Below are positions 1 to 60,686 of a DNA stretch of 60,686 nucleotides, one piece after another; the stretch's first letter is position 1, and each line of letters opens with the position of its first letter. Below the pieces are notes generated by a model. That model was given only the letters and a program-made list of their open reading frames with translations. It had not been told where the DNA came from and did no database searches. The DNA is from an uncultured Lachnospiraceae bacterium (lineage in GTDB: Bacteria > Bacillota > Clostridia > Lachnospirales > Lachnospiraceae), in contig CANQUH010000004.1 of the NCBI GenBank assembly GCA_947626965.1, positions 1 to 60,686 on the forward strand, read 5' to 3'. The position numbers were made by a program, and so were the translations under genes.

Positions 1-57
1 TCGCCCGCGCGGCCCGCATGCTGCGTCAGCAACTAACCTCCATACGCGGGCCTGTGC
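1..57 (+). repeat. Palindromic interspersed repeat, family A copy 1 (cut by window start)
   Basis: This is the 3' part of a repeat seen in fuller form at 7784-7893 and 15035-15137. It carries the GC-rich arm GCCCGC...GCGGGC separated by a CTGCGTCAGC-type loop and ends in CCTGTGCA. The rest of the stretch to 244 holds no gene: it has a weak inverted repeat CCGGGAA (68-74) / TTCCCGG (102-108) and short GC hairpins, and lies downstream of the methyltransferase stop codon. Confidence 0.6.
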
Positions 58-244
58 AAACAAAAATCCGGGAACCAAAACCGCCATTCTCACATTTCTG
101 ATTCCCGGAAATCCCTTGTTTCGATCCTATATATCCCGCCACGCATGATTCGCTGCGGTGCCTTGCACCTGCGCTCATCCGCGGCATTCGCCGCATAGTC
201 CCATTCGCATAAGAATGCTCATGTGAGCAAGCTCCCACCGCATC

Positions 245-1774
245 TTATGCTCCGGTACTGCGTGGCTCATTGCAAACGCGCGACATCAATACTACGCACT
301 CAACATGGACGCTGTTTCCAAACTGATCCACAGGACAGACTTTCTCAAGCCTGTACCCGCCATCGCACAGATATCTCAGATCCCTCGCAAGCGTCGCGGA
401 ATCGCAGCTCACATAGACAATCCTCCTCGGGGCCATCTGCAGCATCGTGGCAAGGACGCTCTCCTCACAGCCTTTGCGGGGCGGGTCGACGACGATGACG
501 TCCGCGTGGATTCCCTCGTTTTTATATTTTTCCGGCAAAATTTCCTCGGCTTTCCCGACATAAAACTCTGCATTTGTGATCTGGTTCAGCTCTGCGTTGC
601 GGCGCGCGTCGCGGATGGCCTCCGGAACGATCTCAACGCCGCAGACCTGGCGGGCGCTGCGTGCCAGAAACAGGGAAATTGTGCCGATCCCGCAGTACAG
701 ATCCCAGACCGTCTCCGTTCCGGTGAGGGAGGCATACTCGAGCGCCTTACGGTACAGCTTCTCCGTCTGGACAGGATTTACCTGGTAGAAGGACTGCGCG
801 GATATCGAAAAGCGGATGTCTCCGATTGTATCTTCGATTGTCTCCTTTCCCCATAGCAGTTTCTGCTCGCGGCCAAGGATCACGTTGGTCCGTTCTTTGT
901 TGATATTCAGTATAATACTGGTCATGCCAGGAACCCGGGACAGATTCTCTGTCAGTTCTTTTGCGTGAGGAATGGAATCGCCGTTGACGACGAGGCAGAC
1001 CATAACCTGACCGGTGTGGAATCCGACGCGCGTCATGACATGACGGACAAGACCGCTTGCGGCGGTCTCATCATACGGCGGTATCTGATATTTTTCCATG
1101 TGGGCGAGCACAATCTCCAGAATCGGACGGTTGAGCTCGCTGCCGAGCAGACAGTCCTCACAGGGGATGATCGTGTGGGTCCGTCCGGCGTAAAAGCCTG
1201 TGGTCAGCTTCCCATTCCGATCCCGTCCAATCGGAAACTGTGCTTTGTTGCGGTATCGGAAAGGGTATCCGGATCCTGCTGCAGCATTGGAATTTTCACA
1301 GTCTGATTTTCTGCCATCGGTTCCCGCAACTGACAGAGAGTCCATCCCGGCAGCCAAATCCGGCAATCCGCGGGAAATTTCCCCAGTCTCAGTTCCATCG
1401 GCAGACTTTAATTCTCCCATCCCAATAATCGGCTCCATCGGAATATCCTCAAACTTTCCAATGCGCCGGAGATTTCCGCGGACTTTGTTCTCCTTGAAGC
1501 GAAGCTGTGCCTCGTAGGACATGGCCTGGATCTGGCAGCCTCCGCACTGACGCGCGACCGGGCAGGGAGGCGTGACGCGGTCCGGACTGGGCTCCACAAG
1601 GCGGGTCAGTCTGGCATATCCGTAAGTCTTCTTCATTTTCATGACTTTCGCCTCGGCTACGTCGCCGATCACCGTATCTTTTATAAAAAATGTGAATCCG
1701 TCATATTTCCCGATTCCAAGTCCTTCATTACTCAGATCTTCTATTTTCACTGTGATCACATCGTCTTTTTTCAT
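245..1774 (-). CDS. rlmCD: 23S rRNA (uracil-C5)-methyltransferase, RlmD/RlmCD (TrmA/RumA) family
   Basis: SAM-dependent enzyme expected to methylate C5 of a uridine in 23S rRNA. The 509-residue protein has an N-terminal TRAM domain (about residues 1-60), an iron-sulfur type cysteine group (CPVARQCGGC plus a later cysteine in PCEDC), the Rossmann methyltransferase fold, the motif DPPRKGC and the nucleophile motif VSCDSATLARDL near the C-terminus. I start at ATG 1774 because AGGAGG lies just upstream and homologs begin MKKDD-like; a GTG at 1813 in frame is an alternative. A hydrophilic insertion of about 49 residues (1271-1417) interrupts the usual junction EPIIGM-YPFRYRNKAQ, making the protein longer than the usual 450 or so. 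It follows the yhaM-like gene on the same strand with a 78 bp gap. Whether it modifies one or two uridines cannot be read from sequence. Confidence 0.9.
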   Translation of the reverse strand: MKKDDVITVKIEDLSNEGLGIGKYDGFTFFIKDTVIGDVAEAKVMKMKKTYGYARLTRLVEPSPDRVTPPCPVARQCGGCQIQAMSYEAQLRFKENKVRGNLRRIGKFEDIPMEPIIGMGELKSADGTETGEISRGLPDLAAGMDSLSVAGTDGRKSDCENSNAAAGSGYPFRYRNKAQFPIGRDRNGKLTTGFYAGRTHTIIPCEDCLLGSELNRPILEIVLAHMEKYQIPPYDETAASGLVRHVMTRVGFHTGQVMVCLVVNGDSIPHAKELTENLSRVPGMTSIILNINKERTNVILGREQKLLWGKETIEDTIGDIRFSISAQSFYQVNPVQTEKLYRKALEYASLTGTETVWDLYCGIGTISLFLARSARQVCGVEIVPEAIRDARRNAELNQITNAEFYVGKAEEILPEKYKNEGIHADVIVVDPPRKGCEESVLATMLQMAPRRIVYVSCDSATLARDLRYLCDGGYRLEKVCPVDQFGNSVHVECVVLMSRVCNEPRSTGA

Positions 1775-1852
1775 TCTGCCTCCTGCTGCATTCTCCGCCA
1801 GGTTTTCAGACACCGCTGCTCCCGGAAACTGATTCCAGATCTGCAGTAATCT

Positions 1853-2800
1853 CTAAAACTCTGTACTCTTCCTGATATTTGACTCAAACAGTTTGTTGTA
1901 TCCAAGCCATTCCATGTTCACACCAGCGCTCTTTATAACCTCGCGCATGGTCTCCAGCTTCGCGTCCGTATTGTCGGCGTAATTCAGCGCCAGCGCTTCC
2001 GGAAGCGCCGGTTTCTTCGGAGAACCATACTCCAGCTCCCCGTGATGCGCGAGTATGCAGTGCTGAAGCTCGCTCATCAGCTTCTTCGGGAAGTTCTGGA
2101 TATGGCGGCAGGCAAAGCCGACCAGCTCGCTGCCCATCACAATGTGGCCGAGCAGCTGTCCGTCGTCCGTATAATCATTCTCCGGAAAATTCGAGATTTC
2201 TTTCAGCTTCCCGATGTCATGGAACAGCGCAGCTGTCAGCAGCAGATCCCGGTTCAGATACGGATACTGCATCACATAAAAATCACACAGCCGGACAACG
2301 CCGAGCGTATGTTCCAGAAGCCCTCCGACAAAGCTGTGATGAACGGTCTTCGCCGCAGAGTGCTTTTTAAATGCTTCTATAAATGCCTGATTATCAATAA
2401 AATACATGCGGATCAGTTTCCTCAGATATGGATTTTTCACTTTTTCCATACATTTCATCAGGTCCGTATACATTTCATCAATGTCTTTTTCGCTGACCGG
2501 AAGATAATTCTCCGCCACATATTCAGCCGGGTCTGCCCTGCGCGCACGCTTGACGTTCAGCTGCAGCGTCCCCTGGAAATTCGTCACATCCCCCGTAACC
2601 CACACATAATTCAGTACCTCAAAATCACTGATTCCGGCAGAATTCGGATCCCAGATTTTTCCGTCTATCGTACCTGTTTTGTCCTGAAAAACCACATTCT
2701 CGTAAATCTTTCCGTTCTTGGCCACCGCCGACTGCCTGTATTTGCAGAGATAAATATCGTTAATCTTGTCTCCCTCACGGAATGTTTCTATATATTTCAT
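1853..2800 (-). CDS. yhaM: 3'-5' exoribonuclease, YhaM family (OB-fold plus HD domain)
   Basis: Predicted cytoplasmic 3'-5' exonuclease acting on RNA (and DNA in the B. subtilis homolog). Residues 1-100 form an OB-fold nucleic-acid binding domain (TGTIDGKIWD, VTGDVTNFQGTLQL), followed by an HD-type metal-dependent phosphohydrolase domain with HHSFVGGLLEHT, FHDIGK, a GHIVMG histidine and LAHHGELEYGSP. The length (315 residues) matches the family. Start ATG 2800 has GAGAGG about five bases upstream. A TATAAT-containing promoter lies 130 bp upstream at 2926-2954 and the methyltransferase gene follows, so the two may be cotranscribed. The family call is firm; the exact substrate is known only from homologs. 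Confidence 0.92.
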   Translation of the reverse strand: MKYIETFREGDKINDIYLCKYRQSAVAKNGKIYENVVFQDKTGTIDGKIWDPNSAGISDFEVLNYVWVTGDVTNFQGTLQLNVKRARRADPAEYVAENYLPVSEKDIDEMYTDLMKCMEKVKNPYLRKLIRMYFIDNQAFIEAFKKHSAAKTVHHSFVGGLLEHTLGVVRLCDFYVMQYPYLNRDLLLTAALFHDIGKLKEISNFPENDYTDDGQLLGHIVMGSELVGFACRHIQNFPKKLMSELQHCILAHHGELEYGSPKKPALPEALALNYADNTDAKLETMREVIKSAGVNMEWLGYNKLFESNIRKSTEF

Positions 2801-2925
2801 GCTGTCCTCTCCCTTTCCGGTCCTTTAGCTGCTGTCCTTTTCCCGTCCGGTAAAATGTTCTGTAAAATACCGGTGTACAAGCAGCAGTATCTATGTTGCT
2901 TTATGGCACTTTTATACACCTGATT

Positions 2926-2954
2926 ATTATAGTAGAATTATTGCGATTCGTAAA
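2926..2954 (-). promoter_or_regulatory. Sigma-A promoter upstream of the yhaM-like gene
   Basis: Read on the minus strand: TTTACG (2954-2949), 17 bp spacer, TATAAT (2931-2926). It points toward the gene starting at 2800. The -10 is perfect and the -35 matches four of six positions. Confidence 0.65.
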
Positions 2955-3005
2955 GAACCAACTGAGTTACAGTTCACTCTCCCACCGAGCTTGAAGTCTG
3001 AAGCG

Positions 3006-3034
3006 CAGAAAAGCCTCCAGTGGAGGGTTTTCTG
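3006..3034. terminator. Bidirectional terminator-like hairpin
   Basis: The arms AGAAAA-G-CCTCC and GGAGG-G-TTTTCT flank a three-base loop, with A and T runs on either side, so it can act in both directions. It lies inside the family B repeat. Confidence 0.5.
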
Positions 3035-3092
3035 TATCGCGGAGCGTTGTTGCTGGCCACGAAGTGAACACAGCAGCTTGGCTGAGACAAAA

Positions 3093-3124
3093 CACCCCCG
3101 GCCATTTCCTGGCCAGGGGCTTTT
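3093..3124. terminator. Rho-independent terminator downstream of the LRR kinase
   Basis: Stem CCCC-C-GGCCA / TGGCC-A-GGGG with loop TTTCC, followed by CTTTT on the plus strand and by GTGTTTTG on the minus strand. It lies about 50 bp past the minus-strand kinase stop at 3170 and probably ends the kinase operon. Confidence 0.6.
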
Positions 3125-3169
3125 AAAATTTACCTGTGAATTTTCTGTACCGCGGAGCGCTGCTGCTGG

Positions 3170-5992
3170 TCACGGAGTGACCGTTTCCAGATCTCCTGTA
3201 CTGACAAATTTAATCCCGTAACGATTGGCAAACGCTTCGATGCCTGTACCGCTCTTCGCGTAAATACACATCTCCTCTGAAAGAGGTGATATATCACTAA
3301 AGAAATACTGCTCATTAACCGGCATATCCCCCTCAACGTAAAATTCTCTCAGAGGAGCATGCCAGAACGCCACGTTCTCGATTGTGTCGACACTCGCCGG
3401 GATATTGACGCGGTCCAGACTCTCACAGGAGAGCGCAGAAAACCCGATCGTTTTCAGCCCTTCCGGAAGCCGGATTTCACTGATCGCAGCCGAATCAAAA
3501 GCATATTCTCCAAGTGTGACGACATTATCCATCCCCAGAACTTTTTTCAGATTATACATCCCCATAAAAGCACATTTTCCTATGGAGCGCACGTTTGGCC
3601 CGACGCTGACTTCTTTGATATTTTCCAGATATTCTCTCCACGGACATTCCACCGCATCCTCCGGTTCTTCCATGTCGCCCGGCCATCCCTCGGGAAAAAC
3701 AAAATTATACATATCACTGCTCTCGTCCCCAGTAATCATGAGATTTCCTGTATCCAGATTCAGCCGCCAGGTCAGATGATCGCCGCATACGCCGCGCGCG
3801 GTCCTGCCCGCCTCACCAGTACTCTCAAACGCAATGCCCAGGCGGTCGGCCAGCGTTTCCACTCTGGTTCCCTCCTTTGCGGCAATCTTCATGCCAGGCA
3901 CAGATTCTGTAAATGCATCCTTATTGTACTGGTCAAAGAAGATAGTCCCTCCATCGGATTCCTCCAGAGACGGATCTCCTTCCACAATCAGATTCCTGAC
4001 CGGACAGTTCTGGAAAGCCGCAATTCCGACAGATACCACGGAGGATTCGATTTTCACTTTCTGAAGCGCTTCGCACCCGCTGAACGCATACTCACTGACC
4101 GACCTCAGCCTGCCCCCAAGTGTAAGCGATTTCAGGGACCTGCAGTCCGCAAATGCCTCAATTCCTATGCTCTCCACATTTTCAAGACCCTCGATCTTCT
4201 TCAGCTTTGTAAACTCGAAAAATGTATTTCTTCCAATGTATCTGACGTTATCTTCTATAATGACTTTTTTAATGTCGTGACAATAATCTGACCATGGATA
4301 CTCTTTCAGGCTGGCGTCATACTCATCCTGAGGAGTGTACCCTGACGGTTTCCGGAAATTCCAGGTCGGCCAGCGGCCTGCCGATTCACCGTACAGGACA
4401 AGTTCCTTTGTCTCCTTGTTCAGACGGTAGAAAACATGGTCTCCGCACTGACCTTCAAGCAGCATCTGATTCTCCGCGGTCTCAGATTCCCCGGGCTGCT
4501 CTGATGAAGTTTCCGATTCCTCCGATGTGTTCTCTTCCCTGGTCTCTTCTTCCTGCTGCCCTGAGATTTCTTCTCCGGTCAGGGAGGGCGTCCCGGATTC
4601 CTCTGTCTGTTTTGGCAACGTCTCTGTTTCCTTCACGGTTTTTGTCTCCGGCTCCGTCCCGGACTCCGGTTTCCTGGAAAACACAAACGCGATCACAATC
4701 AGAACGATCGCCGCCGCCGCGATACCTGCCAGAACGGCCGGATTCTGCCTCCATTTTCCGCCGGAGCTTCCGCTGTCTCCGCCGCCGTTTCCTCCTCTGC
4801 CCGATCCGCCTGCCGCGGCCGTTCTGCTTCCTTCTCCGTTTCCGCCGGCACTGCTTACCGTGACTGTCCTGTTTTCTTCTGTATCTCCGCCGGCGTTGGT
4901 TGACGCGGCCGTCCTTCCGATCCCTCCGGGCATCCCGGCTCCGCTGTCTTTTTTGTTCCCCGCAGACCCGCTGTCAGGGGAACCGGCGTTCTCTTCATTC
5001 CCCGGCTCCCAGTACTCAAACTCTTTCATTTTCCCATACAGCTCGTCCATGCTCTGAATCCGCTCTTTTGCCTGAATCGCCATCCCACTCTTCAAGACTT
5101 CCTCCATCTTCGCGGGAATCAGGCAGCCTTTCTCTGACGGCCATACAATTTCTTCCCCGAGAATCCTTCCCGGCGCATCGGCAGGCACCTCGCCCGTCAG
5201 ACAGTAGCAGATCGTGGCGCAGATGGCGTAGACATCCGTCCACGGACCAAGAGAGCCTCTGCTCTGATACTGCTCGATCGGCGCGAATCCCTGTTTCAGA
5301 ATCGCCTCTGTCGAGCTGGTCAGCGGCTGACCGGGCGCCGCCTCCCCGACGTCGCGGACAGCCCCGAAATCCACCAGGCGGATTCCCCCGTCACGCGGCA
5401 GCATGATATTGTCGGGGCTGATATCCCGGTGAACCAGTCCGGCCTTGTGAACCTTCATCAGCGCGTTCATCACTGGAAGAAACAGCCTGACGGTTTCTCC
5501 GGCCTCAAGCCTGCCGCCGTGTTCTTTCACATAGTCGCCGAGCGTCACTCCGTCGACATATTCCATGACAATGTAGGCGGTATTGTTCGCCAGAAAAAAT
5601 GTGTTGATATGTACAATCTCCCGGACATCTGACATTCGCGCCAGCATTTTGGCTTCCCGCATGAATCTGTCCTTGTTGTTGCGGTAACGCACACCCGTTT
5701 TGCCGGAGCCGCTGATGACATCCGTGGAGGCCTTGCAGTTGCGGGAGACCAGCTGATTCGGAAAATATTCCTTGATCGCGACCGGAATATCCAGATATTT
5801 ATCCCAGCCCATATAAGTAATGCCGAAGCCTCCCTGTCCGAGGACCCTGCCGATCAGATACTGCTCGTTGAGCATCGTTCCCGCCGGAAGCTGGTGCTCC
5901 TCGTTCGGAACCGTACCGTCATAGCCGCAGTATGGACAGGGACCTTCCTCTGTCTTTACTCTCATGCATCCATAACAGCGTTTCTCTTCCAT
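3170..5992 (-). CDS. Membrane Ser/Thr protein kinase with leucine-rich repeat (BspA-type) ectodomain
   Basis: A 940-residue Hanks-type kinase. A zinc ribbon (CYGC...CPYC, residues 6-22) precedes the kinase domain (about 45-325) with GQGGFG loop, lysine K74 in VAIKEYFP, HRD 188-190 with ISPDN, DFG 208-210 and GFAPIEQYQ activation segment; all catalytic residues are present. A Gly/Ser-rich linker (about 335-415) leads to one membrane helix (418-439), a Glu/Thr-rich stalk, then two blocks of BspA-type LRR_5 repeats to the end, each introduced by a CGDH(L/V)-type segment. The predicted topology is kinase inside, repeats outside. Start ATG 5992 has GAGGAA upstream. It is the last gene of the kinase operon, 12 bp after the kinase fragment. 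A repeat overlaps its 3' end. LRR sensing rather than PASTA sensing is unusual for such kinases; the ligand is unknown. Confidence 0.9.
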   Translation of the reverse strand: MEEKRCYGCMRVKTEEGPCPYCGYDGTVPNEEHQLPAGTMLNEQYLIGRVLGQGGFGITYMGWDKYLDIPVAIKEYFPNQLVSRNCKASTDVISGSGKTGVRYRNNKDRFMREAKMLARMSDVREIVHINTFFLANNTAYIVMEYVDGVTLGDYVKEHGGRLEAGETVRLFLPVMNALMKVHKAGLVHRDISPDNIMLPRDGGIRLVDFGAVRDVGEAAPGQPLTSSTEAILKQGFAPIEQYQSRGSLGPWTDVYAICATICYCLTGEVPADAPGRILGEEIVWPSEKGCLIPAKMEEVLKSGMAIQAKERIQSMDELYGKMKEFEYWEPGNEENAGSPDSGSAGNKKDSGAGMPGGIGRTAASTNAGGDTEENRTVTVSSAGGNGEGSRTAAAGGSGRGGNGGGDSGSSGGKWRQNPAVLAGIAAAAIVLIVIAFVFSRKPESGTEPETKTVKETETLPKQTEESGTPSLTGEEISGQQEEETREENTSEESETSSEQPGESETAENQMLLEGQCGDHVFYRLNKETKELVLYGESAGRWPTWNFRKPSGYTPQDEYDASLKEYPWSDYCHDIKKVIIEDNVRYIGRNTFFEFTKLKKIEGLENVESIGIEAFADCRSLKSLTLGGRLRSVSEYAFSGCEALQKVKIESSVVSVGIAAFQNCPVRNLIVEGDPSLEESDGGTIFFDQYNKDAFTESVPGMKIAAKEGTRVETLADRLGIAFESTGEAGRTARGVCGDHLTWRLNLDTGNLMITGDESSDMYNFVFPEGWPGDMEEPEDAVECPWREYLENIKEVSVGPNVRSIGKCAFMGMYNLKKVLGMDNVVTLGEYAFDSAAISEIRLPEGLKTIGFSALSCESLDRVNIPASVDTIENVAFWHAPLREFYVEGDMPVNEQYFFSDISPLSEEMCIYAKSGTGIEAFANRYGIKFVSTGDLETVTP

Positions 5993-6004
5993 TTGTAAAT
6001 TCCT

Positions 6005-6499
6005 CTATTTGTTGTCCGCAGTCTGCGGACCGTCTTCGTAATCTCTTACATAATAACACGTTTCATTACGGGTGAACATATCCATGAATATTTCTTTTAC
6101 CCGGATCGTGCAGCTGTAATACAGTCTGGCACGGCTGAGATAATCCTGTATGCCCTGTTCAAATTCCTTCTCATGCCCTGCCGCACAGTTTACCTGAGAG
6201 GAAGCCGTGTTATCCCTGAAAAGCCATTTCTGCGGATAGTATTCGTTGATCTTTACCTTACACTTCCGCTTCAGATCCCATCCAAGATACACCAGCTGCT
6301 CCTCCTCCGTCTTTAAAACTTTGCCCGTCACATACCGCCCCTTCAGGATCGTTCCCGGCGGAAGCTGCCACGACAGGATCAGATACAGGCCGTCCTGCCA
6401 GCCGCAGACCGGACAGGAGACATTCTCGTCTTTTCCTGCTCTCTGCTCAGAACGGGCAAAGCAGTAAATACATCTGTTAAATTTTTTAATTTTGTCCAT
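6005..6499 (-). CDS. Zinc ribbon plus kinase N-lobe fragment (putative pseudokinase adaptor)
   Basis: The 164-residue product starts with a zinc ribbon (CIYC...CPVC), then LPPGTILKGRYVTGKVL and VKINEYYPQKW, which align by eye with the N-lobe of the flanking kinases (LPPGTVVGERY..., VAVKEYYPSFW). The glycine-rich loop is replaced by LKTEEEQ, and the C-lobe with HRD, PDN and DFG is absent, so it cannot be an active kinase alone. It sits 19 bp after one kinase and 12 bp before another, and has GGAG upstream of ATG 6499. It may be a regulatory partner, or the decaying remnant of a duplicated kinase gene. The frame is intact to its stop and no C-lobe remnant is left before the next gene. Confidence 0.7.
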   Translation of the reverse strand: MDKIKKFNRCIYCFARSEQRAGKDENVSCPVCGWQDGLYLILSWQLPPGTILKGRYVTGKVLKTEEEQLVYLGWDLKRKCKVKINEYYPQKWLFRDNTASSQVNCAAGHEKEFEQGIQDYLSRARLYYSCTIRVKEIFMDMFTRNETCYYVRDYEDGPQTADNK

Positions 6500-6518
6500 A
6501 CGAACACTCCGTCACATG

Positions 6519-7724
6519 CTAAAATCCCCGGACTTTCCGAAAAATCATTCTGCATATCTCGCGGAAGCGTCCATTCTGGCCCGCGGTGCCGGAACCGGCA
6601 TGCTCCTCCCAGGCATTGCTTTCTGTCTGAGGCGCTGTCCGATCGTGGTTTATATAATATGCATCCTCCGAAAAGATTCCGGACCTGCTTTCCGAAATAT
6701 CCTGATTCTGCCCTGTCTCCGTGCGCAGAATCCTGCCGCCTGATCCGCCTGTCATCGCGCCCGGAAAACCATCCTCCGGCCCCATGCACACCGTTTTGCC
6801 GTCCTGCTGCCCCGATTCCTTAAATACAGCAGTATTTCCCTCCTGGTGAGTCCCGGCATCACGCGGACCATACATCAGTTTCCACAGTTCTTCCATCGAC
6901 TGCGGCCTTTTGTTCACAAACAGATCAAGTCCCTGCAGAATCGCCTCTTCCTGCCACGGCGGCAGGGAAACTCCCAGCTGCGCAAGCGTCGGAAGCGGAG
7001 TCCCTGTCAGGCGCTCCATCGCCTGTACCGGAAGTTTGCCGCTCAGGCAGTAATACATGGTGGCACAGACTCCGTAAACATCCGTCCAGATTCCCTGCCC
7101 CCTGCTCCGGTACTGCTCCGGCGGAGCGAATCCCTGTTTCATCGCCAGCGTCATTGACCGTTTTTCCGTCGTGTCACGGGCATTTCCAAAATCAAGCAGC
7201 TTAACATTCCCGTTTTCCAGCATCATGATGTTGTCGGGGCTGATATCCCTGTGGATCAGTCCCAGATCGTGCACTTTTTTGACCGCCAGGATCAGCGGCT
7301 CCATCACGGGCATCAGGATATCCGGAGGGATACGGCCCTCAAAACCGTCCGTCATCTGTTTCAGGTTCTGTCCGTCCAGATATTCCATGACCAGATACCC
7401 GGTATTGTTCTCCTCAAAGTAATCCCGCACCAGAACAATTTCTGGTATCATGTGCAGATGGGCCAGCGTGACCGCTTCCCCGTGAAACCGCTCCAGTCCC
7501 TTTTCATAGGACTCCTGATATTCCCGCTGACACCGCACAACAAAGCTGTCCCCGACATAGCGGTTCACCCAGAAAGATGGGTAGTATTCCTTGACCGCCA
7601 CCGGAAGATCAAGCCTGCTGTCTCTTCCGTAATAAGTAATTCCGTAACCGCCCTCTCCCAGAACATACTCTATGCGGTACCTTTCTCCGACCACCGTTCC
7701 CGGCGGAAGCTGATATGATGACAA
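6519..7724 (-). CDS. Ser/Thr protein kinase, soluble
   Basis: A 401-residue Hanks-type kinase: glycine loop GEGGYG, K45 in VAVKEYYP, HRD 158-160 followed by ISPDN, DFG 178-180 and GFAPPEQYRSRG. Unlike its neighbours it has neither zinc ribbon nor membrane helix; residues after about 285 are hydrophilic and rich in Gly/Ser/Gln, probably disordered. Translation probably begins at TTG 7724, preceded by AAGGGGG at normal spacing; no ATG lies near the conserved N-terminus. It is separated from the upstream phosphatase gene by 174 bp that hold a palindromic repeat, and is followed closely by the kinase fragment and the LRR kinase. Its substrates are probably among the FHA partners of this island, which is inference from context. 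Confidence 0.9.
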   Translation of the reverse strand: MSSYQLPPGTVVGERYRIEYVLGEGGYGITYYGRDSRLDLPVAVKEYYPSFWVNRYVGDSFVVRCQREYQESYEKGLERFHGEAVTLAHLHMIPEIVLVRDYFEENNTGYLVMEYLDGQNLKQMTDGFEGRIPPDILMPVMEPLILAVKKVHDLGLIHRDISPDNIMMLENGNVKLLDFGNARDTTEKRSMTLAMKQGFAPPEQYRSRGQGIWTDVYGVCATMYYCLSGKLPVQAMERLTGTPLPTLAQLGVSLPPWQEEAILQGLDLFVNKRPQSMEELWKLMYGPRDAGTHQEGNTAVFKESGQQDGKTVCMGPEDGFPGAMTGGSGGRILRTETGQNQDISESRSGIFSEDAYYINHDRTAPQTESNAWEEHAGSGTAGQNGRFREICRMIFRKVRGF

Positions 7725-7783
7725 TTATTTTCCCCCTTTATTTTCATATGCGGACCTGTGCATCATGCGCAAAGCACTGTTAT

Positions 7784-7893
7784 GTCACAGGACAAAATTT
7801 CCTGTGAATCAGGCAGGAGGCGGCTTTTCCTCCTGCCCGCCGCGCGGCCCGGGAGCTGCGTCAGCAGCTGATTTCCATGCCTGGGCCTGCGCA
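7784..7893 (+). repeat. Palindromic interspersed repeat, family A copy 2
   Basis: Three hairpins in a row: TCACAGGA/TCCTGTGA, GCAGGAGG/CCTCCTGC, and a GCCCGGG/CCTGGGC arm enclosing GCTGCGTCAGCAGC. It fills most of the gap between the phosphatase stop (7899) and the kinase start (7724). A closely matching copy lies at 15035-15137 and partial ones at 1-57 and 42117-42159. Confidence 0.65.
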
Positions 7894-7898
7894 TTATA

Positions 7899-8615
7899 TT
7901 ACGCCTCGCAGAACACCGCCGCGGCCGTATAATTATCGTTTCCTTCCTTCACTCTTTCAAGAAGAAGCCGCTCCATCGCCGCAAGCCACTCCTGCGGCGT
8001 TTTTGCCGCGGCAAGCGTTTTCTCCATCTCTTCCTCATAGACGTATTCCCAGAAACCGTCCGTGCAGAGCAGGAACGCGTGCGCCCCTTCCTCCACACAG
8101 ATATCCGTCACAATATCCGGTTTCCAGTTCTCGCTGCCCAGCGCGCGCAGAACCCGGTTGCGGTCCTCATGGAACCTGATCTGATCCGGAGTAATATCTC
8201 CCATCAGAACCGCCATCTGTGAAACGCTGTGATCCATCGTCTGATGCGTCAGGCGGCCGTCGGCAAAGTGATAAAGCCGGGAATCCCCCACATGTCCCCA
8301 GGCGGCGCGTCCGCCGGCTATTGTGAGTACGACTGCCGTCGTCTTCATCACGCATCTTTTCGTCTGTCTGTCTCTCACTTTCTGCCCGGCATGCTCAAAC
8401 GCGTGGTACAGATTTTCCGCACCCTGGAGATTTTCTGCTTCATAGTCGGTCAAAAACGATTCCGCCGCCGTCCGGGAGGCCGTCTGGCCCCCTCCATGTC
8501 CGCCAAGCCCGTCGGCAACCACCGCACAGATACCTGCCGGCAGCGTCCTGATCCGGACTGTATCCTCGTTTTCCGCGCGTCCACCGCAGGCTGTTATCTG
8601 CGCCGAAGTAATCAT
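7899..8615 (-). CDS. PP2C-family Ser/Thr phosphatase, soluble
   Basis: A 238-residue metal-dependent protein phosphatase expected to reverse the marks set by the neighbouring kinases. Family motifs are present in order: ENEDTV, ADGLGGHGGG, HVGDSRLY, TDGFWEYV and GNDNYTAA, which supply the metal-binding aspartates. No membrane segment is visible. Start ATG 8615 has AGGAGGG seven bases upstream. It follows the membrane-anchored PP2C gene by 15 bp, so the two are cotranscribed. The presence of one soluble and one tethered phosphatase parallels the soluble and tethered kinases in the same island. Confidence 0.93.
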   Translation of the reverse strand: MITSAQITACGGRAENEDTVRIRTLPAGICAVVADGLGGHGGGQTASRTAAESFLTDYEAENLQGAENLYHAFEHAGQKVRDRQTKRCVMKTTAVVLTIAGGRAAWGHVGDSRLYHFADGRLTHQTMDHSVSQMAVLMGDITPDQIRFHEDRNRVLRALGSENWKPDIVTDICVEEGAHAFLLCTDGFWEYVYEEEMEKTLAAAKTPQEWLAAMERLLLERVKEGNDNYTAAAVFCEA

Positions 8616-8630
8616 CCTGCATCCCTCCTG

Positions 8631-9740
8631 TCAGCCATGATATTCCATGATCAGTGCCGTATAATTATCCTGCGCTGCTTTTGCCGCGGCCTCGACTCCC
8701 TCTCCCAGTCTGCTGGCGGCCTCCTGCGCCGGATATGCCAGCGCCTGCTCCATCTGCTGCTGTGTCAGAGTCCCGAATATCCCGTCCGTGGCCAGCAGGA
8801 TTTTATCTCCGTCCGTCAGCACAATCCCGTCCGTGCTGCGGTCCAGATATTTCAGCCGTCCTGCCCCGATGAAACTGGTCAGACCTTCCCTCTGGATATC
8901 CCGATGAACGCTTTCCAGACTCCGCTGTCCGTTCACGGCCTCAAGCGCCAGAACCTCCTCATATATATGCGGCCGGTTCAGGCAAATCAGCCTTCCGCCC
9001 CTCATCAGGTAAATCCGGCTGTCCCCCACGGTCAGAAAGCCGAGAACTCCCTGCCGGACCAGAGCGAGCACCATCGTCGATCCGCTGCGCTCCGGCATCC
9101 TCTGCAGCATTCTGTTTGCACTGTCATTGACAGTCCCCGCAATCTCCATCAGCCGGTCGGAAATATTCTCCGCGCCTTTTGCCTGGAACTCCTCCATACA
9201 GATGCGCACCACCAGCTCGCTGACGTCTCTCCCATTCGCAAGTCCCCCCATTCCGTCCGCGACAACCGCAAGTATGCCTTTCTCACCGTAAAACGCGGCG
9301 TCCCCGCTGTCCGAGACCGCGAAGGAATCCTGCTGGTCTCTGCGCGCTCCGATCCCCTGGACCACGCCGGTGCTGATCGCCGAAGTCATCTGCGGCGGCG
9401 TGCCGCCCGACGGCATAAGATCCGTCACAGGAGCCGAAGATGATGCAGCTGTCCCTGCCGGATCGGATGTTCCGGAAAACAGACATTCCGTAACCGGCGG
9501 TTCTTCTTCCGCATTGTTTCCGGAACCGGCATCCGGCACATCCTTTACCGTATTTTCAAATCTCATGTCTGTCTTTGTTCCATACTCTGTTCTGTTCTCC
9601 GACCCGCTCTCATCCGTCCACTGTTTTTTCCTTTTCCTCATCTCGTTTGAAGCAAGCAGAAAAACCAGCACCAGCAGCAGAACGGCTCCCGCAAGTCCCG
9701 CCAGCAGCGGAATGATTCCCAGTATGTTTATTTTCTCCAT
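8631..9740 (-). CDS. PP2C-family Ser/Thr phosphatase with N-terminal membrane anchor
   Basis: A 369-residue protein. Residues about 5-31 form a hydrophobic helix followed by NEMRKRKK, giving an anchor with the rest in the cytoplasm. A hydrophilic linker of roughly 90 residues leads to a PP2C domain with RRDQQDSF, ADGMGGL, VGDSRIYL, TDGIFG and QDNYTAL motifs. The metal ligands appear intact. GAGGG precedes ATG 9740, and the FHA zinc-ribbon gene ends 12 bp upstream. It belongs to the same operon and probably dephosphorylates membrane-proximal kinase targets; this role is inferred from position and family. Confidence 0.92.
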   Translation of the reverse strand: MEKINILGIIPLLAGLAGAVLLLVLVFLLASNEMRKRKKQWTDESGSENRTEYGTKTDMRFENTVKDVPDAGSGNNAEEEPPVTECLFSGTSDPAGTAASSSAPVTDLMPSGGTPPQMTSAISTGVVQGIGARRDQQDSFAVSDSGDAAFYGEKGILAVVADGMGGLANGRDVSELVVRICMEEFQAKGAENISDRLMEIAGTVNDSANRMLQRMPERSGSTMVLALVRQGVLGFLTVGDSRIYLMRGGRLICLNRPHIYEEVLALEAVNGQRSLESVHRDIQREGLTSFIGAGRLKYLDRSTDGIVLTDGDKILLATDGIFGTLTQQQMEQALAYPAQEAASRLGEGVEAAAKAAQDNYTALIMEYHG

Positions 9741-9752
9741 GGCAGGCCCTCA

Positions 9753-10436
9753 TCATGAATCCAGTTCATCCCAGGAAAACTTCTCGCCGCACAGTGGCAT
9801 GAAGATCAGCACGCTCTTTCCGATCTCTATCCTGTCGTAGGCATGAAGCTCCGTCATCATCAGGACGGCCTTGCCGTTCAGACGCACGATTCCTCTGCCG
9901 CTTCCCGGCGCGAAATAATACAGCTTCTCTCTCGTATCGTAGGCGAGGATCGCATGATTTTCCCGGGAAATCGTATCGTCGCTCGCGATTGAAATATCCA
10001 TGTAGCTCGCGCGTCCAATATAATTATTGTCGGCGTGGATCTTATAATCCTGTCCCTTCGACGGCCCTGCGATGCAGACCAGCCATCCGACGACGGGGCT
10101 GATCATCCCATCCTGCCTGTTTCCGGCTTCATTTGTCCTTACGCGGCTGCTGTAGGCCCCCGTAAACACGGATGGCTGATATGCCTCTCTTGCCTGTCCC
10201 CATCCCGGTCCTCTGACCGGCTCTGTCTCCACGGAATTGTCCGCCTCGCCCGGACGGATCTGAAATACCGGCATGGTCTTTCCTATCTGATCGGCAAAAC
10301 CCGCGTCCGGCGCCCATGTCTCGGTTCCTCCTTTTACGGCAAGCGTCTCACTCATGCGGAGTCTCGCGCACTCCGGACACTCCGGTGTCACGGAAGGATC
10401 ATAGCTGTGTCCGTTTTTACATCTGATAATTTCCAT
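9753..10436 (-). CDS. Zinc ribbon plus FHA domain protein
   Basis: A 227-residue cytoplasmic protein. The N-terminus has CKNGHSYDPS...CPEC, a small zinc-binding ribbon, then a variable linker, then an FHA domain (about residues 120-215) with IGRASYMDI, SRENHAIL and a GRGIVRLNGK segment. FHA domains bind phosphothreonine, so this is a likely reader of the local kinases. I use ATG 10436 because AAGGAG lies eight bases upstream and because a longer in-frame start at 10499 would overlap the preceding gene by about 30 bp. The upstream kinase-FHA gene ends 31 bp away. Confidence 0.88.
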   Translation of the reverse strand: MEIIRCKNGHSYDPSVTPECPECARLRMSETLAVKGGTETWAPDAGFADQIGKTMPVFQIRPGEADNSVETEPVRGPGWGQAREAYQPSVFTGAYSSRVRTNEAGNRQDGMISPVVGWLVCIAGPSKGQDYKIHADNNYIGRASYMDISIASDDTISRENHAILAYDTREKLYYFAPGSGRGIVRLNGKAVLMMTELHAYDRIEIGKSVLIFMPLCGEKFSWDELDS

Positions 10437-10467
10437 CTTAACTCTCCTTTTCCCGCTGTTGTGTTTT

Positions 10468-11748
10468 TCAGCGTATCTCAAAAATCTGATTATCTCCAAG
10501 CCGGATAATGCTGCCCGCCTTTAATTCATAGACAAGCCCCGGCATAATTTTGCGGCGTTCAAGATAAGTCGGCAGGCCGCAGCCCATATCCACAAGATAA
10601 CATCTCCCGCCGCTGCTCCATATCCGGAAATGAATGCCGCCTACTCCGTAAGTTTTTTCCGGAAACCGTATCCTGCAGCTTTCATCCTTTCCCGCGTACT
10701 GTATGCCCGTGACCGGAAATACACGGCCTTCCAGCGATCCGGCCCTTCCCACAAGATACCGTTCCCGTTTTCCGGTCCCCGGTCTGGTCAGTTCCGTCCA
10801 GAATGTTATCACATCTCTGTACCTTCGCTGCATCTGCAGCTCCATCCCACGCATCAGGGCCTCCTCATGAAAATCTTCGGGAAGCCTGATTCCAAGCTGT
10901 GACGGAGGTTTTACCGGATCGTTCGTCAGACGGTCCATCGACTGCGGAATCATCTGTCCGGTCAGGCACTGATAGATCGTGACAGCCAGCGCGTACACGT
11001 CTGTCCACGGACCCAGGCGCTCCGTCCCCCTGTACTGTTCCGGGGGAGCATAACCGCGCTTGAGCATGACCATCGTGCTCTTTCCTCCGATCGAACTCCT
11101 GGCCGCTCCGAAATCGATCAGCTTGACCTGACCTCCCTCCCGCAGAATGATGTTGTCCGGGCTTACATCGCAGTGGACGATCCCGCTCTTGTGTATCTCG
11201 CACAAGGCCGACACGGTCTGCGAAAAGACCGGGCGCAGCCTCTGCCAGTCCATTCTCCCGTTTTTTTCTTTCCGGAGCGCCTGTCCAAGATCCTGTCCCT
11301 CCAGGTATTCCATCACATAGTAAGCCGTATTATTTTCCCGGAACATATGGCTGACGCTGATGATGTTCGGATGGTCGCGGTATCGGTTCACAATCCTCGC
11401 TTCCTTCAGAAAAACCTCCAGATACTTCTCGTAGCACGCCGGATCCCCCTTCACGGCTACCTGACAGGATCTCCGCGTGTTTCCCGTCAGATCGCGCGGC
11501 ATGTATTCCTTGACGGCCACCCGGCAGTCCTCCTTCTCGTCGCGCGCCAGGTAGGTGATGCCGAATCCCCCCTCGCCAAGCACGCGTCCGATCCTGTACC
11601 TGCCATGCAGAAGATATCTTTGCGGAAGCGCACGTCCGGAATTCGCAGGAAGAAGGCCAGGGGCTCCGCAGACCGGACAATATCCCCCGTATATGTACCC
11701 TTTCATGCAGTTCATACAGAGCTGCCCGGACTGTCCCTTAAGAATCAT
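10468..11748 (-). CDS. Ser/Thr protein kinase with C-terminal FHA domain (non-RD kinase)
   Basis: A 426-residue protein: zinc ribbon (CMNC...CPVC, residues 11-27), kinase domain about 50-330 with GEGGFG, K80 in VAVKEYMP, catalytic loop HCDVSPDN (D194), DFG 212-214 and GYAPPEQYRG, then an FHA domain (about 335-426) with a GVGGIHFRIW-like strand. The usual HRD arginine is cysteine, so this is a non-RD kinase whose activity may not depend on activation-loop phosphorylation; the sister kinases at 3170 and 6519 keep HRD. Its ATGA overlap with the PrsW-FHA gene indicates translational coupling. The FHA part may bind autophosphorylated or partner sites. Confidence 0.92.
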   Translation of the reverse strand: MILKGQSGQLCMNCMKGYIYGGYCPVCGAPGLLPANSGRALPQRYLLHGRYRIGRVLGEGGFGITYLARDEKEDCRVAVKEYMPRDLTGNTRRSCQVAVKGDPACYEKYLEVFLKEARIVNRYRDHPNIISVSHMFRENNTAYYVMEYLEGQDLGQALRKEKNGRMDWQRLRPVFSQTVSALCEIHKSGIVHCDVSPDNIILREGGQVKLIDFGAARSSIGGKSTMVMLKRGYAPPEQYRGTERLGPWTDVYALAVTIYQCLTGQMIPQSMDRLTNDPVKPPSQLGIRLPEDFHEEALMRGMELQMQRRYRDVITFWTELTRPGTGKRERYLVGRAGSLEGRVFPVTGIQYAGKDESCRIRFPEKTYGVGGIHFRIWSSGGRCYLVDMGCGLPTYLERRKIMPGLVYELKAGSIIRLGDNQIFEIR

Positions 11749-13133
11749 ATGATCCCTTTCCTGTCACGGACAAGCCGGAAACTGCAGGACTCATTTCCAA
11801 GACTGAGGACGGCTCCCTCCGGCACGATCACGTCCGTGTATGGCTGAATTTTCTGCCCTCCGATGAATGTGCCGTTGCTCGATCCCAGGTCCTGAACGAT
11901 CAGATTCTGCCCCGAAAACCGAAGACTGCAGTGCTTTCCGCTCACATGCGGGCTGTTTGGAAACGCAATCATGCACTGGCGGCCGTCGCGCCCCGCGGCA
12001 GCCGACATGCCTTCATACAGATCGATCCTCCGGCCGGCATATTCTCCGCTCGTTCCCTGCAGATACCAGACGGTTTCCTCCTTGTATCTGCTCTGACCGG
12101 ACGGCGTGTCAAAGTAGACATCTCCGCCGAAAGACGCCGCCTCCTCGCCATGCCGGATCCCTGCCGTCAGACCTCCGTTCTCCGCCGCCACGATTCCGAC
12201 AATCTGATTAACCCCGCGTCTGAGCATTACAAGCCAGATCGCCAGGTTGATCACGGTGAGAATCAGATGCTGCGTGCTTATGATCCCATCCGCAAAAAAG
12301 GGCAGGCCGAGATTCATGTTATTGAAAAAATGCAGTACGACCGCCAGGATAAAATAGACAAGAAACAGCGGGTTCAGCAGATGAAGCGGACTAAGATTGT
12401 CCTCTCCTTTCGCCTCCGCGAGAGCTCCCCCGTAAAGCGATGCCCAGAATGCGTGTCCTGAGAAGGAATTCAGCGCTCTCGCAATTCCCGTCCCCATTCC
12501 CTGGTCAAAGGTATATCCGATCGACTCCATAAAAGAAAATCCCGTGCCGACCGCAAAACCGATCAGAATGCCGTTCAGAATATACGGCCTTTTTTTCTTT
12601 CTGCTTCCGAGGAAGTAGTAAACCGCCAGCAGTTTCGCCGGTTCCTCCACCAGTCCGGCCCATCTCGCCTCGACATTCACGGACGCGATCACATAAATAA
12701 GCTCAAACGCCAGAACCCCTGTCACAATGGAGACCACGCCGCCCACAAAAACCATCTTGATCACTTCATACAGAGCGATATTTCTCGGTATATGGAGCTC
12801 CCACACCAGCACCATGCAGGTGAACGGCACGAGACAGGGAAAAAGGCTGACGCCCGGATAAAGAGTATACTTGTTTCCCCCGTAAATCAGACTGACAAAA
12901 AACAGTGCGGCGACTGACAGCAGCATAATGATAAAAAACCGCAGGAACAGATACGGCTTCATCCAGCCGACAAGCATATCCTTCCTCTGCGGGGTCGTCA
13001 TCGGCGTACCCGCGATAAACACCCGCGCTGTTTCCTCCTCCGTGTGCCGCTTGAACACATCAGAAAAAATATCCCCATATCCGAGTGTTCCGCTGTCCGC
13101 GTGTCTGATAAAAGTTTCATTTTTGCTGCTCAT
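11745..13133 (-). CDS. PrsW-family intramembrane metalloprotease fused to FHA domain
   Basis: A 462-residue polytopic membrane protein. About eight hydrophobic segments span residues 60-350. Family motifs are visible: VEEPAK (E163, E164), SFMESIGY (E203), SGHAFW (H227) and VLHFFNN (H268), the residues thought to bind zinc in PrsW. A C-terminal FHA domain (about 375-460) has SPHVSGKHCSLRF and SSNGTFIGG. PrsW in B. subtilis cleaves an anti-sigma factor; fusion to a phosphothreonine reader suggests cleavage gated by phosphorylation, which is inference. ATG 13133 has GGGAGG at good spacing; a longer frame to 13256 would overlap the upstream gene. It starts 4 bp after the FHA membrane protein and overlaps the kinase-FHA gene by four bases. 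Confidence 0.9.
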   Translation of the reverse strand: MSSKNETFIRHADSGTLGYGDIFSDVFKRHTEEETARVFIAGTPMTTPQRKDMLVGWMKPYLFLRFFIIMLLSVAALFFVSLIYGGNKYTLYPGVSLFPCLVPFTCMVLVWELHIPRNIALYEVIKMVFVGGVVSIVTGVLAFELIYVIASVNVEARWAGLVEEPAKLLAVYYFLGSRKKKRPYILNGILIGFAVGTGFSFMESIGYTFDQGMGTGIARALNSFSGHAFWASLYGGALAEAKGEDNLSPLHLLNPLFLVYFILAVVLHFFNNMNLGLPFFADGIISTQHLILTVINLAIWLVMLRRGVNQIVGIVAAENGGLTAGIRHGEEAASFGGDVYFDTPSGQSRYKEETVWYLQGTSGEYAGRRIDLYEGMSAAAGRDGRQCMIAFPNSPHVSGKHCSLRFSGQNLIVQDLGSSNGTFIGGQKIQPYTDVIVPEGAVLSLGNESCSFRLVRDRKGII

Positions 13134-13137
13134 ACTT

Positions 13138-14895
13138 TCAACCTCCCTGCTTTTTCTGTATGATCTGAAACATATTTGTCTTTGTCGCCAGATAAAATCT
13201 GGTGCCCGGTTCCATGTAATACTCCACCTTCGGCTCCAGACGCAGTCCGTTCTCAAAGAATGTCCCGTACTTTGATCCGCAGTCCTTCAAAAATACCGCG
13301 CCGTCCCGAACCTCAAGCGTACAATGCTCACGGCTGATCCCCGCCGTATCGGACGGAAACGCGATGCCGCATTTCTCCTTGTCCCTGCCCAGAAGCAGTT
13401 TCCCGGCCACGGCAAAACGCCTTCCGGCAAACGCACCCGAGATTCCCTGCAGACGGAACTGTTTCTGCGGTTTCCCTGATTGTACCGGATGCTCCTGCGG
13501 ACTTCCTGCCTGCTTCGCCTGGTTCCCGTACGGCTGAACCGGCGGCGTTCCAACCTGCGGTCCCTGGCCCCCGTACGGCTGAACCGAAGGATTCCCCATC
13601 GGCTGGACCTGGCCCCTATATGGCTGAGCTGGCGGCGTTCCAACCTGCGGTCCCTGGCCCCCGTACGGCTGAACCGGAGAATTTCCCATCGGCTGAGCCG
13701 GGCCTCCATACGGCTGAATTGGCGGCGTTCCCTCCTGCATCCTCTGGTCCCCATATGGCTGGATCGGCGGATTTCCCGGCTGCGCCCCGGAATTTCCTCC
13801 TGCCTGTCCCGTCTTCTTTCCGCGGTTCACCACACTGATGACCGCCAGGATCAGGATCACAATCACAATCCCTCCGATTATGTACAGATCGCTTCTGCCG
13901 ATCAGACCTTTCCATTCCGTCTCCTGCTGTCCGCCGTTCTGATTTCCCTGACCTCCTTCAGATATCTCTTTTCCCCAGTTCTTCACAGCGAGCTGTTCCG
14001 GCAGATCGATCCCTGCAATATCGAAAAACAGGTACTGCTCGCCGGTGAAAAAGCCGACTCCCACTGCTTCGTACGTCTGCGCGTCCAGAATCATCGTTCC
14101 CGTCCAAAGATTTCCCAGCTGCAGATCATCGGATAATGTATAAACTCCCTGGTCGTACGAATAGTTTTCTATGCTGAGCAGCCCTCTCTGCATTGTCTCC
14201 CCGTCCCAGCTGGCGATAACACCCAGAAGCGAATGATCCTGATCAATTCCATTTCCAAGAGAAACCCCCTTTACACTCACCGGCTCCGCGGCATAGAGCA
14301 GCGCCGCATTGCTTCCGACATTCTGAGCTATCGTCTCAAAAACAATATCCGAATCCATCATACAGAGCATCCCAGCCTGCTCGTAATCCAGGCTGCCTGC
14401 CACCTCCTGCGTGGCGATCCATGTATTTCCGGACGACTTGACCGCGAACGTATTGAGCATTGCGGCAATTTCCCCGGACTCCCTCTCCACCAGAATCAAT
14501 ATGCCGGCTGCGTCTGCCGCTTTCTGGATTTCTTTGGGCAGCTCAGAAGAAGCCGTATTCATGCTTGTATAAAAATCCAGTTTTTCCAGCCGGTCCGTTT
14601 CGGAATCTCCGGATTCCCCGGACTCTCCGAATTTCGGCAGCCCGACCGCTCCCGGACCGGAATCCCCTGTTTTCATCTGAAATTTCTGACCGTTTTCCGT
14701 CTGCATGTTCAGACTGTTCGCTCTCAGCATTTCCTGAAGATTCATCGTCCGCTCCGGCTGGACGCTCTCTGTCTGCGCCTCCTGTCCGGCCGCCGCCTGC
14801 ACTCTCATCTGTCCGCCCGCATCCGCGGCACATATGCCAAGCACAAAAAGGACAGCCGGCAGAACTCCCCTTAAAAATTTAATTTTTCTGCTCAT
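13138..14895 (-). CDS. Secreted-domain, single-pass membrane protein with cytoplasmic FHA domain
   Basis: A 585-residue protein with a signal peptide (about 1-35, hydrophobic core LPAVLFVLGICAADA), an extracytoplasmic region (36-335) of unrecognised fold that vaguely recalls a degenerate trypsin-like barrel, one membrane helix (337-356), a proline/glutamine tail of imperfect QPYGG-containing repeats (377-457), and an FHA domain (480-580) with LLGRDKEKCGIAF, SREHC and GSKYGTFFENG. The topology would place an external sensor and an internal phosphothreonine reader on one chain. ATG 14895 has GGAGGAGG upstream. It is the first gene of the tight cluster running down to 7899. The ectodomain function is unknown. 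Confidence 0.85.
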   Translation of the reverse strand: MSRKIKFLRGVLPAVLFVLGICAADAGGQMRVQAAAGQEAQTESVQPERTMNLQEMLRANSLNMQTENGQKFQMKTGDSGPGAVGLPKFGESGESGDSETDRLEKLDFYTSMNTASSELPKEIQKAADAAGILILVERESGEIAAMLNTFAVKSSGNTWIATQEVAGSLDYEQAGMLCMMDSDIVFETIAQNVGSNAALLYAAEPVSVKGVSLGNGIDQDHSLLGVIASWDGETMQRGLLSIENYSYDQGVYTLSDDLQLGNLWTGTMILDAQTYEAVGVGFFTGEQYLFFDIAGIDLPEQLAVKNWGKEISEGGQGNQNGGQQETEWKGLIGRSDLYIIGGIVIVILILAVISVVNRGKKTGQAGGNSGAQPGNPPIQPYGDQRMQEGTPPIQPYGGPAQPMGNSPVQPYGGQGPQVGTPPAQPYRGQVQPMGNPSVQPYGGQGPQVGTPPVQPYGNQAKQAGSPQEHPVQSGKPQKQFRLQGISGAFAGRRFAVAGKLLLGRDKEKCGIAFPSDTAGISREHCTLEVRDGAVFLKDCGSKYGTFFENGLRLEPKVEYYMEPGTRFYLATKTNMFQIIQKKQGG

Positions 14896-15034
14896 CTCTG
14901 ATTACCTCCTCCGTATTGTCCTCTCACTTGAAGAATCCCTTTAATGCAGGGCAAAAGGTACTTCACTCTGAATTTGATTTCATCATTTTTTATTCTACCA
15001 CCCTCCATTTTTCTGCCGGGCAATCCGGTTCCGG

Positions 15035-15137
15035 AAAAAATTTCCTGTGAATCGAGCAGGAGGCGGTCTTCCCTCCTGCCCGCCGCGCGGCCCGCATGCT
15101 GCGCCTGCAGCTGATTTCCTTATGCGGGCCTGAGCAT
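15035..15137 (+). repeat. Palindromic interspersed repeat, family A copy 3
   Basis: Near copy of the repeat at 7784-7893: TTTCCTGTGAATC, then hairpin GCAGGAGG/CCTCCTGC, then GCCCGCAT/ATGCGGGC around a CTGCAG core. It and the terminator at 15144-15184 fill most of the 337 bp gap 14896-15232. I see no gene in that gap and no convincing promoter for the FHA operon. Confidence 0.65.
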
Positions 15138-15143
15138 AGCAAA

Positions 15144-15184
15144 ATCCCCCGCATCGCCGTCACTCATATGGCAATGCGGGGGAT
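15144..15184 (-). terminator. Rho-independent terminator of the HTH-like gene
   Basis: Perfect 11 bp stem ATCCCCCGCAT / ATGCGGGGGAT with a 19-base loop, about 50 bp past the minus-strand stop at 15233 and followed on that strand by TTTTGC. It separates the HTH-like gene from the FHA/kinase operon. Confidence 0.7.
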
Positions 15185-15232
15185 TCCCCAAAATATTTTG
15201 GAACGAGAAAAAGAAAATCATTTTGTCGTTCC

Positions 15233-16333
15233 CTATAATTCAAATAACTCTGCGATAATCAGCTTCATACTGGCGCTCATGTCATCTCCATCCCGCGGCA
15301 TCAGGCAGTAAAGCACAAGATAGTCAAACGGACTTCGCGGATCCATGCGCCGCATGCCGCATTCTTCCATCATCCAGTTCAGCCTTCTGCAGTGTTCCTC
15401 AAGAATTTCGCCTGCCGGAATATAGTCCTCGTCCAGCTCGTCATATTTTCCGTCGCGGATGCCTCCCGTGATCAGATACAGCAGAAGCAGCACCTTTCTC
15501 GTGACATCTTCCGTACGGTTCCGCATCCCCTTGATGCTCCGAACCCCCGGCCAGTATTTTTTTATTATTTTCTGTATATCACTGTATGACGCGGTTCTCC
15601 GCTCCAGAGGCATATTCATGCGCAGATATGTCTCCGTCACATATTCAATCGAATACTCTTCTTCATCTGCGCCGCCTTCCGTCAGCAGTCCCAGCATTTT
15701 CATAAAATACTGCCATGCCGTATTATGATAGAAACCCAGCTTCTCACTGTGGCACATCAGAAAATTCATGATATCCTCCCCCGGAGGCAGATTCTCAAAT
15801 TCCAGGCGGAGTATCCGCGTGGCAGCCGCCTGCTCCCTGCCGGCGTCTTTTCTGTACCCGCCGACCAGATCCGCGTTGGCGCGCGCCGTCTGATAGCTCT
15901 GATGATTGCGCAGGGAAAACGCGTAGACAACCTCCCGGGGATTGCGGTAATGAATCCCCTGCTCCACCGTCCCAAGCAGCAGATCATCCGTTTGATGTTC
16001 GTCAAATCCCAGGGCAAACGCAATTCTGAAAATTTCTTCCCTGTCAGAGGGAAGTTTCTTATTCTTCATCCAGTTCTGCACTTTCCTGCGCACGCTGTCC
16101 TCTCTGACCGGCTTCTCATCCATTCCGGCATATTCCGTCATCCCCGCGATCAGGCGTTCCTGGACATCCTCTCCGCCATACAGCCGGCGCAGATTATCCG
16201 GAAAAGTGCGCAGAGGCAGTCCTGATTTCAAAAAGGCGACTGCCTGGCGCGGCGTCAGCGTTTCACGCAGCAGATAATCCCACTGACGTGCCGAAAGTTC
16301 CGTAAACTGTGAACGTATATTGTTTTCCCCCAT
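15233..16333 (-). CDS. Unknown protein with XRE-like helix-turn-helix segment
   Basis: A 366-residue cytoplasmic protein that I do not recognise as a named family. Residues about 75-125 (SVRRKVQNWMKNKKLP then EEIFRIAFALGFDEHQTDDLLLG) resemble an XRE-type helix-turn-helix with the following helices typical of cell-state regulators. The remainder is predicted alpha-helical with no membrane segment and few cysteines. ATG 16333 has GAGGAGG at ideal spacing, and a strong TTGACA-N16-TATAAT promoter lies 60 bp upstream. It has its own terminator. Placement directly before the kinase/FHA operon, on the same strand, suggests a regulator or effector of that island; this is inference from position. Confidence 0.75.
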   Translation of the reverse strand: MGENNIRSQFTELSARQWDYLLRETLTPRQAVAFLKSGLPLRTFPDNLRRLYGGEDVQERLIAGMTEYAGMDEKPVREDSVRRKVQNWMKNKKLPSDREEIFRIAFALGFDEHQTDDLLLGTVEQGIHYRNPREVVYAFSLRNHQSYQTARANADLVGGYRKDAGREQAAATRILRLEFENLPPGEDIMNFLMCHSEKLGFYHNTAWQYFMKMLGLLTEGGADEEEYSIEYVTETYLRMNMPLERRTASYSDIQKIIKKYWPGVRSIKGMRNRTEDVTRKVLLLLYLITGGIRDGKYDELDEDYIPAGEILEEHCRRLNWMMEECGMRRMDPRSPFDYLVLYCLMPRDGDDMSASMKLIIAELFEL

Positions 16334-16392
16334 GTTTTGCCTCCTCTGCGGAGCTGTGCGTTTCCAAAATAATTCTGTCAGAACCTTTTTTC

Positions 16393-16420
16393 ATTATAAC
16401 AGTCTCCCTGTCCTTGTCAA
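16393..16420 (-). promoter_or_regulatory. Strong sigma-A promoter for the HTH-like gene
   Basis: Minus strand: TTGACA (16420-16415), 16 bp spacer, TATAAT (16398-16393); both hexamers are perfect. The predicted leader is about 50 nt. Confidence 0.8.
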
Positions 16421-16449
16421 TTATTCCTCCGTTAATTATTTGTCATTAG

Positions 16450-16478
16450 TTGCATATGTGAGTAAAATGGGTTATAAT
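16450..16478 (+). promoter_or_regulatory. Sigma-A promoter, divergent, toward the folate operon
   Basis: TTGCAT (16450-16455), 17 bp spacer, TATAAT (16473-16478). It lies back to back with the promoter of the HTH-like gene, with about 30 bp between them. Confidence 0.65.
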
Positions 16479-16484
16479 ATGGTC

Positions 16485-16898
16485 TATCAGCAGGGAAGAC
16501 TGGCTGCAGTCTTTTTCCTGGCAAGCTGGCCCCGGGATCGTTTTCTGATTCTGGAGCAAAGTCTAATTTCTGAAGGAACGAATAATCCGCACGGACTTGG
16601 GCGGGTTCTGTGCAAGAGTATATTTGGATAGCTACGAAGCAAAAGCAGCCAAATACGGAAGTGTACTTGACTTAAATCTGCAGTACTGTCCGTGTGGTTA
16701 CAATGCTGTATCATGTCATTTGTATCCACCGCTTCTTTATATCTTACGCACCGCCATTTTATGGTTACGGTTCACTCCTCTGCAGGTCGTGATGTGCCAG
16801 GAACGGCAGGAACCGCAACATTTTGTGTCCACAGTATGTCAGATTCTGCCATCAGGCGGAATGTATTGCTGCGGTCATTATTTGTATCCCTGATTTAT
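16485..16898 (+). other. Long untranslated leader before folE
   Basis: About 425 nt separate the promoter from the folE start and no convincing coding frame fills them. At 16496-16516 the stem AAGACTG / CAGTCTT with loop GCTG is followed by a T run and could act as an early attenuator. I could not match the rest to a tetrahydrofolate riboswitch by eye. A second, unseen promoter nearer folE is possible. Confidence 0.4.
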
Positions 16899-16911
16899 GG
16901 AGGAATTACTT

Positions 16912-17475
16912 ATGGATGAAGAAAAAATCAAACAGGGCGTACGGCTGATACTTGAAGGAATCGGTGAGGACATTCACCGCGAAGGGCTGCTTGAGACACC
17001 TGACCGGATTGCGCGCATGTACCGCGATCTTGCGGGAGGGTATACTGAGGATGCGGCAACGCATCTCGCGAAGCGTTTTCATGTGGACAGCAATGACATG
17101 GTTCTTGAGAAAGATATCCACTTTTATTCATTCTGCGAACACCATATGCTGCCGTTCTACGGTACAGCGGCAATCGCGTATATACCGAACCAGGAGGTTG
17201 TCGGCCTCAGCAAAATCGCGCGGACCGTCGAGGTCTACGCCCGCCGTTTCCAGCTCCAGGAGAGACTGACCACCCAGATCGCCGATATTTTCATGCAGGA
17301 ACTGAAGCCGCAGGGCGTCATGGTACTCATCGAGGCGGAACATATGTGCATGACCATGCGCGGAGTGAAGAAACCGGGTACAAAGACGGTCACTGTGGTG
17401 ACGCGCGGCGTCTTTGAGGGAAATGATTCCCTGCAGACTACTTTTTACCGGATGCTGGAGTACCATGGAAGATGA
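16912..17475 (+). CDS. folE: GTP cyclohydrolase I
   Basis: Converts GTP to 7,8-dihydroneopterin triphosphate, the first step of folate synthesis, as a cytoplasmic homodecamer. The 187-residue product has the zinc and catalytic motifs [19 protein letters not shown] and MCMTMRGV typical of type IA enzymes, and normal length. The start is ATG 16912 because GGAGG (16899-16903) lies eight bases upstream; an in-frame ATG at 16897 overlaps that site. It is the first gene of a folate operon and overlaps the HD hydrolase gene by four bases. Confidence 0.97.
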
Positions 17476-17969
17476 ACCAGGAAAACATGAACAATATTTC
17501 ACAAATCTGGGAGCACCCTCTCTTCCAGGAAAGCCTGCTCGCGACAGAACAGCTGGAACGGGATCGTATTTTCTGCGGCCACGACAGAAATCATCTGCTG
17601 GATGTCGCGCGGATCGCTTACATTGAAAATCTGGAAACCGGAGTGGGCATCCCAAAATATCTCATCTATGCTGCCGCCCTGCTGCATGACATCGGGCGGC
17701 ATTTGCAGTATACAGAAGGGATTCCGCACCACGAGGCAAGCGCGCAGCTCGCGGCGGAGATTCTGCCGGAATGTGGATTCAGCCAGGAGGATACCCGCCA
17801 GATTCTCGACGCGATTCTCTCCCACCGGGACAAGGCAGTGAGCGCTTTTGCAGGTCTTTCCGGCATGATCTACCGGGCGGACAAGCAGTCCCGGTGCTGT
17901 TTCGCGTGTCCCGCGGAGCCGGAATGTGACTGGAGCAGGGAAAAGAAGAATCTGACGCTCATGATCTGA
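17472..17969 (+). CDS. HD-domain phosphohydrolase in folate operon
   Basis: A 165-residue HD-superfamily protein with [31 protein letters not shown] and ILSHRD, the ordered metal ligands of the HD fold. A C-terminal cysteine group ([11 protein letters not shown]) may bind another metal. It starts four bases inside folE (ATGA overlap), so it is translationally coupled. Its location between folE and folP suggests it could remove phosphates from dihydroneopterin triphosphate, the step for which many folate operons lack a known gene. That role is inference; the family also includes nucleotide phosphohydrolases. Confidence 0.85.
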
Positions 17970-18116
17970 GCGGTTTATCCGGGACATGAGCAGAGTCCTT
18001 CCTTCTTTCGGAAAATCTGCTGTAACTTTTCCGGGAATGCAGACAACGCATTTTCCTGTTGTGAAAATCATCACGATTTGTGCCGCCGGTCAAAAGGCGG
18101 CGGAATGGAGCTTTTT

Positions 18117-18932
18117 ATGATTAAAATCGGAAACCGTACCTTTGACACAGAACATGACTGTTACATCATGGGCATTCTCAATGTCACGCCGGATTCTTTT
18201 TCGGACGGCGGGCAGTGGAATGATAAAGAACGCGCGAAGGCCCACGTCGCGGACATGATCGCCGAAGGGACCTCCATCATCGATGTCGGCGGCGAATCTA
18301 CACGGCCCGGTCATGTCCAGATCACCGTTGCTGAGGAGATCGCCCGCGTTGTCCCCGTCATCCGCATGATCAAAGAAAATTTTGACATTCCTGTATCCAT
18401 CGACAGCTACAAAGGCGAAGTCATCGAAGCCGCGCTTGAGGCAGGGGCCGACATGGTCAACGACATCTGGGGCTTCAAATATGACCGCCGCGCCGCCGGG
18501 ATCACAGCCCGGTACAAGGTTCCCTGCTGTCTGATGCACAACCGCAGGGAAGCCGTATACGATGATTTCATGACGGATGTGCTGAACGACCTGAAAGAAT
18601 CTGTCGAGATCGCGCTCGCGGCAGGCGTCGGCCGGGATCAGATCATCCTCGACCCGGGCGTCGGATTCGGCAAAAATTACGAGCACAATCTGATTATCAC
18701 AAACCACCTCGAGGAGCTGGCCGGACTTGGCTTTCCGATTCTGCTCGCCACCTCGCGCAAGTCCATGATCGGGCTGACGCTCGATCTTCCGGCAGACCAG
18801 CGCGTGGAAGGGACGCTCGTCACAACTGTCTTCGGCGTGCAGAAGGGCGCTTCTTTCATCCGGGTTCATGATGTGAAAGAAAATCTTCGGGCGATCCGGA
18901 TGACACAGGCAATTCTGCGGGAGCGTAAGTAA
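18117..18932 (+). CDS. folP: Dihydropteroate synthase
   Basis: Joins 6-hydroxymethyl-dihydropterin diphosphate and p-aminobenzoate to give dihydropteroate; the target of sulfonamides. The 271-residue TIM-barrel protein has MGILNVTPDSFSDGG, DVGGESTRPG, MVNDIWG, LDPGVGFGK and TSRKSMIG, all family landmarks. ATG 18117 has GGAG (18107-18110) at good spacing; upstream in-frame codons lack one. About 135 bp without coding content separate it from the HD gene. It is followed by the folB-folK fusion. Confidence 0.96.
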   Translation: MIKIGNRTFDTEHDCYIMGILNVTPDSFSDGGQWNDKERAKAHVADMIAEGTSIIDVGGESTRPGHVQITVAEEIARVVPVIRMIKENFDIPVSIDSYKGEVIEAALEAGADMVNDIWGFKYDRRAAGITARYKVPCCLMHNRREAVYDDFMTDVLNDLKESVEIALAAGVGRDQIILDPGVGFGKNYEHNLIITNHLEELAGLGFPILLATSRKSMIGLTLDLPADQRVEGTLVTTVFGVQKGASFIRVHDVKENLRAIRMTQAILRERK

Positions 18933-19111
18933 ATGTGGCGGACTTCGCGCGCATGTGGAGATCTGCCGCGAAGATTCGCAGGGATTATGAATTGAAGCTG
19001 TTCGCCGGCGCAGACCCGAATCCTGCGCGCGGGAACCTCCCGCGAATCCTGAAAGATACATGACAACTCATTCCCCGAGGGAATCAAAATATGATGTATG
19101 GAGATTATACA

Positions 19112-19966
19112 ATGAATTTACAGCAGCTTGACAAGATATCGATTAAAAATCTGGAAGTGTTCGCACACCACGGCGTATTCCCGGAGGAGAACAAACTTGG
19201 ACAAAAATTTCTGGTATCGGCCGTCCTCTATACGGACACACGCAGAGCCGGAATGGAAGACGATCTCACGCAGTCGATCCACTACGGGATCGTAAGTCAG
19301 CAGATCACAGAATTTCTGCAGAACCATACGTACCAGCTGATCGAGACTGCAGCCGAACAGCTTGTGCAGGAACTCCTGCTTCATACGGAACATCTTCAGG
19401 CCGTGACGCTCGAGCTGAAAAAGCCCTGGGCGCCGGTCGGTCTTCCGCTTGAGACAGTCTCCGTGACAATCACACGGGGCTGGCACACCGCTTTCCTTGG
19501 CCTCGGCTCCAATATGGGGGACAAACAGGTCTACCTCGACAATGCGGTGAAAGCGCTTGCGGAAACTCCCGGATGCAGACTGATCAGAGTGTCCGACTAT
19601 CTGTGCACGAAACCCTACGGCGGAGTGGAACAGGACGATTTCCTGAACGCCTGCCTGAGTCTGCGCACACTGTTTACCCCGCAGGAGCTGCTTGCCCGTC
19701 TTCATGAGATTGAGCAGGACGCAAAACGCGAACGCCTGATCCGCTGGGGTCCGCGGACACTTGACCTCGACATCCTTCTGTATGACGACCTGATTATGGA
19801 CACCGAAGAACTGATCATCCCTCATGTGGAAATGCATCTGCGGGAATTTGTCCTGAAACCGCTCGCGCAGATCGCACCATGGAAGAGACATCCGATTCTC
19901 GGCCTGACGGTATCGCAGCTTCTTGCGCAGGTCAGCTCTCAGGATTCTGACGCGGGAAACTGCTGA
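19112..19966 (+). CDS. folBK: Bifunctional dihydroneopterin aldolase / HPPK
   Basis: A 284-residue fusion catalysing two consecutive folate steps: FolB cleavage of dihydroneopterin (residues about 1-120, with IKNLEVFAHHGVFPEE and LELKKPWAPV) and FolK pyrophosphoryl transfer from ATP (about 123-280, with AFLGLGSNMGD, RWGPRTLDLDILLYDD and IIPHVEMHLREFVL). Both active-site regions look intact. ATG 19112 has GGAG eight bases upstream. The last codons run into a 63 bp tandem repeat that continues past the stop. Such fusions are common in Firmicutes. Confidence 0.96.
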   Translation: MNLQQLDKISIKNLEVFAHHGVFPEENKLGQKFLVSAVLYTDTRRAGMEDDLTQSIHYGIVSQQITEFLQNHTYQLIETAAEQLVQELLLHTEHLQAVTLELKKPWAPVGLPLETVSVTITRGWHTAFLGLGSNMGDKQVYLDNAVKALAETPGCRLIRVSDYLCTKPYGGVEQDDFLNACLSLRTLFTPQELLARLHEIEQDAKRERLIRWGPRTLDLDILLYDDLIMDTEELIIPHVEMHLREFVLKPLAQIAPWKRHPILGLTVSQLLAQVSSQDSDAGNC

Positions 19967-20092
19967 CCCTGCCGTTCACAGCTTCCCGCCCAGATCCATT
20001 CTCCTGACTCTGGTGCGGGAAACTGCTGACCCTGCCGTTCACAGCTTCCCGCTCAGGTCCGTTCTCCTGACTCTGGTGCGGGAAACTGCTGA
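19952..20092 (+). repeat. 63 bp tandem repeat at the 3' end of folBK
   Basis: Units start at 19952, 20015 and 20078 (period 63 bp, about 2.3 copies). Each unit begins GCGGGAAACTGCTGA and the full units contain the complementary CAGCTTCCCGC, so each can fold into an 11 bp hairpin with one mismatch. The first unit overlaps the final codons and stop of folBK. The repeats lie between folBK and the acyltransferase gene and may modulate readthrough or mRNA stability. Confidence 0.85.
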
Positions 20093-20160
20093 TTCTATGG
20101 AAGGCGCTGTTGGGGAACAAAAGGAAATTTCTCTGATTAAGAAGAAAAAGGAACTGATTT

Positions 20161-21105
20161 ATGACCAAAAAAGACCGCTTGTTTTTTCTGGACGCTGCCA
20201 GAGGCTTTGGCATGCTTCTTGTAATTCTGGGACATATCTGGGAGACAGACGGCATCCTGCCGGTCCTGATCTACTCATTTCACATACCGCTGTTTTTTAT
20301 CATCAGCGGCGTCCTGCTTAAATATACGCAGACGGCTGGCCGCCCTGCCGGACATATCATTCTTTCACGGCTGAGGGGACTGATCATCCCGTACGTGTTT
20401 TTTGAATTTGTTTTCGCAGGGATCCAGAAAATCCTGAATTATTCTGATCTCAGCGGTCAGAGTATTTGGGGCTGGCTTCTGCTGAATCCTCTGAATGTTC
20501 CGCTGTGGTTTCTGCCGACGCTCTTTTTCTCGGAGCTTCTGATCATTTTCCTGCTCAAGGCGGAGAAAAGCGGACGGCTGATGGCAGCCGCATCCATTCT
20601 TCTGTATCTGATTCCGTTTTTCATAAAAAACAGCGGCAGTCCTCTTTCGGCGGCAGCGCTGCGATGCTGCTCTTCTGTGGGATTTACCGCACTCGGATAT
20701 GCAGGATGCGGCCTGATTCTGGGAAATGACCCTCACCCTGCCCTGCTTGTAATTTTATCGGTCCTGAGCGGCGTGCTTGCACTGATCAACGGCAAAACGG
20801 GAATTTACAAGCTGACCTTCGGCAATCCGTTTCTGTTCACCGTATGCGCGGCGGCGGGCTCTTTTGTTGTTCTGTCCGCACTCAAACGTGTACGTATCCG
20901 GATTCTTGAATGGATCGGAGAAAACACACTTGTTTTTCTCGGACTGCATATCATTGCACTGCGCGTTGTACAGCTTATTCCTGGTTTCAATACAGACACC
21001 TTCATCGGAGGTATCGCCGCAATGCTCCTGATCTGCGCGCTTTTGACTCCGGCTGCCCTGTTTATAAACAGATTTCTGCCTTTTCTGACAGGTAAAAGTG
21101 TCTGA
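20161..21105 (+). CDS. Membrane acyltransferase, acyltransferase-3 family
   Basis: A 314-residue polytopic protein (about ten hydrophobic segments) starting LFFLDAARGFGMLLVILGHIW, with the conserved histidine of the family, followed by SFHIPLFFIISGVLL. Members O-acylate or O-succinylate surface sugars, peptidoglycan or antibiotics using acyl-CoA. The length matches the compact WecH/YfiQ-like group. ATG 20161 has AAGGA eight bases upstream. It follows the folate operon across the tandem repeat and its substrate cannot be deduced from the neighbours. Confidence 0.85.
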   Translation: MTKKDRLFFLDAARGFGMLLVILGHIWETDGILPVLIYSFHIPLFFIISGVLLKYTQTAGRPAGHIILSRLRGLIIPYVFFEFVFAGIQKILNYSDLSGQSIWGWLLLNPLNVPLWFLPTLFFSELLIIFLLKAEKSGRLMAAASILLYLIPFFIKNSGSPLSAAALRCCSSVGFTALGYAGCGLILGNDPHPALLVILSVLSGVLALINGKTGIYKLTFGNPFLFTVCAAAGSFVVLSALKRVRIRILEWIGENTLVFLGLHIIALRVVQLIPGFNTDTFIGGIAAMLLICALLTPAALFINRFLPFLTGKSV

Positions 21106-21151
21106 AATGACTATTTTTTACTGTTATATACAAACCTCCAGATATTTCATC

Positions 21152-21180
21152 TTGAAATATAGTGATAATTGTTATATAAT
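21152..21180 (+). promoter_or_regulatory. Sigma-A promoter of the AraC-type gene
   Basis: TTGAAA (21152-21157), 17 bp spacer, TATAAT (21175-21180). The roughly 125 nt leader contains a perfect 7 bp hairpin CGCCCAT/ATGGGCG at 21257-21275. Confidence 0.75.
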
Positions 21181-21312
21181 GCAAAATATATTTTATGCGG
21201 TCAGGAAATACTTCTGATTTTATGTATTTCTCAAAAACATCATGATATTCTTTAAACGCCCATACTGCATGGGCGCCTGAAATAATTTACATATGAAAGG
21301 AGTTGTGTTCAT

Positions 21313-21702
21313 ATGTCGGAAAATATTTTTACAGACCAGACGGTTACGTTTCTCAATGATGCCGGTATTGCGGATGACGTCACAGAAAACGAGACAATCA
21401 ACCAGATTCTCCTTTATATCAACAAAAATGTTACCTGTGATCTGTCCCTGGACGATCTGTCCGAACGGTTTCGTATCAGCAAATTTTATCTTTGCAAACA
21501 GTTTAAAAATTATACCGGGATAACTGTTTATCAGTACATCATGAAAAAAAGGCTGATGCTTTCGCTCGGCATGCTGCGCGAAGGCACACCCGTCACTGTC
21601 GCGTGCCGGGAATGCGGGTTTAATGACTACTCAAATTATCTGAAAGCATTTAAACGGGAATTTGGGAAAAACCCCAAAGATTTTTTGAAGGTGCCGGGAT
21701 GA
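21313..21702 (+). CDS. AraC-family DNA-binding protein without sensor domain
   Basis: A 129-residue protein made almost only of the two-HTH AraC/XylS domain (about 30-127): LDDLSERFRISKFYLCKQFKNYTG for the first helix-turn-helix region and VTVACRECGFNDYSNYLKAFKREFG for the second. The N-terminal ligand or dimer domain usual in 250-300 residue members is reduced to some 25 residues. AAAGGAG precedes ATG 21313. It has its own promoter and a terminator just after it, so it is a single-gene unit. It may respond to level rather than ligand, as MarA/SoxS types do. Confidence 0.88.
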   Translation: MSENIFTDQTVTFLNDAGIADDVTENETINQILLYINKNVTCDLSLDDLSERFRISKFYLCKQFKNYTGITVYQYIMKKRLMLSLGMLREGTPVTVACRECGFNDYSNYLKAFKREFGKNPKDFLKVPG

Positions 21703-21762
21703 CATCCCATAGAATATAAAAGAAATACCTTTGCTTGACAGTTTCTGGCTGCCAGAAAACAG

Positions 21763-21795
21763 GTGCCGGAGATCCAGTTCTCCGGCACTATTTTT
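21763..21795 (+). terminator. Rho-independent terminator after the AraC-type gene
   Basis: Perfect 10 bp stem GTGCCGGAGA / TCTCCGGCAC with loop TCCAGT, followed by TATTTTT. The convergent antiporter gene ends at 21934, so it may act in both directions. A second small stem TTTCTGGC/GCCAGAAA lies just before it. Confidence 0.8.
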
Positions 21796-21933
21796 CTGTT
21801 GTCTGTTCGGAACCTGCACGCAAATTCCGGCGCAGGATTCAGATCTGCTTCATCAGACAGCCCTGCGTACCGTCTGTTTTTTCCGATATCCATGCGGGCA
21901 TGGACGTCTGACGCATTGCCCGCGAAAACGGCG

Positions 21934-23109
21934 TCAGCCTTCTTTGATTTCTCCCGCCTTTGTCAGCGCCAGCTTCGTCGCAATCGGCCCGATCAGCTCA
22001 TAGATCACGGTTCCGCAGAGGATAATCGCGCGGATCGCGGCTCCATATTCCGGAACTACCTGCATCGCTATCCCTGAGAGACCAATCGCCACGCCGGCCT
22101 GCGGGATCAGAGTAAAGCCGAGCCATTTCTGCACCACCGGCTGCGCATGGGACATACGGCAGCCGATCGCGCTGCCCGCCACTTTGCCGATCACGCGGAA
22201 TACAACGTAGAGTATTCCCACCAGACCTACAGTCGGGATGACCGCAAGGTTCAGATCCGCCCCCGACACAAGGAAAAACAGCATGAACAGCGGCGGCGTC
22301 ATCCGGTCCACAAGCTCAAACACGCGCGGACTCTCATCTGAGAAGTTTACAAATATGGCGCTCATCATCATGCATGCGAGCAGTGAGGAAAATCCGACGA
22401 TATCACAGATGCCCACACAGAGAAAGACAAAGCCGATTGCTGCCGACAGGCGGTTGCCGCGGCTGTGATAATATTTCACGAGCAGGGCCAGCAGCAGCCC
22501 AAGCAGCGTTCCAAACACAAACGCGCCCCCGATCTCCCAGACCGGATCAAGAATCGTCTCCAGCAGATTCACGCTGCCGCTCGACGAGATTGTCTTCGCG
22601 ATCGCCACAGAAATTCCAAACGCGATCAGCGCGGCGGCGTCATCGATCGCCACCACGGGAAGCAGGGTCTGCGTCACAGGCCCTCTCGCGTTGTACTGCT
22701 TTACAACCATCAGGGTAGCTGCCGGAGCCGTCGCGGCCGCAATCGCTCCAAGACAGACAGAAAACGCCGGATCATTGCCTGTCACAAGCAGTGCGGCGTC
22801 TACGGCAAGCACGGCCACTATGGCTTCCATAAACGCAATGATCACTGGCGCTTTCCCTACTCTTTTCAGATAGGAGAGCTTGAATTCCGCACCGATCGAG
22901 AAAGCGATGAACCCAAGCGCCATCTCAGAGATCAGTCCGAATTCCTCCACAATTCCTGCCGGAATGATTTTCAGCACGGACGGTCCGATCAGTATGCCCA
23001 CGATCAGATATCCCGTCACATTCGGCAGTTTTATCTGTTTTACGACCTTTCCGGCGGCCAGCCCCGCGAAGATGCAGATCGCCAGATAGGTCAGTGTATT
23101 CAACTCCAT
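21934..23109 (-). CDS. Cation:proton antiporter, CPA2 (KefB/Na+/H+ exchanger) family
   Basis: A 391-residue integral membrane protein with about twelve helices; motifs include GYLIVGILIGPSVL near the N-terminus and VVAIDDAAALIAFGI containing the paired aspartates that carry ions in electrogenic CPA2 members. There is no C-terminal RCK/TrkA-N domain, so regulation may come from the PII-like protein encoded immediately upstream, whose gene overlaps it by ten bases. It would exchange Na+ or K+ for protons at the cytoplasmic membrane. Ion specificity cannot be read from the sequence. Confidence 0.88.
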   Translation of the reverse strand: MELNTLTYLAICIFAGLAAGKVVKQIKLPNVTGYLIVGILIGPSVLKIIPAGIVEEFGLISEMALGFIAFSIGAEFKLSYLKRVGKAPVIIAFMEAIVAVLAVDAALLVTGNDPAFSVCLGAIAAATAPAATLMVVKQYNARGPVTQTLLPVVAIDDAAALIAFGISVAIAKTISSSGSVNLLETILDPVWEIGGAFVFGTLLGLLLALLVKYYHSRGNRLSAAIGFVFLCVGICDIVGFSSLLACMMMSAIFVNFSDESPRVFELVDRMTPPLFMLFFLVSGADLNLAVIPTVGLVGILYVVFRVIGKVAGSAIGCRMSHAQPVVQKWLGFTLIPQAGVAIGLSGIAMQVVPEYGAAIRAIILCGTVIYELIGPIATKLALTKAGEIKEG

Positions 23110-23453
23110 TTCTTTTCACCAAGTCCTTCCACAAAGGATACCGGCAGCCCGAACATTACTGCTGAGTTTGCCACGCTCAGGTCGCCTACCACATTCCGGA
23201 TCACCTGTCTTGCCTTGTCTACCTCAGACTCCTCCAGTACAAACAGCATCGTCTTGCTCGCCTCTCTGTGCCCGTCGTGATTCAGCATGGAGCGGAGCAG
23301 ACTGAACATCGGCATATCGTCCAGATCCCCGAGCACGCTCGCCATGCCGGTGCTGTCAAGCATTGTCCCGCCATGGATCCCCGCCTCGGCAAGTTCAAGC
23401 ATCAGTTCTCCCACAAGTTCCGTACGTTTCAACACTAATACCAAAAGCTGCAT
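23100..23453 (-). CDS. PII-like signalling protein partnered with antiporter
   Basis: A 117-residue protein with a ferredoxin-like beta-alpha-beta pattern: MQLLVLVLKRTELVGELMLE, then AGIHGGTMLDSTGMASVL, KTMLFVLEESEVDKARQVI and a C-terminal strand. This resembles the PII/CutA-like regulators often encoded beside transporters. The gene overlaps the antiporter start by ten bases, indicating coupled translation and probably a regulatory complex at the membrane. The ligand (adenylate or cyclic dinucleotide) is unknown. ATG 23453 has GGAGG eleven bases upstream. Confidence 0.75.
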   Translation of the reverse strand: MQLLVLVLKRTELVGELMLELAEAGIHGGTMLDSTGMASVLGDLDDMPMFSLLRSMLNHDGHREASKTMLFVLEESEVDKARQVIRNVVGDLSVANSAVMFGLPVSFVEGLGEKKWS

Positions 23454-23593
23454 TACCTTTTATTCCTCCTCTGCATTGCTGTTTATTTCCGCGGGCAGGA
23501 CCGGCCGTCCATTCTTTTCTGCATGGCCGTCCGGCGAACACCGCGGGGATCAGAGTCCCCGCAGACTCGCTGCCCCGCAAAGCTGATTTCCCA

Positions 23594-25000
23594 TCAGCCT
23601 GCCTCAGAGACTTTGATTTTATTTCTGTAAATCAGGATCCACAGGCCCGCCAGAACCATCCAGCCGATTTTGCAGGAGAAGCTGACGATACCCGCTGTCT
23701 CGGAATTCACGATTGCGGACAGCAGACCGATCACGGAACCCAGAGCCGCAAGGATCGTGAGAACCGCGGCATATCTGGAAACACTGCTGAAGTTGTCTCC
23801 CTGTACCGCGTTCGCCCTGCAGACCTTCACCGTATGGAGCAGGCAGAAAAAGTACATAATCACCATCATTGTGATCACGATCATTGCCGCAAGAAAGACA
23901 GCGGAAATAATCTTTGCCTCCAGGATCACCGACATCCATGCCGATACGGTAAAGACTACGGACATGATCAGGCAGATCAGCATCACAATACACATTATGA
24001 CCATTTTTATAATAATGTAGATCTTTGTACATAAGAAGCCTGTGCCCGGCATGGGCTCCTGGCTTTTCCCCGCAGTTATGAACAATATCCAGACCCCTGC
24101 GCACAAAAGGAATTCAGGCAGATGCAGAAGCAGGCTCACCATGACCATCCCGCCTCCAAGGTTTGAGATAAAATTCAGTATCTTGTTCGCGTATGCCATC
24201 AGTTCAGACGGCGCGTCAAAATTTGCCAGTATGTTGACTACCTGCGAAAAACTCAGTTCCTGCAAAAGCACCGATGCAATTGTCGTTACTGTAAAGACTG
24301 TGCACAATACCGCTATCAGAAAAAACACAGGAGAACGAAACATCCTTTTTGACTGTTCCGCCAGCTGGCGTCCGGACAGACCCATACGCACCGGCATGCG
24401 GTTCGGCGTATACCCGTTTCTTCTCTGTACCATCGTCCCCTGCGGTCTGTACGGGTCTCCCATCTGACCGCCCGACGGCATTCGGCCTCCCTGATTATAT
24501 GGAGCTCTTCCCTGCGGACGGACAGCTTGATCGTACATGGCTCCCTGCGCCTGACCGCGCGGAACTCTCTGCCCCTGCGGGCGGCCGCCCGGCATCTGAG
24601 AGGGAACACGGTTCCCCTGCGCATAAGGCTGTCTCTGGTCCGGATACATCCGGCCATCCTGCGGCCCAGTTCTCCTGACCTGACCGCCCGGAACGCCCTG
24701 CCCCTGCTGCGGCTGTCTGGCCACCCTCTGCGCAGGCATTCGGCCTCCCTGATTCTGAGGCTGTCTGACTGTTCCCTGCGCCTGCCTCTGATCCTGACCG
24801 TACACAGTCCTCTTCACCTGGCCGTACGGAGCACCTGCGGCCCTTTGCGGCGCCTGACCTCCCTGGCCATAGAGTGTCCCCTGCGGCTGTCTGGTCACTT
24901 CCCGGGACTGCCCCTGATCCGGATACGCCTGGCCATCCTGACCATATACAGTCTTCTTTCCCTGATCGCCCTCTGGTTTCGCTTTCGTCTCCTGTGCCAT
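23594..25000 (-). CDS. Multi-pass membrane protein with Gln/Gly/Arg-rich low-complexity N-terminal half
   Basis: A 468-residue protein of unknown function. Residues 1 to about 205 are disordered and built from short YGQ, QPQ, GGRMP and PRGQ-like repeats, basic overall; the C-terminal half has about six hydrophobic segments. The tail recalls in composition the QPYGG-repeat region of the FHA membrane protein at 13138-14895, although the motif differs. ATG 25000 has AGGAGG eight bases upstream, and a promoter lies at 25106-25134. It is a single gene between the PII-like protein and the aminotransferase. Low-complexity tails of this type may bind partners at the membrane; no enzyme motif was seen. 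Confidence 0.7.
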   Translation of the reverse strand: MAQETKAKPEGDQGKKTVYGQDGQAYPDQGQSREVTRQPQGTLYGQGGQAPQRAAGAPYGQVKRTVYGQDQRQAQGTVRQPQNQGGRMPAQRVARQPQQGQGVPGGQVRRTGPQDGRMYPDQRQPYAQGNRVPSQMPGGRPQGQRVPRGQAQGAMYDQAVRPQGRAPYNQGGRMPSGGQMGDPYRPQGTMVQRRNGYTPNRMPVRMGLSGRQLAEQSKRMFRSPVFFLIAVLCTVFTVTTIASVLLQELSFSQVVNILANFDAPSELMAYANKILNFISNLGGGMVMVSLLLHLPEFLLCAGVWILFITAGKSQEPMPGTGFLCTKIYIIIKMVIMCIVMLICLIMSVVFTVSAWMSVILEAKIISAVFLAAMIVITMMVIMYFFCLLHTVKVCRANAVQGDNFSSVSRYAAVLTILAALGSVIGLLSAIVNSETAGIVSFSCKIGWMVLAGLWILIYRNKIKVSEAG

Positions 25001-25105
25001 CTGATTATCCTCCTGAACTTCCCTCTGCTGCACTGCCTTTTATTTCGCGGCTGGCTTTTTGATATGGCAAACGATAAAATGCTCTCCGTTTTGCCTGTTT
25101 GCTAT

Positions 25106-25134
25106 AGTATATCTCATTATTTATGGTTGGGCAA
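25106..25134 (-). promoter_or_regulatory. Sigma-A promoter for the low-complexity membrane protein
   Basis: Minus strand: TTGCCC (25134-25129), 17 bp spacer, TATACT (25111-25106), about 100 bp before ATG 25000. Confidence 0.65.
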
Positions 25135-25181
25135 GAATAAATAAACAGAGGAATTCTTCCTGACAAACGGTTACCGGTAAA

Positions 25182-26471
25182 TCAGCAGTTCTCCAGAAGT
25201 TTATCGATGCTCACCAGCTTCACGCTGAGCACAAAAATCTCCGCGGCCAGCGCAAGCTCTTCCGGCTCCGGGAAAGATGGAGCAATACGGATATTGCTGT
25301 CCTTCGGATCTTTTCCGTACGGGAACGTCGCTCCGGCGCCTGTCATGGTGACTCCGGCTTCTTTTGCCTTCGCAACAATCTTCTTCGCGCATCCTTCCAG
25401 AGAATCAAACGCGATAAAATAACCGCCCTTCGGTCTTACCCAGCTTCCAATCTCAAGTCCGCCAAGTTCCCTGTCAAGCGTATCGAGCACTGCCTCAAAT
25501 TTCGGACGCAGAATATCCGCATGTTTTTTCATGTGCGCCCTGATTCCGTCCATGTCTTTGAAGAAGCGCACATGACGAAGCTGGTTCAGCTTGTCGTGAC
25601 CGATTGTCTGATAGAACATCGCCTTTCTCGCATCCGCCAAGTTCGCCTCGGAAGCTGCCATTGCCGCAATGCCGGAACCTGGGAAGCTCACTTTCGATGT
25701 CGAAATAAATTTATATACCAGATCTGGATTTCCTGCCTTCTCGCACTCGGTCAGCAGTTCAAGAATCACATCCTGATCATCATCGTACAGATGATGGATG
25801 GAATACGCATTGTCCCAGAAAATACGGAAATCCGGGGCCGCCGGTTTCAGATGCGCGAATCTTCTGACCGTCTCATCCGAGTAGGAGATACCTGTGGGAT
25901 TCGAGTATTTCGGGACGCACCAGATTCCCTTGATCATCGGATCTTTTGAAACAAGTTCTTCCACCATGTCCATATCCGGACCTGTCGTGTACAGCGGCAC
26001 ATTGATCATCTCAATCCCGAAGAACTCCGTGATGCCGAAATGCCTGTCGTATCCCGGCACCGGACACAGGAACTTAACCTGTCCCTGAAGGCCCCACGGC
26101 GTATGTCCGCACACGCCCATCGACATCGCGCGCGCCACAGTATCAAACATCACGTTCAGACTGGAGTTTCCGTAAATCAGAATATTCTTCTCCGGAACCT
26201 CCGACATCTCCGCGAGCAGACGTCTTGCTTCCGGAATACCATCCATGACTCCATAATTTCTGCAATCTACTCCCGTCTCACACTTCATGTCCGAATCACT
26301 GTTCAGGATATCCATCATCCCGTTGGAAAGGTCCAGCTGCGCCTTGGAAGGCTTGCCTCTCGACATGTCCAGCTTGAGTCCTCTGCTCTTGTACTCCTCG
26401 TACTTCGCTTCCAGGACGCTCTTCTCCTGCAGCAGTTCTTCTCTGCTCATTTCCTTGAATGGTTTTTTCAT
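25182..26471 (-). CDS. PLP-dependent aminotransferase, MocR-like aspartate aminotransferase subgroup
   Basis: A 429-residue fold-type I aminotransferase. The N-terminus (SREELLQEKSVLEAKYEEYK then LKLDMSRGKPS) and the segment GVDCRNYGVMDGIPEARRLL are typical of the Corynebacterium AspT-like group rather than classic AspC. Cofactor residues are visible: WCVPKYSNPTG, FRIFWDNAYSIHHL, and the Schiff-base lysine in FISTSKVSFPGSG. Probable reaction: transamination of aspartate or another amino acid with 2-oxoglutarate. ATG 26471 has GGAGGAG upstream, and an upstream promoter at 26574-26602 makes it a single-gene unit. Confidence 0.9.
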   Translation of the reverse strand: MKKPFKEMSREELLQEKSVLEAKYEEYKSRGLKLDMSRGKPSKAQLDLSNGMMDILNSDSDMKCETGVDCRNYGVMDGIPEARRLLAEMSEVPEKNILIYGNSSLNVMFDTVARAMSMGVCGHTPWGLQGQVKFLCPVPGYDRHFGITEFFGIEMINVPLYTTGPDMDMVEELVSKDPMIKGIWCVPKYSNPTGISYSDETVRRFAHLKPAAPDFRIFWDNAYSIHHLYDDDQDVILELLTECEKAGNPDLVYKFISTSKVSFPGSGIAAMAASEANLADARKAMFYQTIGHDKLNQLRHVRFFKDMDGIRAHMKKHADILRPKFEAVLDTLDRELGGLEIGSWVRPKGGYFIAFDSLEGCAKKIVAKAKEAGVTMTGAGATFPYGKDPKDSNIRIAPSFPEPEELALAAEIFVLSVKLVSIDKLLENC

Positions 26472-26573
26472 AATAATAACTCCTCCAGTACTGCCCTGCC
26501 GCACAGGGCATGAATGTTTGGTTTTGTACTTCCCGTGCGCACATATGTCCGTACAGAAAAATTCACCTTTCCC

Positions 26574-26602
26574 ATTTTATAACCGGAGGTCCCATTCGTC
26601 AA
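26574..26602 (-). promoter_or_regulatory. Sigma-A promoter of the aminotransferase gene
   Basis: Minus strand: TTGACG (26602-26597), 17 bp spacer, TAAAAT (26579-26574). The leader to ATG 26471 is about 95 nt and contains the palindrome GCCCTGTGCGGCAGGGC close to the ribosome binding site. Confidence 0.65.
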
Positions 26603-26611
26603 GTACTTACT

Positions 26612-26861
26612 GTAAAAGTCCGTCTCTATACAGAGCCAGGCGGCAAGTTTTCTTGCCAGACCGGCTCTGTATAAGAGACACAAGCAGGTATGAGCAAAAC
26701 AGCGATGCGAACGAATGTGAGCAGCGCGATTTGCGAATACATGCAGGACTGTGAGAGTGCGTAAGCACGGAACAGTCCGTGGACTTTTACTCATAAAGTC
26801 CGTCTCTATTCAGAGGCAGATGGCAAGTTTTCTTGCCATGCTGACTATGCATAAGAGACAC
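26612..26861 (+). repeat. Paired 68 bp hairpin repeats with 180 bp spacing
   Basis: Two imperfect palindromes at 26614-26682 and 26794-26861 share AAAGTCCGTCTCTAT, the core GGCAAGTTTTCTTGCC and ATAAGAGACAC. Each folds nearly end to end. The 26612-26790 segment is bounded by inverted repeats GTAAAAGTCC / GGACTTTTAC, and its middle has further dyads (GGACTGT/ACAGTCC, GTGCGTAAGCAC). No coding frame is plausible. With the aminotransferase promoter it fills the 394 bp gap 26472-26865. Confidence 0.8.
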
Positions 26862-26865
26862 TGGC

Positions 26866-27237
26866 CTATTGCTTCCTCTGCAGATACGAATCCAGTTCTC
26901 TCGCATCTTCAATCTCAAGATCCCTCTCTCCCGCCAGAGACTCCAGATGATGCCGGAACTCATGCAGAATCACCTTGCGCAGTCTCTCCCGCAGCGCCTC
27001 CTCGGGCAAATACCCGCAGCATGCCGCAAAAGAGCCATAGTACAGCACGATAAACCGCCCCAGATACCGGTCCCGGTGATATTCACCCATAACAAAAAGG
27101 TCATTGTCTCTGGCGGCAGGATGAATCTTCACCTGCTCGCGGACGATGACCCCTCCGTGCAGTTCCCGGAAAAATTCTTCCGGAAGCGTGCCCGCAATCT
27201 CTTCTGTGATTTCCTCAAATCTTTCCAGTGAAATCAT
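26866..27237 (-). CDS. Minimal zincin metallopeptidase-like protein
   Basis: A 123-residue cytoplasmic protein with the extended zincin motif HEFRHHLESLAGERD near residue 95, giving HExxH plus a downstream Gly and Asp ligand. This matches the small metallopeptidase family formerly DUF1025. There is no signal peptide or membrane segment. ATG 27237 follows a 38-residue membrane peptide gene by 18 bp. The substrate is unknown, and members of the family may have structural rather than proteolytic roles. Confidence 0.85.
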   Translation of the reverse strand: MISLERFEEITEEIAGTLPEEFFRELHGGVIVREQVKIHPAARDNDLFVMGEYHRDRYLGRFIVLYYGSFAACCGYLPEEALRERLRKVILHEFRHHLESLAGERDLEIEDARELDSYLQRKQ

Positions 27238-27255
27238 AATATTTTGCAGAAGCTC

Positions 27256-27372
27256 CTATTCCTCATCTTCCTCGGCGGCAATAACGCCCGATACGGCAGA
27301 AACCGTAACCACTGTAACAATCACCGCAACAATCACAACAAACCCAATCAGTACTGTCAATAAAATTCCCAT
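27256..27372 (-). CDS. 38-residue single-pass membrane peptide
   Basis: Reading the minus strand from ATG 27372 gives a peptide with about 30 hydrophobic residues (GILLTVLIGFVVIVAVIV, then TVVTVSAVSGVIAA) and an acidic tail EEDEE, ending at TAG 27256. GGGGTG lies eight bases upstream of the start, and a strong promoter (27478-27506) lies about 100 bp further up. The zincin gene begins 18 bp after its stop. I do not recognise the peptide; the composition is that of a small membrane regulator or subunit. Position and promoter support it, but a peptide this short could arise by chance. Confidence 0.5.
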   Translation of the reverse strand: MGILLTVLIGFVVIVAVIVTVVTVSAVSGVIAAEEDEE

Positions 27373-27477
27373 ATTCTGTCACCCCGGCATCTTTCCGAAA
27401 CTGTCAAATTCCTGTATCTGTCCGCGGCAGCCAAAGACTGCATAAAACGGACGTTATCCAACGCTGTATCTTTTGTG

Positions 27478-27506
27478 ATTATAGCACAAAGCAAAAAGGT
27501 TGTCAT
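27478..27506 (-). promoter_or_regulatory. Sigma-A promoter for small membrane peptide and zincin genes
   Basis: Minus strand: ATGACA (27506-27501), 17 bp spacer, TATAAT (27483-27478). It is divergent from the KdpD-like promoter, with about 20 bp between them. Confidence 0.7.
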
Positions 27507-27528
27507 CCCAAATTTTCCAACTTTTTCA

Positions 27529-27558
27529 TTGCCCCCCGCCAGACATTTATAGTATACT
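27529..27558 (+). promoter_or_regulatory. Probable promoter of the KdpD/KdpE-like operon
   Basis: TTGCCC (27529-27534), 18 bp spacer, TATACT (27553-27558). The predicted start of transcription at about 27565 coincides with the first base of the structured leader. Confidence 0.55.
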
Positions 27559-27564
27559 GTGTTC

Positions 27565-27712
27565 GGCGGTCTGCAGTTTCAATCCGTACCCTTCAGGCGC
27601 CGGGGGACGCGCAGCGCCCCGCAAAACTGCCAGACGGGGATTGAACCGCCACTGATACGGATTTGTCACTCACCGCCTGGAGAGGCGGGATACAGGAAGG
27701 AGCTCTGTCCTT
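27565..27712 (+). promoter_or_regulatory. Structured leader with competing helices (riboswitch-like)
   Basis: The 5' part can form three exclusive pairings: GGCGG plus TTCAATCC (27565-27585) with GGATTGAACCGCC (27638-27650); GTCTGCAGTTT (27569-27579) with AAACTG-CC-AGAC (27624-27635); and AATCCGTA (27581-27588) with TACGGATT (27656-27663). A GC-rich apical region (CGCCGGGGG...CGCCCC) lies inside. A final hairpin CCGCCT/AGGCGG (27673-27688) sits just before AAGGAG and the start codon, where it could gate translation. It has some likeness to the c-di-AMP (ydaO) class, but I could not align it confidently. Confidence 0.5.
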
Positions 27713-28801
27713 ATGAAGCATTTATTCGATGAGCCTCGTATTCACGATCCCATTATCACAGGTGTCTTCCTGATACTGGGAACGCTGCTGGCCTTTTTTC
27801 TGAACCACATCACAAGCAGTATTATTGACGTTTCTTCTATTTATATTCTGTCCGTGGTTGTGATCGCAAGAATGACCTCCCGCTATATTTACGGGTTCAT
27901 CGCCTCTGTGATCAGTATTCTGTGCATCAATTTTTTCTTTACCTATCCGTATATGCACATTGATTTTACACTGGCTGGCTATCCGGTCGCGTTCATTTCG
28001 ATGCTCGTCATCTCCTTCTTCATGAGCGCCGCCACAACAAATCTCAAGGAACAGTCGCTCATCATTGCCGTGCGCGAGAAACAGCTTGCCGCGGCCGAGA
28101 AAGAAAAAATGCGTGCAAACCTGCTGCGGGCAATCTCCCACGATCTGCGCACCCCGCTGACCAGTATCATAGGCGGCTCAAACATTTATATCGATCATTT
28201 TGCACTGCTGTCAGAAGACGAGAAACTGTCCCTCGTCAAAAATATAAAAGAGGATGCCGACTGGCTCCTGAATATGGTGGAAAACATCCTGACTGTCACA
28301 CGGATCCACACCTCGGACGCCAAAGTCACAAAATCCATGGAACCTATCGAGGAGGTCGTATCTGAAGCCGTCCAGAGACTGCAGAAGCGCCTTCCCGACG
28401 CCCGGGTGAACGTCCGCGTACCGGAAGACTTTCTGATGATTCCGATGGACGCAATGCTGATTGAACAGGTGATTATCAACCTGATCGAAAATGCGGTCAT
28501 GCATTCCCACAGTACGCGGCCCACGGAACTCTATGTGACCTGTGAGGAAAATTCCGTGTCCTTCCATGTACGCGATTACGGAGTCGGAATTCCCGGTTAC
28601 AAGCTCCCCGACATCTTTAACGGGACCGGCACAGACAGTTCCGCCACACCGGACGGCAAAAAAGGCATGGGAATCGGACTGTCGATCTGCAAATCGATCA
28701 TAGACGCACACGACGGCATCATTATGGCCTATAATATGGACGTCGGCGCCGAATTCTGCTTCACTCTGCCGAAAGGCAGCGAGCCTGATACGGAGGTATG
28801 A
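27713..28801 (+). CDS. Sensor histidine kinase, truncated KdpD-like
   Basis: A 362-residue kinase. Residues about 13-108 form the four-helix DUF4118 membrane domain of KdpD (with YIYGFIASVISIL and FFFTYPYMHI), followed by a HisKA domain with phospho-acceptor H143 in AISHDLRTPLTS and a HATPase domain with the N-box LIENAVMH and glycine box GMGIGLSICKSII. The long cytoplasmic N-terminal KdpD and Usp domains of the 890-residue classical protein are absent. AAGGAG lies ten bases before ATG 27713. It forms an operon with the KdpE-like regulator one base downstream. No kdpFABC genes are in this window, so the target transporter is unknown; potassium or envelope stress sensing is inferred. Confidence 0.9.
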   Translation: MKHLFDEPRIHDPIITGVFLILGTLLAFFLNHITSSIIDVSSIYILSVVVIARMTSRYIYGFIASVISILCINFFFTYPYMHIDFTLAGYPVAFISMLVISFFMSAATTNLKEQSLIIAVREKQLAAAEKEKMRANLLRAISHDLRTPLTSIIGGSNIYIDHFALLSEDEKLSLVKNIKEDADWLLNMVENILTVTRIHTSDAKVTKSMEPIEEVVSEAVQRLQKRLPDARVNVRVPEDFLMIPMDAMLIEQVIINLIENAVMHSHSTRPTELYVTCEENSVSFHVRDYGVGIPGYKLPDIFNGTGTDSSATPDGKKGMGIGLSICKSIIDAHDGIIMAYNMDVGAEFCFTLPKGSEPDTEV

Positions 28802-28802
28802 A

Positions 28803-29507
28803 ATGAATACAAAGCTTTCTATTTTAGTGATTGAAGACGAAAGAAATATCTGTGACTTTATCGCGACAGCATTGACAAGCCAGGGCTACAAAGTCTATAA
28901 AAGCTATTCCGGGCGGGACGGACTTACACAGATCGCATCCCGCTGCCCGGAAATCCTGCTGCTTGATCTGGGGCTTCCGGATCTCGACGGCATGGATATT
29001 ATCCGCAAGGTTCGAAGCTGGTCGAATCTGCCGATCATCGTAATCTCCGCGCGCACGCAGGAAAATGACAAAGTCGCCGCGCTTGATCTTGGAGCCGACG
29101 ACTATATCACCAAACCTTTCGGCACTTCGGAACTTCTTGCCCGCATCCGGACCGCCGTCCGCCATCTCACGAACATCAAGGGCAGCGACAGCAAAGACTC
29201 CCATATCTACAGTGCGGGCGGGCTTATCATCGATTTTGACCGAAGACGGATCTCTGTTGACCACAGGGAAGTTCACCTGACGCAGGTCGAGTACAAGATC
29301 GTCTCTCTGCTCGCGAAAAACTGCGGAAAAGTGATCACTTACGACACGATCATCTCTCATGTGTGGGGGCCGTACGCCGACGACAACAACCGCATCCTGC
29401 GCGTCAACATGGCAAATATCCGCCGCAAGCTTGAAAGCAATCCGGCGCAGCCACAGTATATCTTTACGGAAATCGGAATCGGATACCGGATGCGGGACGC
29501 AGAATAG
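28803..29507 (+). CDS. Response regulator, OmpR/KdpE family
   Basis: A 234-residue regulator with a receiver domain (about 5-120: acidic pocket EDE, phospho-acceptor D55 in LLLDLGLPDLDG, K in ITKPFGTSELLARI) and a C-terminal winged helix (about 135-230, with LTQVEYKIVSLLAKNCGKV and RVNMANIRRKLE). Close to KdpE in arrangement. It begins one base after the kinase stop, so the pair is cotranscribed and presumably cognate. The DNA target is unknown. The following 85 bp before the convergent telA gene show no clear terminator. Confidence 0.93.
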   Translation: MNTKLSILVIEDERNICDFIATALTSQGYKVYKSYSGRDGLTQIASRCPEILLLDLGLPDLDGMDIIRKVRSWSNLPIIVISARTQENDKVAALDLGADDYITKPFGTSELLARIRTAVRHLTNIKGSDSKDSHIYSAGGLIIDFDRRRISVDHREVHLTQVEYKIVSLLAKNCGKVITYDTIISHVWGPYADDNNRILRVNMANIRRKLESNPAQPQYIFTEIGIGYRMRDAE

Positions 29508-29592
29508 ACCAATCCGTCAAAGCGAACCCGAATCCCTCCCGGAACCGGCAAACGATCCGAAACGCGGCACAAAAATTTCGCCTGCTGCTGTA

Positions 29593-30741
29593 TTACCTGC
29601 GGATCTCCAGCAGTTTGTTCTTGAGCTCCTGCTCCATGCGGTTCAGCTCTTCCTCGGCGGCATGCCGCTTCTGGCGTCCTTCCTCCTGGATCTTCATGAC
29701 CTCGTCCAGCGTGCTGATCAGAGCCGCGTTTGTCGTTTTGAGCGTGTCCAGATCGACGATCCCGCGCTCGGAAGCCTTCGCGCTCTCGACTGTTGCCATT
29801 TTCAGAGCCTCGGCATTTTTGCGCAGAAGCTGGTTCGTCATGTCCGTGACCTCCCTCTGCGCTTTCGCCGCCTGGTTCGCGTGCTCGACGCCGAGCGCGA
29901 TGACCATCTGACTCTTCCAGAGCGGTATCGTATTGACGATCGTCGTCTGAATCTTCTCGATCATCATCGTATTGCTCGACTGCACCAGCCGGATCTGCGG
30001 GGCAGTCTGAATCGCAATCATTCTCGTCAGCTCAAGATCATGGATCTTCTTCTCAAAACGCTCGCAGAGGTCCTCCACATCCTTCGCCGCCTGCGCGTCC
30101 TCCGGCAGATTGGACGTCTGTGCCTTTCTGACCAGATCCGCGAGCTCCGTATCCCGGACTTCCTGCAGACGCTTCTTCCCTGCGAGAATGTACATGGAAA
30201 GCTCCTTAAAGTAAGAAAGATTCAGGCCATACATCTTGTCCAGCATGGCAACGTCCTTCATAAGCTGAATCTGATGCCCTTCCAGCACCTCACAGATCTT
30301 TTCCACGTTGACTTCCGCCTTCTCGAATTTCGCCTTCATGGTCGTGATTCTGCTTCCGCTCTTTTTGAAAAGTCCAAAAAAGCCTTTGTCTTCCTCCTCC
30401 GCGTCAAAGCTCTTCAGCTCACTTACAAGTCCGGAGATCATATCGCCGACTTCCCCGAGGTCCTTCGTGCGCACGGTATTCAGCGCGTTCTCCGAAAACT
30501 CGGCCATCTTGTGCTGTGTCCCTGCGCCGTACTGCAGAATCCCGTTTGAATCATGCAGATCAATCTGTTTACTGAAATCATCCACCATTTTCCGCTCTTC
30601 ATCGGACAGCAGACTGTCGTCAAGCTGCGGCTTTACCGGATCCGGTTCTGGTTCCGGCACCTTTTTCTCCTCCGGCAGAGGCGCGCCAAAAGTCAGCACC
30701 GGCGCCGGTGCGTCCGCGTAATCCTTAAACTGGTCACTCAT
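29593..30741 (-). CDS. telA: TelA-family (toxic anion resistance) protein
   Basis: A 382-residue, mostly helical cytoplasmic protein of the TelA/KlaA family, recognised from VNVEKICEVLEGHQIQLMKD, MLDKMYGLNLSYFKELSMYI and QIRLVQSSNTMMIEKIQTTI followed by NTIPLWKSQMVIALG. Named for tellurite resistance on plasmids, chromosomal members are linked to envelope stress and to Ter-type systems. A proline-rich N-terminus precedes the helical body. ATG 30741 has AGGAGG seven or eight bases upstream. It follows an XpaC-like gene, the usual partner. Its biochemical activity is not established in the family. Confidence 0.92.
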   Translation of the reverse strand: MSDQFKDYADAPAPVLTFGAPLPEEKKVPEPEPDPVKPQLDDSLLSDEERKMVDDFSKQIDLHDSNGILQYGAGTQHKMAEFSENALNTVRTKDLGEVGDMISGLVSELKSFDAEEEDKGFFGLFKKSGSRITTMKAKFEKAEVNVEKICEVLEGHQIQLMKDVAMLDKMYGLNLSYFKELSMYILAGKKRLQEVRDTELADLVRKAQTSNLPEDAQAAKDVEDLCERFEKKIHDLELTRMIAIQTAPQIRLVQSSNTMMIEKIQTTIVNTIPLWKSQMVIALGVEHANQAAKAQREVTDMTNQLLRKNAEALKMATVESAKASERGIVDLDTLKTTNAALISTLDEVMKIQEEGRQKRHAAEEELNRMEQELKNKLLEIRR

Positions 30742-30845
30742 TTTTTGTGTCCTCCTGTATCCTTTTTGCTTCAAATTCTCATCCGGAGAGCCTTTCCTCC
30801 GCCCCTGCAGGCATTCTGTCCTGTCGTTTTCTCTTCCTGTGTCCC

Positions 30846-30992
30846 TCACGGCGGCGGCTTCTTTTTGCTCTCCGCGCTCTTTTTTGCGTCCTTTACAGCC
30901 GTAATCTTTTTCTGCCCCGGCAAAATCTCTTCCTCCTGAAAATCTTCATCCGGAGAATTCCCTGCTTCCGTCCGCTTTTTCTGCTCCGGCAA
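30846..30992 (-). CDS. Possible 48-residue charged protein between xpaC-like and telA
   Basis: On the minus strand a TTG at 30992 sits eight bases after GGGAGG and opens 48 codons to TGA 30846. The product is highly charged and repetitive (PEQKKRTEAGNSPDEDF, then LPGQKKITAVKDAKKS, ending KKKPPP). The underlying DNA has two copies of a unit that begins with TTTTTCTG followed by CYCCGGCAAA. It fills much of the 291 bp gap 30742-31032, which otherwise shows no feature. It may be a real small protein or a disintegrating N-terminal extension of the TelA frame; I cannot tell. Confidence 0.3.
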   Translation of the reverse strand: MPEQKKRTEAGNSPDEDFQEEEILPGQKKITAVKDAKKSAESKKKPPP

Positions 30993-31032
30993 AGTTTTTT
31001 CCTCCCAAAAAATTCCGATACGTTCCGCTCAA

Positions 31033-32634
31033 TTATTTCCCGCCCTTCGGGAAATCCTTCCCTGTGAGTCCCTCCTGCGCGAACATTGTATGCAGCACAG
31101 AAATATCGGAGGAAATATCCCACGCCGTATTCTCAAAAAACCCGTCCAGAAGATTCTCAAACGCCTGATTGATTGTATCAAGAGCGCTTTCAATCTCTTT
31201 TCTGGTACTGTCTATATTCTGTCCGCGGATCGGCTGCTCGTCAAACTGACAGTAGGCATCAATCAGCTTCTGCGTTGTCGGCAGATAATAGCTCATCATC
31301 TTCCGCAGTTCCGGCGCAAGCTCCGGTCTGCGCTCCACTTCCCGGAAAATCCTCGTGACCACCAGCTCCAGACGGTCCAGCTTCGCCGACATTTCCTCCC
31401 CTGCAATCCTGTCGTTGCACTCGCGGATATGCGCGATGTAGCGTCTGCCTTCGTCAATCAGCCTGCTGCATTCCTGATTCAGGGAAGTCTGCGAATTTCC
31501 ATTCGCCTGTGTTCTGCTCTTCTCTTCGAAATCCCTGCCTTTGTTTCCTCCGTTATCTGAACTTTGTCCGGAATTTAAACCGCTTTCGGTATTCCCGGAT
31601 CTGCCGGAAACCGGACCGCTGCTTGCACCGGCGTTTTCCGCGGACCACGCCGCCTCTCCAAAGACGGCTCTGCGGTCGGCCTCCTGCTGTGTGAGCAGAT
31701 ACTGCTGATACGTCTCATTGTCCGTGATCAGACACATCTCTTTCCGGTCAAGATGTCCTTCCGGGAAAAATCCTTTGCGCAGCATCTTTTTCAGATCTTT
31801 CCTGATATAATCGATGGTCTTTCCTGTCCCCGAGGCCAGCTCTTCTATCATACAATAAGTTCTGTTCCCCAGCATCGCCGCATACCGCTGAAACCGGTTC
31901 GCCAGTCCGAGACGCCTGCCGCCCGCAACACCCATCCACAGATTCAGACCCGTGAAAACTGCCAGTATCTCACAGACAAGATCCGGAATTCCGCCCACCG
32001 CATCGTTGACGATCGCAACAATCACAAGAGCAAGCCCGAACATGCTTCCAAAACCGTAACCCGTCGCCGCCAGAAGCCATCCTGCCGCCCTCCCGGGCGC
32101 TTTCAGCTTTCTGCCAGCCGGGCGGAACTCCCGCTTTTTTGCTTCCATATTCCGTCGGATGCGCTCAGCCGCCTCCTGTCCGGAGAATCTCATCCCTCCC
32201 GTACGATAACGGTAATTTTTTGAAGCGCTGCCGGACGGATCGTAATTCGCTCCATTTCTTCGTTCATTCCGTGCACGTTTCTCCTCATTTTCCTGGAAAT
32301 TCTGTGCATAAGCTTCATCTTCCCTGAAATTTTGCGTCTGATCCATTCCGCCCCTGCGGTCCGTCTGCGACTGATCCGCAGTCTTTTCCCTGTAATTCTG
32401 TGTGCGGTCCGTCTCATTCCTCTGATAATTCCGGGAATTCTCCGCATAATCTTCCCCTCTTCCCTGCGAATACCCGCGAAGAGACTCTCTCAGCGCATCC
32501 TGAAATCCATCCACCGTCTGATTTATAACGTTCGCAATCGTTGAACTGAGCTGAGTAAAATCCTGATTCTCCACCGCGTTCTGCACCAGATTGCGGATCG
32601 CTTCCCCCGCTTCATACCAGTCGTTTTTTGCCAT
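31033..32634 (-). CDS. XpaC-like protein with long disordered N-terminus
   Basis: A 533-residue protein. Residues about 60-170 are rich in Asn, Gln, Arg and Tyr with repeated NFRE, NYRE and RNE patches, probably disordered. Two hydrophobic segments (around 185-245: GWLLAATGYGFGSMFGLALV and the following stretch) lead to a helical C-terminal half with IDEGRRYIAHIRECNDRI and YYLPTTQKLIDAYCQF, characteristic of XpaC, annotated as 5-bromo-4-chloroindolyl phosphate hydrolysis protein. XpaC proteins of about 200 residues are usual, so this one is greatly extended. ATG 32634 follows GGGAGAAGGG. It precedes telA in the same direction with a promoter at 32732-32760. The enzymatic label is historical; actual function is unknown. 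Confidence 0.85.
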   Translation of the reverse strand: MAKNDWYEAGEAIRNLVQNAVENQDFTQLSSTIANVINQTVDGFQDALRESLRGYSQGRGEDYAENSRNYQRNETDRTQNYREKTADQSQTDRRGGMDQTQNFREDEAYAQNFQENEEKRARNERRNGANYDPSGSASKNYRYRTGGMRFSGQEAAERIRRNMEAKKREFRPAGRKLKAPGRAAGWLLAATGYGFGSMFGLALVIVAIVNDAVGGIPDLVCEILAVFTGLNLWMGVAGGRRLGLANRFQRYAAMLGNRTYCMIEELASGTGKTIDYIRKDLKKMLRKGFFPEGHLDRKEMCLITDNETYQQYLLTQQEADRRAVFGEAAWSAENAGASSGPVSGRSGNTESGLNSGQSSDNGGNKGRDFEEKSRTQANGNSQTSLNQECSRLIDEGRRYIAHIRECNDRIAGEEMSAKLDRLELVVTRIFREVERRPELAPELRKMMSYYLPTTQKLIDAYCQFDEQPIRGQNIDSTRKEIESALDTINQAFENLLDGFFENTAWDISSDISVLHTMFAQEGLTGKDFPKGGK

Positions 32635-32731
32635 TTTCCCTTCTCCCAAATCCTGATCTCTTTCACCGGTCAATACCTTTATGCAGGAAAGTCCGGAGAC
32701 CTGTTAAAATGCTGTTTACATCGCTATGTAC

Positions 32732-32760
32732 AGTATAACACCGGAAGAAATATCATGCAA
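32732..32760 (-). promoter_or_regulatory. Sigma-A promoter of the xpaC-telA unit
   Basis: Minus strand: TTGCAT (32760-32755), 17 bp spacer, TATACT (32737-32732), about 100 bp before ATG 32634. Confidence 0.65.
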
Positions 32761-32809
32761 CCATAAGAATCAGGCTTTGCATTCCGATCAGCACAGCACC
32801 CGCGTAGGC

Positions 32810-32848
32810 TTTTTGTGTCACAGGACGAAATTTCCTGTGACACAAAAA
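32810..32848. terminator. Perfect 16 bp hairpin with T runs on both strands
   Basis: TTTTTGTGTCACAGGA / TCCTGTGACACAAAAA with loop CGAAATT. The inner TCACAGGA/TCCTGTGA arms match the first hairpin of the family A repeat at 7784. It can end transcription in both directions between rpsR and the xpaC promoter. Confidence 0.7.
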
Positions 32849-32882
32849 ATCCCTGTCGCTGTCAAAATCAGCGGCAGGGATT
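32844..32882 (-). terminator. Rho-independent terminator of the rpsF-ssb-rpsR operon
   Basis: Read on the minus strand: AATCCCTG-C-CGCTG, loop, CAGCG-A-CAGGGATT, then TTTTT. It lies about 45 bp after the rpsR stop. Confidence 0.8.
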
Positions 32883-32926
32883 CCACCTTGTCCATTTTAT
32901 TCAGTCCGGCATCCGCAGCTGTCAGA

Positions 32927-33190
32927 TCAGTCCTGAACGTACGGCATAAGAGCAACGTGACGGGAACGCTTGATCGCTACAGTCAGCGCTCTCTGATGCT
33001 TCGCGCAGTTGCCTGTGATTCTTCTCGGAAGGATTTTTCCTCTCTCGGATACGTATCTTTTCAGCTTGTTTACATCCTTGTAATCGATCTCGTTGTTCTC
33101 CTTGCCGCAAAATACGCATACTTTCTTTCTTCTGCGGATAACGCCTCTTTTTCTCATCGGGGCGTCGCCTCTGTCTTTATTGAATGCCAT
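32927..33190 (-). CDS. rpsR: 30S ribosomal protein S18
   Basis: An 87-residue ribosomal protein with the usual signature [20 protein letters not shown] and [20 protein letters not shown]. The motif [10 protein letters not shown] contains the zinc-type cysteines CxxC together with C in GNCAKH, so this is a C+ form. It binds the platform of the small subunit with S6. Third gene of the conserved rpsF-ssb-rpsR operon, 39 bp after ssb, and followed by two strong terminators. Confidence 0.98.
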
Positions 33191-33229
33191 GGTTCTTCCT
33201 CCTTTTACGCATTAATCAAACCGCCGCTT

Positions 33230-33721
33230 TTAGTTGAACGGAAGCTCCTCGTCAATTCCATCCGGAATATTCATAAAACCGTCCCCCGCAGATGCCTGGC
33301 TGGGGTTCGGCATCGGAACTGTTTCCCGCGGACTCTGAGCCGGGGCTGGCATCGGCGCCGGCGCGGCAGACTGACGTGCGGCATTATATTCATTGGCCGC
33401 CGCCTTGCTCTCCGCAAACTCCTGCTCTTCTACAACCACATCTGTCGTATATACTTTCTGGCCATCTCTGTTTGTATAGCTTCCGGTCTGGATCCTGCCG
33501 GTTATCGCAATCTTGGTTCCCTGACGGAAATACCGCTCCGCAAACTCTGCAGTTCGTCCAAAAGCAACACAATTGATAAAATCGACGTTCGCCTCTCCGT
33601 CACGGCGGAATCTGCGGTCCACTGCCAGAGAGTACCGGGCAACCGCTGTCGAACTTTCTCCCGCAGAATAACGGATTTCAGGATCTCTTGTCAAACGTCC
33701 CATTAAGATGACTTTATTCAT
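33230..33721 (-). CDS. ssb: Single-stranded DNA-binding protein
   Basis: A 163-residue SSB: N-terminal OB-fold (about 1-105, MNKVILMGRLTRDPEIRYS, FINCVAFGRTAEFAERYF, GRIQTGSYTNRDGQKVYTT), a Pro/Ala/Met linker, and the acidic protein-interaction tip IDEELPFN. Acts as a homotetramer coating single-stranded DNA in replication and repair. Its position between rpsF and rpsR is the classical Firmicutes arrangement, so it is expressed with the ribosomal proteins. Confidence 0.98.
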   Translation of the reverse strand: MNKVILMGRLTRDPEIRYSAGESSTAVARYSLAVDRRFRRDGEANVDFINCVAFGRTAEFAERYFRQGTKIAITGRIQTGSYTNRDGQKVYTTDVVVEEQEFAESKAAANEYNAARQSAAPAPMPAPAQSPRETVPMPNPSQASAGDGFMNIPDGIDEELPFN

Positions 33722-33740
33722 TCTATCTCCTCTTTTCTAT

Positions 33741-34028
33741 CTATGCATCCTGTCTAACGCATAAATATCTGATGACATTGTCCATGATACGGACACGCGA
33801 CTCGACTTCCGCCGGGCACTTCGCATCAGCTTCAAAACGAACGAAGTAGTAGAATCCTTCACGCATTTTCTGAATCTCGTAAGCGAGTCTTCTCTTGCCC
33901 CACTCGTCTACCTCGGTGATCGTGCCGCCGAAACGTGTGATAACATCCTTCACTTTCTCAATCACAGCGGCTCTCTCCTCATCTTCAATTTTCGCGCTGA
34001 CAACTACTGCTAATTCATACTTGTTCAT
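33741..34028 (-). CDS. rpsF: 30S ribosomal protein S6
   Basis: A 95-residue small-subunit protein starting MNKYELAVVVSAKIEDEER, with TEVDEWGKRRLAYEIQKMRE and FYYFVRFEADAKCPAEVE, typical of S6. ATG 34028 has AAGGAGGT nine bases upstream; the open frame extends further upstream without support. It heads the operon with ssb and rpsR. The leader of about 50 nt has a small TCCCA/TGGGA hairpin near the ribosome binding site that could take part in S6:S18 feedback, but I cannot confirm the known motif. Confidence 0.98.
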   Translation of the reverse strand: MNKYELAVVVSAKIEDEERAAVIEKVKDVITRFGGTITEVDEWGKRRLAYEIQKMREGFYYFVRFEADAKCPAEVESRVRIMDNVIRYLCVRQDA

Positions 34029-34084
34029 GCTTTCGCACCTCCTTATGGTCTCTGGCCCTCCCACCCTGGGAAGAGCAAGGAAAT

Positions 34085-34114
34085 AATATATCACGAAATC
34101 TTACTCTATCACAA
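34085..34114 (-). promoter_or_regulatory. Promoter of rpsF-ssb-rpsR
   Basis: Minus strand: TTGTGA (34114-34109), 18 bp spacer, TATATT (34090-34085). It begins immediately after the stop codon of the DUF951 gene. Confidence 0.55.
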
Positions 34115-34309
34115 TTATTCAGCATTTTCAAGCTTTTTTCGAAGCCCTCTGGTATTTTTTTCAACAAGCTTTCTGGGCGTCATGATCTGGTGTCCGCAGC
34201 CCAGACATTTCAGTCTGAAATCTGCGCCCACGCGCAGGATCTCCCACTCCTGACTGCCGCAGGGGTGTTTCTTTTTCAGCTTAACAATATCTCCCACTGC
34301 ATAATCCAT
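34115..34309 (-). CDS. DUF951 family small protein
   Basis: A 64-residue protein with DIVKLKKKHPCGSQEWEILR, then DFRLKCLGCGHQIMTPRKL. The C-P-C-G and CLGC cysteines look like a small zinc site. This family is widespread in Firmicutes beside ssb/rpsF or ychF-type genes and has a beta-rich nucleic-acid-binding-like fold, function unknown. I start at ATG 34309; GGAGG lies 13 bases upstream, rather far, and an in-frame TTG at 34321 sits too close to it. It lies directly upstream of rpsF on the same strand. Confidence 0.88.
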   Translation of the reverse strand: MDYAVGDIVKLKKKHPCGSQEWEILRVGADFRLKCLGCGHQIMTPRKLVEKNTRGLRKKLENAE

Positions 34310-34422
34310 ATTATTTATCAATCCTCCTGCTTCCCCGCGCTGCTGCTGTTACTGCTGCCCTGTGTTCAGCCGCTCCGCAGTCTTCAGAATTTCCACATAT
34401 TTTGTGCGAAAATCATCCATCT

Positions 34423-34599
34423 TTATTTATCTTCCAGCACTTTTTCCACGCTCAGAATTTTTCCGTTCGCCAGCTCTTCCGGGATAAAAGCCTGTCCGCA
34501 GACCGGGCAGCGAAGAATCGGGTGCGTCATCTCATGGCCGAGATAACGAAACGTTGTCTTTCTCAGCTCCATTTTTATATTGCATTTTGCACATTCCAT
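34423..34599 (-). CDS. Small redox/zinc-ribbon protein of the aldehyde oxidoreductase cluster
   Basis: A 58-residue protein read from ATG 34599: two CxxC pairs (MECAKCNIKMEL near the start and LRCPVCGQAFIPEEL in the middle) suggest a zinc ribbon or iron site. Its start shares one base with the stop of the 903-residue oxidoreductase gene (TGATG), so it is translationally coupled. In sulfate reducers a similar small protein is linked to the same pair of enzymes (the DVU_1557-type redox protein), which I recall rather than computed. The reading frame, tight coupling and cysteine pattern make it a real gene. Confidence 0.75.
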   Translation of the reverse strand: MECAKCNIKMELRKTTFRYLGHEMTHPILRCPVCGQAFIPEELANGKILSVEKVLEDK

Positions 34600-37310
34600 C
34601 ACAAGCTCTCCTCTACCTCTACGCGGTGACAGTAAACACTGGTTACAAGAATACCCCCCTCTGCGGCCTGATATCCCGCCCAGACAGTGGCATGTCCAAA
34701 CCTTTGATGCGCATAATAAATATCCTGTTCCGGATCATAAACCTTTCTGCCGGTTTCTTCCGCTTCTTCAATCACAGCATGAACCTGTTCCCGAAGAATC
34801 AGTTCCCGATCCATCTTATCGATCAGCTGTACAGGAATCTCAATTTTCATACCCGTCTCCTCCTTCGGTTCCGGCTGACCGGTGAAAATCCGTCTGAGCC
34901 TGCGCCGGTTCTCTCTGCGCTCATCCAATTCCGGAAGAGCCGCGCATCGCTTTGTCTCCCCAAGAATCAGTTCCAGCACATGCCTCGCGTCAGCGCCGCT
35001 GTGTACATAAGCGTCTCTGCAGTTTGCGCAGTAAACTCCACAGATTTCCGTCTCGCCTTCCACCCGCCGCTTCGCAAAAGTATCACAGACTGCCGGCGCC
35101 GCCGGATAAATATGGCCGCCGAATCCGCAGCATGCGGGATCCGGCTGTTCGTTTCCGTCCAGGAGAGAATAGCCCGCATCCCTTAGCAGCTGTCTCACCG
35201 CGTTTGCCATCCCATCATTGCCTGCTGCCGCGCAGGGATCAAGTACACGTATCCTTGTTCTGCCGGTTTTCCTGTTTTCCTCTGTTTTCCTTCCGATCCC
35301 TGCTGCAGGAGCTCCTTTTTCCGCAGTACTCTCTCCAGCATCTCCGGGTTTTCCCTTTTCCATGGTCTTTCCGGCAATGTCACAAGAACCTCTTTTCTCT
35401 GCTGCATTCGCTCCGGCATTTCCGGGATTTTTCTGTTCCATAGCCTTTTCGATGAGATGCTCAGTACTCTCTCTTTCAGAATTTTCACCGCAATTCCCGA
35501 AGCTCCCTCTTTCTCCATCTTTCCCAGAATTTTCTCTTCCCGGTTTCTCCGCTTCGGAGCTCTCATTTCCTGCGGTTCTCCTCCTGACTCCGCCTTGACC
35601 GGTCAGATACTCGTAAACCGACTGAACCTTCATCTCCAGGTTCATGACTCCCAGATTTTTCAGGCAGGAAGGACAGGCCGTCACCACAAGCGGCCTCCCA
35701 AGTTTTTCCCACTCCGACTGAATTTCAGCGGCGATTTTTTCCGCTTCCGCTTTCATTCCGGCCCATCTGGCAGGAACTCCGCAGCATCCAAGCCAGATTG
35801 CGGCATTGCTGTCGTGCCTCCGGATTTCCTCATACCCCAACGTGACAAGCTCCGGCTGGGATGCTCCCAGCTGACATCCGGGGAAAAAGACCGTACCGCA
35901 GTCTTTGTTTTTATCGGGACGCCAGATCAGCCCCGCTTCCTCCGAGCGGGAAAACTCCATATCCTGAAGCCAGAAACCATGAAACGCAGGCGCCATCGCT
36001 CCGGACTCGTAAAAATCGCTGCGGGCATTCTCCAGACATTCTGCCATATCGATGTGCTCCGGGCAGGCTTCTTTGCATTTTCCGCAGAAAGTACAGCCTG
36101 CAATGATCCGCACTCCTGTCCGCTGGCACATATTCGGCTTTAAAGTCACCACCACATCCCCGCAGATTTGTCTGGGAAAACGTCTCTCTTTCTCCATCAT
36201 CGCGCAGACATCGTAGCACTCGCTGCAGTTGCAGCGCAGGCATCTTCCCGCCTCCGCTTCTCCCTTAATTTTCGCATTGTCCTGTTTCTCAAAATCATAA
36301 TGAAGATTATAATAGCGCTCATCCGGAACACGCCTCTGCGGTGAAGACGGCAGCTCCATCTTCCCTGTTTTAAAATAAGTCTCCATCGCGGCCGCCGCTT
36401 TCAGCCCCTGTGCAAGGGACTCTGTCAGGTCCGCACCAGTCAGCCGCCCGCCCAGAAAAATGCCCGGGGAATTTCCGCAGACGAGTCCCCCGTTTCTGGC
36501 GCCGCAAAAATCTGAACGTTTCATTGCGGCCGTCTCTTCCAACTCCTGACCGCCGCAATATTCAAAATCGTCTCCACCTTCTTCGGCGGCGCAGTGTCCA
36601 GAATCCGGCTCTTTCTCTTCTGCAGCAAGATGTCCAAGGTCATCCCCGCCTTCCCCGGCAGTGCAGCGTCCAGAATCCGGCTCTTTCTCTCCTGCAACGC
36701 AATGTCCAAAGTCGTCCCCGTCTTTTCCGGTGGCGATATAGATAGCATCCGCCTGGATCTCCGCAAGATTCGTCACCCTGGTTCCCATAACAAACTCACA
36801 GTCTACCACGCCAAACGCTTTCTCAAACTCAGCCCGGCAGACTTCCGGATCCAGCTCGGAAAGCACACTGCCTCCGATGCTCCGCGCCATCTCATAAACA
36901 GTGACACTGTAGCCATAAGAGGCCATGCGGTACGCGCAGGCAAGACCACTCAGTCCCGCGCCGATCACCGCCGCCTTCTGCGGTTTCTTCAAAACGGTAT
37001 AACGGGCCGGTTTCTGTTTTGCCGTATGCTCGATACAGCTCTGCTCCAGCGCCTTCAGATCGACACTGCGGTCTCCTGTCCGCTGGCCGCGGACACAGTT
37101 TTTCATGCAGTCTCCCGGACAGATTTTTGAGACGATGCCCGGAAAAATCATGCTTCTTCTCAGAAGCTGAATCGCGCTCCGGTAAGATCCTTTCTGCATC
37201 TGTTTGATAAATTCTCTCACATCATAAGAAAAAGGGCACACTGCCCCGCAGGGAGGCAGTGTGTCGCGAAAACATCTATCCGCAAATACTTTATATTCGT
37301 TAAGTTCCAA
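34599..37310 (-). CDS. Flavin/iron-sulfur oxidoreductase (pyridine nucleotide-disulfide oxidoreductase / dicluster-binding type)
   Basis: A 903-residue cytoplasmic protein. An N-terminal cysteine domain (CGAVCPFSYD, CPGDCMKNC) as in the glutamate synthase small subunit is followed by an FAD domain (AAVIGAGLSGLACAYRM), cysteine-rich ferredoxin-like segments (CLRCNCSECYDVC, CTFCGKCKEACPEHI), and two CCG-type modules (FFPGCQLGASQ, WLGCCGVPARWAG, TACPSCLKNL; later DPCAAAG, ACCGFGGH, YCANC) as in heterodisulfide reductase HdrB. It probably relays electrons from the molybdenum enzyme encoded upstream. TTG 37310 has GGGAGGT upstream. Two low-complexity insertions disrupt it: 36525-36725, made of two 24-residue repeats, lies inside the FAD domain, and 35259-35597 splits the CCG region. 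Both keep frame. Confidence 0.82.
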   Translation of the reverse strand: MELNEYKVFADRCFRDTLPPCGAVCPFSYDVREFIKQMQKGSYRSAIQLLRRSMIFPGIVSKICPGDCMKNCVRGQRTGDRSVDLKALEQSCIEHTAKQKPARYTVLKKPQKAAVIGAGLSGLACAYRMASYGYSVTVYEMARSIGGSVLSELDPEVCRAEFEKAFGVVDCEFVMGTRVTNLAEIQADAIYIATGKDGDDFGHCVAGEKEPDSGRCTAGEGGDDLGHLAAEEKEPDSGHCAAEEGGDDFEYCGGQELEETAAMKRSDFCGARNGGLVCGNSPGIFLGGRLTGADLTESLAQGLKAAAAMETYFKTGKMELPSSPQRRVPDERYYNLHYDFEKQDNAKIKGEAEAGRCLRCNCSECYDVCAMMEKERRFPRQICGDVVVTLKPNMCQRTGVRIIAGCTFCGKCKEACPEHIDMAECLENARSDFYESGAMAPAFHGFWLQDMEFSRSEEAGLIWRPDKNKDCGTVFFPGCQLGASQPELVTLGYEEIRRHDSNAAIWLGCCGVPARWAGMKAEAEKIAAEIQSEWEKLGRPLVVTACPSCLKNLGVMNLEMKVQSVYEYLTGQGGVRRRTAGNESSEAEKPGRENSGKDGERGSFGNCGENSERESTEHLIEKAMEQKNPGNAGANAAEKRGSCDIAGKTMEKGKPGDAGESTAEKGAPAAGIGRKTEENRKTGRTRIRVLDPCAAAGNDGMANAVRQLLRDAGYSLLDGNEQPDPACCGFGGHIYPAAPAVCDTFAKRRVEGETEICGVYCANCRDAYVHSGADARHVLELILGETKRCAALPELDERRENRRRLRRIFTGQPEPKEETGMKIEIPVQLIDKMDRELILREQVHAVIEEAEETGRKVYDPEQDIYYAHQRFGHATVWAGYQAAEGGILVTSVYCHRVEVEESL
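36567..36710 (-). repeat. 72 bp in-frame tandem duplication inside the oxidoreductase gene
   Basis: Two 24-codon units encode HCVAGEKEPDSGRCTAGEGG-like and HLAAEEKEPDSGHCAAEEGG-like peptides (residues about 201-224 and 225-248). The nucleotide units share GTCCAGAATCCGGCTCTTTC exactly. The units are hydrophilic, acidic and placed within the FAD-binding domain. Confidence 0.85.
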
Positions 37311-37442
37311 AGTCCACCTCCCTGCGGGGCGCCGCGGCCCGTCACAGCCTAGTACAGCATTGCATTAATAATCGAGTAACATTCACCTGCCTTTTGCGCC
37401 AGTACTGCGTTGTCGTCAGTCATGCTATTAAATCCTGCCCGA

Positions 37443-40292
37443 TCATCCCTGTTTCGAAGCTTCTTCCGCTTCCAGACATTCCTCAATAATATCAAACATA
37501 TCCGGTCCGAGATAATACTTGTCCGGTTTCAGCTCTTTTCCTTCCGCCTTCGCGTCCATGGCCGCTTTCACCTTTTCCGGTTTTGCAGGCAGCGAGTAAA
37601 TGCGGACACCCACCGCGTCGCGGATTGCGTTGATCACGCACATATGGCCTGCAGACTGGAACAGCTCAGAGGCGCCTGCGGAACCGTGCGGTCCAAGCTC
37701 CCTCGGATTCTCCGTGAAATATACCTGAATATCATCCGGGATATCCTGGATATAGGGAATTCCTGCCCCGGCCATGCTGCCGCCCTTCTTCAGATCATCA
37801 TACTCTTCCTTCAGCGCGTAGCCGATCGTATGGGAAATGCCGCCGTAAGCCTGACCCTCGACAGAAAGTTTGTTGCCGATAACGCCGACATCCGCAGTCA
37901 CCACGTAGCGGAGAACTTTTGCCGCTCCGGTCTTCTTGTCCACCTCCACAACACCCATGAAACAGCCATAGTTCATCGCGGTGTTCGGATAGCCCTCGCC
38001 GGTATTAAAGTTGATAAATTCCGGATCCTTCTCGCTCATTACTTCATATACACCGAAATACTTTGTGGGGATCCCTTCTTCTTTCATCTCCTGGTAAGTA
38101 CGGTACGTTCCATCCTCTTTGCGCATGGCGTCGAGCAGCTTATTCGCGGCCTCGATCGTCGCGCGGCCCGTCATCAGATGGCTGCGGCTGCCTGCCGCGA
38201 TGCCGCTGTCCGGACAGCGGATGGAGTCATTCATAATCAGGCGGATCTGCTCCGGTTTGATGCCAAGCGGCGCCAAAGCCTTTGCCGTCACCGTCAGTGT
38301 ACCGATATCGCCGCCCTGTCCGACATCCTCCCAGGTATTGTAGTGAGAGATCGTTCCGTCCGGATTGAGCTCCAGCGCGATCTCCGCCCGGTCACCGACA
38401 CCGACGCCGCACATGAAGCCGCCGCAGGCAATACCGACGCCGTAAGCCTTATCCTCCGTCTCCCTGCCTTCAAACTCTTTCTTCGTCGCCTCATAGATCG
38501 GACGCATCTTGTCCATCATCTCCGCGATGGACGGCTGCGGATACGGACGGCTGTTGACCGTCAGATCGCCCGGTCTCGCCACGTTCTGATAGCGGAATTC
38601 GAACGGATCTTTGCCCATCTTGCGCGCCAGTTCATCGATCAGAGACTCAAATGTGGTGTAGCACTGCGGAGAGCCAAGTCCGCGGTACGCCGTGCCAAAT
38701 ACATGGTTGGTGACCGCCATGCGGGACATGCCTCTGACGTTCGGAATGACGTACGGATAGCCGGTAAAACGAACCATACCCTCGCATTCCGGATACGCGT
38801 TGCTGAAATACGCGCCATGATCGCAGCCCATATCAAACTCAAGCGCTGTCAGCTTTCCATCCTCATCGCAGGCAAGGCGGCCATTGATATAATTTGCCGT
38901 CCTCTTCCCTGAGAAATGCATAAACTCTTCGTAACTCAGCGTACAGGTGACCGGATGATCCACCGCCATCATCGTCGCCGCAATAATCGCCGGACCGGAA
39001 GCATGTGTCGTCCATCCAAAAGAACCTCCCGCCGGATTCATAATCAGACGGATCTGATCCGGCGCAAGTCCGATGCCTTCCGCAATCGCTCCGACATTCC
39101 AGCCGATCGCCTGGGATTTACAGTGAATCGCGACTCTTCCGTCCTGATCATAGTAACTCTCATAGACTGCGCCCTCCACGGTCAGATGCGGCTCACGCTG
39201 TACATAATAGCTTCCCTCAACCGCGCAGTAAGCATCATCAATAACATCACGGGTATCCTCGCCCTTGACCAGCGGCTGACGCATATAGATGTTGGATGTG
39301 GTATTCGAATAGATCGGCTGCGCGCCCGGCGCCACGGCGTCCAGATAATTCAGGTACTCCGGAAGCGGCTCCATCTCAACGACAACCTTTGCCGCGGCTG
39401 CGCGCGCGTGCGCGTCGCTGTCCGCCACCACAGTGCCGACCACATCGCCGTAACGGTAGATCGTGTCGTCACAGAAAATCTTACACTCATTGCCAACCAG
39501 CGTCGCGCTTGGATGAATCATCGGTTCAACGATACGGTTGGAACCTTTCACGTCCCCTGCCAGGACAACCTTCACCACTCCCGGCATTTTCTCTGCTTCC
39601 GACGTATCGATGGACAGAATCTTTGCGTGAGAATATTTCTTCGGCTGGATGATCGCGGCATGCAGCGTGCCCTCCGGCATATGATGCCTCAGATCGTCGC
39701 CGTACTCTGTGAGTCCAAGCACCTTGGAAACCGCGGTCGGACGAGGCATGCGGCTGTTGTAGACCTCCTCGCCTTCCTTAAATTTAAAGGTGATGTCCTC
39801 CATGGTCTTTTCGCCGCGCATCACGGCCGCCGCCGCCATAACTGCGTCTACCAGAGGCTTGTAACCCGTACAGCGGCAGACATTGCGGTTCTTCTGGAAC
39901 CACTCGCGGACTTCCTCCCGCGTGGGAGACGGATTTTCATCCAGCAGCGCCTTCGCGGACACGATAAAACCGGGAGTACAGAATCCACACTGCGCTCCTC
40001 CGTAATAAATCCACGCCGCCTGCAGCGGATGCAGATGGTTCGCGACACCCAGGCCCTCAATCGTCTCAATCGTGCTCCATTCCTCTACCTTGTCCATTTT
40101 GCGGACGCAGCTTCTGACCAGTTTTCCGTTCAGAATCACGTTGCAGGCGCCGCATTGACCCTGGCCGCAGCCCACTTTCACTCCGAGATATCCGTATCTT
40201 CTGAGAGTCTCTGCCAGCGTATCCTTTTCCGGATCGAAAAGAATGGATTTGGTAACTCCATTGATCGTCAGGTATACTCGTTTCAGTTCCAT
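37443..40292 (-). CDS. Molybdopterin aldehyde oxidoreductase (xanthine oxidase family, Mop type)
   Basis: A 949-residue single-chain enzyme like Desulfovibrio gigas aldehyde oxidoreductase. A plant-type [2Fe-2S] domain (GCGQGQCGACNVILNGK) and a second helical [2Fe-2S] domain (GAQCGFCTPGFIV, NVCRCTGYKPLVDAV) precede the two molybdenum-cofactor domains, seen from LGLTEYGDDLRHHMPEG, GGSFGWTTHASGP, GTAYRGLGSPQ, and near the end LGPHGSAGASELFQSAGH with the likely catalytic glutamate. There is no FAD domain, so electrons leave to a partner, probably the flavoprotein encoded next. Substrates in the family are aldehydes or purines and N-heterocycles; the specificity here is unclear. A good promoter lies at 40421-40449 with a structured leader. 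Cofactor maturation genes are not in the window. Confidence 0.93.
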   Translation of the reverse strand: MELKRVYLTINGVTKSILFDPEKDTLAETLRRYGYLGVKVGCGQGQCGACNVILNGKLVRSCVRKMDKVEEWSTIETIEGLGVANHLHPLQAAWIYYGGAQCGFCTPGFIVSAKALLDENPSPTREEVREWFQKNRNVCRCTGYKPLVDAVMAAAAVMRGEKTMEDITFKFKEGEEVYNSRMPRPTAVSKVLGLTEYGDDLRHHMPEGTLHAAIIQPKKYSHAKILSIDTSEAEKMPGVVKVVLAGDVKGSNRIVEPMIHPSATLVGNECKIFCDDTIYRYGDVVGTVVADSDAHARAAAAKVVVEMEPLPEYLNYLDAVAPGAQPIYSNTTSNIYMRQPLVKGEDTRDVIDDAYCAVEGSYYVQREPHLTVEGAVYESYYDQDGRVAIHCKSQAIGWNVGAIAEGIGLAPDQIRLIMNPAGGSFGWTTHASGPAIIAATMMAVDHPVTCTLSYEEFMHFSGKRTANYINGRLACDEDGKLTALEFDMGCDHGAYFSNAYPECEGMVRFTGYPYVIPNVRGMSRMAVTNHVFGTAYRGLGSPQCYTTFESLIDELARKMGKDPFEFRYQNVARPGDLTVNSRPYPQPSIAEMMDKMRPIYEATKKEFEGRETEDKAYGVGIACGGFMCGVGVGDRAEIALELNPDGTISHYNTWEDVGQGGDIGTLTVTAKALAPLGIKPEQIRLIMNDSIRCPDSGIAAGSRSHLMTGRATIEAANKLLDAMRKEDGTYRTYQEMKEEGIPTKYFGVYEVMSEKDPEFINFNTGEGYPNTAMNYGCFMGVVEVDKKTGAAKVLRYVVTADVGVIGNKLSVEGQAYGGISHTIGYALKEEYDDLKKGGSMAGAGIPYIQDIPDDIQVYFTENPRELGPHGSAGASELFQSAGHMCVINAIRDAVGVRIYSLPAKPEKVKAAMDAKAEGKELKPDKYYLGPDMFDIIEECLEAEEASKQG

Positions 40293-40336
40293 GTTTTATC
40301 TCCTTTCTTCCTGCTTCCCGGCAAACTTTCATGCCC

Positions 40337-40393
40337 GCGCTGCAGGCACCTCCATGGGTAAAAACTGATGAATCCGCACCGCATAAGCAGCGC
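40337..40393 (-). promoter_or_regulatory. Structured 5' leader of the aldehyde oxidoreductase gene
   Basis: The 120 nt leader contains perfectly complementary arms GCGCTGC (minus strand 40393-40387) and GCAGCGC (40343-40337) closing a 43-base region that includes GGAGGTGCC. A molybdenum-cofactor riboswitch is possible for such a gene, but I could not match its consensus by eye. Confidence 0.35.
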
Positions 40394-40420
40394 CTGTGTT
40401 TGTGCATTTTCATTGTGTTA

Positions 40421-40449
40421 AATATAACATCCTCTGTTTTTTCTGTCAA
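40421..40449 (-). promoter_or_regulatory. Sigma-A promoter of the aldehyde oxidoreductase operon
   Basis: Minus strand: TTGACA (40449-40444), 17 bp spacer, TATATT (40426-40421). It is divergent from the Uma2-gene promoter; these two elements and the leader are all I see in the 332 bp gap 40293-40624. Confidence 0.8.
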
Positions 40450-40558
40450 CTTATACTCAAAAGTCCTCATTCAGTCCTGTTGTTTTCGGTTATTTGTTTA
40501 TATATTGCTGCCTCACGGGATAGTCTCTGCGCATGTTGTCCCTTTCCCCTGATTTCTT

Positions 40559-40587
40559 TTGACACTGGCATGATTTTGTGGCATGAT
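40559..40587 (+). promoter_or_regulatory. Promoter of Uma2 gene, duplicated promoter copy 1
   Basis: TTGACA (40559-40564), 17 bp spacer, CATGAT (40582-40587). The spacer and -10 are almost identical to the promoter at 41210-41238 (one difference across TTGACACYGGCATGATTT and the following TGTGGCATGATTA). Confidence 0.65.
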
Positions 40588-40624
40588 TATTATTGTTCAT
40601 ATCACTATGAAAGGAAGTGTTGCT

Positions 40625-41182
40625 ATGCCAGCATTAGTGCAGGAAAGATTTCATACAATTGATGATATTTATGCCCTGCCGGATGGAAAACGTGCAGAGT
40701 TGATTGATGGGCAGCTGTATATGATGGCGCCGCCCAGCCGTCAGCATCAGACAATAGCCCGCGAGCTTTTTTCTTCCATAAATTCTTACATTAAATCAAA
40801 GGGCGGCCCCTGCGAACCGTTTTTTGCTCCATTTGCCGTATTTCTGAATAAAGATGATACGAACTATGTCGAACCGGACATATCGGTAATCTGCGACAAA
40901 TCAAAGCTCACCGACAAAGGCTGTTCCGGGGCTCCTGACTGGATCATAGAAATTGTATCCCCCGGCAGCAGAAGGATGGACTACTTTACAAAGCTTTTTA
41001 AATACCGTACCTCCGGTGTCAGAGAATACTGGATCGTAGATCCTGACAGAAAACGCGTCACCGTATATGATTTTGAATCAGAAGATACCTGGGATTATAC
41101 TTTTTCTGAAACAGTTAAATCCTGCATTTATGATGATCTGTTTATCAGCTTTTCTTCTATCTCTGAACTGTTGAACCTGTAA
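40625..41182 (+). CDS. Uma2 (DUF820) family putative endonuclease
   Basis: A 185-residue PD-(D/E)XK-like protein. Landmarks: GKRAELIDGQLYMMAPPS, PFAVFLNKDDTNYVEPDISV with the acidic active-site residues, WIIEIVSPGSRRMDYFTK and GVREYWIVDPDRKRVTVY. Uma2 proteins are abundant in cyanobacteria and found singly in Firmicutes; the nuclease activity is inferred from fold, biological role unknown. ATG 40625 has AAGGAAG eight bases upstream. Flanked by two copies of the same promoter sequence, hinting that gene plus promoter came in by duplication or insertion. Confidence 0.9.
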   Translation: MPALVQERFHTIDDIYALPDGKRAELIDGQLYMMAPPSRQHQTIARELFSSINSYIKSKGGPCEPFFAPFAVFLNKDDTNYVEPDISVICDKSKLTDKGCSGAPDWIIEIVSPGSRRMDYFTKLFKYRTSGVREYWIVDPDRKRVTVYDFESEDTWDYTFSETVKSCIYDDLFISFSSISELLNL

Positions 41183-41209
41183 TACTTGTTTACAGATTTT
41201 CCGTTTTCT

Positions 41210-41238
41210 TTGACACCGGCATGATTTTGTGGCATGAT
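41210..41238 (+). promoter_or_regulatory. Promoter of N-acetyltransferase gene, duplicated promoter copy 2
   Basis: TTGACA (41210-41215), 17 bp spacer, CATGAT (41233-41238), nearly identical to 40559-40587 including the spacer. It lies about 75 bp before ATG 41313. Confidence 0.65.
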
Positions 41239-41312
41239 TAAATACAGGAAACGGAACATGTATTTGACGTTTGCTGCAAATTCAAACACTGACTGTCTAA
41301 AGGAGACTTTCC

Positions 41313-42104
41313 ATGTACGAAAAACTTTATTCTTCCATACCGGACACCGACGCTTATCTGAAACGTCTGGATGTTCCGCGCGCATCCTGCCTGGACCAGG
41401 AATATCTGGACCGGCTGATCTACGCGCATCAGTGCCGTATTGTATTTGAAAATCTGGATATCTTTGATTTCCACCGGCCAATCTCTCTGGAAATTCCGCA
41501 TCTTTTTCAGAAGATCATTGTGCAGAAACGCGGCGGCTACTGTTTTGAGCTCAACGCGCTGTTTACACAACTTCTGATCGACCTTGGTTTCCAGGCCCAT
41601 TCCTGCATGTGCCGTATTCTCCGCGGCAAGACCTTCAAAGGTCCGATTCTGCACCGGGGAATTATCGTAAATCTGGAAGGAAAAGAATACTTCTGCGATG
41701 TGGGATACGGCGGTCCGCAGCCGCCAGGACCTGTTCCGATTGAGGACGGCTGTTCCGCAGAACTGCACGGCGAGACCTTCCACATCCGCAGATTCGACGA
41801 CTACTGGTGGACACTCTCCCGCACCACTTCCGGAGGGAATATAGAAGACGTCCTCCAGTTCTACACCATGCCTCAGGATCCTGTGGATTTTCTGACGATT
41901 AACGACTACTGCTCCGGCAACCCCGCTTCCGTATTCACGCAGAAGCGCTTTGTCAATCTCCGGACTCCGGCCGGAAGCCGGAATATTCTGGGAGATGTTT
42001 ACACCTGTGCGGAGAACGGGCAGACTGTCACACAAACGATCCGGGACGACAATGAGTTTTGGGAGATTCTTGAACACTCCTTCTCACTGCACATTCCGGA
42101 TTGA
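41313..42104 (+). CDS. nat: Arylamine N-acetyltransferase
   Basis: A 263-residue cytoplasmic enzyme that transfers acetyl from acetyl-CoA to arylamines or hydrazines. The catalytic triad is visible: C77 in RGGYCFELNALF, H114 in LHRGIIV and D129 in CDVGYGG. Length matches the family. ATG 41313 has AAAGGAG about ten bases upstream. Gut Clostridia carry such genes and can acetylate xenobiotics; the natural substrate here is unknown. A strong terminator follows at 42171-42216. Confidence 0.95.
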   Translation: MYEKLYSSIPDTDAYLKRLDVPRASCLDQEYLDRLIYAHQCRIVFENLDIFDFHRPISLEIPHLFQKIIVQKRGGYCFELNALFTQLLIDLGFQAHSCMCRILRGKTFKGPILHRGIIVNLEGKEYFCDVGYGGPQPPGPVPIEDGCSAELHGETFHIRRFDDYWWTLSRTTSGGNIEDVLQFYTMPQDPVDFLTINDYCSGNPASVFTQKRFVNLRTPAGSRNILGDVYTCAENGQTVTQTIRDDNEFWEILEHSFSLHIPD

Positions 42105-42116
42105 AAAAAATAAGTT

Positions 42117-42159
42117 CGGGTGCTGCGCCAGCAGCAGGTTTCCCTCCCGGGCCTGTGCA
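42117..42159 (+). repeat. Palindromic interspersed repeat, family A copy 4 (partial)
   Basis: CGGGTGCTGCGCCAGCAGC, TTTCCCTCCCGGGC and CCTGTGCA correspond to the 3' half of the family A repeats. It sits directly after the nat stop codon. Confidence 0.5.
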
Positions 42160-42170
42160 TAAGAAAAAGT

Positions 42171-42216
42171 CAGGGCACTATTCCAGTATAAAGCTGGTAA
42201 TAGTACCCTTTTTTCT
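42171..42216 (+). terminator. Rho-independent terminator after nat
   Basis: Long stem GGGCACTATTCCAG / CTGGTAATAGTACCC (one bulge and one mismatch) followed by TTTTTTCTG. Confidence 0.8.
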
Positions 42217-42316
42217 GTTTCCTGCTCTGCTGACGGACCGCTTTATTAAAAATGATTCTGTTCCTGTTTTGCAGTCAGTCAGCTAAAGCCGGTATCCGTA
42301 TTTATCCCTTACAGTT

Positions 42317-43315
42317 TTATATTCCGTAAGTTTCCTTATTGTATCTGTCGATCTCATCCGCGATGATTCGGTCGGTATGCTCATAGATTGTTCCCGCCAG
42401 ACCGTAGGTCATGCAGGGGATGAAATGTCCGCCGGGGCCGTAGGTCTCACATGCATGACGCACATTCGCGCGGATCTCTTCTTCCGTGGAATCGATGCGG
42501 TCGATGCCTGCGTCCAGTCCGCCCATCAGCGTCATGCGTCCGCCAAGCTCTTTCTGGATCTTGACAATGTTGTTCTCCGGAAGAACGCCCTGCCAAATAT
42601 CAATTCCGATTTCAACCATGTCCTCCACGATCGGCTCGCAGAACGAATCCGCATGATGCATAACGATCACACCGTTATCCTTCATGTAGCCGTAGATTCT
42701 CTTATAGTGATCCTTGAAGAATTCCCTCCAGGTATCCGGCTGCATGAACATGCTCATCTTCGCGCCCCAGTCGTCATGGGACAGAATTACGTCGGGATGC
42801 AGATTGTCCACGAGCAGCTTCGCGTAGGTGAAGCGGTACTCCGCGATTACATCGATAAGTTCTTTCATCGCTTCCGGCTCCAGGAGAAGATTCATCAGCG
42901 CATCCTCAAAGCCCATCAGGAAATGGCTCTGCTCAAAAATACCAGTACCCATAAAGCCCATCGTCAGCTTCTCGGTGCGGTCCACGGATGCCGCAAGTTC
43001 CAGGGCATCCTCCCAACCGTCCGTGCAGTTTGCCACAAGATCCGGAACCTTGACGTACTTGCGCCACTCCGTCACGTCAGGGCATACCTTGTTTTCCGGC
43101 GTCACATGCGGCATGGGTCCCGGCGCATCCTCCGGGAAGAGGATCTCCGTCCCCCACCGGTCATGGGAAGTCTTTCCTCTTACGCGGTTGCCTCTGGTAA
43201 ATTTCTGGAGCGGGTCATTCATGACCGGCACAAACGGCTGATACTGATTGACCAGTCTGTCCGGCTTGCCGTCTTTTTTCAGGGTTTCCAGCAGATTTTC
43301 ACGTGCTGTCAGCAT
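42317..43315 (-). CDS. Uroporphyrinogen decarboxylase (UroD)-family protein 1
   Basis: A 332-residue TIM-barrel protein of the UroD/MtaA superfamily: MLTARENLLETLKKDGKPDR start, DRWGTEILFPEDAPG, FEDALMNLLLEPEAMKELID, and a metal-site region VIVMHHADSFCEPI. In corrinoid methyltransferases of this fold a His-x-Cys site activates a methyl thiol; here the pattern is HHADSFC. It starts one base after the stop of the second UroD gene and shares GGGGGA upstream of ATG 43315. Encoded after a sugar-type transporter, it is probably a methyl transfer or C-C bond enzyme for an imported compound rather than a haem enzyme, since no hem genes are near. Confidence 0.82.
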   Translation of the reverse strand: MLTARENLLETLKKDGKPDRLVNQYQPFVPVMNDPLQKFTRGNRVRGKTSHDRWGTEILFPEDAPGPMPHVTPENKVCPDVTEWRKYVKVPDLVANCTDGWEDALELAASVDRTEKLTMGFMGTGIFEQSHFLMGFEDALMNLLLEPEAMKELIDVIAEYRFTYAKLLVDNLHPDVILSHDDWGAKMSMFMQPDTWREFFKDHYKRIYGYMKDNGVIVMHHADSFCEPIVEDMVEIGIDIWQGVLPENNIVKIQKELGGRMTLMGGLDAGIDRIDSTEEEIRANVRHACETYGPGGHFIPCMTYGLAGTIYEHTDRIIADEIDRYNKETYGI

Positions 43316-43316
43316 A

Positions 43317-44372
43317 CTATTCCCCCATTTCCATATATTTCATCCTGCTGTAGCGGTACAATTCCTGTGCAAGATCAACCGCGCGGTTTGGCTTTTCGTC
43401 GCGCAGACGGCAGGCAAAACGTCCCGTCATCGCAAGGTCATCCACCCTCTTGTGGATGTCCGCAACCGCGTCCTCATCGCTCATATCCGCAGGAATGATG
43501 TACAGCGTGCACTGTGCGAGATCCTTTCCGTATTCTTCCATGATTGCCTTTTTGTCGTTCGCGGTGTCCTGTCCTTCCCACGCGTCAAATCCGGCCTCGA
43601 TGATCAGCGGCATCAGAGTCTTGATGCATCCGCAGGAATGCAGGCAGATGTACATTCCAAGATCATGCGCTGCTTTTGTGATCTTCTTGTACTGCGGAAC
43701 AAACATCTCCTCATAGATAGACGGTGAGAAGAACGTGCTCTTCTGCGTTCCCATGTCGTCATGGAACAGGATCATATCCACATTATAGACTTCCTTGGCA
43801 ATTTTGATCAGTTCAATATGCCAGTCCGCCAGCTTGTCATAAAACTCGTTCAGCTCTTCCGGCTCCTCAAGCAGCGCGCAGAACGCATCTTCAAAGCCGA
43901 TCAGATCCGCCGTTCTTTCAAAGAAACCATTCACGATTACGAAATACGAGAGACGGTCTTCCGCGATCCTGCCCTTGTAATTCTCCTCATAGTCCTTCTT
44001 CCAGTCTACCTTGGAAAGATCCGGCCACACAAGCTCCTCGCGCCATCTGGTGATGTCTGACAGTCTTCTTGTCCCCGGCTTCACCATCGCCGCTTTCGTC
44101 TTCGGCTCGTACTCCCACTCGATTCCGAACCAGTCGGTTCCGCCGAAGTTTCTCGCCCTCGCGTCGTCCATCACGAGTGGCTGCACTGCATTGTTGTCCA
44201 GCGTCTGGTTCGGAACCCACAGAGGCATCTTCCCTTCCAGCATGCGAATCATGTTTTCCTTCGGAGTGATCGGATAATTGTATCGCGGAACGATGGAATC
44301 CGGCGCTCCGTAGATACCGGGCATATTATATTCGCCTATAACTTTCAGTTCTTCCTCATTAAATACAGCCAT
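43317..44372 (-). CDS. Uroporphyrinogen decarboxylase (UroD)-family protein 2
   Basis: A 351-residue paralogue of the next gene: KENMIRMLEGKMPLWVPNQ, DWFGIEWEYEPK, FEDAFCALLEEPEELNEFYD, FHDDMGTQKSTFFSP and CLHSCGCIKTLMPLI, the last giving a His-Ser-Cys metal motif closer to MtaA/MtbA methyltransferases than in gene 1. The pair, one base apart, may form a heterodimer. Its start at 44372 follows the transporter gene by about 95 bp, which contain a GC hairpin around 44403-44434. Substrate unknown; O- or S-demethylation is a reasonable guess. Confidence 0.82.
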   Translation of the reverse strand: MAVFNEEELKVIGEYNMPGIYGAPDSIVPRYNYPITPKENMIRMLEGKMPLWVPNQTLDNNAVQPLVMDDARARNFGGTDWFGIEWEYEPKTKAAMVKPGTRRLSDITRWREELVWPDLSKVDWKKDYEENYKGRIAEDRLSYFVIVNGFFERTADLIGFEDAFCALLEEPEELNEFYDKLADWHIELIKIAKEVYNVDMILFHDDMGTQKSTFFSPSIYEEMFVPQYKKITKAAHDLGMYICLHSCGCIKTLMPLIIEAGFDAWEGQDTANDKKAIMEEYGKDLAQCTLYIIPADMSDEDAVADIHKRVDDLAMTGRFACRLRDEKPNRAVDLAQELYRYSRMKYMEMGE

Positions 44373-44468
44373 TGTTTTCTCCTCTTATTCATATCTCAAT
44401 ATCGGGACCGGCCGCAAAATACGAAACCGGCCCGTATGATATTTTTCTATCTCCGCTCTAAACAGATT

Positions 44469-45872
44469 TTAATTCTGACGTGCCGCGATCTCCGCCTGAT
44501 ACTGCTCAACCTTTTCCTTCGTGATGCGGAATCCGAGCAGCAGCAGAACACCTGCAGCAACCAGCGCCAGCGCCGGAACAACCATGAATGCCATACAGAT
44601 TGCCTTCTTCAGACCTTCTGTCGCCGCCGCGGGATCAATACTGGAACTGAACGCTCCGATTGCCAGACACGCGTTGATGATGATACCACGCGTCATAACG
44701 CCAACCTTCAGCGGCACATTCTGCAGACCGCTGATCCAGCCGGTCGCATTCTTTCCGGTCTTCCACTCGGAGTAGATAATCGTATCCGCGTAAAGAGCCG
44801 GCGTGCAGGCATAAGCTACGCCGTAACCGAACTGTGCAATGGACATCAGCACGATAACCAGCATCACGTTGGAATATGTAAAGTTCGCGGCGATCAGAAC
44901 CACTGCCATCGCGAGGAAGGTAACGATCGTCGTCGTACGGGTGGTGAGCGTCTTTGCAAGTGTCTTTGCGAAGTAGGATCCGACTACGCAGAGAATGTTG
45001 GACACCAGTATGTAAGTTGCCAGAAGCCCCGCATCCTGCGCTACATAAGTAAAGTAATACGTTGCGGCTCCCATGCAGACAAAATTGAACATCCACTTTG
45101 CCAGGTCGGACAGAAGAAGCACCATCAGCGGAGGATTCTGCAGCAAAGCTTTCACGAGGTCTCCGCCGGAAGTCTTGGACGTGTCTTTTTTCGCACTCGA
45201 ATTATCGGCCGGAACTTCCACTTCCTCATATCCGTCAAACATCTTAAAGTGTGCAAAATACAGAACGGCCATCACACAGCCGAGAACAAACGCTGTCGCC
45301 GCGTACTGATTTGTCTCTCCGATAATACCTGCGAAGAGCGCTGCCAGAGGCGGTCCTACGTAAGAGAAAATGATCTTGGAAAAGTTCGCCCACGCCGCGC
45401 GCGTAGAAGAAAGCTGCGCCCTGTCGCCCGGAGTTTTTCCCGCAACCGAGATCATGGATACGTTGGCAACATAGGGGAAGTTCCAGACTACATGGCTCAG
45501 GATCGCGCCAAGAATGATCACGGCAATTGACAATGGCCCGTCGCCGATTTTCAGGAACTGGAATGCGTACAGGAACGGAACCAGCCAGGGAAGCAGAACC
45601 AGCCAGGAGCGGTAACGTCCCCATTTTTTAGGTTTGATACTGTTCAGAACCGCTCCGTAGATCCATGACAGACATGCGTCGACCAGACTCGCCGTAGTTG
45701 TGATAAAGGAAACAACTCCAAGGGGGAATTGTGCCAGGTTCGTCAGAAAGATATTGAAATAATAACTCTCGACGTTGGACATGAGTGTGAAACCGCAGTC
45801 ACCCACGCCATAGAACATCTTCAGGGCTTTGCTCAGGCCCTTCGGCTGTTTCTTGTTACCGGTGTCGCTCAT
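44469..45872 (-). CDS. MFS transporter, glycoside-pentoside-hexuronide:cation symporter (GPH) family
   Basis: A 467-residue, twelve-helix transporter. N-terminal LKMFYGVGDCGFTLMSNVES with NIFLTNLAQFPLG, and VWNFPYVANVSMISVAGKTPGDRAQLSS are characteristic of the GPH (MelB-like) family. It likely imports a glycoside or related small molecule with Na+ or H+. ATG 45872 has AAAGGAGAG upstream; the promoter is at 45918-45946. It heads an operon with the two UroD-family genes, so its cargo is probably their substrate, for example a methoxylated or glycosylated compound. Confidence 0.88.
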   Translation of the reverse strand: MSDTGNKKQPKGLSKALKMFYGVGDCGFTLMSNVESYYFNIFLTNLAQFPLGVVSFITTTASLVDACLSWIYGAVLNSIKPKKWGRYRSWLVLLPWLVPFLYAFQFLKIGDGPLSIAVIILGAILSHVVWNFPYVANVSMISVAGKTPGDRAQLSSTRAAWANFSKIIFSYVGPPLAALFAGIIGETNQYAATAFVLGCVMAVLYFAHFKMFDGYEEVEVPADNSSAKKDTSKTSGGDLVKALLQNPPLMVLLLSDLAKWMFNFVCMGAATYYFTYVAQDAGLLATYILVSNILCVVGSYFAKTLAKTLTTRTTTIVTFLAMAVVLIAANFTYSNVMLVIVLMSIAQFGYGVAYACTPALYADTIIYSEWKTGKNATGWISGLQNVPLKVGVMTRGIIINACLAIGAFSSSIDPAAATEGLKKAICMAFMVVPALALVAAGVLLLLGFRITKEKVEQYQAEIAARQN

Positions 45873-45917
45873 AGTAATCTCTCCTTTCATTTTTCATAAA
45901 ATTTTTATAATAAAGTA

Positions 45918-45946
45918 AGTATAATCTATGATTTTCGACAGGTAAA
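45918..45946 (-). promoter_or_regulatory. Promoter of the transporter-UroD operon
   Basis: Minus strand: TTTACC (45946-45941), 17 bp spacer, TATACT (45923-45918); leader about 45 nt, A/T-rich. Confidence 0.55.
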
Positions 45947-46050
45947 TCCGCAGAATGACCTAATTTCCAACCGGAGATTCAGACATTTTGTACAATGGTT
46001 TTAGGAAATATGCCCATAATATTTCCATATTTCATAAACTTTCTGGTTTT

Positions 46051-46743
46051 TCATATGTTTTCCTGATTCTGAATCAGCTCCTGATATTTCTGTTCTATAT
46101 ATTCACGGGGCTTGATCTTTTTCTTAAGACCGTAGTGATAGATATCCAGCCACAGTTTTTCAGCATCCTCGTCCGGTTCATCCTCATCTTCCATCCACTC
46201 CGCGATCTCCAGCGCACTGTACAGGACAGCCTCCCGATCATTTTCCCTGCAGTGCGCAAAGTAATAATCGAGTCCTTTCTTCACTTCCGCCAGCTCAATG
46301 GAAATGATCAAAAACATATCGCACAGATGATTTACCGCTTTCTCAACAAAATAACTGTCGTTGCTATTTTTCTTCATGTCTGCCAGACGTTTCTCCTCAC
46401 TTTCCGTCTGCGCCTTTATCTCTTCCAGAGCAAGATATTTCACATCACTGGTTTTCAGTTCTCCGACCAGTACAAATACCGGTTCCACTGACAAATTCTC
46501 AGGGCTTATCCCCCCTTTGACAGCCATGGCAATCGCCGACGCAATATTTTCCTTTGTATAACCATCCTCAAATGTCTTTTTCAGCAGCACCTGAAAAAGC
46601 TCCGGCTGCTGCCACCCAATCGAGCGAAATGGATCCTCGGTAGAAAACAGGTAGTAATTGCAGGCTGTACACAACAGTTTGTACAACTCTGTAAACAGTC
46701 TGACCATCTCCGGATAATATGCGTTCCCGGCCTTGATTTTCAA
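46051..46743 (-). CDS. Unknown helical protein
   Basis: A 230-residue protein that I do not recognise. It appears alpha-helical and cytoplasmic, with an acidic C-terminal patch EWMEDEDEPDEDAEKLWLD and no membrane helix or catalytic motif. The first codon in frame with AAAAGGAG upstream is TTG 46743, although the spacing is short; ATG 46707 is an alternative. A/T content is higher than in most neighbours, and it lies beside a truncated gene and a 21 bp tandem repeat, so this stretch (46.0-47.7 kb) looks like accessory DNA. Function unknown. Confidence 0.6.
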   Translation of the reverse strand: MKIKAGNAYYPEMVRLFTELYKLLCTACNYYLFSTEDPFRSIGWQQPELFQVLLKKTFEDGYTKENIASAIAMAVKGGISPENLSVEPVFVLVGELKTSDVKYLALEEIKAQTESEEKRLADMKKNSNDSYFVEKAVNHLCDMFLIISIELAEVKKGLDYYFAHCRENDREAVLYSALEIAEWMEDEDEPDEDAEKLWLDIYHYGLKKKIKPREYIEQKYQELIQNQENI

Positions 46744-46810
46744 AAACTCCTTTTGAATAATTTTATCCGCTTACTAGCCGGTATTAAGTCAAAACTAAAA
46801 ACAATTCAAC

Positions 46811-46861
46811 AATCAATACTTCAACTTGAATAATCAATACTTCAACTTGAATAATCAATTT
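46811..46861 (+). repeat. 21 bp tandem repeat
   Basis: AATCAATACTTCAACTTGAAT occurs twice in a row (46811-46831, 46832-46852) with a third partial copy that runs into the end of the truncated AlbA_2-type gene. Each unit includes TTCAACTTGAA, an inverted repeat. Confidence 0.85.
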
Positions 46862-47661
46862 ATCAGTAGATAATAAACGTGCCGCCCATTTCTTTTCTTT
46901 GTAAGCAATCCCTTGTTTATCATCCTGTTCAGTGCTACAGAAGCACCCTGCAATGTGGAAATTCCGGTTATATCAACAACTTGTTGCGACGTGATCATAC
47001 CATTTGCTTTAACATAATCATAAATTTTCTGATCTGTTTCATTCAAAATTATTTCCGGTTCCGGTATATCCTGGATTGTCATTTGTTCTGGCTGTATTAC
47101 ATATTCATCATTAAGACGGTAGGTTGTCCATCTCCCTTTCCGTTCGGGGATCAGCATCTTATTATTAACCAGATGGTATAAATATTTTCCCACATCCGTA
47201 GAATGTTCACCTAACACGATTTGCAGGCGGCTGTTTGATACTTTTTCCTCAAGATATGCAGTTGCCAGAATAATCTGTTCCTGTGAAAGCAAATGCTGAT
47301 AATTTACTCCAAATTTTTTTATCAAAAATTCTGTACATTCTGTCGGCATTAACGATATTGTCCATAGCTTCAGTTCTACAACATGTAATTCCTGGTCATC
47401 ATATAAATCAGGCTGCCTCCATTTTTCCCCTCCCCATGCCTTCAAAATTGCCGGGAAGCCAGAACCAATATTATCACCCAACCCAATCATCCTGAACATA
47501 TTCTGAATTTTAGGATTCCGGGCAACAGAATGCCCTCCTTCATAAATTGACAGTACTGGTAATTTCAGGTTCCCCGGATTCGAAAAGAAGAACCCATTTT
47601 CCTGCTTTATGACTTTTAAGATCCCGGTGCTGTAGTAATCAGCATGAATAACCATATTCAC
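46855..47661 (-). pseudogene. N-terminally truncated AlbA_2/RecG-like ATP-binding transcriptional regulator
   Basis: The 268-residue frame begins inside a conserved block: VNMVIHADYYSTGILKVIKQ, FFFSNPGNLKLPVLSIYEGG, NPKIQNMFRMIGLGDNIGSG match the C-terminal ATPase-like half of proteins that normally start with an AlbA_2 (Schlafen-type) DNA-binding domain of about 200-300 residues. That N-terminus is missing and an in-frame TGA lies 10 codons upstream of the first possible start. The C-terminal part has two winged-helix-like segments (SNSRLQIVLGEHSTDVGKYL, and GMITSQQVVDITGISTLQGA). No Shine-Dalgarno sequence is evident. A 5' deletion is likely, although a short functional repressor cannot be excluded. 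Confidence 0.65.
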
Positions 47662-47724
47662 AATAGATATTATATTCCTTCAGAACCTCTTTGTATATCT
47701 ATAATACTTTAAAAAACAAAAAAC

Positions 47725-48534
47725 TTACATTTTTCGCTTCCCATCCATCACCTTGCAGAACACCACCGCCACCGCCGTACTCACCGCCGTCGCCGCAATC
47801 GCCGGCCCTACGATTGCCGTCGGATTCACGCTGCCGTACTGCGCGCGGTACGCGATCACATTCACCGGGATCAGTTGCAGCGACGAGATATTCAGAATCA
47901 GGAAAGTGCACATCTCGTTGCTGGCCGTGCCGCGCGGGCGGGCAGGGATCCTGCTGCCTGCCGCGTTGCGGCCAGTTGTCTGTCGATTTGCCTTTTTCAG
48001 CCATTGTCCTGCCGATCTGCCGTTTGTTTTTCCAGACCGGACGTCTGTTTTTCTTGTCGCTCCTGCCCATCTGTCCTGACCTGCCGGTTCTGCTGCCCAT
48101 TCTTCTTCTGCCGACCTTTTCAGATTCCCTGACTCTTTTAACCCTGCAGACTCTGCCGCCCGCCGCTCTTCTTCCAGTTTCGCCAGGCTCTCCATCGCTT
48201 TCAATCCTGCAGGCGTCGCGGCCCAGCCAAGGCCCAGGAAATTCGCGATAAAATTCGTCGTGATATGCTGCTCCGCTTCATGGCCCTCCGGTATTCCTGG
48301 AAATAAAAAGCGGATGAAAGGCTGAATCAGCCTTGAGATTGACTGAATCAGCCCCGCATCCTCCGCAATTTTCATAATTCCCATCCAGAGCGCCATCACG
48401 CCGAGCATCGTGATACACAGCGTCACTGCCTCCTTTGACGAGGACAGTACCGCCTCTGATACCGCGTCGACATTCCCCGTGACTATTCCGTAAATGATTC
48501 CAACAAGTATCATGCTTCCCCAGAGATAATTCAT
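47725..48534 (-). CDS. spmA: Spore maturation protein A (nucleoside-recognition domain), with insertion
   Basis: A 269-residue membrane protein needed in Bacillus for spore core dehydration. Conserved parts: MNYLWGSMILVGIIYGIVTG, KEAVTLCITMLGVMALWMGI, TTNFIANFLGLGWAATPAGL and MCTFLILNISSLQLIPVNVI. Between them lies a hydrophilic insertion of about 80 residues (47923-48174) rich in Arg, Ala, Gly and Lys which is absent from the usual protein of about 195 residues. I use ATG 48534; upstream in-frame codons lack conservation. The partner gene spmB, normally next, is missing; a truncated AlbA_2-type gene stands in its place. Supports an endospore-forming ancestry. Confidence 0.85.
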   Translation of the reverse strand: MNYLWGSMILVGIIYGIVTGNVDAVSEAVLSSSKEAVTLCITMLGVMALWMGIMKIAEDAGLIQSISRLIQPFIRFLFPGIPEGHEAEQHITTNFIANFLGLGWAATPAGLKAMESLAKLEEERRAAESAGLKESGNLKRSAEEEWAAEPAGQDRWAGATRKTDVRSGKTNGRSAGQWLKKANRQTTGRNAAGSRIPARPRGTASNEMCTFLILNISSLQLIPVNVIAYRAQYGSVNPTAIVGPAIAATAVSTAVAVVFCKVMDGKRKM

Positions 48535-48741
48535 AATCGACCTTCCTGACGCGGCACTAAAATTCTGTTGATACAGTATACTAAGCCGACATCCAAAAAA
48601 GAACATTCCAGGATCGAAAATGTCTGCTGTCACTGGCCCGAATCTTGCACGCAAAACTCGCACGAGAATCCTGAATCTCGTCAAGAAGCCGCAAAAAGGG
48701 AAGAATGTCTCTGGTCAATTTATCCTCCCATCATTTTTCCG

Positions 48742-50349
48742 TCAGACATCCGCGGCCTTCTCCCCCAGAATCCCTTTCAGATCCAGGCCGTAGCGCCCGG
48801 CGATATCGCGCGCGTAGCTCAGACCGTCCGGCGTCGTGCGGGAAATACGGTAACTCCTGCTGCCGTCCTCCTTATTTTCCATCAAAGCGACGAGATTGTC
48901 GATCTTTCCCCTGTTCCCGGGATATGAATTGTATTTGTCAATCTGCTGCGGAAGATCGTGAATATGTGTAACGTAAATGCCGCCGCAGCCGATCACGCCG
49001 ATTCCGGTCAGGACTTCGGACGCGATATAGCCTGCCTCAAGGCCGCTCGTGCTCGAAAATGTTTCATCCATCAGCAGCATATCCGTGTCCGTAAGTTTCT
49101 TCATGATCGCGCCAAGGCGCGCGCACTCGCTCTCAAGCCGGCCTTTCCCGTAATTGTCTTCATCTGAAGACGGGAAATGCGTGTAGATGCCTGTCACCGG
49201 ACTCATACAGGCTTTTTCGGCCGGAACAAAGAGACCGAGCTGGAACAGCGCCTGCGCCATACCGATCGAGTAGGCAAAAATCGATTTTCCCCCGTGATTC
49301 GGTCCGGTCACGAGATAGAAGCGTCCGTTCTCATCGAAAGTAAAGGAATTTGAGACAATCGTCTTCTCCACTTCCTGCCGCGCAAGGCCCGGATTGTAGA
49401 CCTGCTCCAGATCACACTTTTTCTCCTGCATCGGCGCAATCTGCGGGCGGCACATCGGCAGTCCCAGCGCACGCATTTCAAGAATGAATTTCACGCCGGC
49501 TGTCAGAAAACGGATATCATCGAGCAGCGACACAAAAAGCGCTGTATTTACGCCGAAATATTTATGTACCAGAGGCTCGAAACTGCGCAGAGATTTTTTG
49601 TAAATCGTTGTCAAAGCGGACTGCACCGAGTAATTCAGCGCTTTCAGTTCCTCTCCGTGGAGTCCTTTCGCGAGCGGATACAGCGGAGACATCAGCGTGT
49701 GCTTCTCCATCGGATCTTTCTTCAGCAGTTTGTCCATGATTGTTCCTGCGCGGAAATGCTTCGTCTCCACCGAGATCACACCGCCCTCTTTAACGCTCAG
49801 CGATTCGTCGAGATTGATACCCACTGTGATGCTCTTGATGCTGCCGAACCGGGTTTCCATCTTCGACAGCTCCGTGCTGAGATTCTTAAAATCATCGCTC
49901 TCCGCGATGGACATGATCTCATCTCGGAAGTTTTTCATGCCTTCTGACTGAAAAACGAGACCGCGAAGCCCATCCGCGAACAGCTCCACGATCTCCTGAT
50001 ACATCTCAAGAAAGCGCACCGAGCTTAGCGCGGAATCCACGCTGAAGTCACAGCTCAGTACACGTCTCATTTCCTGTATATTGCATATAACCGGAATTGA
50101 CCTGCAGAATACATCGTACAGAGATGGATTTTCCACAACGTCCTCCACGATGGACAGACGATAGTCCAGCACTTTCTCATCCGTCGAGAAAAAATTATCG
50201 AGTGAAAGATTCGCAAGTCCCCGGAACCGTTCATTGACCAGAACTACCATGCTGTCGATCTGCAGCGAACTGATAAACTGAAAATCTTTCATCGTCTTCT
50301 CCTGATCCCTGTCATAATCAGGCGGATACAGCAAACGAAAACCTTCCAT
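48742..50349 (-). CDS. MutS-family ATPase lacking mismatch-recognition domain
   Basis: A protein of about 535 residues resembling the core and ATPase parts of MutS. N-terminal helical region corresponds to the lever/clamp (SLDNFFSTDEKVLDYRLSIVED), then the ATPase with Walker A GPNHGGKS, Walker B LLMDETFSST and YVTHIHDLP switch. The mismatch-binding domain and the Smr nuclease of MutS2 are absent, as in the MutS-like proteins of unknown role found near metabolic genes. GTG 50361 and ATG 50349 both open the frame; GGTGG eight bases before the ATG favours it. It follows the glycosyltransferase gene by about 50 bp. DNA substrate unknown. Confidence 0.85.
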   Translation of the reverse strand: MEGFRLLYPPDYDRDQEKTMKDFQFISSLQIDSMVVLVNERFRGLANLSLDNFFSTDEKVLDYRLSIVEDVVENPSLYDVFCRSIPVICNIQEMRRVLSCDFSVDSALSSVRFLEMYQEIVELFADGLRGLVFQSEGMKNFRDEIMSIAESDDFKNLSTELSKMETRFGSIKSITVGINLDESLSVKEGGVISVETKHFRAGTIMDKLLKKDPMEKHTLMSPLYPLAKGLHGEELKALNYSVQSALTTIYKKSLRSFEPLVHKYFGVNTALFVSLLDDIRFLTAGVKFILEMRALGLPMCRPQIAPMQEKKCDLEQVYNPGLARQEVEKTIVSNSFTFDENGRFYLVTGPNHGGKSIFAYSIGMAQALFQLGLFVPAEKACMSPVTGIYTHFPSSDEDNYGKGRLESECARLGAIMKKLTDTDMLLMDETFSSTSGLEAGYIASEVLTGIGVIGCGGIYVTHIHDLPQQIDKYNSYPGNRGKIDNLVALMENKEDGSRSYRISRTTPDGLSYARDIAGRYGLDLKGILGEKAADV

Positions 50350-50400
50350 CACAAAATCCACCGGGTGCGGTTTTCCCGGCTCCTCCTTTCCCGGTTCCGC

Positions 50401-51369
50401 TTACTCTGCGGCATCCCGGCCATCCTGGGACTTCCCTTCTTTATCCTCAGAACGTCCACCCCCGATTCTCTTCGCGATCAGATACCGCGGCCTTCCCTTT
50501 ACTTCCTCATAGATTTTCGCGATATAATAGCCGATGATCCCCAGACTTATCATGATAATACTTCCAATAATCAGAATCAGCAGTATAACCGTCGTAAAGC
50601 CTTCCACTGCATTCCCGGAAAAATATTTTACCAGCGACTGAATGCCGAGGACAACCCCCATCAGGAATACAAGAACGCCGGCAAAAGTCACACACTGCAT
50701 CGGTATCGTCGAGAAAGCGACAATGTTTTTAATCGCATACTGTATCAGCGACCTGGTGGACCACTTGGATTCTCCTTCCGTGCGCTCCCGCACATCGAAT
50801 TCCACCGATGTGGTGCGGAAACCTACCCACGAGGACAGCGCCCGGAAAAAGGTATTTCTCTCCGGCATCGACAGCAGAGCATCCACTGCTTTGCGGTCGA
50901 GCAGCTTAAAATCGGAAGCTCTCGACATATCAATCTTCGTGGCGCGGGAAATGATCTTATAAAACAGTCCGGCGCTGGCCGCATGCACTGCGCTTTCTTT
51001 TCCGCGCGAGCGTTTCACGCCTTCTATGACTTCATATCCTTTCTCCCAGAGCCGGTACATTTCCACAAGTGTCTCCGGCGGATGCTGCAGATCGCAGTCC
51101 ATCACCGCACAGCATTCTCCCGATGCGTTCGCCAGCCCCGCAAACATCGCGGCCTCCTTGCCAAAATTCCGGGAAAACATCACACCAATTATATGTGAAT
51201 CCTGTTCGACCACTCTTTCAATTTCCTCCCAGGTTTTGTCTTTTGAACCGTCATTCACAAATACGATCTCATACAGTATGCCGGCTTTTGACAAAACCTG
51301 TCCGACTTTGTCAGCCGCCTTTTGTATCATCCTTTCTTCATTGTACGCCGGCAATATCACTGAAAGCAT
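50401..51369 (-). CDS. Glycosyltransferase family 2, polyprenol-phosphate type (DPM1/GtrB-like)
   Basis: A 322-residue inner-membrane enzyme that transfers a sugar from a nucleotide donor to undecaprenyl phosphate. N-terminal GT-A fold with LSVILPAYNEERMI, FVNDGSKDKTWEEIE, MDCDLQHPPETLVEMY and YKIISRATKIDMSRASDFKL; two C-terminal helices (about 230-290) anchor it. ATG 51369 has GAGGT eight bases upstream. Its product would feed side-chain decoration of the surface polymer made by genes downstream of 51.6 kb. A terminal acidic/charged tail (GGGRSEDKEGK) is unremarkable. Confidence 0.93.
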   Translation of the reverse strand: MLSVILPAYNEERMIQKAADKVGQVLSKAGILYEIVFVNDGSKDKTWEEIERVVEQDSHIIGVMFSRNFGKEAAMFAGLANASGECCAVMDCDLQHPPETLVEMYRLWEKGYEVIEGVKRSRGKESAVHAASAGLFYKIISRATKIDMSRASDFKLLDRKAVDALLSMPERNTFFRALSSWVGFRTTSVEFDVRERTEGESKWSTRSLIQYAIKNIVAFSTIPMQCVTFAGVLVFLMGVVLGIQSLVKYFSGNAVEGFTTVILLILIIGSIIMISLGIIGYYIAKIYEEVKGRPRYLIAKRIGGGRSEDKEGKSQDGRDAAE

Positions 51370-51415
51370 TGCTTTTTACCTCTTTCTTCTTCCTCATTTC
51401 TTTCGTTCTATTCAT

Positions 51416-51653
51416 ATTACTGTTCACTCCGTGACCAGCAGCAGCGCTCCGCGCTCAACCATGGAATGAACAAAAAGATTTCCATGGTCTGTGCATCAGA
51501 TCTCGGAATTTCCAGGCAATCTGTGCGGGAAGTGAGCTGTAAGACATGCTTGCATGTCTGTCAACGAACGCCGTATTCAACCATGGAATGATCGAAGAGA
51601 ATTCCATGGTTTGCCCGGAAATCACCTCGAACTCAGCGGGGGTGAACTGTAAC
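51416..51653 (-). repeat. MITE-like interspersed repeat, family B copy 2
   Basis: Read on the minus strand it begins GTTACAGTTCACCCCCGC and ends GCGGAGCGCTGCTGCTGG followed by TCACGGAGTGAACAGTAAT. The outermost 12 bases are imperfect inverted repeats (10 of 12). Inside are two ACCATGGAA/TTCCATGGT hairpins and AGACATGC/GCATGTCT, and a second internal left-end-like sequence TTACAGCTCACTTCCC. It ends two bases from the stop codon of the LicD gene. Counterpart of 2966-3182. Confidence 0.65.
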
Positions 51654-51655
51654 CT

Positions 51656-53509
51656 TTAATCCTCACCCGCGCCCGGACACCGATACGCGGAATACTCCCC
51701 AAGATCTGTCAGCAGAATACTGTGGCTCGTTCTGCGGTGGCTGACCGGAATCATCTGCATGTAATCCCCGTACAGATACGTCAGATATTTATCATATTCC
51801 TTTGGAATCGGGAACTGATATCCCTCAAAATCAACATAGATTGTCTCCGCAAGCCATGCTTTCGGAAATGCCCCGCGCTTCAGATTCCGCCCCATGCCGT
51901 CATACAGGTAGTCGCTTTTTCTCTTCTGGAAAAAACGCAGCGCCCGCTCCTGCGCCCACTCCGCAAAAGGCATCGGCACAAATTTCTTCGCCTTGCTCAC
52001 AATCTTGCAGATCAGCTCATGCTTCCCGCCGCTTTTGATATTTGTATTGCCCCACTTGTTGAATACAATGGAGCGCGCCAGCATTGTCGCCGTCAGATGC
52101 AGCTTCTGGGACCATTTATGATTTCCTGTCTGGTCATGCGAGAGCACATCAAAAAAGATCCCGTTGTGCATGTTCAGGAATTTTGAAGTAAATTCCGTCG
52201 CAAACATCGTATTGTTAATGCGAAGTTTTGTAAACGGATTGTGATTTCCTTTCTCCGTATAAGGCAGCTGAAGAAAAATATTGTCCGGAACTTCATCCTG
52301 CACTACCTTAAGGAAATGATCGTAATCCTCGCGCAGCATCATCACATCAGCATCGTCGTCCCACGGAATAAAACCGTGATGACGAACCGCCCCCAGCAGC
52401 GTGCCGCCTGCGAGAAAATACCGGATCCCGTGTTTTTTGCAGATGCGGTCGATCTCCAGAAGATAGCCCAGCAAGATCTGCTGCACCTTCGTCAGTTTTC
52501 CAAGATACGTATTGTCAAATATAAAAACCTTCCCCAGATTCTGCATACACTTGACCTGAATGATCAGCCCGTCTTCCAGGGATACCTGCGGTACAAAGCC
52601 ATACCGCCGGATCAGCTGCGTATTCAGCAGGATTCCCGTTTCCCCTTTCGGGGCTTCCCAGTTCAGGCTGATCCTGCACTGCTGCGGAAAATTCTGATAC
52701 AGCATCATCACCAGTTCACTGTCCGATGCATCCGCCTGTTTCCCGGTCACATTGAATATTTTGTTTGCGGGACACTTTGTGAGCACAAACTGTATCGCCG
52801 TCAGCACATCATGTATGCTGATGTAGGAATTCCGCTCCGGACAAAGTTTCCGCACATTTTCTTTACTTTCTGCTGTCAGCCTGGCAAGCGTGTACACGCT
52901 GTGCTCCATCGTCTCAATATATGCGCCGAACAGTTTTCCTGTGCGCAGAATCTGATAGGAAGCGCCGTTCTCCCGCGCGCAGGTGATCAGCATGTTTTCA
53001 AGCGCCTGCAGAAAATACTGCGCCTCAAATCCCGGCGCGCAGGGATCCGTTTTCCCCGTCTCATATTCAGACGCGGCAAACTGACTCTCCAGTTTTCCGT
53101 AAACGCGCCCGTCCGAAAGCAGCAGAATCCTCTCACAGCGCAGTTTTGTCAATGCCTGCATCACTTTCAGATATTCTTCGAGAATTTCCATGGTTTCCAG
53201 GACCGTCATCCTGATTTCCCGGCAGCACCAGCCTGTCAGAATCACATAATCCGCCTGCCAAACGCCACAGTCCCGCACATCTTCCATGGTCACACAGCTG
53301 ACGCTGACATCCGCCTTGCATTCATCGTTCCACGCCTCAAGCGACCACTGAACCGCCCGCAGCAGCGAATCATCCCTGCCGATCAGCAGAAATTTTTTCC
53401 CCCGCATTTTCTGCAGACTGATCTGCTCCGATTTGACAGGCGCCTGCGCCCAGTCCAACTGGAACTCGTTCAGCCGATCGCGCAGCAGTCCGCTTTTTTC
53501 CTCGCTCAT
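51656..53509 (-). CDS. Fusion: degenerate SDR epimerase-like domain plus LicD nucleotidyltransferase-fold domain
   Basis: A 617-residue fusion. Residues about 30-340 follow the extended SDR fold (LLLSDGRVYGKLESQFAASE, QILRTGKLFGAYIETMEHSV, YISIHDVLTAIQFVLT, NKIFNVTGKQ) but lack the GxxGxxG cofactor loop and the Tyr-Lys pair. Residues about 345-605 form a LicD domain with CKKHGIRYFLAGGTLLGAVR, GFIPWDDDADVMM and TKLRINNT, which attaches phosphocholine or another phospho-substituent to surface polymers. The gene overlaps the upstream SDR gene by four bases (ATGA). The SDR part may be a binding or scaffold module. LicD catalytic aspartates are present. Confidence 0.88.
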   Translation of the reverse strand: MSEEKSGLLRDRLNEFQLDWAQAPVKSEQISLQKMRGKKFLLIGRDDSLLRAVQWSLEAWNDECKADVSVSCVTMEDVRDCGVWQADYVILTGWCCREIRMTVLETMEILEEYLKVMQALTKLRCERILLLSDGRVYGKLESQFAASEYETGKTDPCAPGFEAQYFLQALENMLITCARENGASYQILRTGKLFGAYIETMEHSVYTLARLTAESKENVRKLCPERNSYISIHDVLTAIQFVLTKCPANKIFNVTGKQADASDSELVMMLYQNFPQQCRISLNWEAPKGETGILLNTQLIRRYGFVPQVSLEDGLIIQVKCMQNLGKVFIFDNTYLGKLTKVQQILLGYLLEIDRICKKHGIRYFLAGGTLLGAVRHHGFIPWDDDADVMMLREDYDHFLKVVQDEVPDNIFLQLPYTEKGNHNPFTKLRINNTMFATEFTSKFLNMHNGIFFDVLSHDQTGNHKWSQKLHLTATMLARSIVFNKWGNTNIKSGGKHELICKIVSKAKKFVPMPFAEWAQERALRFFQKRKSDYLYDGMGRNLKRGAFPKAWLAETIYVDFEGYQFPIPKEYDKYLTYLYGDYMQMIPVSHRRTSHSILLTDLGEYSAYRCPGAGED

Positions 53510-54423
53510 CCCAGTCTTCCCGCCTTTCCCGTATCCATCACAATCCTGATCGGCTCAAGCGCCGTCGTATCTGCAAACATAGTCAGATCAGATTCAAAGT
53601 TTACATTATAAACTTCCCCTGCCGCTCCGTCGAGAAGAATTTTCGCAGTCAGACTCGCAATCTGTTTCCAGTCCTGATATACCGTTTTGCTGTCCGCGGC
53701 ATTTCTTTGTTTTTGCTCCCGGCCTGTACTCTGCCATGTATATTCCCCGGCCTCCTGCTTCTCTTTTTTTCCGGCTTCTGCCCGGGTATTCTTCCAGCCA
53801 TACTCTCCGGCACCCTGTCCTGAATCACCGCCCGCTCTTATATCTGGAAATCTCACAATTTTAACCGCGATCCCATCCTCGCGGGCCATCCGGAAGCACA
53901 GATTCTCCAGCATTCTCAGCCTCGCTGCCTCCTGATCCTGCGCACTTGTATGGCACACATACCCTGTCTCATCCTCTTTTACCGGATGAAATTCTCCAAA
54001 TATTTTTCCGTAAACGTCAGACCTCGATACAAAAAGCACCGATTCAGGATGCACGGCTTCAATTCTGCGGAGAATACGCGTCAGGGAAGAAATCATCTCC
54101 CAGCCGCCGGCGTGATCTCCCTGTGCATCTTTGTCCCTCTTTTTCTGCTCATCTCCGGATTTTTTTTCAAATTTCTTCTCTGCTGAAGAAGGCTCTGAAA
54201 AGTTTCCTTCTGTAATCCGGGCCAAAAAAGAAACTCGCTCTGAAAATCCAAACAGGATCACAAAATCCTCCGCAGACATATCTTCTGCATTCCCGGAAAT
54301 TTCAAAGGTATCATTTCTGAATGCCTGAAGAAATTTCCGTTTCGTATCTGATTCCGGCCCCAGTACCAGAATTCTTTTTCCGCAAAGTCTTTTCCGGATG
54401 TCCGCATCCTGTTTTTCCTGCAT
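53506..54423 (-). CDS. Degenerate SDR epimerase-like protein with hydrophilic insertions
   Basis: A 305-residue protein related to the N-terminal half of the LicD fusion and to the intact epimerase upstream: RILVLGPESD at the usual nucleotide-binding strand, SVLFVSRSDVYGKIFGEFHP, AVKIVRFPDIRAG and GEVYNVNFESDLT. The glycine motif and the catalytic Tyr-x3-Lys are missing. Two charged insertions are seen, residues about 72-106 (54106-54210) and 197-246 (53686-53835); the second contains a repeat of AGEYGWKNT / AGEYTWQST. ATG 54423 has GGAGG upstream. Coupled to the LicD fusion gene. Probably a non-catalytic partner; no activity can be claimed. Confidence 0.75.
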   Translation of the reverse strand: MQEKQDADIRKRLCGKRILVLGPESDTKRKFLQAFRNDTFEISGNAEDMSAEDFVILFGFSERVSFLARITEGNFSEPSSAEKKFEKKSGDEQKKRDKDAQGDHAGGWEMISSLTRILRRIEAVHPESVLFVSRSDVYGKIFGEFHPVKEDETGYVCHTSAQDQEAARLRMLENLCFRMAREDGIAVKIVRFPDIRAGGDSGQGAGEYGWKNTRAEAGKKEKQEAGEYTWQSTGREQKQRNAADSKTVYQDWKQIASLTAKILLDGAAGEVYNVNFESDLTMFADTTALEPIRIVMDTGKAGRLG

Positions 54424-54487
54424 TCTGTGATCCTCCCCTGGTTTCTTCTAAATTCTTCCTGAATTCCATCTCATTCACTCTGACAGT

Positions 54488-55570
54488 TCAGCGAAACTCT
54501 TTCCACCTTCTCATACTGCCGATCAGCCGCTCAAACATTTCCTCCAGATTCACTTCCGGCTTCCAGCCAAGCGCACGAAGCTTCTCCGCATTGATCAGCA
54601 TCCGGGAGGTCGGCGCATAACCATATTTATTCGCGTCTTCCGGGATATCAAATATCAGCTTTGATCCGCTCTCCGGATACTTTTCAATCAGCATCTCCGC
54701 CATTCCCCGGATCGTAGAAAAAGTATCCTCATTGGAAATATTATAGGCCTCTCCCGGCGTTCCTTCCAGCAGCACTGTCAGCAGACCCAGAACCACATCA
54801 GACGTATAGCAGTAGCAGTGTGCTTTGCTGCCGTCCGTGTGGAGCACGATATCTTTCCCTGTGATAATACTTCTCGCAAACTGCGCAAACACCCGGTTTT
54901 CCGTCTCCGGAATTCCCGCCCCAAATGTCTGCGCCAGACGGGCTGTGCACACAGGCAGACCAAATTCATGAGCATACGCGCCGCAAAGTCCTTCCGCCAT
55001 ACGCTTGCTCTCGGAATAACTGCTCCGCACCTGCAGCGGATCAATGTATCCGTAATCCGTCTCCCGCACGACAAAATGCTCCGGATCAACCACACCGTAG
55101 GCCTCCATCGAGGACAGATAGACCATCCCCTGCACCTGTTTCTTCCGTGCCAGCTCCAGTATGTTCTCCGTACCCTTCAGCATCGTCAGAATCGTTCCAA
55201 CCGGATGATCGACAAAATCCTTTGAGGTCGTGACGCCGGCCCCGTGCAGAATGTAGTCCACAGGCTGTTCCGTCTCCACCGGTTCCAGAATATTCGCTGT
55301 CACCAGCTCCAGTCCATGTCCCATGCATGCGCCGAGCATTTTCTCCGCCTTCTGCGGATTTCTCACCAGCGCAAGTATTTTCAGATCAAGTTTTCTTTTA
55401 ATTCCAGCCATCACCAGCACCTGAACCGTCTGGCTCCCAATAAGACCGGTAGCCCCTGTAACCAGAATACTTTTCCCTCTCAGCTTCTCCCAGTCGATCA
55501 AATCCGAGTCCGCTGCCCTCTCCAGATCCTCCTGCAGCACTGCATCCTCTGTAAGACGTATTTCCGCCAT
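54488..55570 (-). CDS. NAD-dependent nucleotide-sugar epimerase/dehydratase
   Basis: A 360-residue extended SDR with intact motifs: ILVTGATGLIGSQTVQVLV (NAD loop), LSSMEAYG, YSESKRMAE (catalytic Tyr and Lys), PVCTARLAQTFGAG and CYTSDVVLGLL. Acts on a nucleotide-activated sugar, resembling UDP-glucuronate decarboxylase or dTDP-glucose dehydratase relatives; exact reaction unclear. ATG 55570 has GGAGG seven or eight bases upstream. It is followed by two sister genes with decayed SDR domains, and preceded by the cytidylyltransferase gene, so it probably serves the surface polymer pathway. Confidence 0.9.
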   Translation of the reverse strand: MAEIRLTEDAVLQEDLERAADSDLIDWEKLRGKSILVTGATGLIGSQTVQVLVMAGIKRKLDLKILALVRNPQKAEKMLGACMGHGLELVTANILEPVETEQPVDYILHGAGVTTSKDFVDHPVGTILTMLKGTENILELARKKQVQGMVYLSSMEAYGVVDPEHFVVRETDYGYIDPLQVRSSYSESKRMAEGLCGAYAHEFGLPVCTARLAQTFGAGIPETENRVFAQFARSIITGKDIVLHTDGSKAHCYCYTSDVVLGLLTVLLEGTPGEAYNISNEDTFSTIRGMAEMLIEKYPESGSKLIFDIPEDANKYGYAPTSRMLINAEKLRALGWKPEVNLEEMFERLIGSMRRWKEFR

Positions 55571-55618
55571 TTCCAGTCCTCCATTTCCCTTTTGCATCCT
55601 TCACTTTCATCGTGAAGC

Positions 55619-56392
55619 CTACTTCTGCTTTTTGTAGCGGTTCATCTTCGCCGCCAGCCGGTCCGTAAGTCCGAATCCAAACGCCTGCTCATTTTCCTTA
55701 TACTGAATCAGAGCACGGAACATGTACACGTCCTCCGGCGTCGTCACCTTAATGTTTCCCCGGTTACCGATCACAATATGCGGCTGTCTCCCGAGCGCTC
55801 TGTAGATCGTACACGCGTCAACCATATTTCTGTACCCGTCCGGCGTATTGCGTATCGCCTCATGCGCTGCAAGGATATCCTTCAGACGAAAGCTCTGCGG
55901 AGCCTGCGCCGCGTAACTCTCCTGACGCAGCGGCAGACTGTCCACCTTTTTTCCGTCCCTGCTGACCAGAATTGTCTCGTAGCAGGGGGTGCATGTAATT
56001 GCGCTCCCGTGTTTCTCAACACTCTCAATGTTCTCGCTGATCACGCTGTACTCGACAAACGGCCTTACTCCGTCATGAATCAGCACTACGGAATCCTGCG
56101 GATTCTCCTTCGCCGCCAGCACAAGCGCATTGTAGATCGAATCCTGCGCAGTCACTCCTCCCGCTGTGATTCCCGCTACCTTTCCGATTCTGAAATCCAG
56201 CACAAGCTGCTCCACATAGCGGATATATTCCTCATTGATCGCCATATAGATTTTATCGATCTCCTCATGCTCCTGAAAAAGCTGGAGCGTATGGATCAGG
56301 ATCGGCTTTCCGTTGATTTCCAGAAACTGTTTCGGCACACCTGCCCCCATGCGGACGCCGCTTCCTCCCGCAAAAATAATCGCAATATTCAT
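55619..56392 (-). CDS. Cytidylyltransferase, IspD/TarI family
   Basis: A 257-residue nucleotidyltransferase: IIFAGGSGVRMGAGVPKQFLEINGKPI binding loop (GGSG and PKQFL), VVLIHDGVRPFVEYSVISEN and YAAQAPQSFRLKDI are shared by IspD (isoprenoid) and TarI (CDP-ribitol) enzymes. The surrounding LicD, epimerase and CDP-polyol phosphotransferase genes favour TarI-like synthesis of a CDP-polyol or CDP-sugar over an isoprenoid role, which is inference; sequence alone does not separate the two here. ATG 56392 has GGAGG ten bases upstream. Confidence 0.88.
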   Translation of the reverse strand: MNIAIIFAGGSGVRMGAGVPKQFLEINGKPILIHTLQLFQEHEEIDKIYMAINEEYIRYVEQLVLDFRIGKVAGITAGGVTAQDSIYNALVLAAKENPQDSVVLIHDGVRPFVEYSVISENIESVEKHGSAITCTPCYETILVSRDGKKVDSLPLRQESYAAQAPQSFRLKDILAAHEAIRNTPDGYRNMVDACTIYRALGRQPHIVIGNRGNIKVTTPEDVYMFRALIQYKENEQAFGFGLTDRLAAKMNRYKKQK

Positions 56393-56434
56393 AGTAAGCC
56401 ATCCTCCGTTCTTCTCTCCCGCATTTTCCTGCCT

Positions 56435-56583
56435 GGCCCAGAATTTTTCCTCTCTCTTTCTCTCTGACCAGCTCTAAAATCTTTTTTCTCTCACTTTGGC
56501 CGGTCCCGGAATCTTCTTCCTTTCTCTCTGACCAGCTCTAAAATCTTTCTTCTTTCGCTCCAGCCGGTCCCGGAATTTTTTCC
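56435..56583 (-). repeat. 64 bp tandem repeat between cytidylyltransferase and phosphotransferase genes
   Basis: GACCAGCTCTAAAATCTTT occurs at 56466 and 56530, and GCCGGTCCCGGAAT at 56499 and 56563 (period 64 bp). The repeat runs up to the end of the phosphotransferase gene, whose last codons (GATCAGTTCC on the plus strand) resemble the unit, so repeats may derive from the gene's 3' end. Confidence 0.75.
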
Positions 56584-57714
56584 TCACAGCCCGATCAGTT
56601 CCAGGATCCGCTCCGTCGCGTGTCCGTCGCAGGCCCCTTCATATTTTTCCCGCCATGCTGTCAGCGCTTCTCTGTAATTTCCAAATTCTTTCCCGCTGTC
56701 CCGGACTGCACGCGCCAGTTCCTCCTGCCTCTGCACCAGCGGAAACGGCATCGAGCGATAATCAATATAAAAGCCCCGTTCTTTTTCGTACTTTTCCAGA
56801 TCCGGGGCAAACAGCACAACCGGCTTCTCATAGATCAGATAATCATACAAAATGGAAGAATAATCTGTGATCAGCACGTCCGCCACACAGAGCAGTTCCT
56901 CCGTCAAAATGGAACAGTTTGATACCTGTCCGTGCGCGTCAATATGCGGATGCGCTTTCAGAATAAAATACCACTGCCCGGAAAGCTCCTCTGCCGCCGC
57001 CTTTACAGCCTCCAGACCGCACAGGACAGGTTCCGCCGCATTTCCCCGGAATGTGGGCGCCCACAGCGCAATCTTCTTCCCCTTCGCCTCAGGATAAGCC
57101 GTATAGAACGCTTCCCTGCATTTTTTGTTCCAGTCCTCGTCAAAATAATAATCCGTGCGGCTCACGCCGGTCGCCTGTATCCGTGACTCCGGAATCCGGA
57201 GCGCCCTGGCGTGCACTTTTACGCACTCTTCGGAACTCAGCGTCAGCCACGTATAATTTCCAAACATATTTCCCTTATAATTTTTCGGGATATCGTCGCC
57301 CGCGTCGTAGGCGATCTTTTTCATCAAACCGCAGGAGTGCCAGAGCTGTACCACGGTCGTCTCCTGACGCTTTTTGCAGGCCGCCACGGGCAGATAATAA
57401 TCGCAGATAAAGACGTATTCCGCCTGCGCGTATGCTTTCATGAACCGCAGAAGATACCGCAGGAGCGTTCCATAAGACATGCTGCCGAAATCCTTCACAA
57501 ACACCTGGATCTCTTTCTCCGCAGTCCGGCCTGAGTCCTGCTGCCCGCACAGTGTCTCATACACCCGCCGCATCGAGAGCGGCATCTCCTCATGATGCGC
57601 GTCCGCGAACAGGATCAGTCCCTGCCGCACAGGTTTTCCCGCATACCATCGGTACACAAGAGGCAGAAAAAAATTCTGCAGAAACATTTTCAGATATTGT
57701 TTTATACGGAACAT
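56584..57714 (-). CDS. CDP-glycerol glycerophosphotransferase family (TagB/TagF-like)
   Basis: A 376-residue enzyme that transfers a polyol phosphate from a CDP-donor onto a lipid-linked acceptor at the cytoplasmic membrane face. Family motifs: VVQLWHSCGLMKKIAYD, GVSRTDYYFDEDW, ALWAPTFRGNA, FILKAHPHIDA, VADVLITDYSSILYDYLIYEKPVVL. Length close to TagB rather than the longer TagF polymerase. An N-terminal hydrophobic segment (about 5-22) may bind the membrane. ATG 57714 has GGGAGGGGG upstream. With the ABC exporter it points to a teichoic-acid-like or glycerol/ribitol-phosphate-decorated polymer. Confidence 0.92.
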   Translation of the reverse strand: MFRIKQYLKMFLQNFFLPLVYRWYAGKPVRQGLILFADAHHEEMPLSMRRVYETLCGQQDSGRTAEKEIQVFVKDFGSMSYGTLLRYLLRFMKAYAQAEYVFICDYYLPVAACKKRQETTVVQLWHSCGLMKKIAYDAGDDIPKNYKGNMFGNYTWLTLSSEECVKVHARALRIPESRIQATGVSRTDYYFDEDWNKKCREAFYTAYPEAKGKKIALWAPTFRGNAAEPVLCGLEAVKAAAEELSGQWYFILKAHPHIDAHGQVSNCSILTEELLCVADVLITDYSSILYDYLIYEKPVVLFAPDLEKYEKERGFYIDYRSMPFPLVQRQEELARAVRDSGKEFGNYREALTAWREKYEGACDGHATERILELIGL

Positions 57715-57861
57715 ACTGCCCCCTCCCGTGCTTCAGCTTTACTCTATTGACCAGTAAAACCGCCAGTCAGTAAAAGTTCTGCTAAACAGTATACCTTATT
57801 TCAGAGCAAATGACTATCAATATTCTCAAAATTTTTTCATGCAGCAAATACCGAAGAAATG

Positions 57862-57890
57862 TTGACAGAAACTCTTTAAAATCATATAAT
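57862..57890 (+). promoter_or_regulatory. Perfect consensus sigma-A promoter, orphan
   Basis: TTGACA (57862-57867), 17 bp spacer, TATAAT (57885-57890). It is the only match in the window to both consensus hexamers with a 17 bp spacer, and it reads away from all flanking genes, which lie on the minus strand. Confidence 0.85.
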
Positions 57891-57896
57891 GAACAG

Positions 57897-58005
57897 GAAG
57901 ATCAAAAAACTTTTAGAGTTTTTCCAAGGAGCTGATGCCTGCATTGGTTCCTTATTTTTTTCAGACAAGGGGGCTGTCTTTCCGACAGCCCCCTTGTCTC
58001 TTTTT
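57897..58005 (+). ncRNA. Candidate small RNA of about 109 nt
   Basis: Between the perfect promoter and a strong terminator the transcript would fold into three hairpins: AAAAACT/AGTTTTT (57905-57923), AAGGAGCTGATGC/GCATTGGTTCCTT (57926-57953, with G-U pairs) and the 16 bp terminator. No plausible start codon with a ribosome binding site is found, and the only frame (ATG 57889) starts inside the -10 box and runs through the terminator. It lies antisense to nothing, in the 305 bp gap 57715-58019 between two minus-strand polymer genes. The exposed CCAAGGAG stretch could pair with mRNA. I do not recognise the family. Confidence 0.6.
57963..58005 (+). terminator. Rho-independent terminator of the small RNA candidate
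   Basis: Perfect stem of 16 bp (57963-57978 with 57984-57999; core ACAAGGGGGCTGTC) with loop TTTCC, followed by CTTTTT. On the minus strand it is followed by A-rich sequence, so it fits plus-strand transcription better; it may still stop transcripts of the Glf fusion gene. Confidence 0.85.
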
Positions 58006-58019
58006 ACAGCGTTTTTTTG

Positions 58020-59942
58020 TCACTCTCTCCTGGCCAGCTCGATCTCCGCCGCGTCCAACGCCGCGGCAATGACTTTGTCCATATCATAATACTTGTATTC
58101 TCCGAGCCGTCCTCCGAAGATCACATTCTCTTCCTTTTCCGCAAGTTGTCTGTACTTCTCATAAAGGGCATTGTTTTTCTCGTCATTTACAGGATAATAA
58201 GGTTCCATCCCCGGCTTCCAGGCCTCCGGATATTCCCGTGAGATTACAGTAAACGGCAGAGGATTATTGCGTGTTCTCGCCGGATTGAAATACTTATGTT
58301 CAATGATCCGCGTATACGGAACTTCCCGATCCGTGTAATTGACCACCGCGCTGCCCTGATAATTCTCTGTCTCGATCCGCTCCGTCTCAAACCGCAGGGA
58401 CCGGTATTCCAGATGGCCGAACTGGTAATCATAATACTCGTCGATCATTCCGGTGTAGACAATCCGGTCAAACCGGTCGGGATGCTCCTGGATATAGTCG
58501 CGGTAATCTGTATTGAGCACTACCTCGACATTTTTCAGCAGTCTCTCGATCAGCGCCGTATAACCGCCGGCCGGGATTCCCTGATATTTATCGTCAAAGT
58601 AATTATTGTCATATGTGAGACGCACCGGCAGTCTTTTGATAATGAAAGGAGGCAGTTCCTTGCAGTCTCTTCCCCACTGTTTCTCCGTGTACCCTTTGAC
58701 CAGCTTCTCGTAGACATCCGGGCCGACCAGAGACAATGCCTGCTCTTCAAGATTCGCCGGTTCCGTGATTCCGAGCTGCGCGATCTGCTCCTCGATCTTT
58801 CTCTTCACATCCTCCGGCTTCGTCAGTCCCCAGAGTCTACTGAATGTGTTCATATTAAACGGAAGGTTGTAAATCTCATCCTTGTACACGGCGACCGGAG
58901 AATTGACAAACGGAATAAACGGAATCTGCCGGTTGACAAACTTCCAGACCCTCTCATCGCTTGTATGGAAAATATGCGCGCCATACCTGTGTACCTGTAT
59001 GCCGTCCATATTCTCCGTATAAACATTTCCTCCGATATGATCTCTCCGGTCAATGACAAGACATTTCTTCCCGGCTTTCCTCATGATACGCGCGAACACT
59101 GCCCCATACAGACCTGCTCCGACGATCAGGTAATCATACCTCTTCTTTTTGGCTTTCTTTTTTCTCTTACGCCTGAGATTCTCCTGCTTAAGCATGATAA
59201 TCTCTTCCTGCCTTGCCACATAGGCGTCGCAGACAGCGTTGGCGTCCCCGACCTTCACGATCTTCCCATGATCCAGCCAGATCGCGTGATCACACATGCG
59301 CTTCACCGACTCGGTATTGTGAGAAACGTACAGAAGCGTCGTCCCGTCGGCGAGCATCTTCTTCATGCGGGCATTGCATTTGCTGCGGAACCGGAGATCT
59401 CCGACCTCAAGAACCTCGTCCACAATCAGAATATCCGGATCCGTGATCGTCGCGATCGCAAAACCCAGACGCGCTTTCATACCGGAAGAAAAATTCTTGA
59501 CCGGAGAATCGAGAAATTTCTTGATGTTCGCGAAATCCACGATATCATCAAAGTTTTCATCAATAAACTCTCTGGAATATCCCAGCACCAAGCCGTTCAG
59601 ATAAATATTCTCACGCGCGGTCAGATCCTTGTCGAAACCCGCGCCAAGCTCAATCAGGGGAGCGATCCGCCCGTTCACAACCACACTGCCCACATAGGGC
59701 TGCAGGATTCCGCTGATCGCTTTTAAAAGCGTCGACTTTCCGGAGCCGTTCGGTCCGATCAGGCCCCATGCCTCGCCTCTTCTTACCTTAAAGTTAATCC
59801 CTTTCAGTGCCAGAAATTCCTGGAACATCAGTTCCTTTTTAATAAATTTAATTGCATATTCCTTGAGATTGTCCACCCGCTCCTTCTCAAGGTTAAAACG
59901 GATCGTCAGATCCTTGACCTCTATCACCACATCGTTTTTCAT
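58020..59942 (-). CDS. Fusion: polysaccharide-export ABC ATPase (TagH/Wzt-like) plus UDP-galactopyranose mutase
   Basis: A 640-residue single frame. Residues 1-250 are an ABC ATPase (Walker A GPNGSGKS 63-70, signature FSSGMKARLGF 151-161, Walker B ILIVDEVLEVGD, H-loop VSHNT) of the polyol/polysaccharide export type. A basic linker (RRKRKKKAKKKR, 257-268) joins UDP-galactopyranose mutase (269-640): DYLIVGAGLYGAVFARIMRK with FAD loop, HIGGNVYTE, YTEKQWGR, LPVRLTYDNNYFDD and GRLGEYKYYDMDKV. The mutase makes UDP-galactofuranose, so donor synthesis is physically tied to the exporter of a galactofuranose-bearing polymer. AAAGGA precedes ATG 59942. I see no frameshift or internal stop; a separate start for the mutase part is not evident. 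Confidence 0.92.
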   Translation of the reverse strand: MKNDVVIEVKDLTIRFNLEKERVDNLKEYAIKFIKKELMFQEFLALKGINFKVRRGEAWGLIGPNGSGKSTLLKAISGILQPYVGSVVVNGRIAPLIELGAGFDKDLTARENIYLNGLVLGYSREFIDENFDDIVDFANIKKFLDSPVKNFSSGMKARLGFAIATITDPDILIVDEVLEVGDLRFRSKCNARMKKMLADGTTLLYVSHNTESVKRMCDHAIWLDHGKIVKVGDANAVCDAYVARQEEIIMLKQENLRRKRKKKAKKKRYDYLIVGAGLYGAVFARIMRKAGKKCLVIDRRDHIGGNVYTENMDGIQVHRYGAHIFHTSDERVWKFVNRQIPFIPFVNSPVAVYKDEIYNLPFNMNTFSRLWGLTKPEDVKRKIEEQIAQLGITEPANLEEQALSLVGPDVYEKLVKGYTEKQWGRDCKELPPFIIKRLPVRLTYDNNYFDDKYQGIPAGGYTALIERLLKNVEVVLNTDYRDYIQEHPDRFDRIVYTGMIDEYYDYQFGHLEYRSLRFETERIETENYQGSAVVNYTDREVPYTRIIEHKYFNPARTRNNPLPFTVISREYPEAWKPGMEPYYPVNDEKNNALYEKYRQLAEKEENVIFGGRLGEYKYYDMDKVIAAALDAAEIELARRE

Positions 59943-60086
59943 ATGCTTTCCTTTCTGTCTCCGCCCCGGACCATGCAGTTTCAGTCCTTGACCGCATTTC
60001 GCGGAAAACTCCGGCCCTTCAGCATCTCTTCGCGGACAGCGCCTGACATGGCAGCATCTCCCCAAATGCAAAAGGGCGGACCGTTC

Positions 60087-60686
60087 CTAAATGTACAGAA
60101 TAAATCTGTCCTTATATTTCTGGAAGAAATATACGCCGATCACCAGCATTACAAACGCAAGCACCCATCCTCCTACAAAGTAATACAGCGGCGGCAGTTC
60201 TCCGCGGTATACAATGGCCCGGAACTGTTCCACATAATAATACAGCGGATTGAAATGTGTTATAACAAACACAATTTTGGGACGTTTCTTCAGTTTAGTG
60301 ATCGGATAGACGATCGGGGTCAGATAAAACAGCGCCGTCATCACGGCCTGGTAAATATACTGGATGTCCTTGAAAAACACGCACAGCTGCGCAAGGAAAA
60401 ATCCAAGTCCGCAGCAGAAAATGTAAATCTGAATGATGACAATGGGCATCAGCAGCATCGTCGGCGAAAAAGGCGCTCTCGTCACAAGCATAACGATAAA
60501 CAGCGCGCCGAGCGACAGTACAAAATCCACCATACAGCTCGTGATCTGCGCCAGCGTAAAAATGTACTTGGGCACATACACTTTCTTCAGAAGAGCCGCA
60601 TTCTTTTGAATCGACTTCATACCGCTCGTGGTACTGTTTTTCAGAAATTCATGCAGCATACGGCCCGTCAGAAGATACACGGGATA
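60087..60686 (-). CDS. ABC-2 type polysaccharide export permease (TagG/Wzm-like), partial
   Basis: C-terminal 199 residues of an integral membrane permease; the 5' end lies beyond the window. Visible are the conserved segment MLHEFLKNSTTSGMKSIQKN, KKVYVPKYIFTLAQITSCMV, five or so membrane helices, the family block TALFYLTPIVYPI and NPLYYYVEQFR, and a lysine-bearing tail QKYKDRFILYI. It forms the transport channel for the ATPase-mutase protein encoded 144 bp downstream, exporting a lipid-linked polymer. The gap 59943-60086 shows only a ribosome binding site and no separate promoter. Confidence 0.92.
   Translation of the reverse strand, partial: YPVYLLTGRMLHEFLKNSTTSGMKSIQKNAALLKKVYVPKYIFTLAQITSCMVDFVLSLGALFIVMLVTRAPFSPTMLLMPIVIIQIYIFCCGLGFFLAQLCVFFKDIQYIYQAVMTALFYLTPIVYPITKLKKRPKIVFVITHFNPLYYYVEQFRAIVYRGELPPLYYFVGGWVLAFVMLVIGVYFFQKYKDRFILYI

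Follow-up and report, generated by a model that had tools for sequence, protein, structure and literature searches.

The stretch of DNA analysed here, the window, comprises 60,686 nucleotides and is one contig (CANQUH010000004.1) of an uncultured Lachnospiraceae draft genome that is 89% complete, so absences from the genome are provisional. Between positions 3170 and 16333 it carries a minus-strand cluster of ten genes, whose products are three Hanks kinases (one of them with an FHA domain), a protein with only the N-lobe of a kinase, two PP2C phosphatases, three further FHA-bearing proteins, among them a PrsW protease, and a 366-residue protein, in the 5' to 3' order HTH366, FHA585, PrsW-FHA, Kin-FHA, FHA248, PP2Ctm, PP2Csol, Kin401, Kfrag164 and KinLRR (Table 1). 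The intergenic distances from FHA585 to KinLRR range from −4 to 31 bp, with the exception of 174 bp ahead of Kin401. Pfam assigns Pkinase to three of the ten proteins, PP2C_2 to two and FHA to four (E 1.9e-11, 1.6e-16, 2.8e-7 and 2.5e-4), and the open reading frames and domains agree with the nine-gene set of kinases, N-lobe fragment, two phosphatases and four FHA-bearing proteins described in a first-pass annotation of this DNA. Its statement that the island has no PASTA kinase also holds by Pfam on the ten proteins, the PASTA matches of the genome being on another contig (C7). The description of the set as self-contained may be too strong; further FHA/PP2C/kinase clusters are found on contigs C5 and C80 of the same genome and cross-talk with the island is therefore possible.

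Table 1. Genes and regulatory features of the cluster (positions in the window).
Feature	Position	Strand	Description
KinLRR	3170-5992	-	Zinc-ribbon-like N-terminus (by eye), Hanks kinase, TM ~415, BspA-type LRR ectodomain
Kfrag164	6005-6499	-	Zinc-ribbon-like N-terminus (by eye), kinase N-lobe only, conserved as such
Kin401	6519-7724	-	Soluble Hanks kinase
PP2Csol	7899-8615	-	PP2C phosphatase, soluble
PP2Ctm	8631-9740	-	PP2C phosphatase, membrane-tethered
FHA248	9753-10436	-	Zinc-ribbon-like N-terminus (by eye) and FHA; 227 aa from ATG
Kin-FHA	10468-11748	-	Zinc-ribbon-like N-terminus (by eye), Hanks kinase with HCD for HRD, degenerate FHA
PrsW-FHA	11745-13133	-	PrsW intramembrane protease, FHA at C-terminus
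FHA585	13138-14895	-	Trypsin-like (probably inactive) ectodomain, TM ~330, C-terminal FHA
Conserved promoter box	14992-15032	-	GGAAnCnnnTTGCnC + 20 bp + TAnnnT, TG ahead of -10
Terminator-like hairpin	15141-15187	-	18-pair stem, then TTTT; between HTH366 and operon
HTH366	15233-16333	-	366 aa, kinase-linked family; proposed activator
HTH366 promoter	16393-16420	-	Sigma-70 type, TTGACA-16-TATAAT, 12/12 matches

Proteins of the PrsW family carry the motifs EExxK and FxxxE and two histidines within membrane helices. These active-site motifs are kept in PrsW-FHA, where residues E163, E164, K167, F199, E203, H227 and H268 are identical across all 12 relatives aligned, and the PrsW profile PF13367 gives 61.7 bits against a curated cut-off of 23.5 (Pfam E 8.9e-17); the PrsW equivalog NF033739 gives 34.6 of 225 bits, under its cut-off. 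Nothing in the island was recognised as an anti-sigma factor or as another evident substrate for PrsW. The residues by which FHA domains bind phosphothreonine are the Arg of GR, the Ser and His of SxxH and the Asn of NG. All four are kept in the FHA domain of PrsW-FHA; FHA585 and FHA248 keep Arg, Ser and His, with Asn missing from its usual place, and the FHA domain of Kin-FHA has lost both Arg and Ser. The first-pass annotation had counted four FHA readers, and four FHA domains are indeed present, but the count of readers is weakened by the degenerate domain of Kin-FHA. FHA585 probably has trypsin-like relatives, as judged from one profile comparison of its ectodomain (E 6.6e-5, probability 64%), yet it is without the catalytic motif, GNLWTGTM standing in place of the serine motif GNSGGPL; this is a new observation, and Pfam trypsin gives no match.

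The VAIK Lys, the HRD Asp (HCD in Kin-FHA) and DFG are present in the three kinases, both phosphatases keep their metal motifs intact, and the ectodomain of KinLRR matches Pfam LRR_5 (1.9e-42). Against the PASTA kinase equivalog (PknB/PrkC/Stk1) the kinases, which lack PASTA domains, reach 144.9, 140.7 and 139.4 of 450 bits, and against the Stp1/IreP equivalog the phosphatases reach 90.8 and 145.8 bits with a cut-off of 230; on these scores we rejected a simple PrkC/PrpC paralogue reading. Kfrag164 has none of the Hanks motifs (VAIK Lys, HRD, DFG). Decay of a former kinase was considered and rejected, because the window's cluster and those of G004, G038, G042, L116 and L117 all have intact ORFs of 150-172 residues that lack a C-lobe. 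The N-lobe is joined to a C-terminal module in G014, and L116 also contains a broken copy in which one kinase is split across two ORFs.

Among the best 80 of 349 PrsW relatives, 23 of the 27 with a fused FHA and none of the 53 unfused ones have both a kinase and a PP2C gene close by, as counted within fetched flanks of at most 10 kb per side and with kinases above 60 bits. One locus tallied as unfused (L147) is cut by a contig end, and the pair is missing from the fetched DNA in four fused loci (L130, L132, L136 and L160). Six of the 27 fused loci (L114, L115, L116, L118, L121 and L126) lie on contigs equal in length to ones sampled before and may be repeats, others are close relatives, and the Fisher values for this comparison therefore overstate independence. 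In the family sample, a kinase, FHA248 and the two PP2Cs accompany PrsW-FHA at 8/8 loci other than the window's own, and an FHA585-like gene at 7/8. Six HTH366-led clusters, those of the window and of five other genomes, have near-identical gene order. For these neighbourhoods genes were called by a simple ORF picker rather than an annotation pipeline. The genes thus travel together with their order largely kept across genomes; the scattered neighbours that had been named beforehand as refuting the grouping were not seen. Of 397 genomes of the family, 58 contain relatives of FHA248 (E 1e-10) but only nine an FHA-fused PrsW (E 1e-15), which indicates that PrsW has been added to a broader class of clusters. 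Within the genus sample of 47 genomes, full-length PrsW-FHA is present in four, the window's own included, and a divergent form in one more; the four fall into three gene settings, G038 and G042 being alike. A version of the cluster without HTH366 is found in L118, a record titled Murimonas intestini DSM 26524 and flagged UNVERIFIED_CONTAM.

The strong promoter that had been attributed to HTH366 itself is present, with all 12 positions matching the sigma-70 consensus. The hairpin downstream was obtained by folding; its loop exceeds the limit of the terminator scanner, hence its absence from the scanner's list. Ahead of the operon, a promoter box described here for the first time is conserved in 6/6 HTH366-led clusters. 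When six sites from five clusters are aligned, omitting that of G038 as a near copy of G042, 15 of 47 columns are identical compared with 0 of 64 flanking columns. The full pattern matches once in the window's draft genome (4.29 Mb), and in 47 genomes of the genus the 41-bp form is confined to the clusters (5 of 12 matches), the pattern used in genome searches having one fixed G more than the L117 box. Beyond the six clusters, none of the HTH366 relatives at the loci examined has the full pattern, and this includes G176 and G270, where an HTH366 relative adjoins an FHA/PP2C cluster. A looser pattern also matches within genes, both at unrelated loci and at some cluster loci (e.g. L104, L125 and L156). 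The window, G004, G038 and G042 combine HTH366 with the box, and their fetched DNA contains no homologue of the XRE gene, whereas G014, L154, L156 and L189 have an XRE gene and lack the full-pattern box; with an XRE-type regulator beside some other clusters, control by HTH366 is therefore not universal.

HTH366 is 45-68% identical between the window and the five other HTH366-led clusters and matches no family in Pfam, NCBIfam or PADLOC. The gene had been labelled HTH-like, an assignment that leans on the resemblance of residues 96-154 to a module with weak HTH_26 similarity; likeness to ribosomal protein eS1, the best PDB profile match (E 0.012), was rejected as too weak. By its neighbourhoods the HTH366 family is a kinase partner, a finding new to this work: outside the clusters a kinase gene adjoins 25 of 28 relatives, compared with 32 of 288 comparison genes from the same loci. 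Kinases were counted here from 45 bits, a threshold that proteins matching through LRRs alone can reach; L098 has one neighbour of this sort, alongside a true kinase. Pfam on ten genes, mostly those adjoining HTH366-kinase pairs, gave no family in common, and the relative in L225 is a broken, split copy. We take seriously, without favouring it, the possibility that HTH366 is a kinase adaptor and not a transcription factor, with the box bound by something else: the family accompanies kinases, belongs to no recognised DNA-binding family and has unconvincing PDB profile matches, but the box tracks HTH366 and not the XRE gene, and the HTH_26 similarity, although weak and reached through a related module, points towards DNA binding.

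The patchy occurrence of PrsW-FHA in the genus and its varied gene settings are also what a phosphorylation-based conflict or anti-phage system, such as KKP or the kinase modules of PADLOC, would display. NACHT or NB-ARC fusions in 4 of the 8 scanned kinases beside HTH366 relatives count in the same direction, and KKP, in the available part of its description, combines a PP2C with two kinases, one of them FHA-fused (PMC11341870). However, the PADLOC matches are to generic kinase and PP2C models, 32-33 for each kinase, and an anti-phage assignment from them was rejected; Pfam found no nuclease or toxin domain in the ten proteins, and the receptor-like ectodomains suggest envelope sensing instead. 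We consider a conflict role improbable.

Even less probable is that the island serves as the regulatory portion of type VII secretion, whose newer subtypes T7SSc-j, in the part of the source available, have a kinase, a PPM phosphatase and FHA proteins (PMC11217815). L174 has a true EssC gene (TIGR03928, 905.7 bits against a cut-off of 778.4) at 58 bp downstream from PrsW-FHA, behind genes for PP2C and kinase, and in G141 WXG100 genes are ~16 kb away on the same contig. Used as a query, however, the L174 EssC found a similar ATPase in 1 of 27 FHA-fused PrsW loci, namely L174 itself, and one weak match in all other loci examined (L013, an FHA locus of G026). Of 13 genomes with clusters that were searched, four have WXG100 proteins; these were found in none of G000, G004, G038, G042 and G388, which have HTH366-led clusters, nor in G014 (the L117 genome was left out); the window has no EssC-like ORF and its draft genome no WXG100 protein. 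On these searches we rejected a T7SS regulator as the general role. Chance grouping or an assembly artefact, conceivable for a single contig of a draft genome, is refuted by the linkage to fused and not unfused PrsW and by the nearly identical order in five other genomes.

Our main reading, to which we give a probability of about one half, is a conserved, patchily distributed Ser/Thr phosphorylation module centred on the membrane, in which phosphothreonine binding would bring PrsW to substrates and a dedicated activator would control expression, the proteolysis, substrate and signal being predictions. It is favoured by the intact kinase, phosphatase and PrsW motifs, by three FHA domains with most or all of the phosphothreonine-type residues, by the linkage and order of the genes and by the conserved box. 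Counting against it are the missing substrate candidate in the island, the four fused loci without the kinase and PP2C pair, the boxless G176 and G270, the clusters with an XRE-type regulator, the wider class of clusters to which PrsW was added and the single profile comparison behind the trypsin likeness of FHA585. The LRR ectodomain of KinLRR would sense an external cue, and KinLRR and the soluble kinase would phosphorylate threonines of membrane partners. The FHA tail could then bring PrsW to a substrate for cleavage in the membrane, FHA585, with its pseudo-trypsin ectodomain, being the likeliest sensor, scaffold or substrate, and PP2Ctm and PP2Csol would reset the circuit. HTH366, expressed from its own promoter, is proposed to activate the nine-gene operon through the box, which would replace a -35 element. 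Control of proteolysis by phosphothreonine recruitment, proposed as well in the first-pass annotation, is likewise a prediction. More doubtful is phospho-gated regulated intramembrane proteolysis in which receptor-like kinases would choose the membrane encounters and cuts of two FHA-tailed proteases or pseudo-proteases, an HtrA/DegS-like ectodomain protein and PrsW, all run by HTH366 via one box and tuned by the free-standing N-lobe, which could dock on those of the kinases.

The trigger of bacterial intramembrane proteolysis is usually taken to be an extracellular change, and its coupling to eukaryote-like phosphothreonine signalling would, if true, be a new control principle. The setting is animal-associated Clostridia, a group in which kinase networks have received little study, and the cluster makes the coupling testable through a single operon, a single promoter box and a single candidate activator. 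The HTH366 family points to an unstudied class of kinase partners, found also beside kinase-NACHT proteins.

The PrsW-FHA fusion itself has been known since 2012, when a survey described PrsW-FHA and PrsW-zinc-ribbon fusions as proposed 'signaling peptidases' (PMC3482391). The window protein is alike in the fusion of PrsW to a phosphopeptide-binding FHA and in the signalling peptidase proposal, whereas the available part of that account describes no conserved kinase/PP2C cluster, partner family or promoter box. According to the same part, Bacillus subtilis PrsW cleaves RsiW (PMC3482391); the window protease belongs to the same intramembrane family and has the same active-site residues, but it is under the equivalog cut-off, has an FHA tail and has no anti-sigma factor recognised in its island. 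KKP, reported in the accessible text from Gram-negatives only, mostly in prophages and with a cold-shock-domain kinase, shares a PP2C and kinases, one FHA-fused, with the island (PMC11341870). Unlike KKP, the island has ten genes, membrane proteins and a protease, and the cold-shock domain, the KKP hallmark, was found in none of the ten proteins at E 0.01 (Pfam). With the regulators of T7SSc-T7SSj, as far as the available text describes them, it shares a membrane kinase, a PPM phosphatase, FHA proteins and occurrence in Bacillota (PMC11217815). It differs from them in that no WXG100 gene was detected in the draft genome and nothing like EssC in the window. Genes for writers, erasers and readers are also adjacent in the mycobacterial pknA-pknB-pstP-fhaA-fhaB locus and in the T6SS PpkA-PppA-Fha set; the island is alike in this adjacency, but it is without a PASTA kinase and contains an intramembrane protease.

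In the draft genome (4.29 Mb, 89% complete), of which the window is the complete 60,686-bp contig C4, ten genes follow one another in unbroken succession on the minus strand. Searches with Pfam and NCBIfam confirmed the inventory of the first-pass annotation: three Hanks kinases, two PP2C phosphatases, one PrsW-type protease and four FHA domains. The leading gene, coding for a 366-aa protein (HTH366), was also said to have a strong promoter of its own, and a perfect sigma-70-type promoter was indeed found, the sole 12/12 match in the promoter scan. The computed fold places an 18-pair hairpin with a T run 3' of HTH366; the terminator scan, which excludes loops as long as that of this hairpin, gave no excess over shuffled sequences. 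From FHA585 (a membrane FHA protein) to KinLRR (a kinase with an LRR ectodomain), spacing is −4 to 31 bp, except for a single 174-bp gap. Given the promoter of HTH366, the hairpin after it and the near-gapless run that follows, the nine genes appear to form a transcription unit separate from that of HTH366.

Coordinates of the island, its flanking genes and features of related loci (L, fetched locus)
Feature	Location	Remark
Ten-gene island	window, 16333-3170	minus strand
HD-domain gene	window, 1853-2800	flanks island
GTP cyclohydrolase I gene	window, 16897-17475	flanks island on other side
Small ORF between promoter box and FHA585	L116:3499-3822	none seen in window
Small ORF between promoter box and FHA585	L117:8351-8809	listed start precedes box, true start uncertain
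Kinase N-lobe fused to C-terminal module	L039:1056-1940	module resembles part of HTH366
FHA-fused dynamin-type GTPase	L106:13698-15563	adjoins PrsW-FHA cluster
FHA-bearing ABC transporter	L041:7861-10335	own genome, C80; within another kinase/PP2C/FHA cluster
Large cluster	L232:2159-19999, and L233	own genome, C5
Genes directly upstream of EssC	L174:6433-16040	kinase, CxxGH/CPYC-type small membrane protein (by eye), PP2C, PrsW-FHA

The first-pass annotation called for a co-occurrence search, and in it the genes stay linked. Among the best 80 of 349 PrsW relatives in the genome-collection scan, 27 with FHA and 53 without, a kinase and a PP2C lie near 23/27 FHA-fused loci versus 0/53 unfused loci, the FHA protein FHA248 near 22/27 versus 0/53 and an FHA585-like gene near 18/27 versus 0/53. 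The kinase and PP2C pair was not found in the fetched flanks of four FHA-fused loci of these 80 (L130, L132, L136 and L160), of which L130 is a short contig bearing PP2C and FHA248, and L160, from Gemmatimonadaceae, is without the cluster. By name, 12 of the 27 are Lachnospiraceae; the cluster also accompanies FHA-fused PrsW in Oscillospiraceae (L131) and Selenomonadaceae (L139). The 397 family genomes gave 16 matches to PrsW-FHA at 1e-15: nine span both parts (own genome included), five PrsW only and two FHA only. All eight full matches outside the own genome are accompanied by FHA248, both PP2Cs and at least one kinase, and seven by an FHA585-like gene; PP2C and FHA248 are absent from the fetched stretches of all five PrsW-only loci, one of which has a kinase-like ORF. 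In the class sample (291 genomes), two of 31 matches at 1e-15 cover both parts, the own genome and G545, which carries the cluster. Within the genus, matches at E 0.001 or better occur in 20/47 genomes, most of which cover just the FHA part; full-length relatives come from the own genome (G000), G004, G038 and G042, and G014 has a divergent PrsW relative without FHA. The gene set is common to the window, G004, G038 and G042; beyond it there are three different settings, that of the window, that of G004 and one shared by G038 and G042.

HTH366 heads six clusters, namely those of the window, G004 (L114), G038, G042 (L115), G388 (L116) and L117, and all six keep the order FHA585, PrsW-FHA, Kin-FHA, FHA248, PP2Ctm, PP2Csol, with one additional kinase ahead of PP2Csol in G004. 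The downstream order is KinLRR, Kin401, Kfrag in five clusters and Kin401, Kfrag, KinLRR in the window. Kfrag is a protein of 150-172 aa comprising only a kinase N-lobe in all six, and this conservation speaks for a genuine gene; it could dock on kinase N-lobes.

Inspection of motifs revealed largely intact components. The PrsW part retains E163, E164, K167, F199, E203, H227 and H268, invariant in 12/12 aligned relatives, and all three full kinases retain the Lys, catalytic Asp and DFG. Kin-FHA reads HCD, not HRD, as do its counterparts in L114-L117 (5/5 HTH366-led clusters examined); in other clusters all 11 readable counterparts have HRD. Both window PP2Cs display the DG..GG, GDS, TDG and DN motifs, and NED was not detected in PP2Ctm by the pattern used. 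Judged by the established roles of FHA residues such as Arg, Ser and His, the FHA of PrsW keeps all expected residues and those of FHA585 and FHA248 keep Arg, Ser and His. The four proposed FHA readers are present as domains, but that of Kin-FHA lacks the expected Arg and Ser.

FHA585 starts with a hydrophobic stretch, has another around residue 330 and ends in an FHA domain. At the place of its ectodomain, Trypsin_2 is found in counterparts from other cluster types, 4/10 proteins scanned (L120, L121, L123, L125) and that of L102, which is the same contig as L118, whose counterpart matches HtrA/DegS-type proteases in the PDB. No Trypsin_2 match was obtained for the HTH366-led FHA585 proteins scanned (L114-L117 and the window). 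In a single comparison, a profile of the window, L114 and L115 proteins matched a trypsin-like profile with E 6.6e-5 and 64% probability, GNLWTGTM in the window protein standing at the position of GNSGGPL in a trypsin-like relative; the L116 and L117 ectodomains gave no convincing alignment to the trypsin-like set. From these alignments, FHA585 is probably a pseudo-protease.

A conserved promoter box, GGAAnCnnnTTGCnC followed by 20 bp and TAnnnT, lies upstream of FHA585 in 6/6 HTH366-led clusters, with a further copy ahead of FHA248 in G004. Aligned from the box through the -10 (six sites, five clusters), 15/47 columns are identical versus 0/64 flanking columns. TGnTAnnnT forms an extended -10, and the box, probably centred near -41, occupies the -35 place, which would fit an activator site. 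The pattern matches once in the window's draft genome and 12 times in 47 congeneric genomes. Five of the 12 lie at clusters and measure 41 bp each, and none of the remaining seven, which lie away from clusters, has this length; a control search with the pattern reversed gave three matches in these 47. As to which protein binds the box, HTH366 and the box co-occur in all six clusters, although G176 and G270 have cluster-associated HTH366 relatives that lack the box, which counts against a strict link. An XRE gene lies beside G388/L116, L117, G014, L154, L156 and L189, with HTH_26 in the three scanned; it was not found at the other four boxed clusters, nor the full-pattern box at XRE-bearing G014, L154, L156 and L189.

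HTH366 relatives occur in 17/397 family and 12/47 genus genomes. Outside the six clusters, a kinase gene adjoins 25/28 relatives versus 32/288 other genes of the same loci, and is the same-strand gene directly upstream in 21 of the 28; the three exceptions have an intervening ORF (L083), a split copy (L225) or a contig end (L230). Four of eight scanned partner kinases carry a NACHT or NB-ARC fusion. HTH366 relatives stand beside fusions of about 1000 aa of Hanks kinase and NACHT/NB-ARC (STAND) in L083, L084, L085 and L092, and these pairs may represent an undescribed kinase-STAND system. G014 encodes a fusion of a kinase N-lobe with an HTH366-like module (profile score 33.2, maximum 15.5 in 50 shuffles), in which Pfam gives HTH_26 at only E 0.05; this module match and the weak HTH_26 similarity make an HTH in HTH366 plausible.

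The island had been read as a self-contained writer/eraser/reader circuit, perhaps controlling proteolysis. Conservation strengthens this idea, and the interpretation overall is partly supported. The most likely scheme, each step of which we infer from anatomy and gene linkage, starts with KinLRR: this receptor-like kinase and its sisters would phosphorylate membrane partners, to which PrsW would be recruited through its FHA tail; cleavage by PrsW would alter or terminate the signal, the two PP2Cs would reset it and HTH366 would set the quantity of the whole device. FHA585, which adjoins PrsW-FHA in 6/6 HTH366-led clusters, is the first candidate for the PrsW substrate. The promoter box and the kinase-partner family make the idea directly testable.

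FHA248 relatives occur in 58/397 family genomes. Some FHA/PP2C/kinase clusters are free of PrsW; the own genome has two (contigs C80 and C5). In clusters of this kind, the other FHA-fused partners are VWA (L103 and L104), a dynamin-type GTPase (L106) and an ABC transporter (L041). The island is therefore one type within a cluster family whose members seem to connect various membrane devices to a shared phosphorylation core. The C5 cluster combines several kinases, a VWA-FHA protein, two PP2Cs and two FHA248-like genes, with genes for fn3 and RCC1-repeat proteins, among others, interspersed.

Searches of open-licence PubMed Central papers turned up nothing that describes the cluster, the HTH366 family or the box, nor is the cluster described in the accessible portions of PMC7159879 and PMC12088040. 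The FHA-PrsW fusion, with the idea of signal-controlled cleavage, was already published in 2012 (PMC3482391). No WXG100 gene was detected in the window's draft genome. Among published Bacillota neighbourhoods, the nearest one found belongs to type VII secretion variants that include kinases and phosphatases as well as FHA proteins (PMC11217815). In L174, 58 bp separate a PrsW-FHA relative from a true EssC gene (TIGR03928), so the module can occur inside a type VII secretion locus. With KKP, as described in the accessible part of PMC11341870, the island has a PP2C and an FHA kinase in common.
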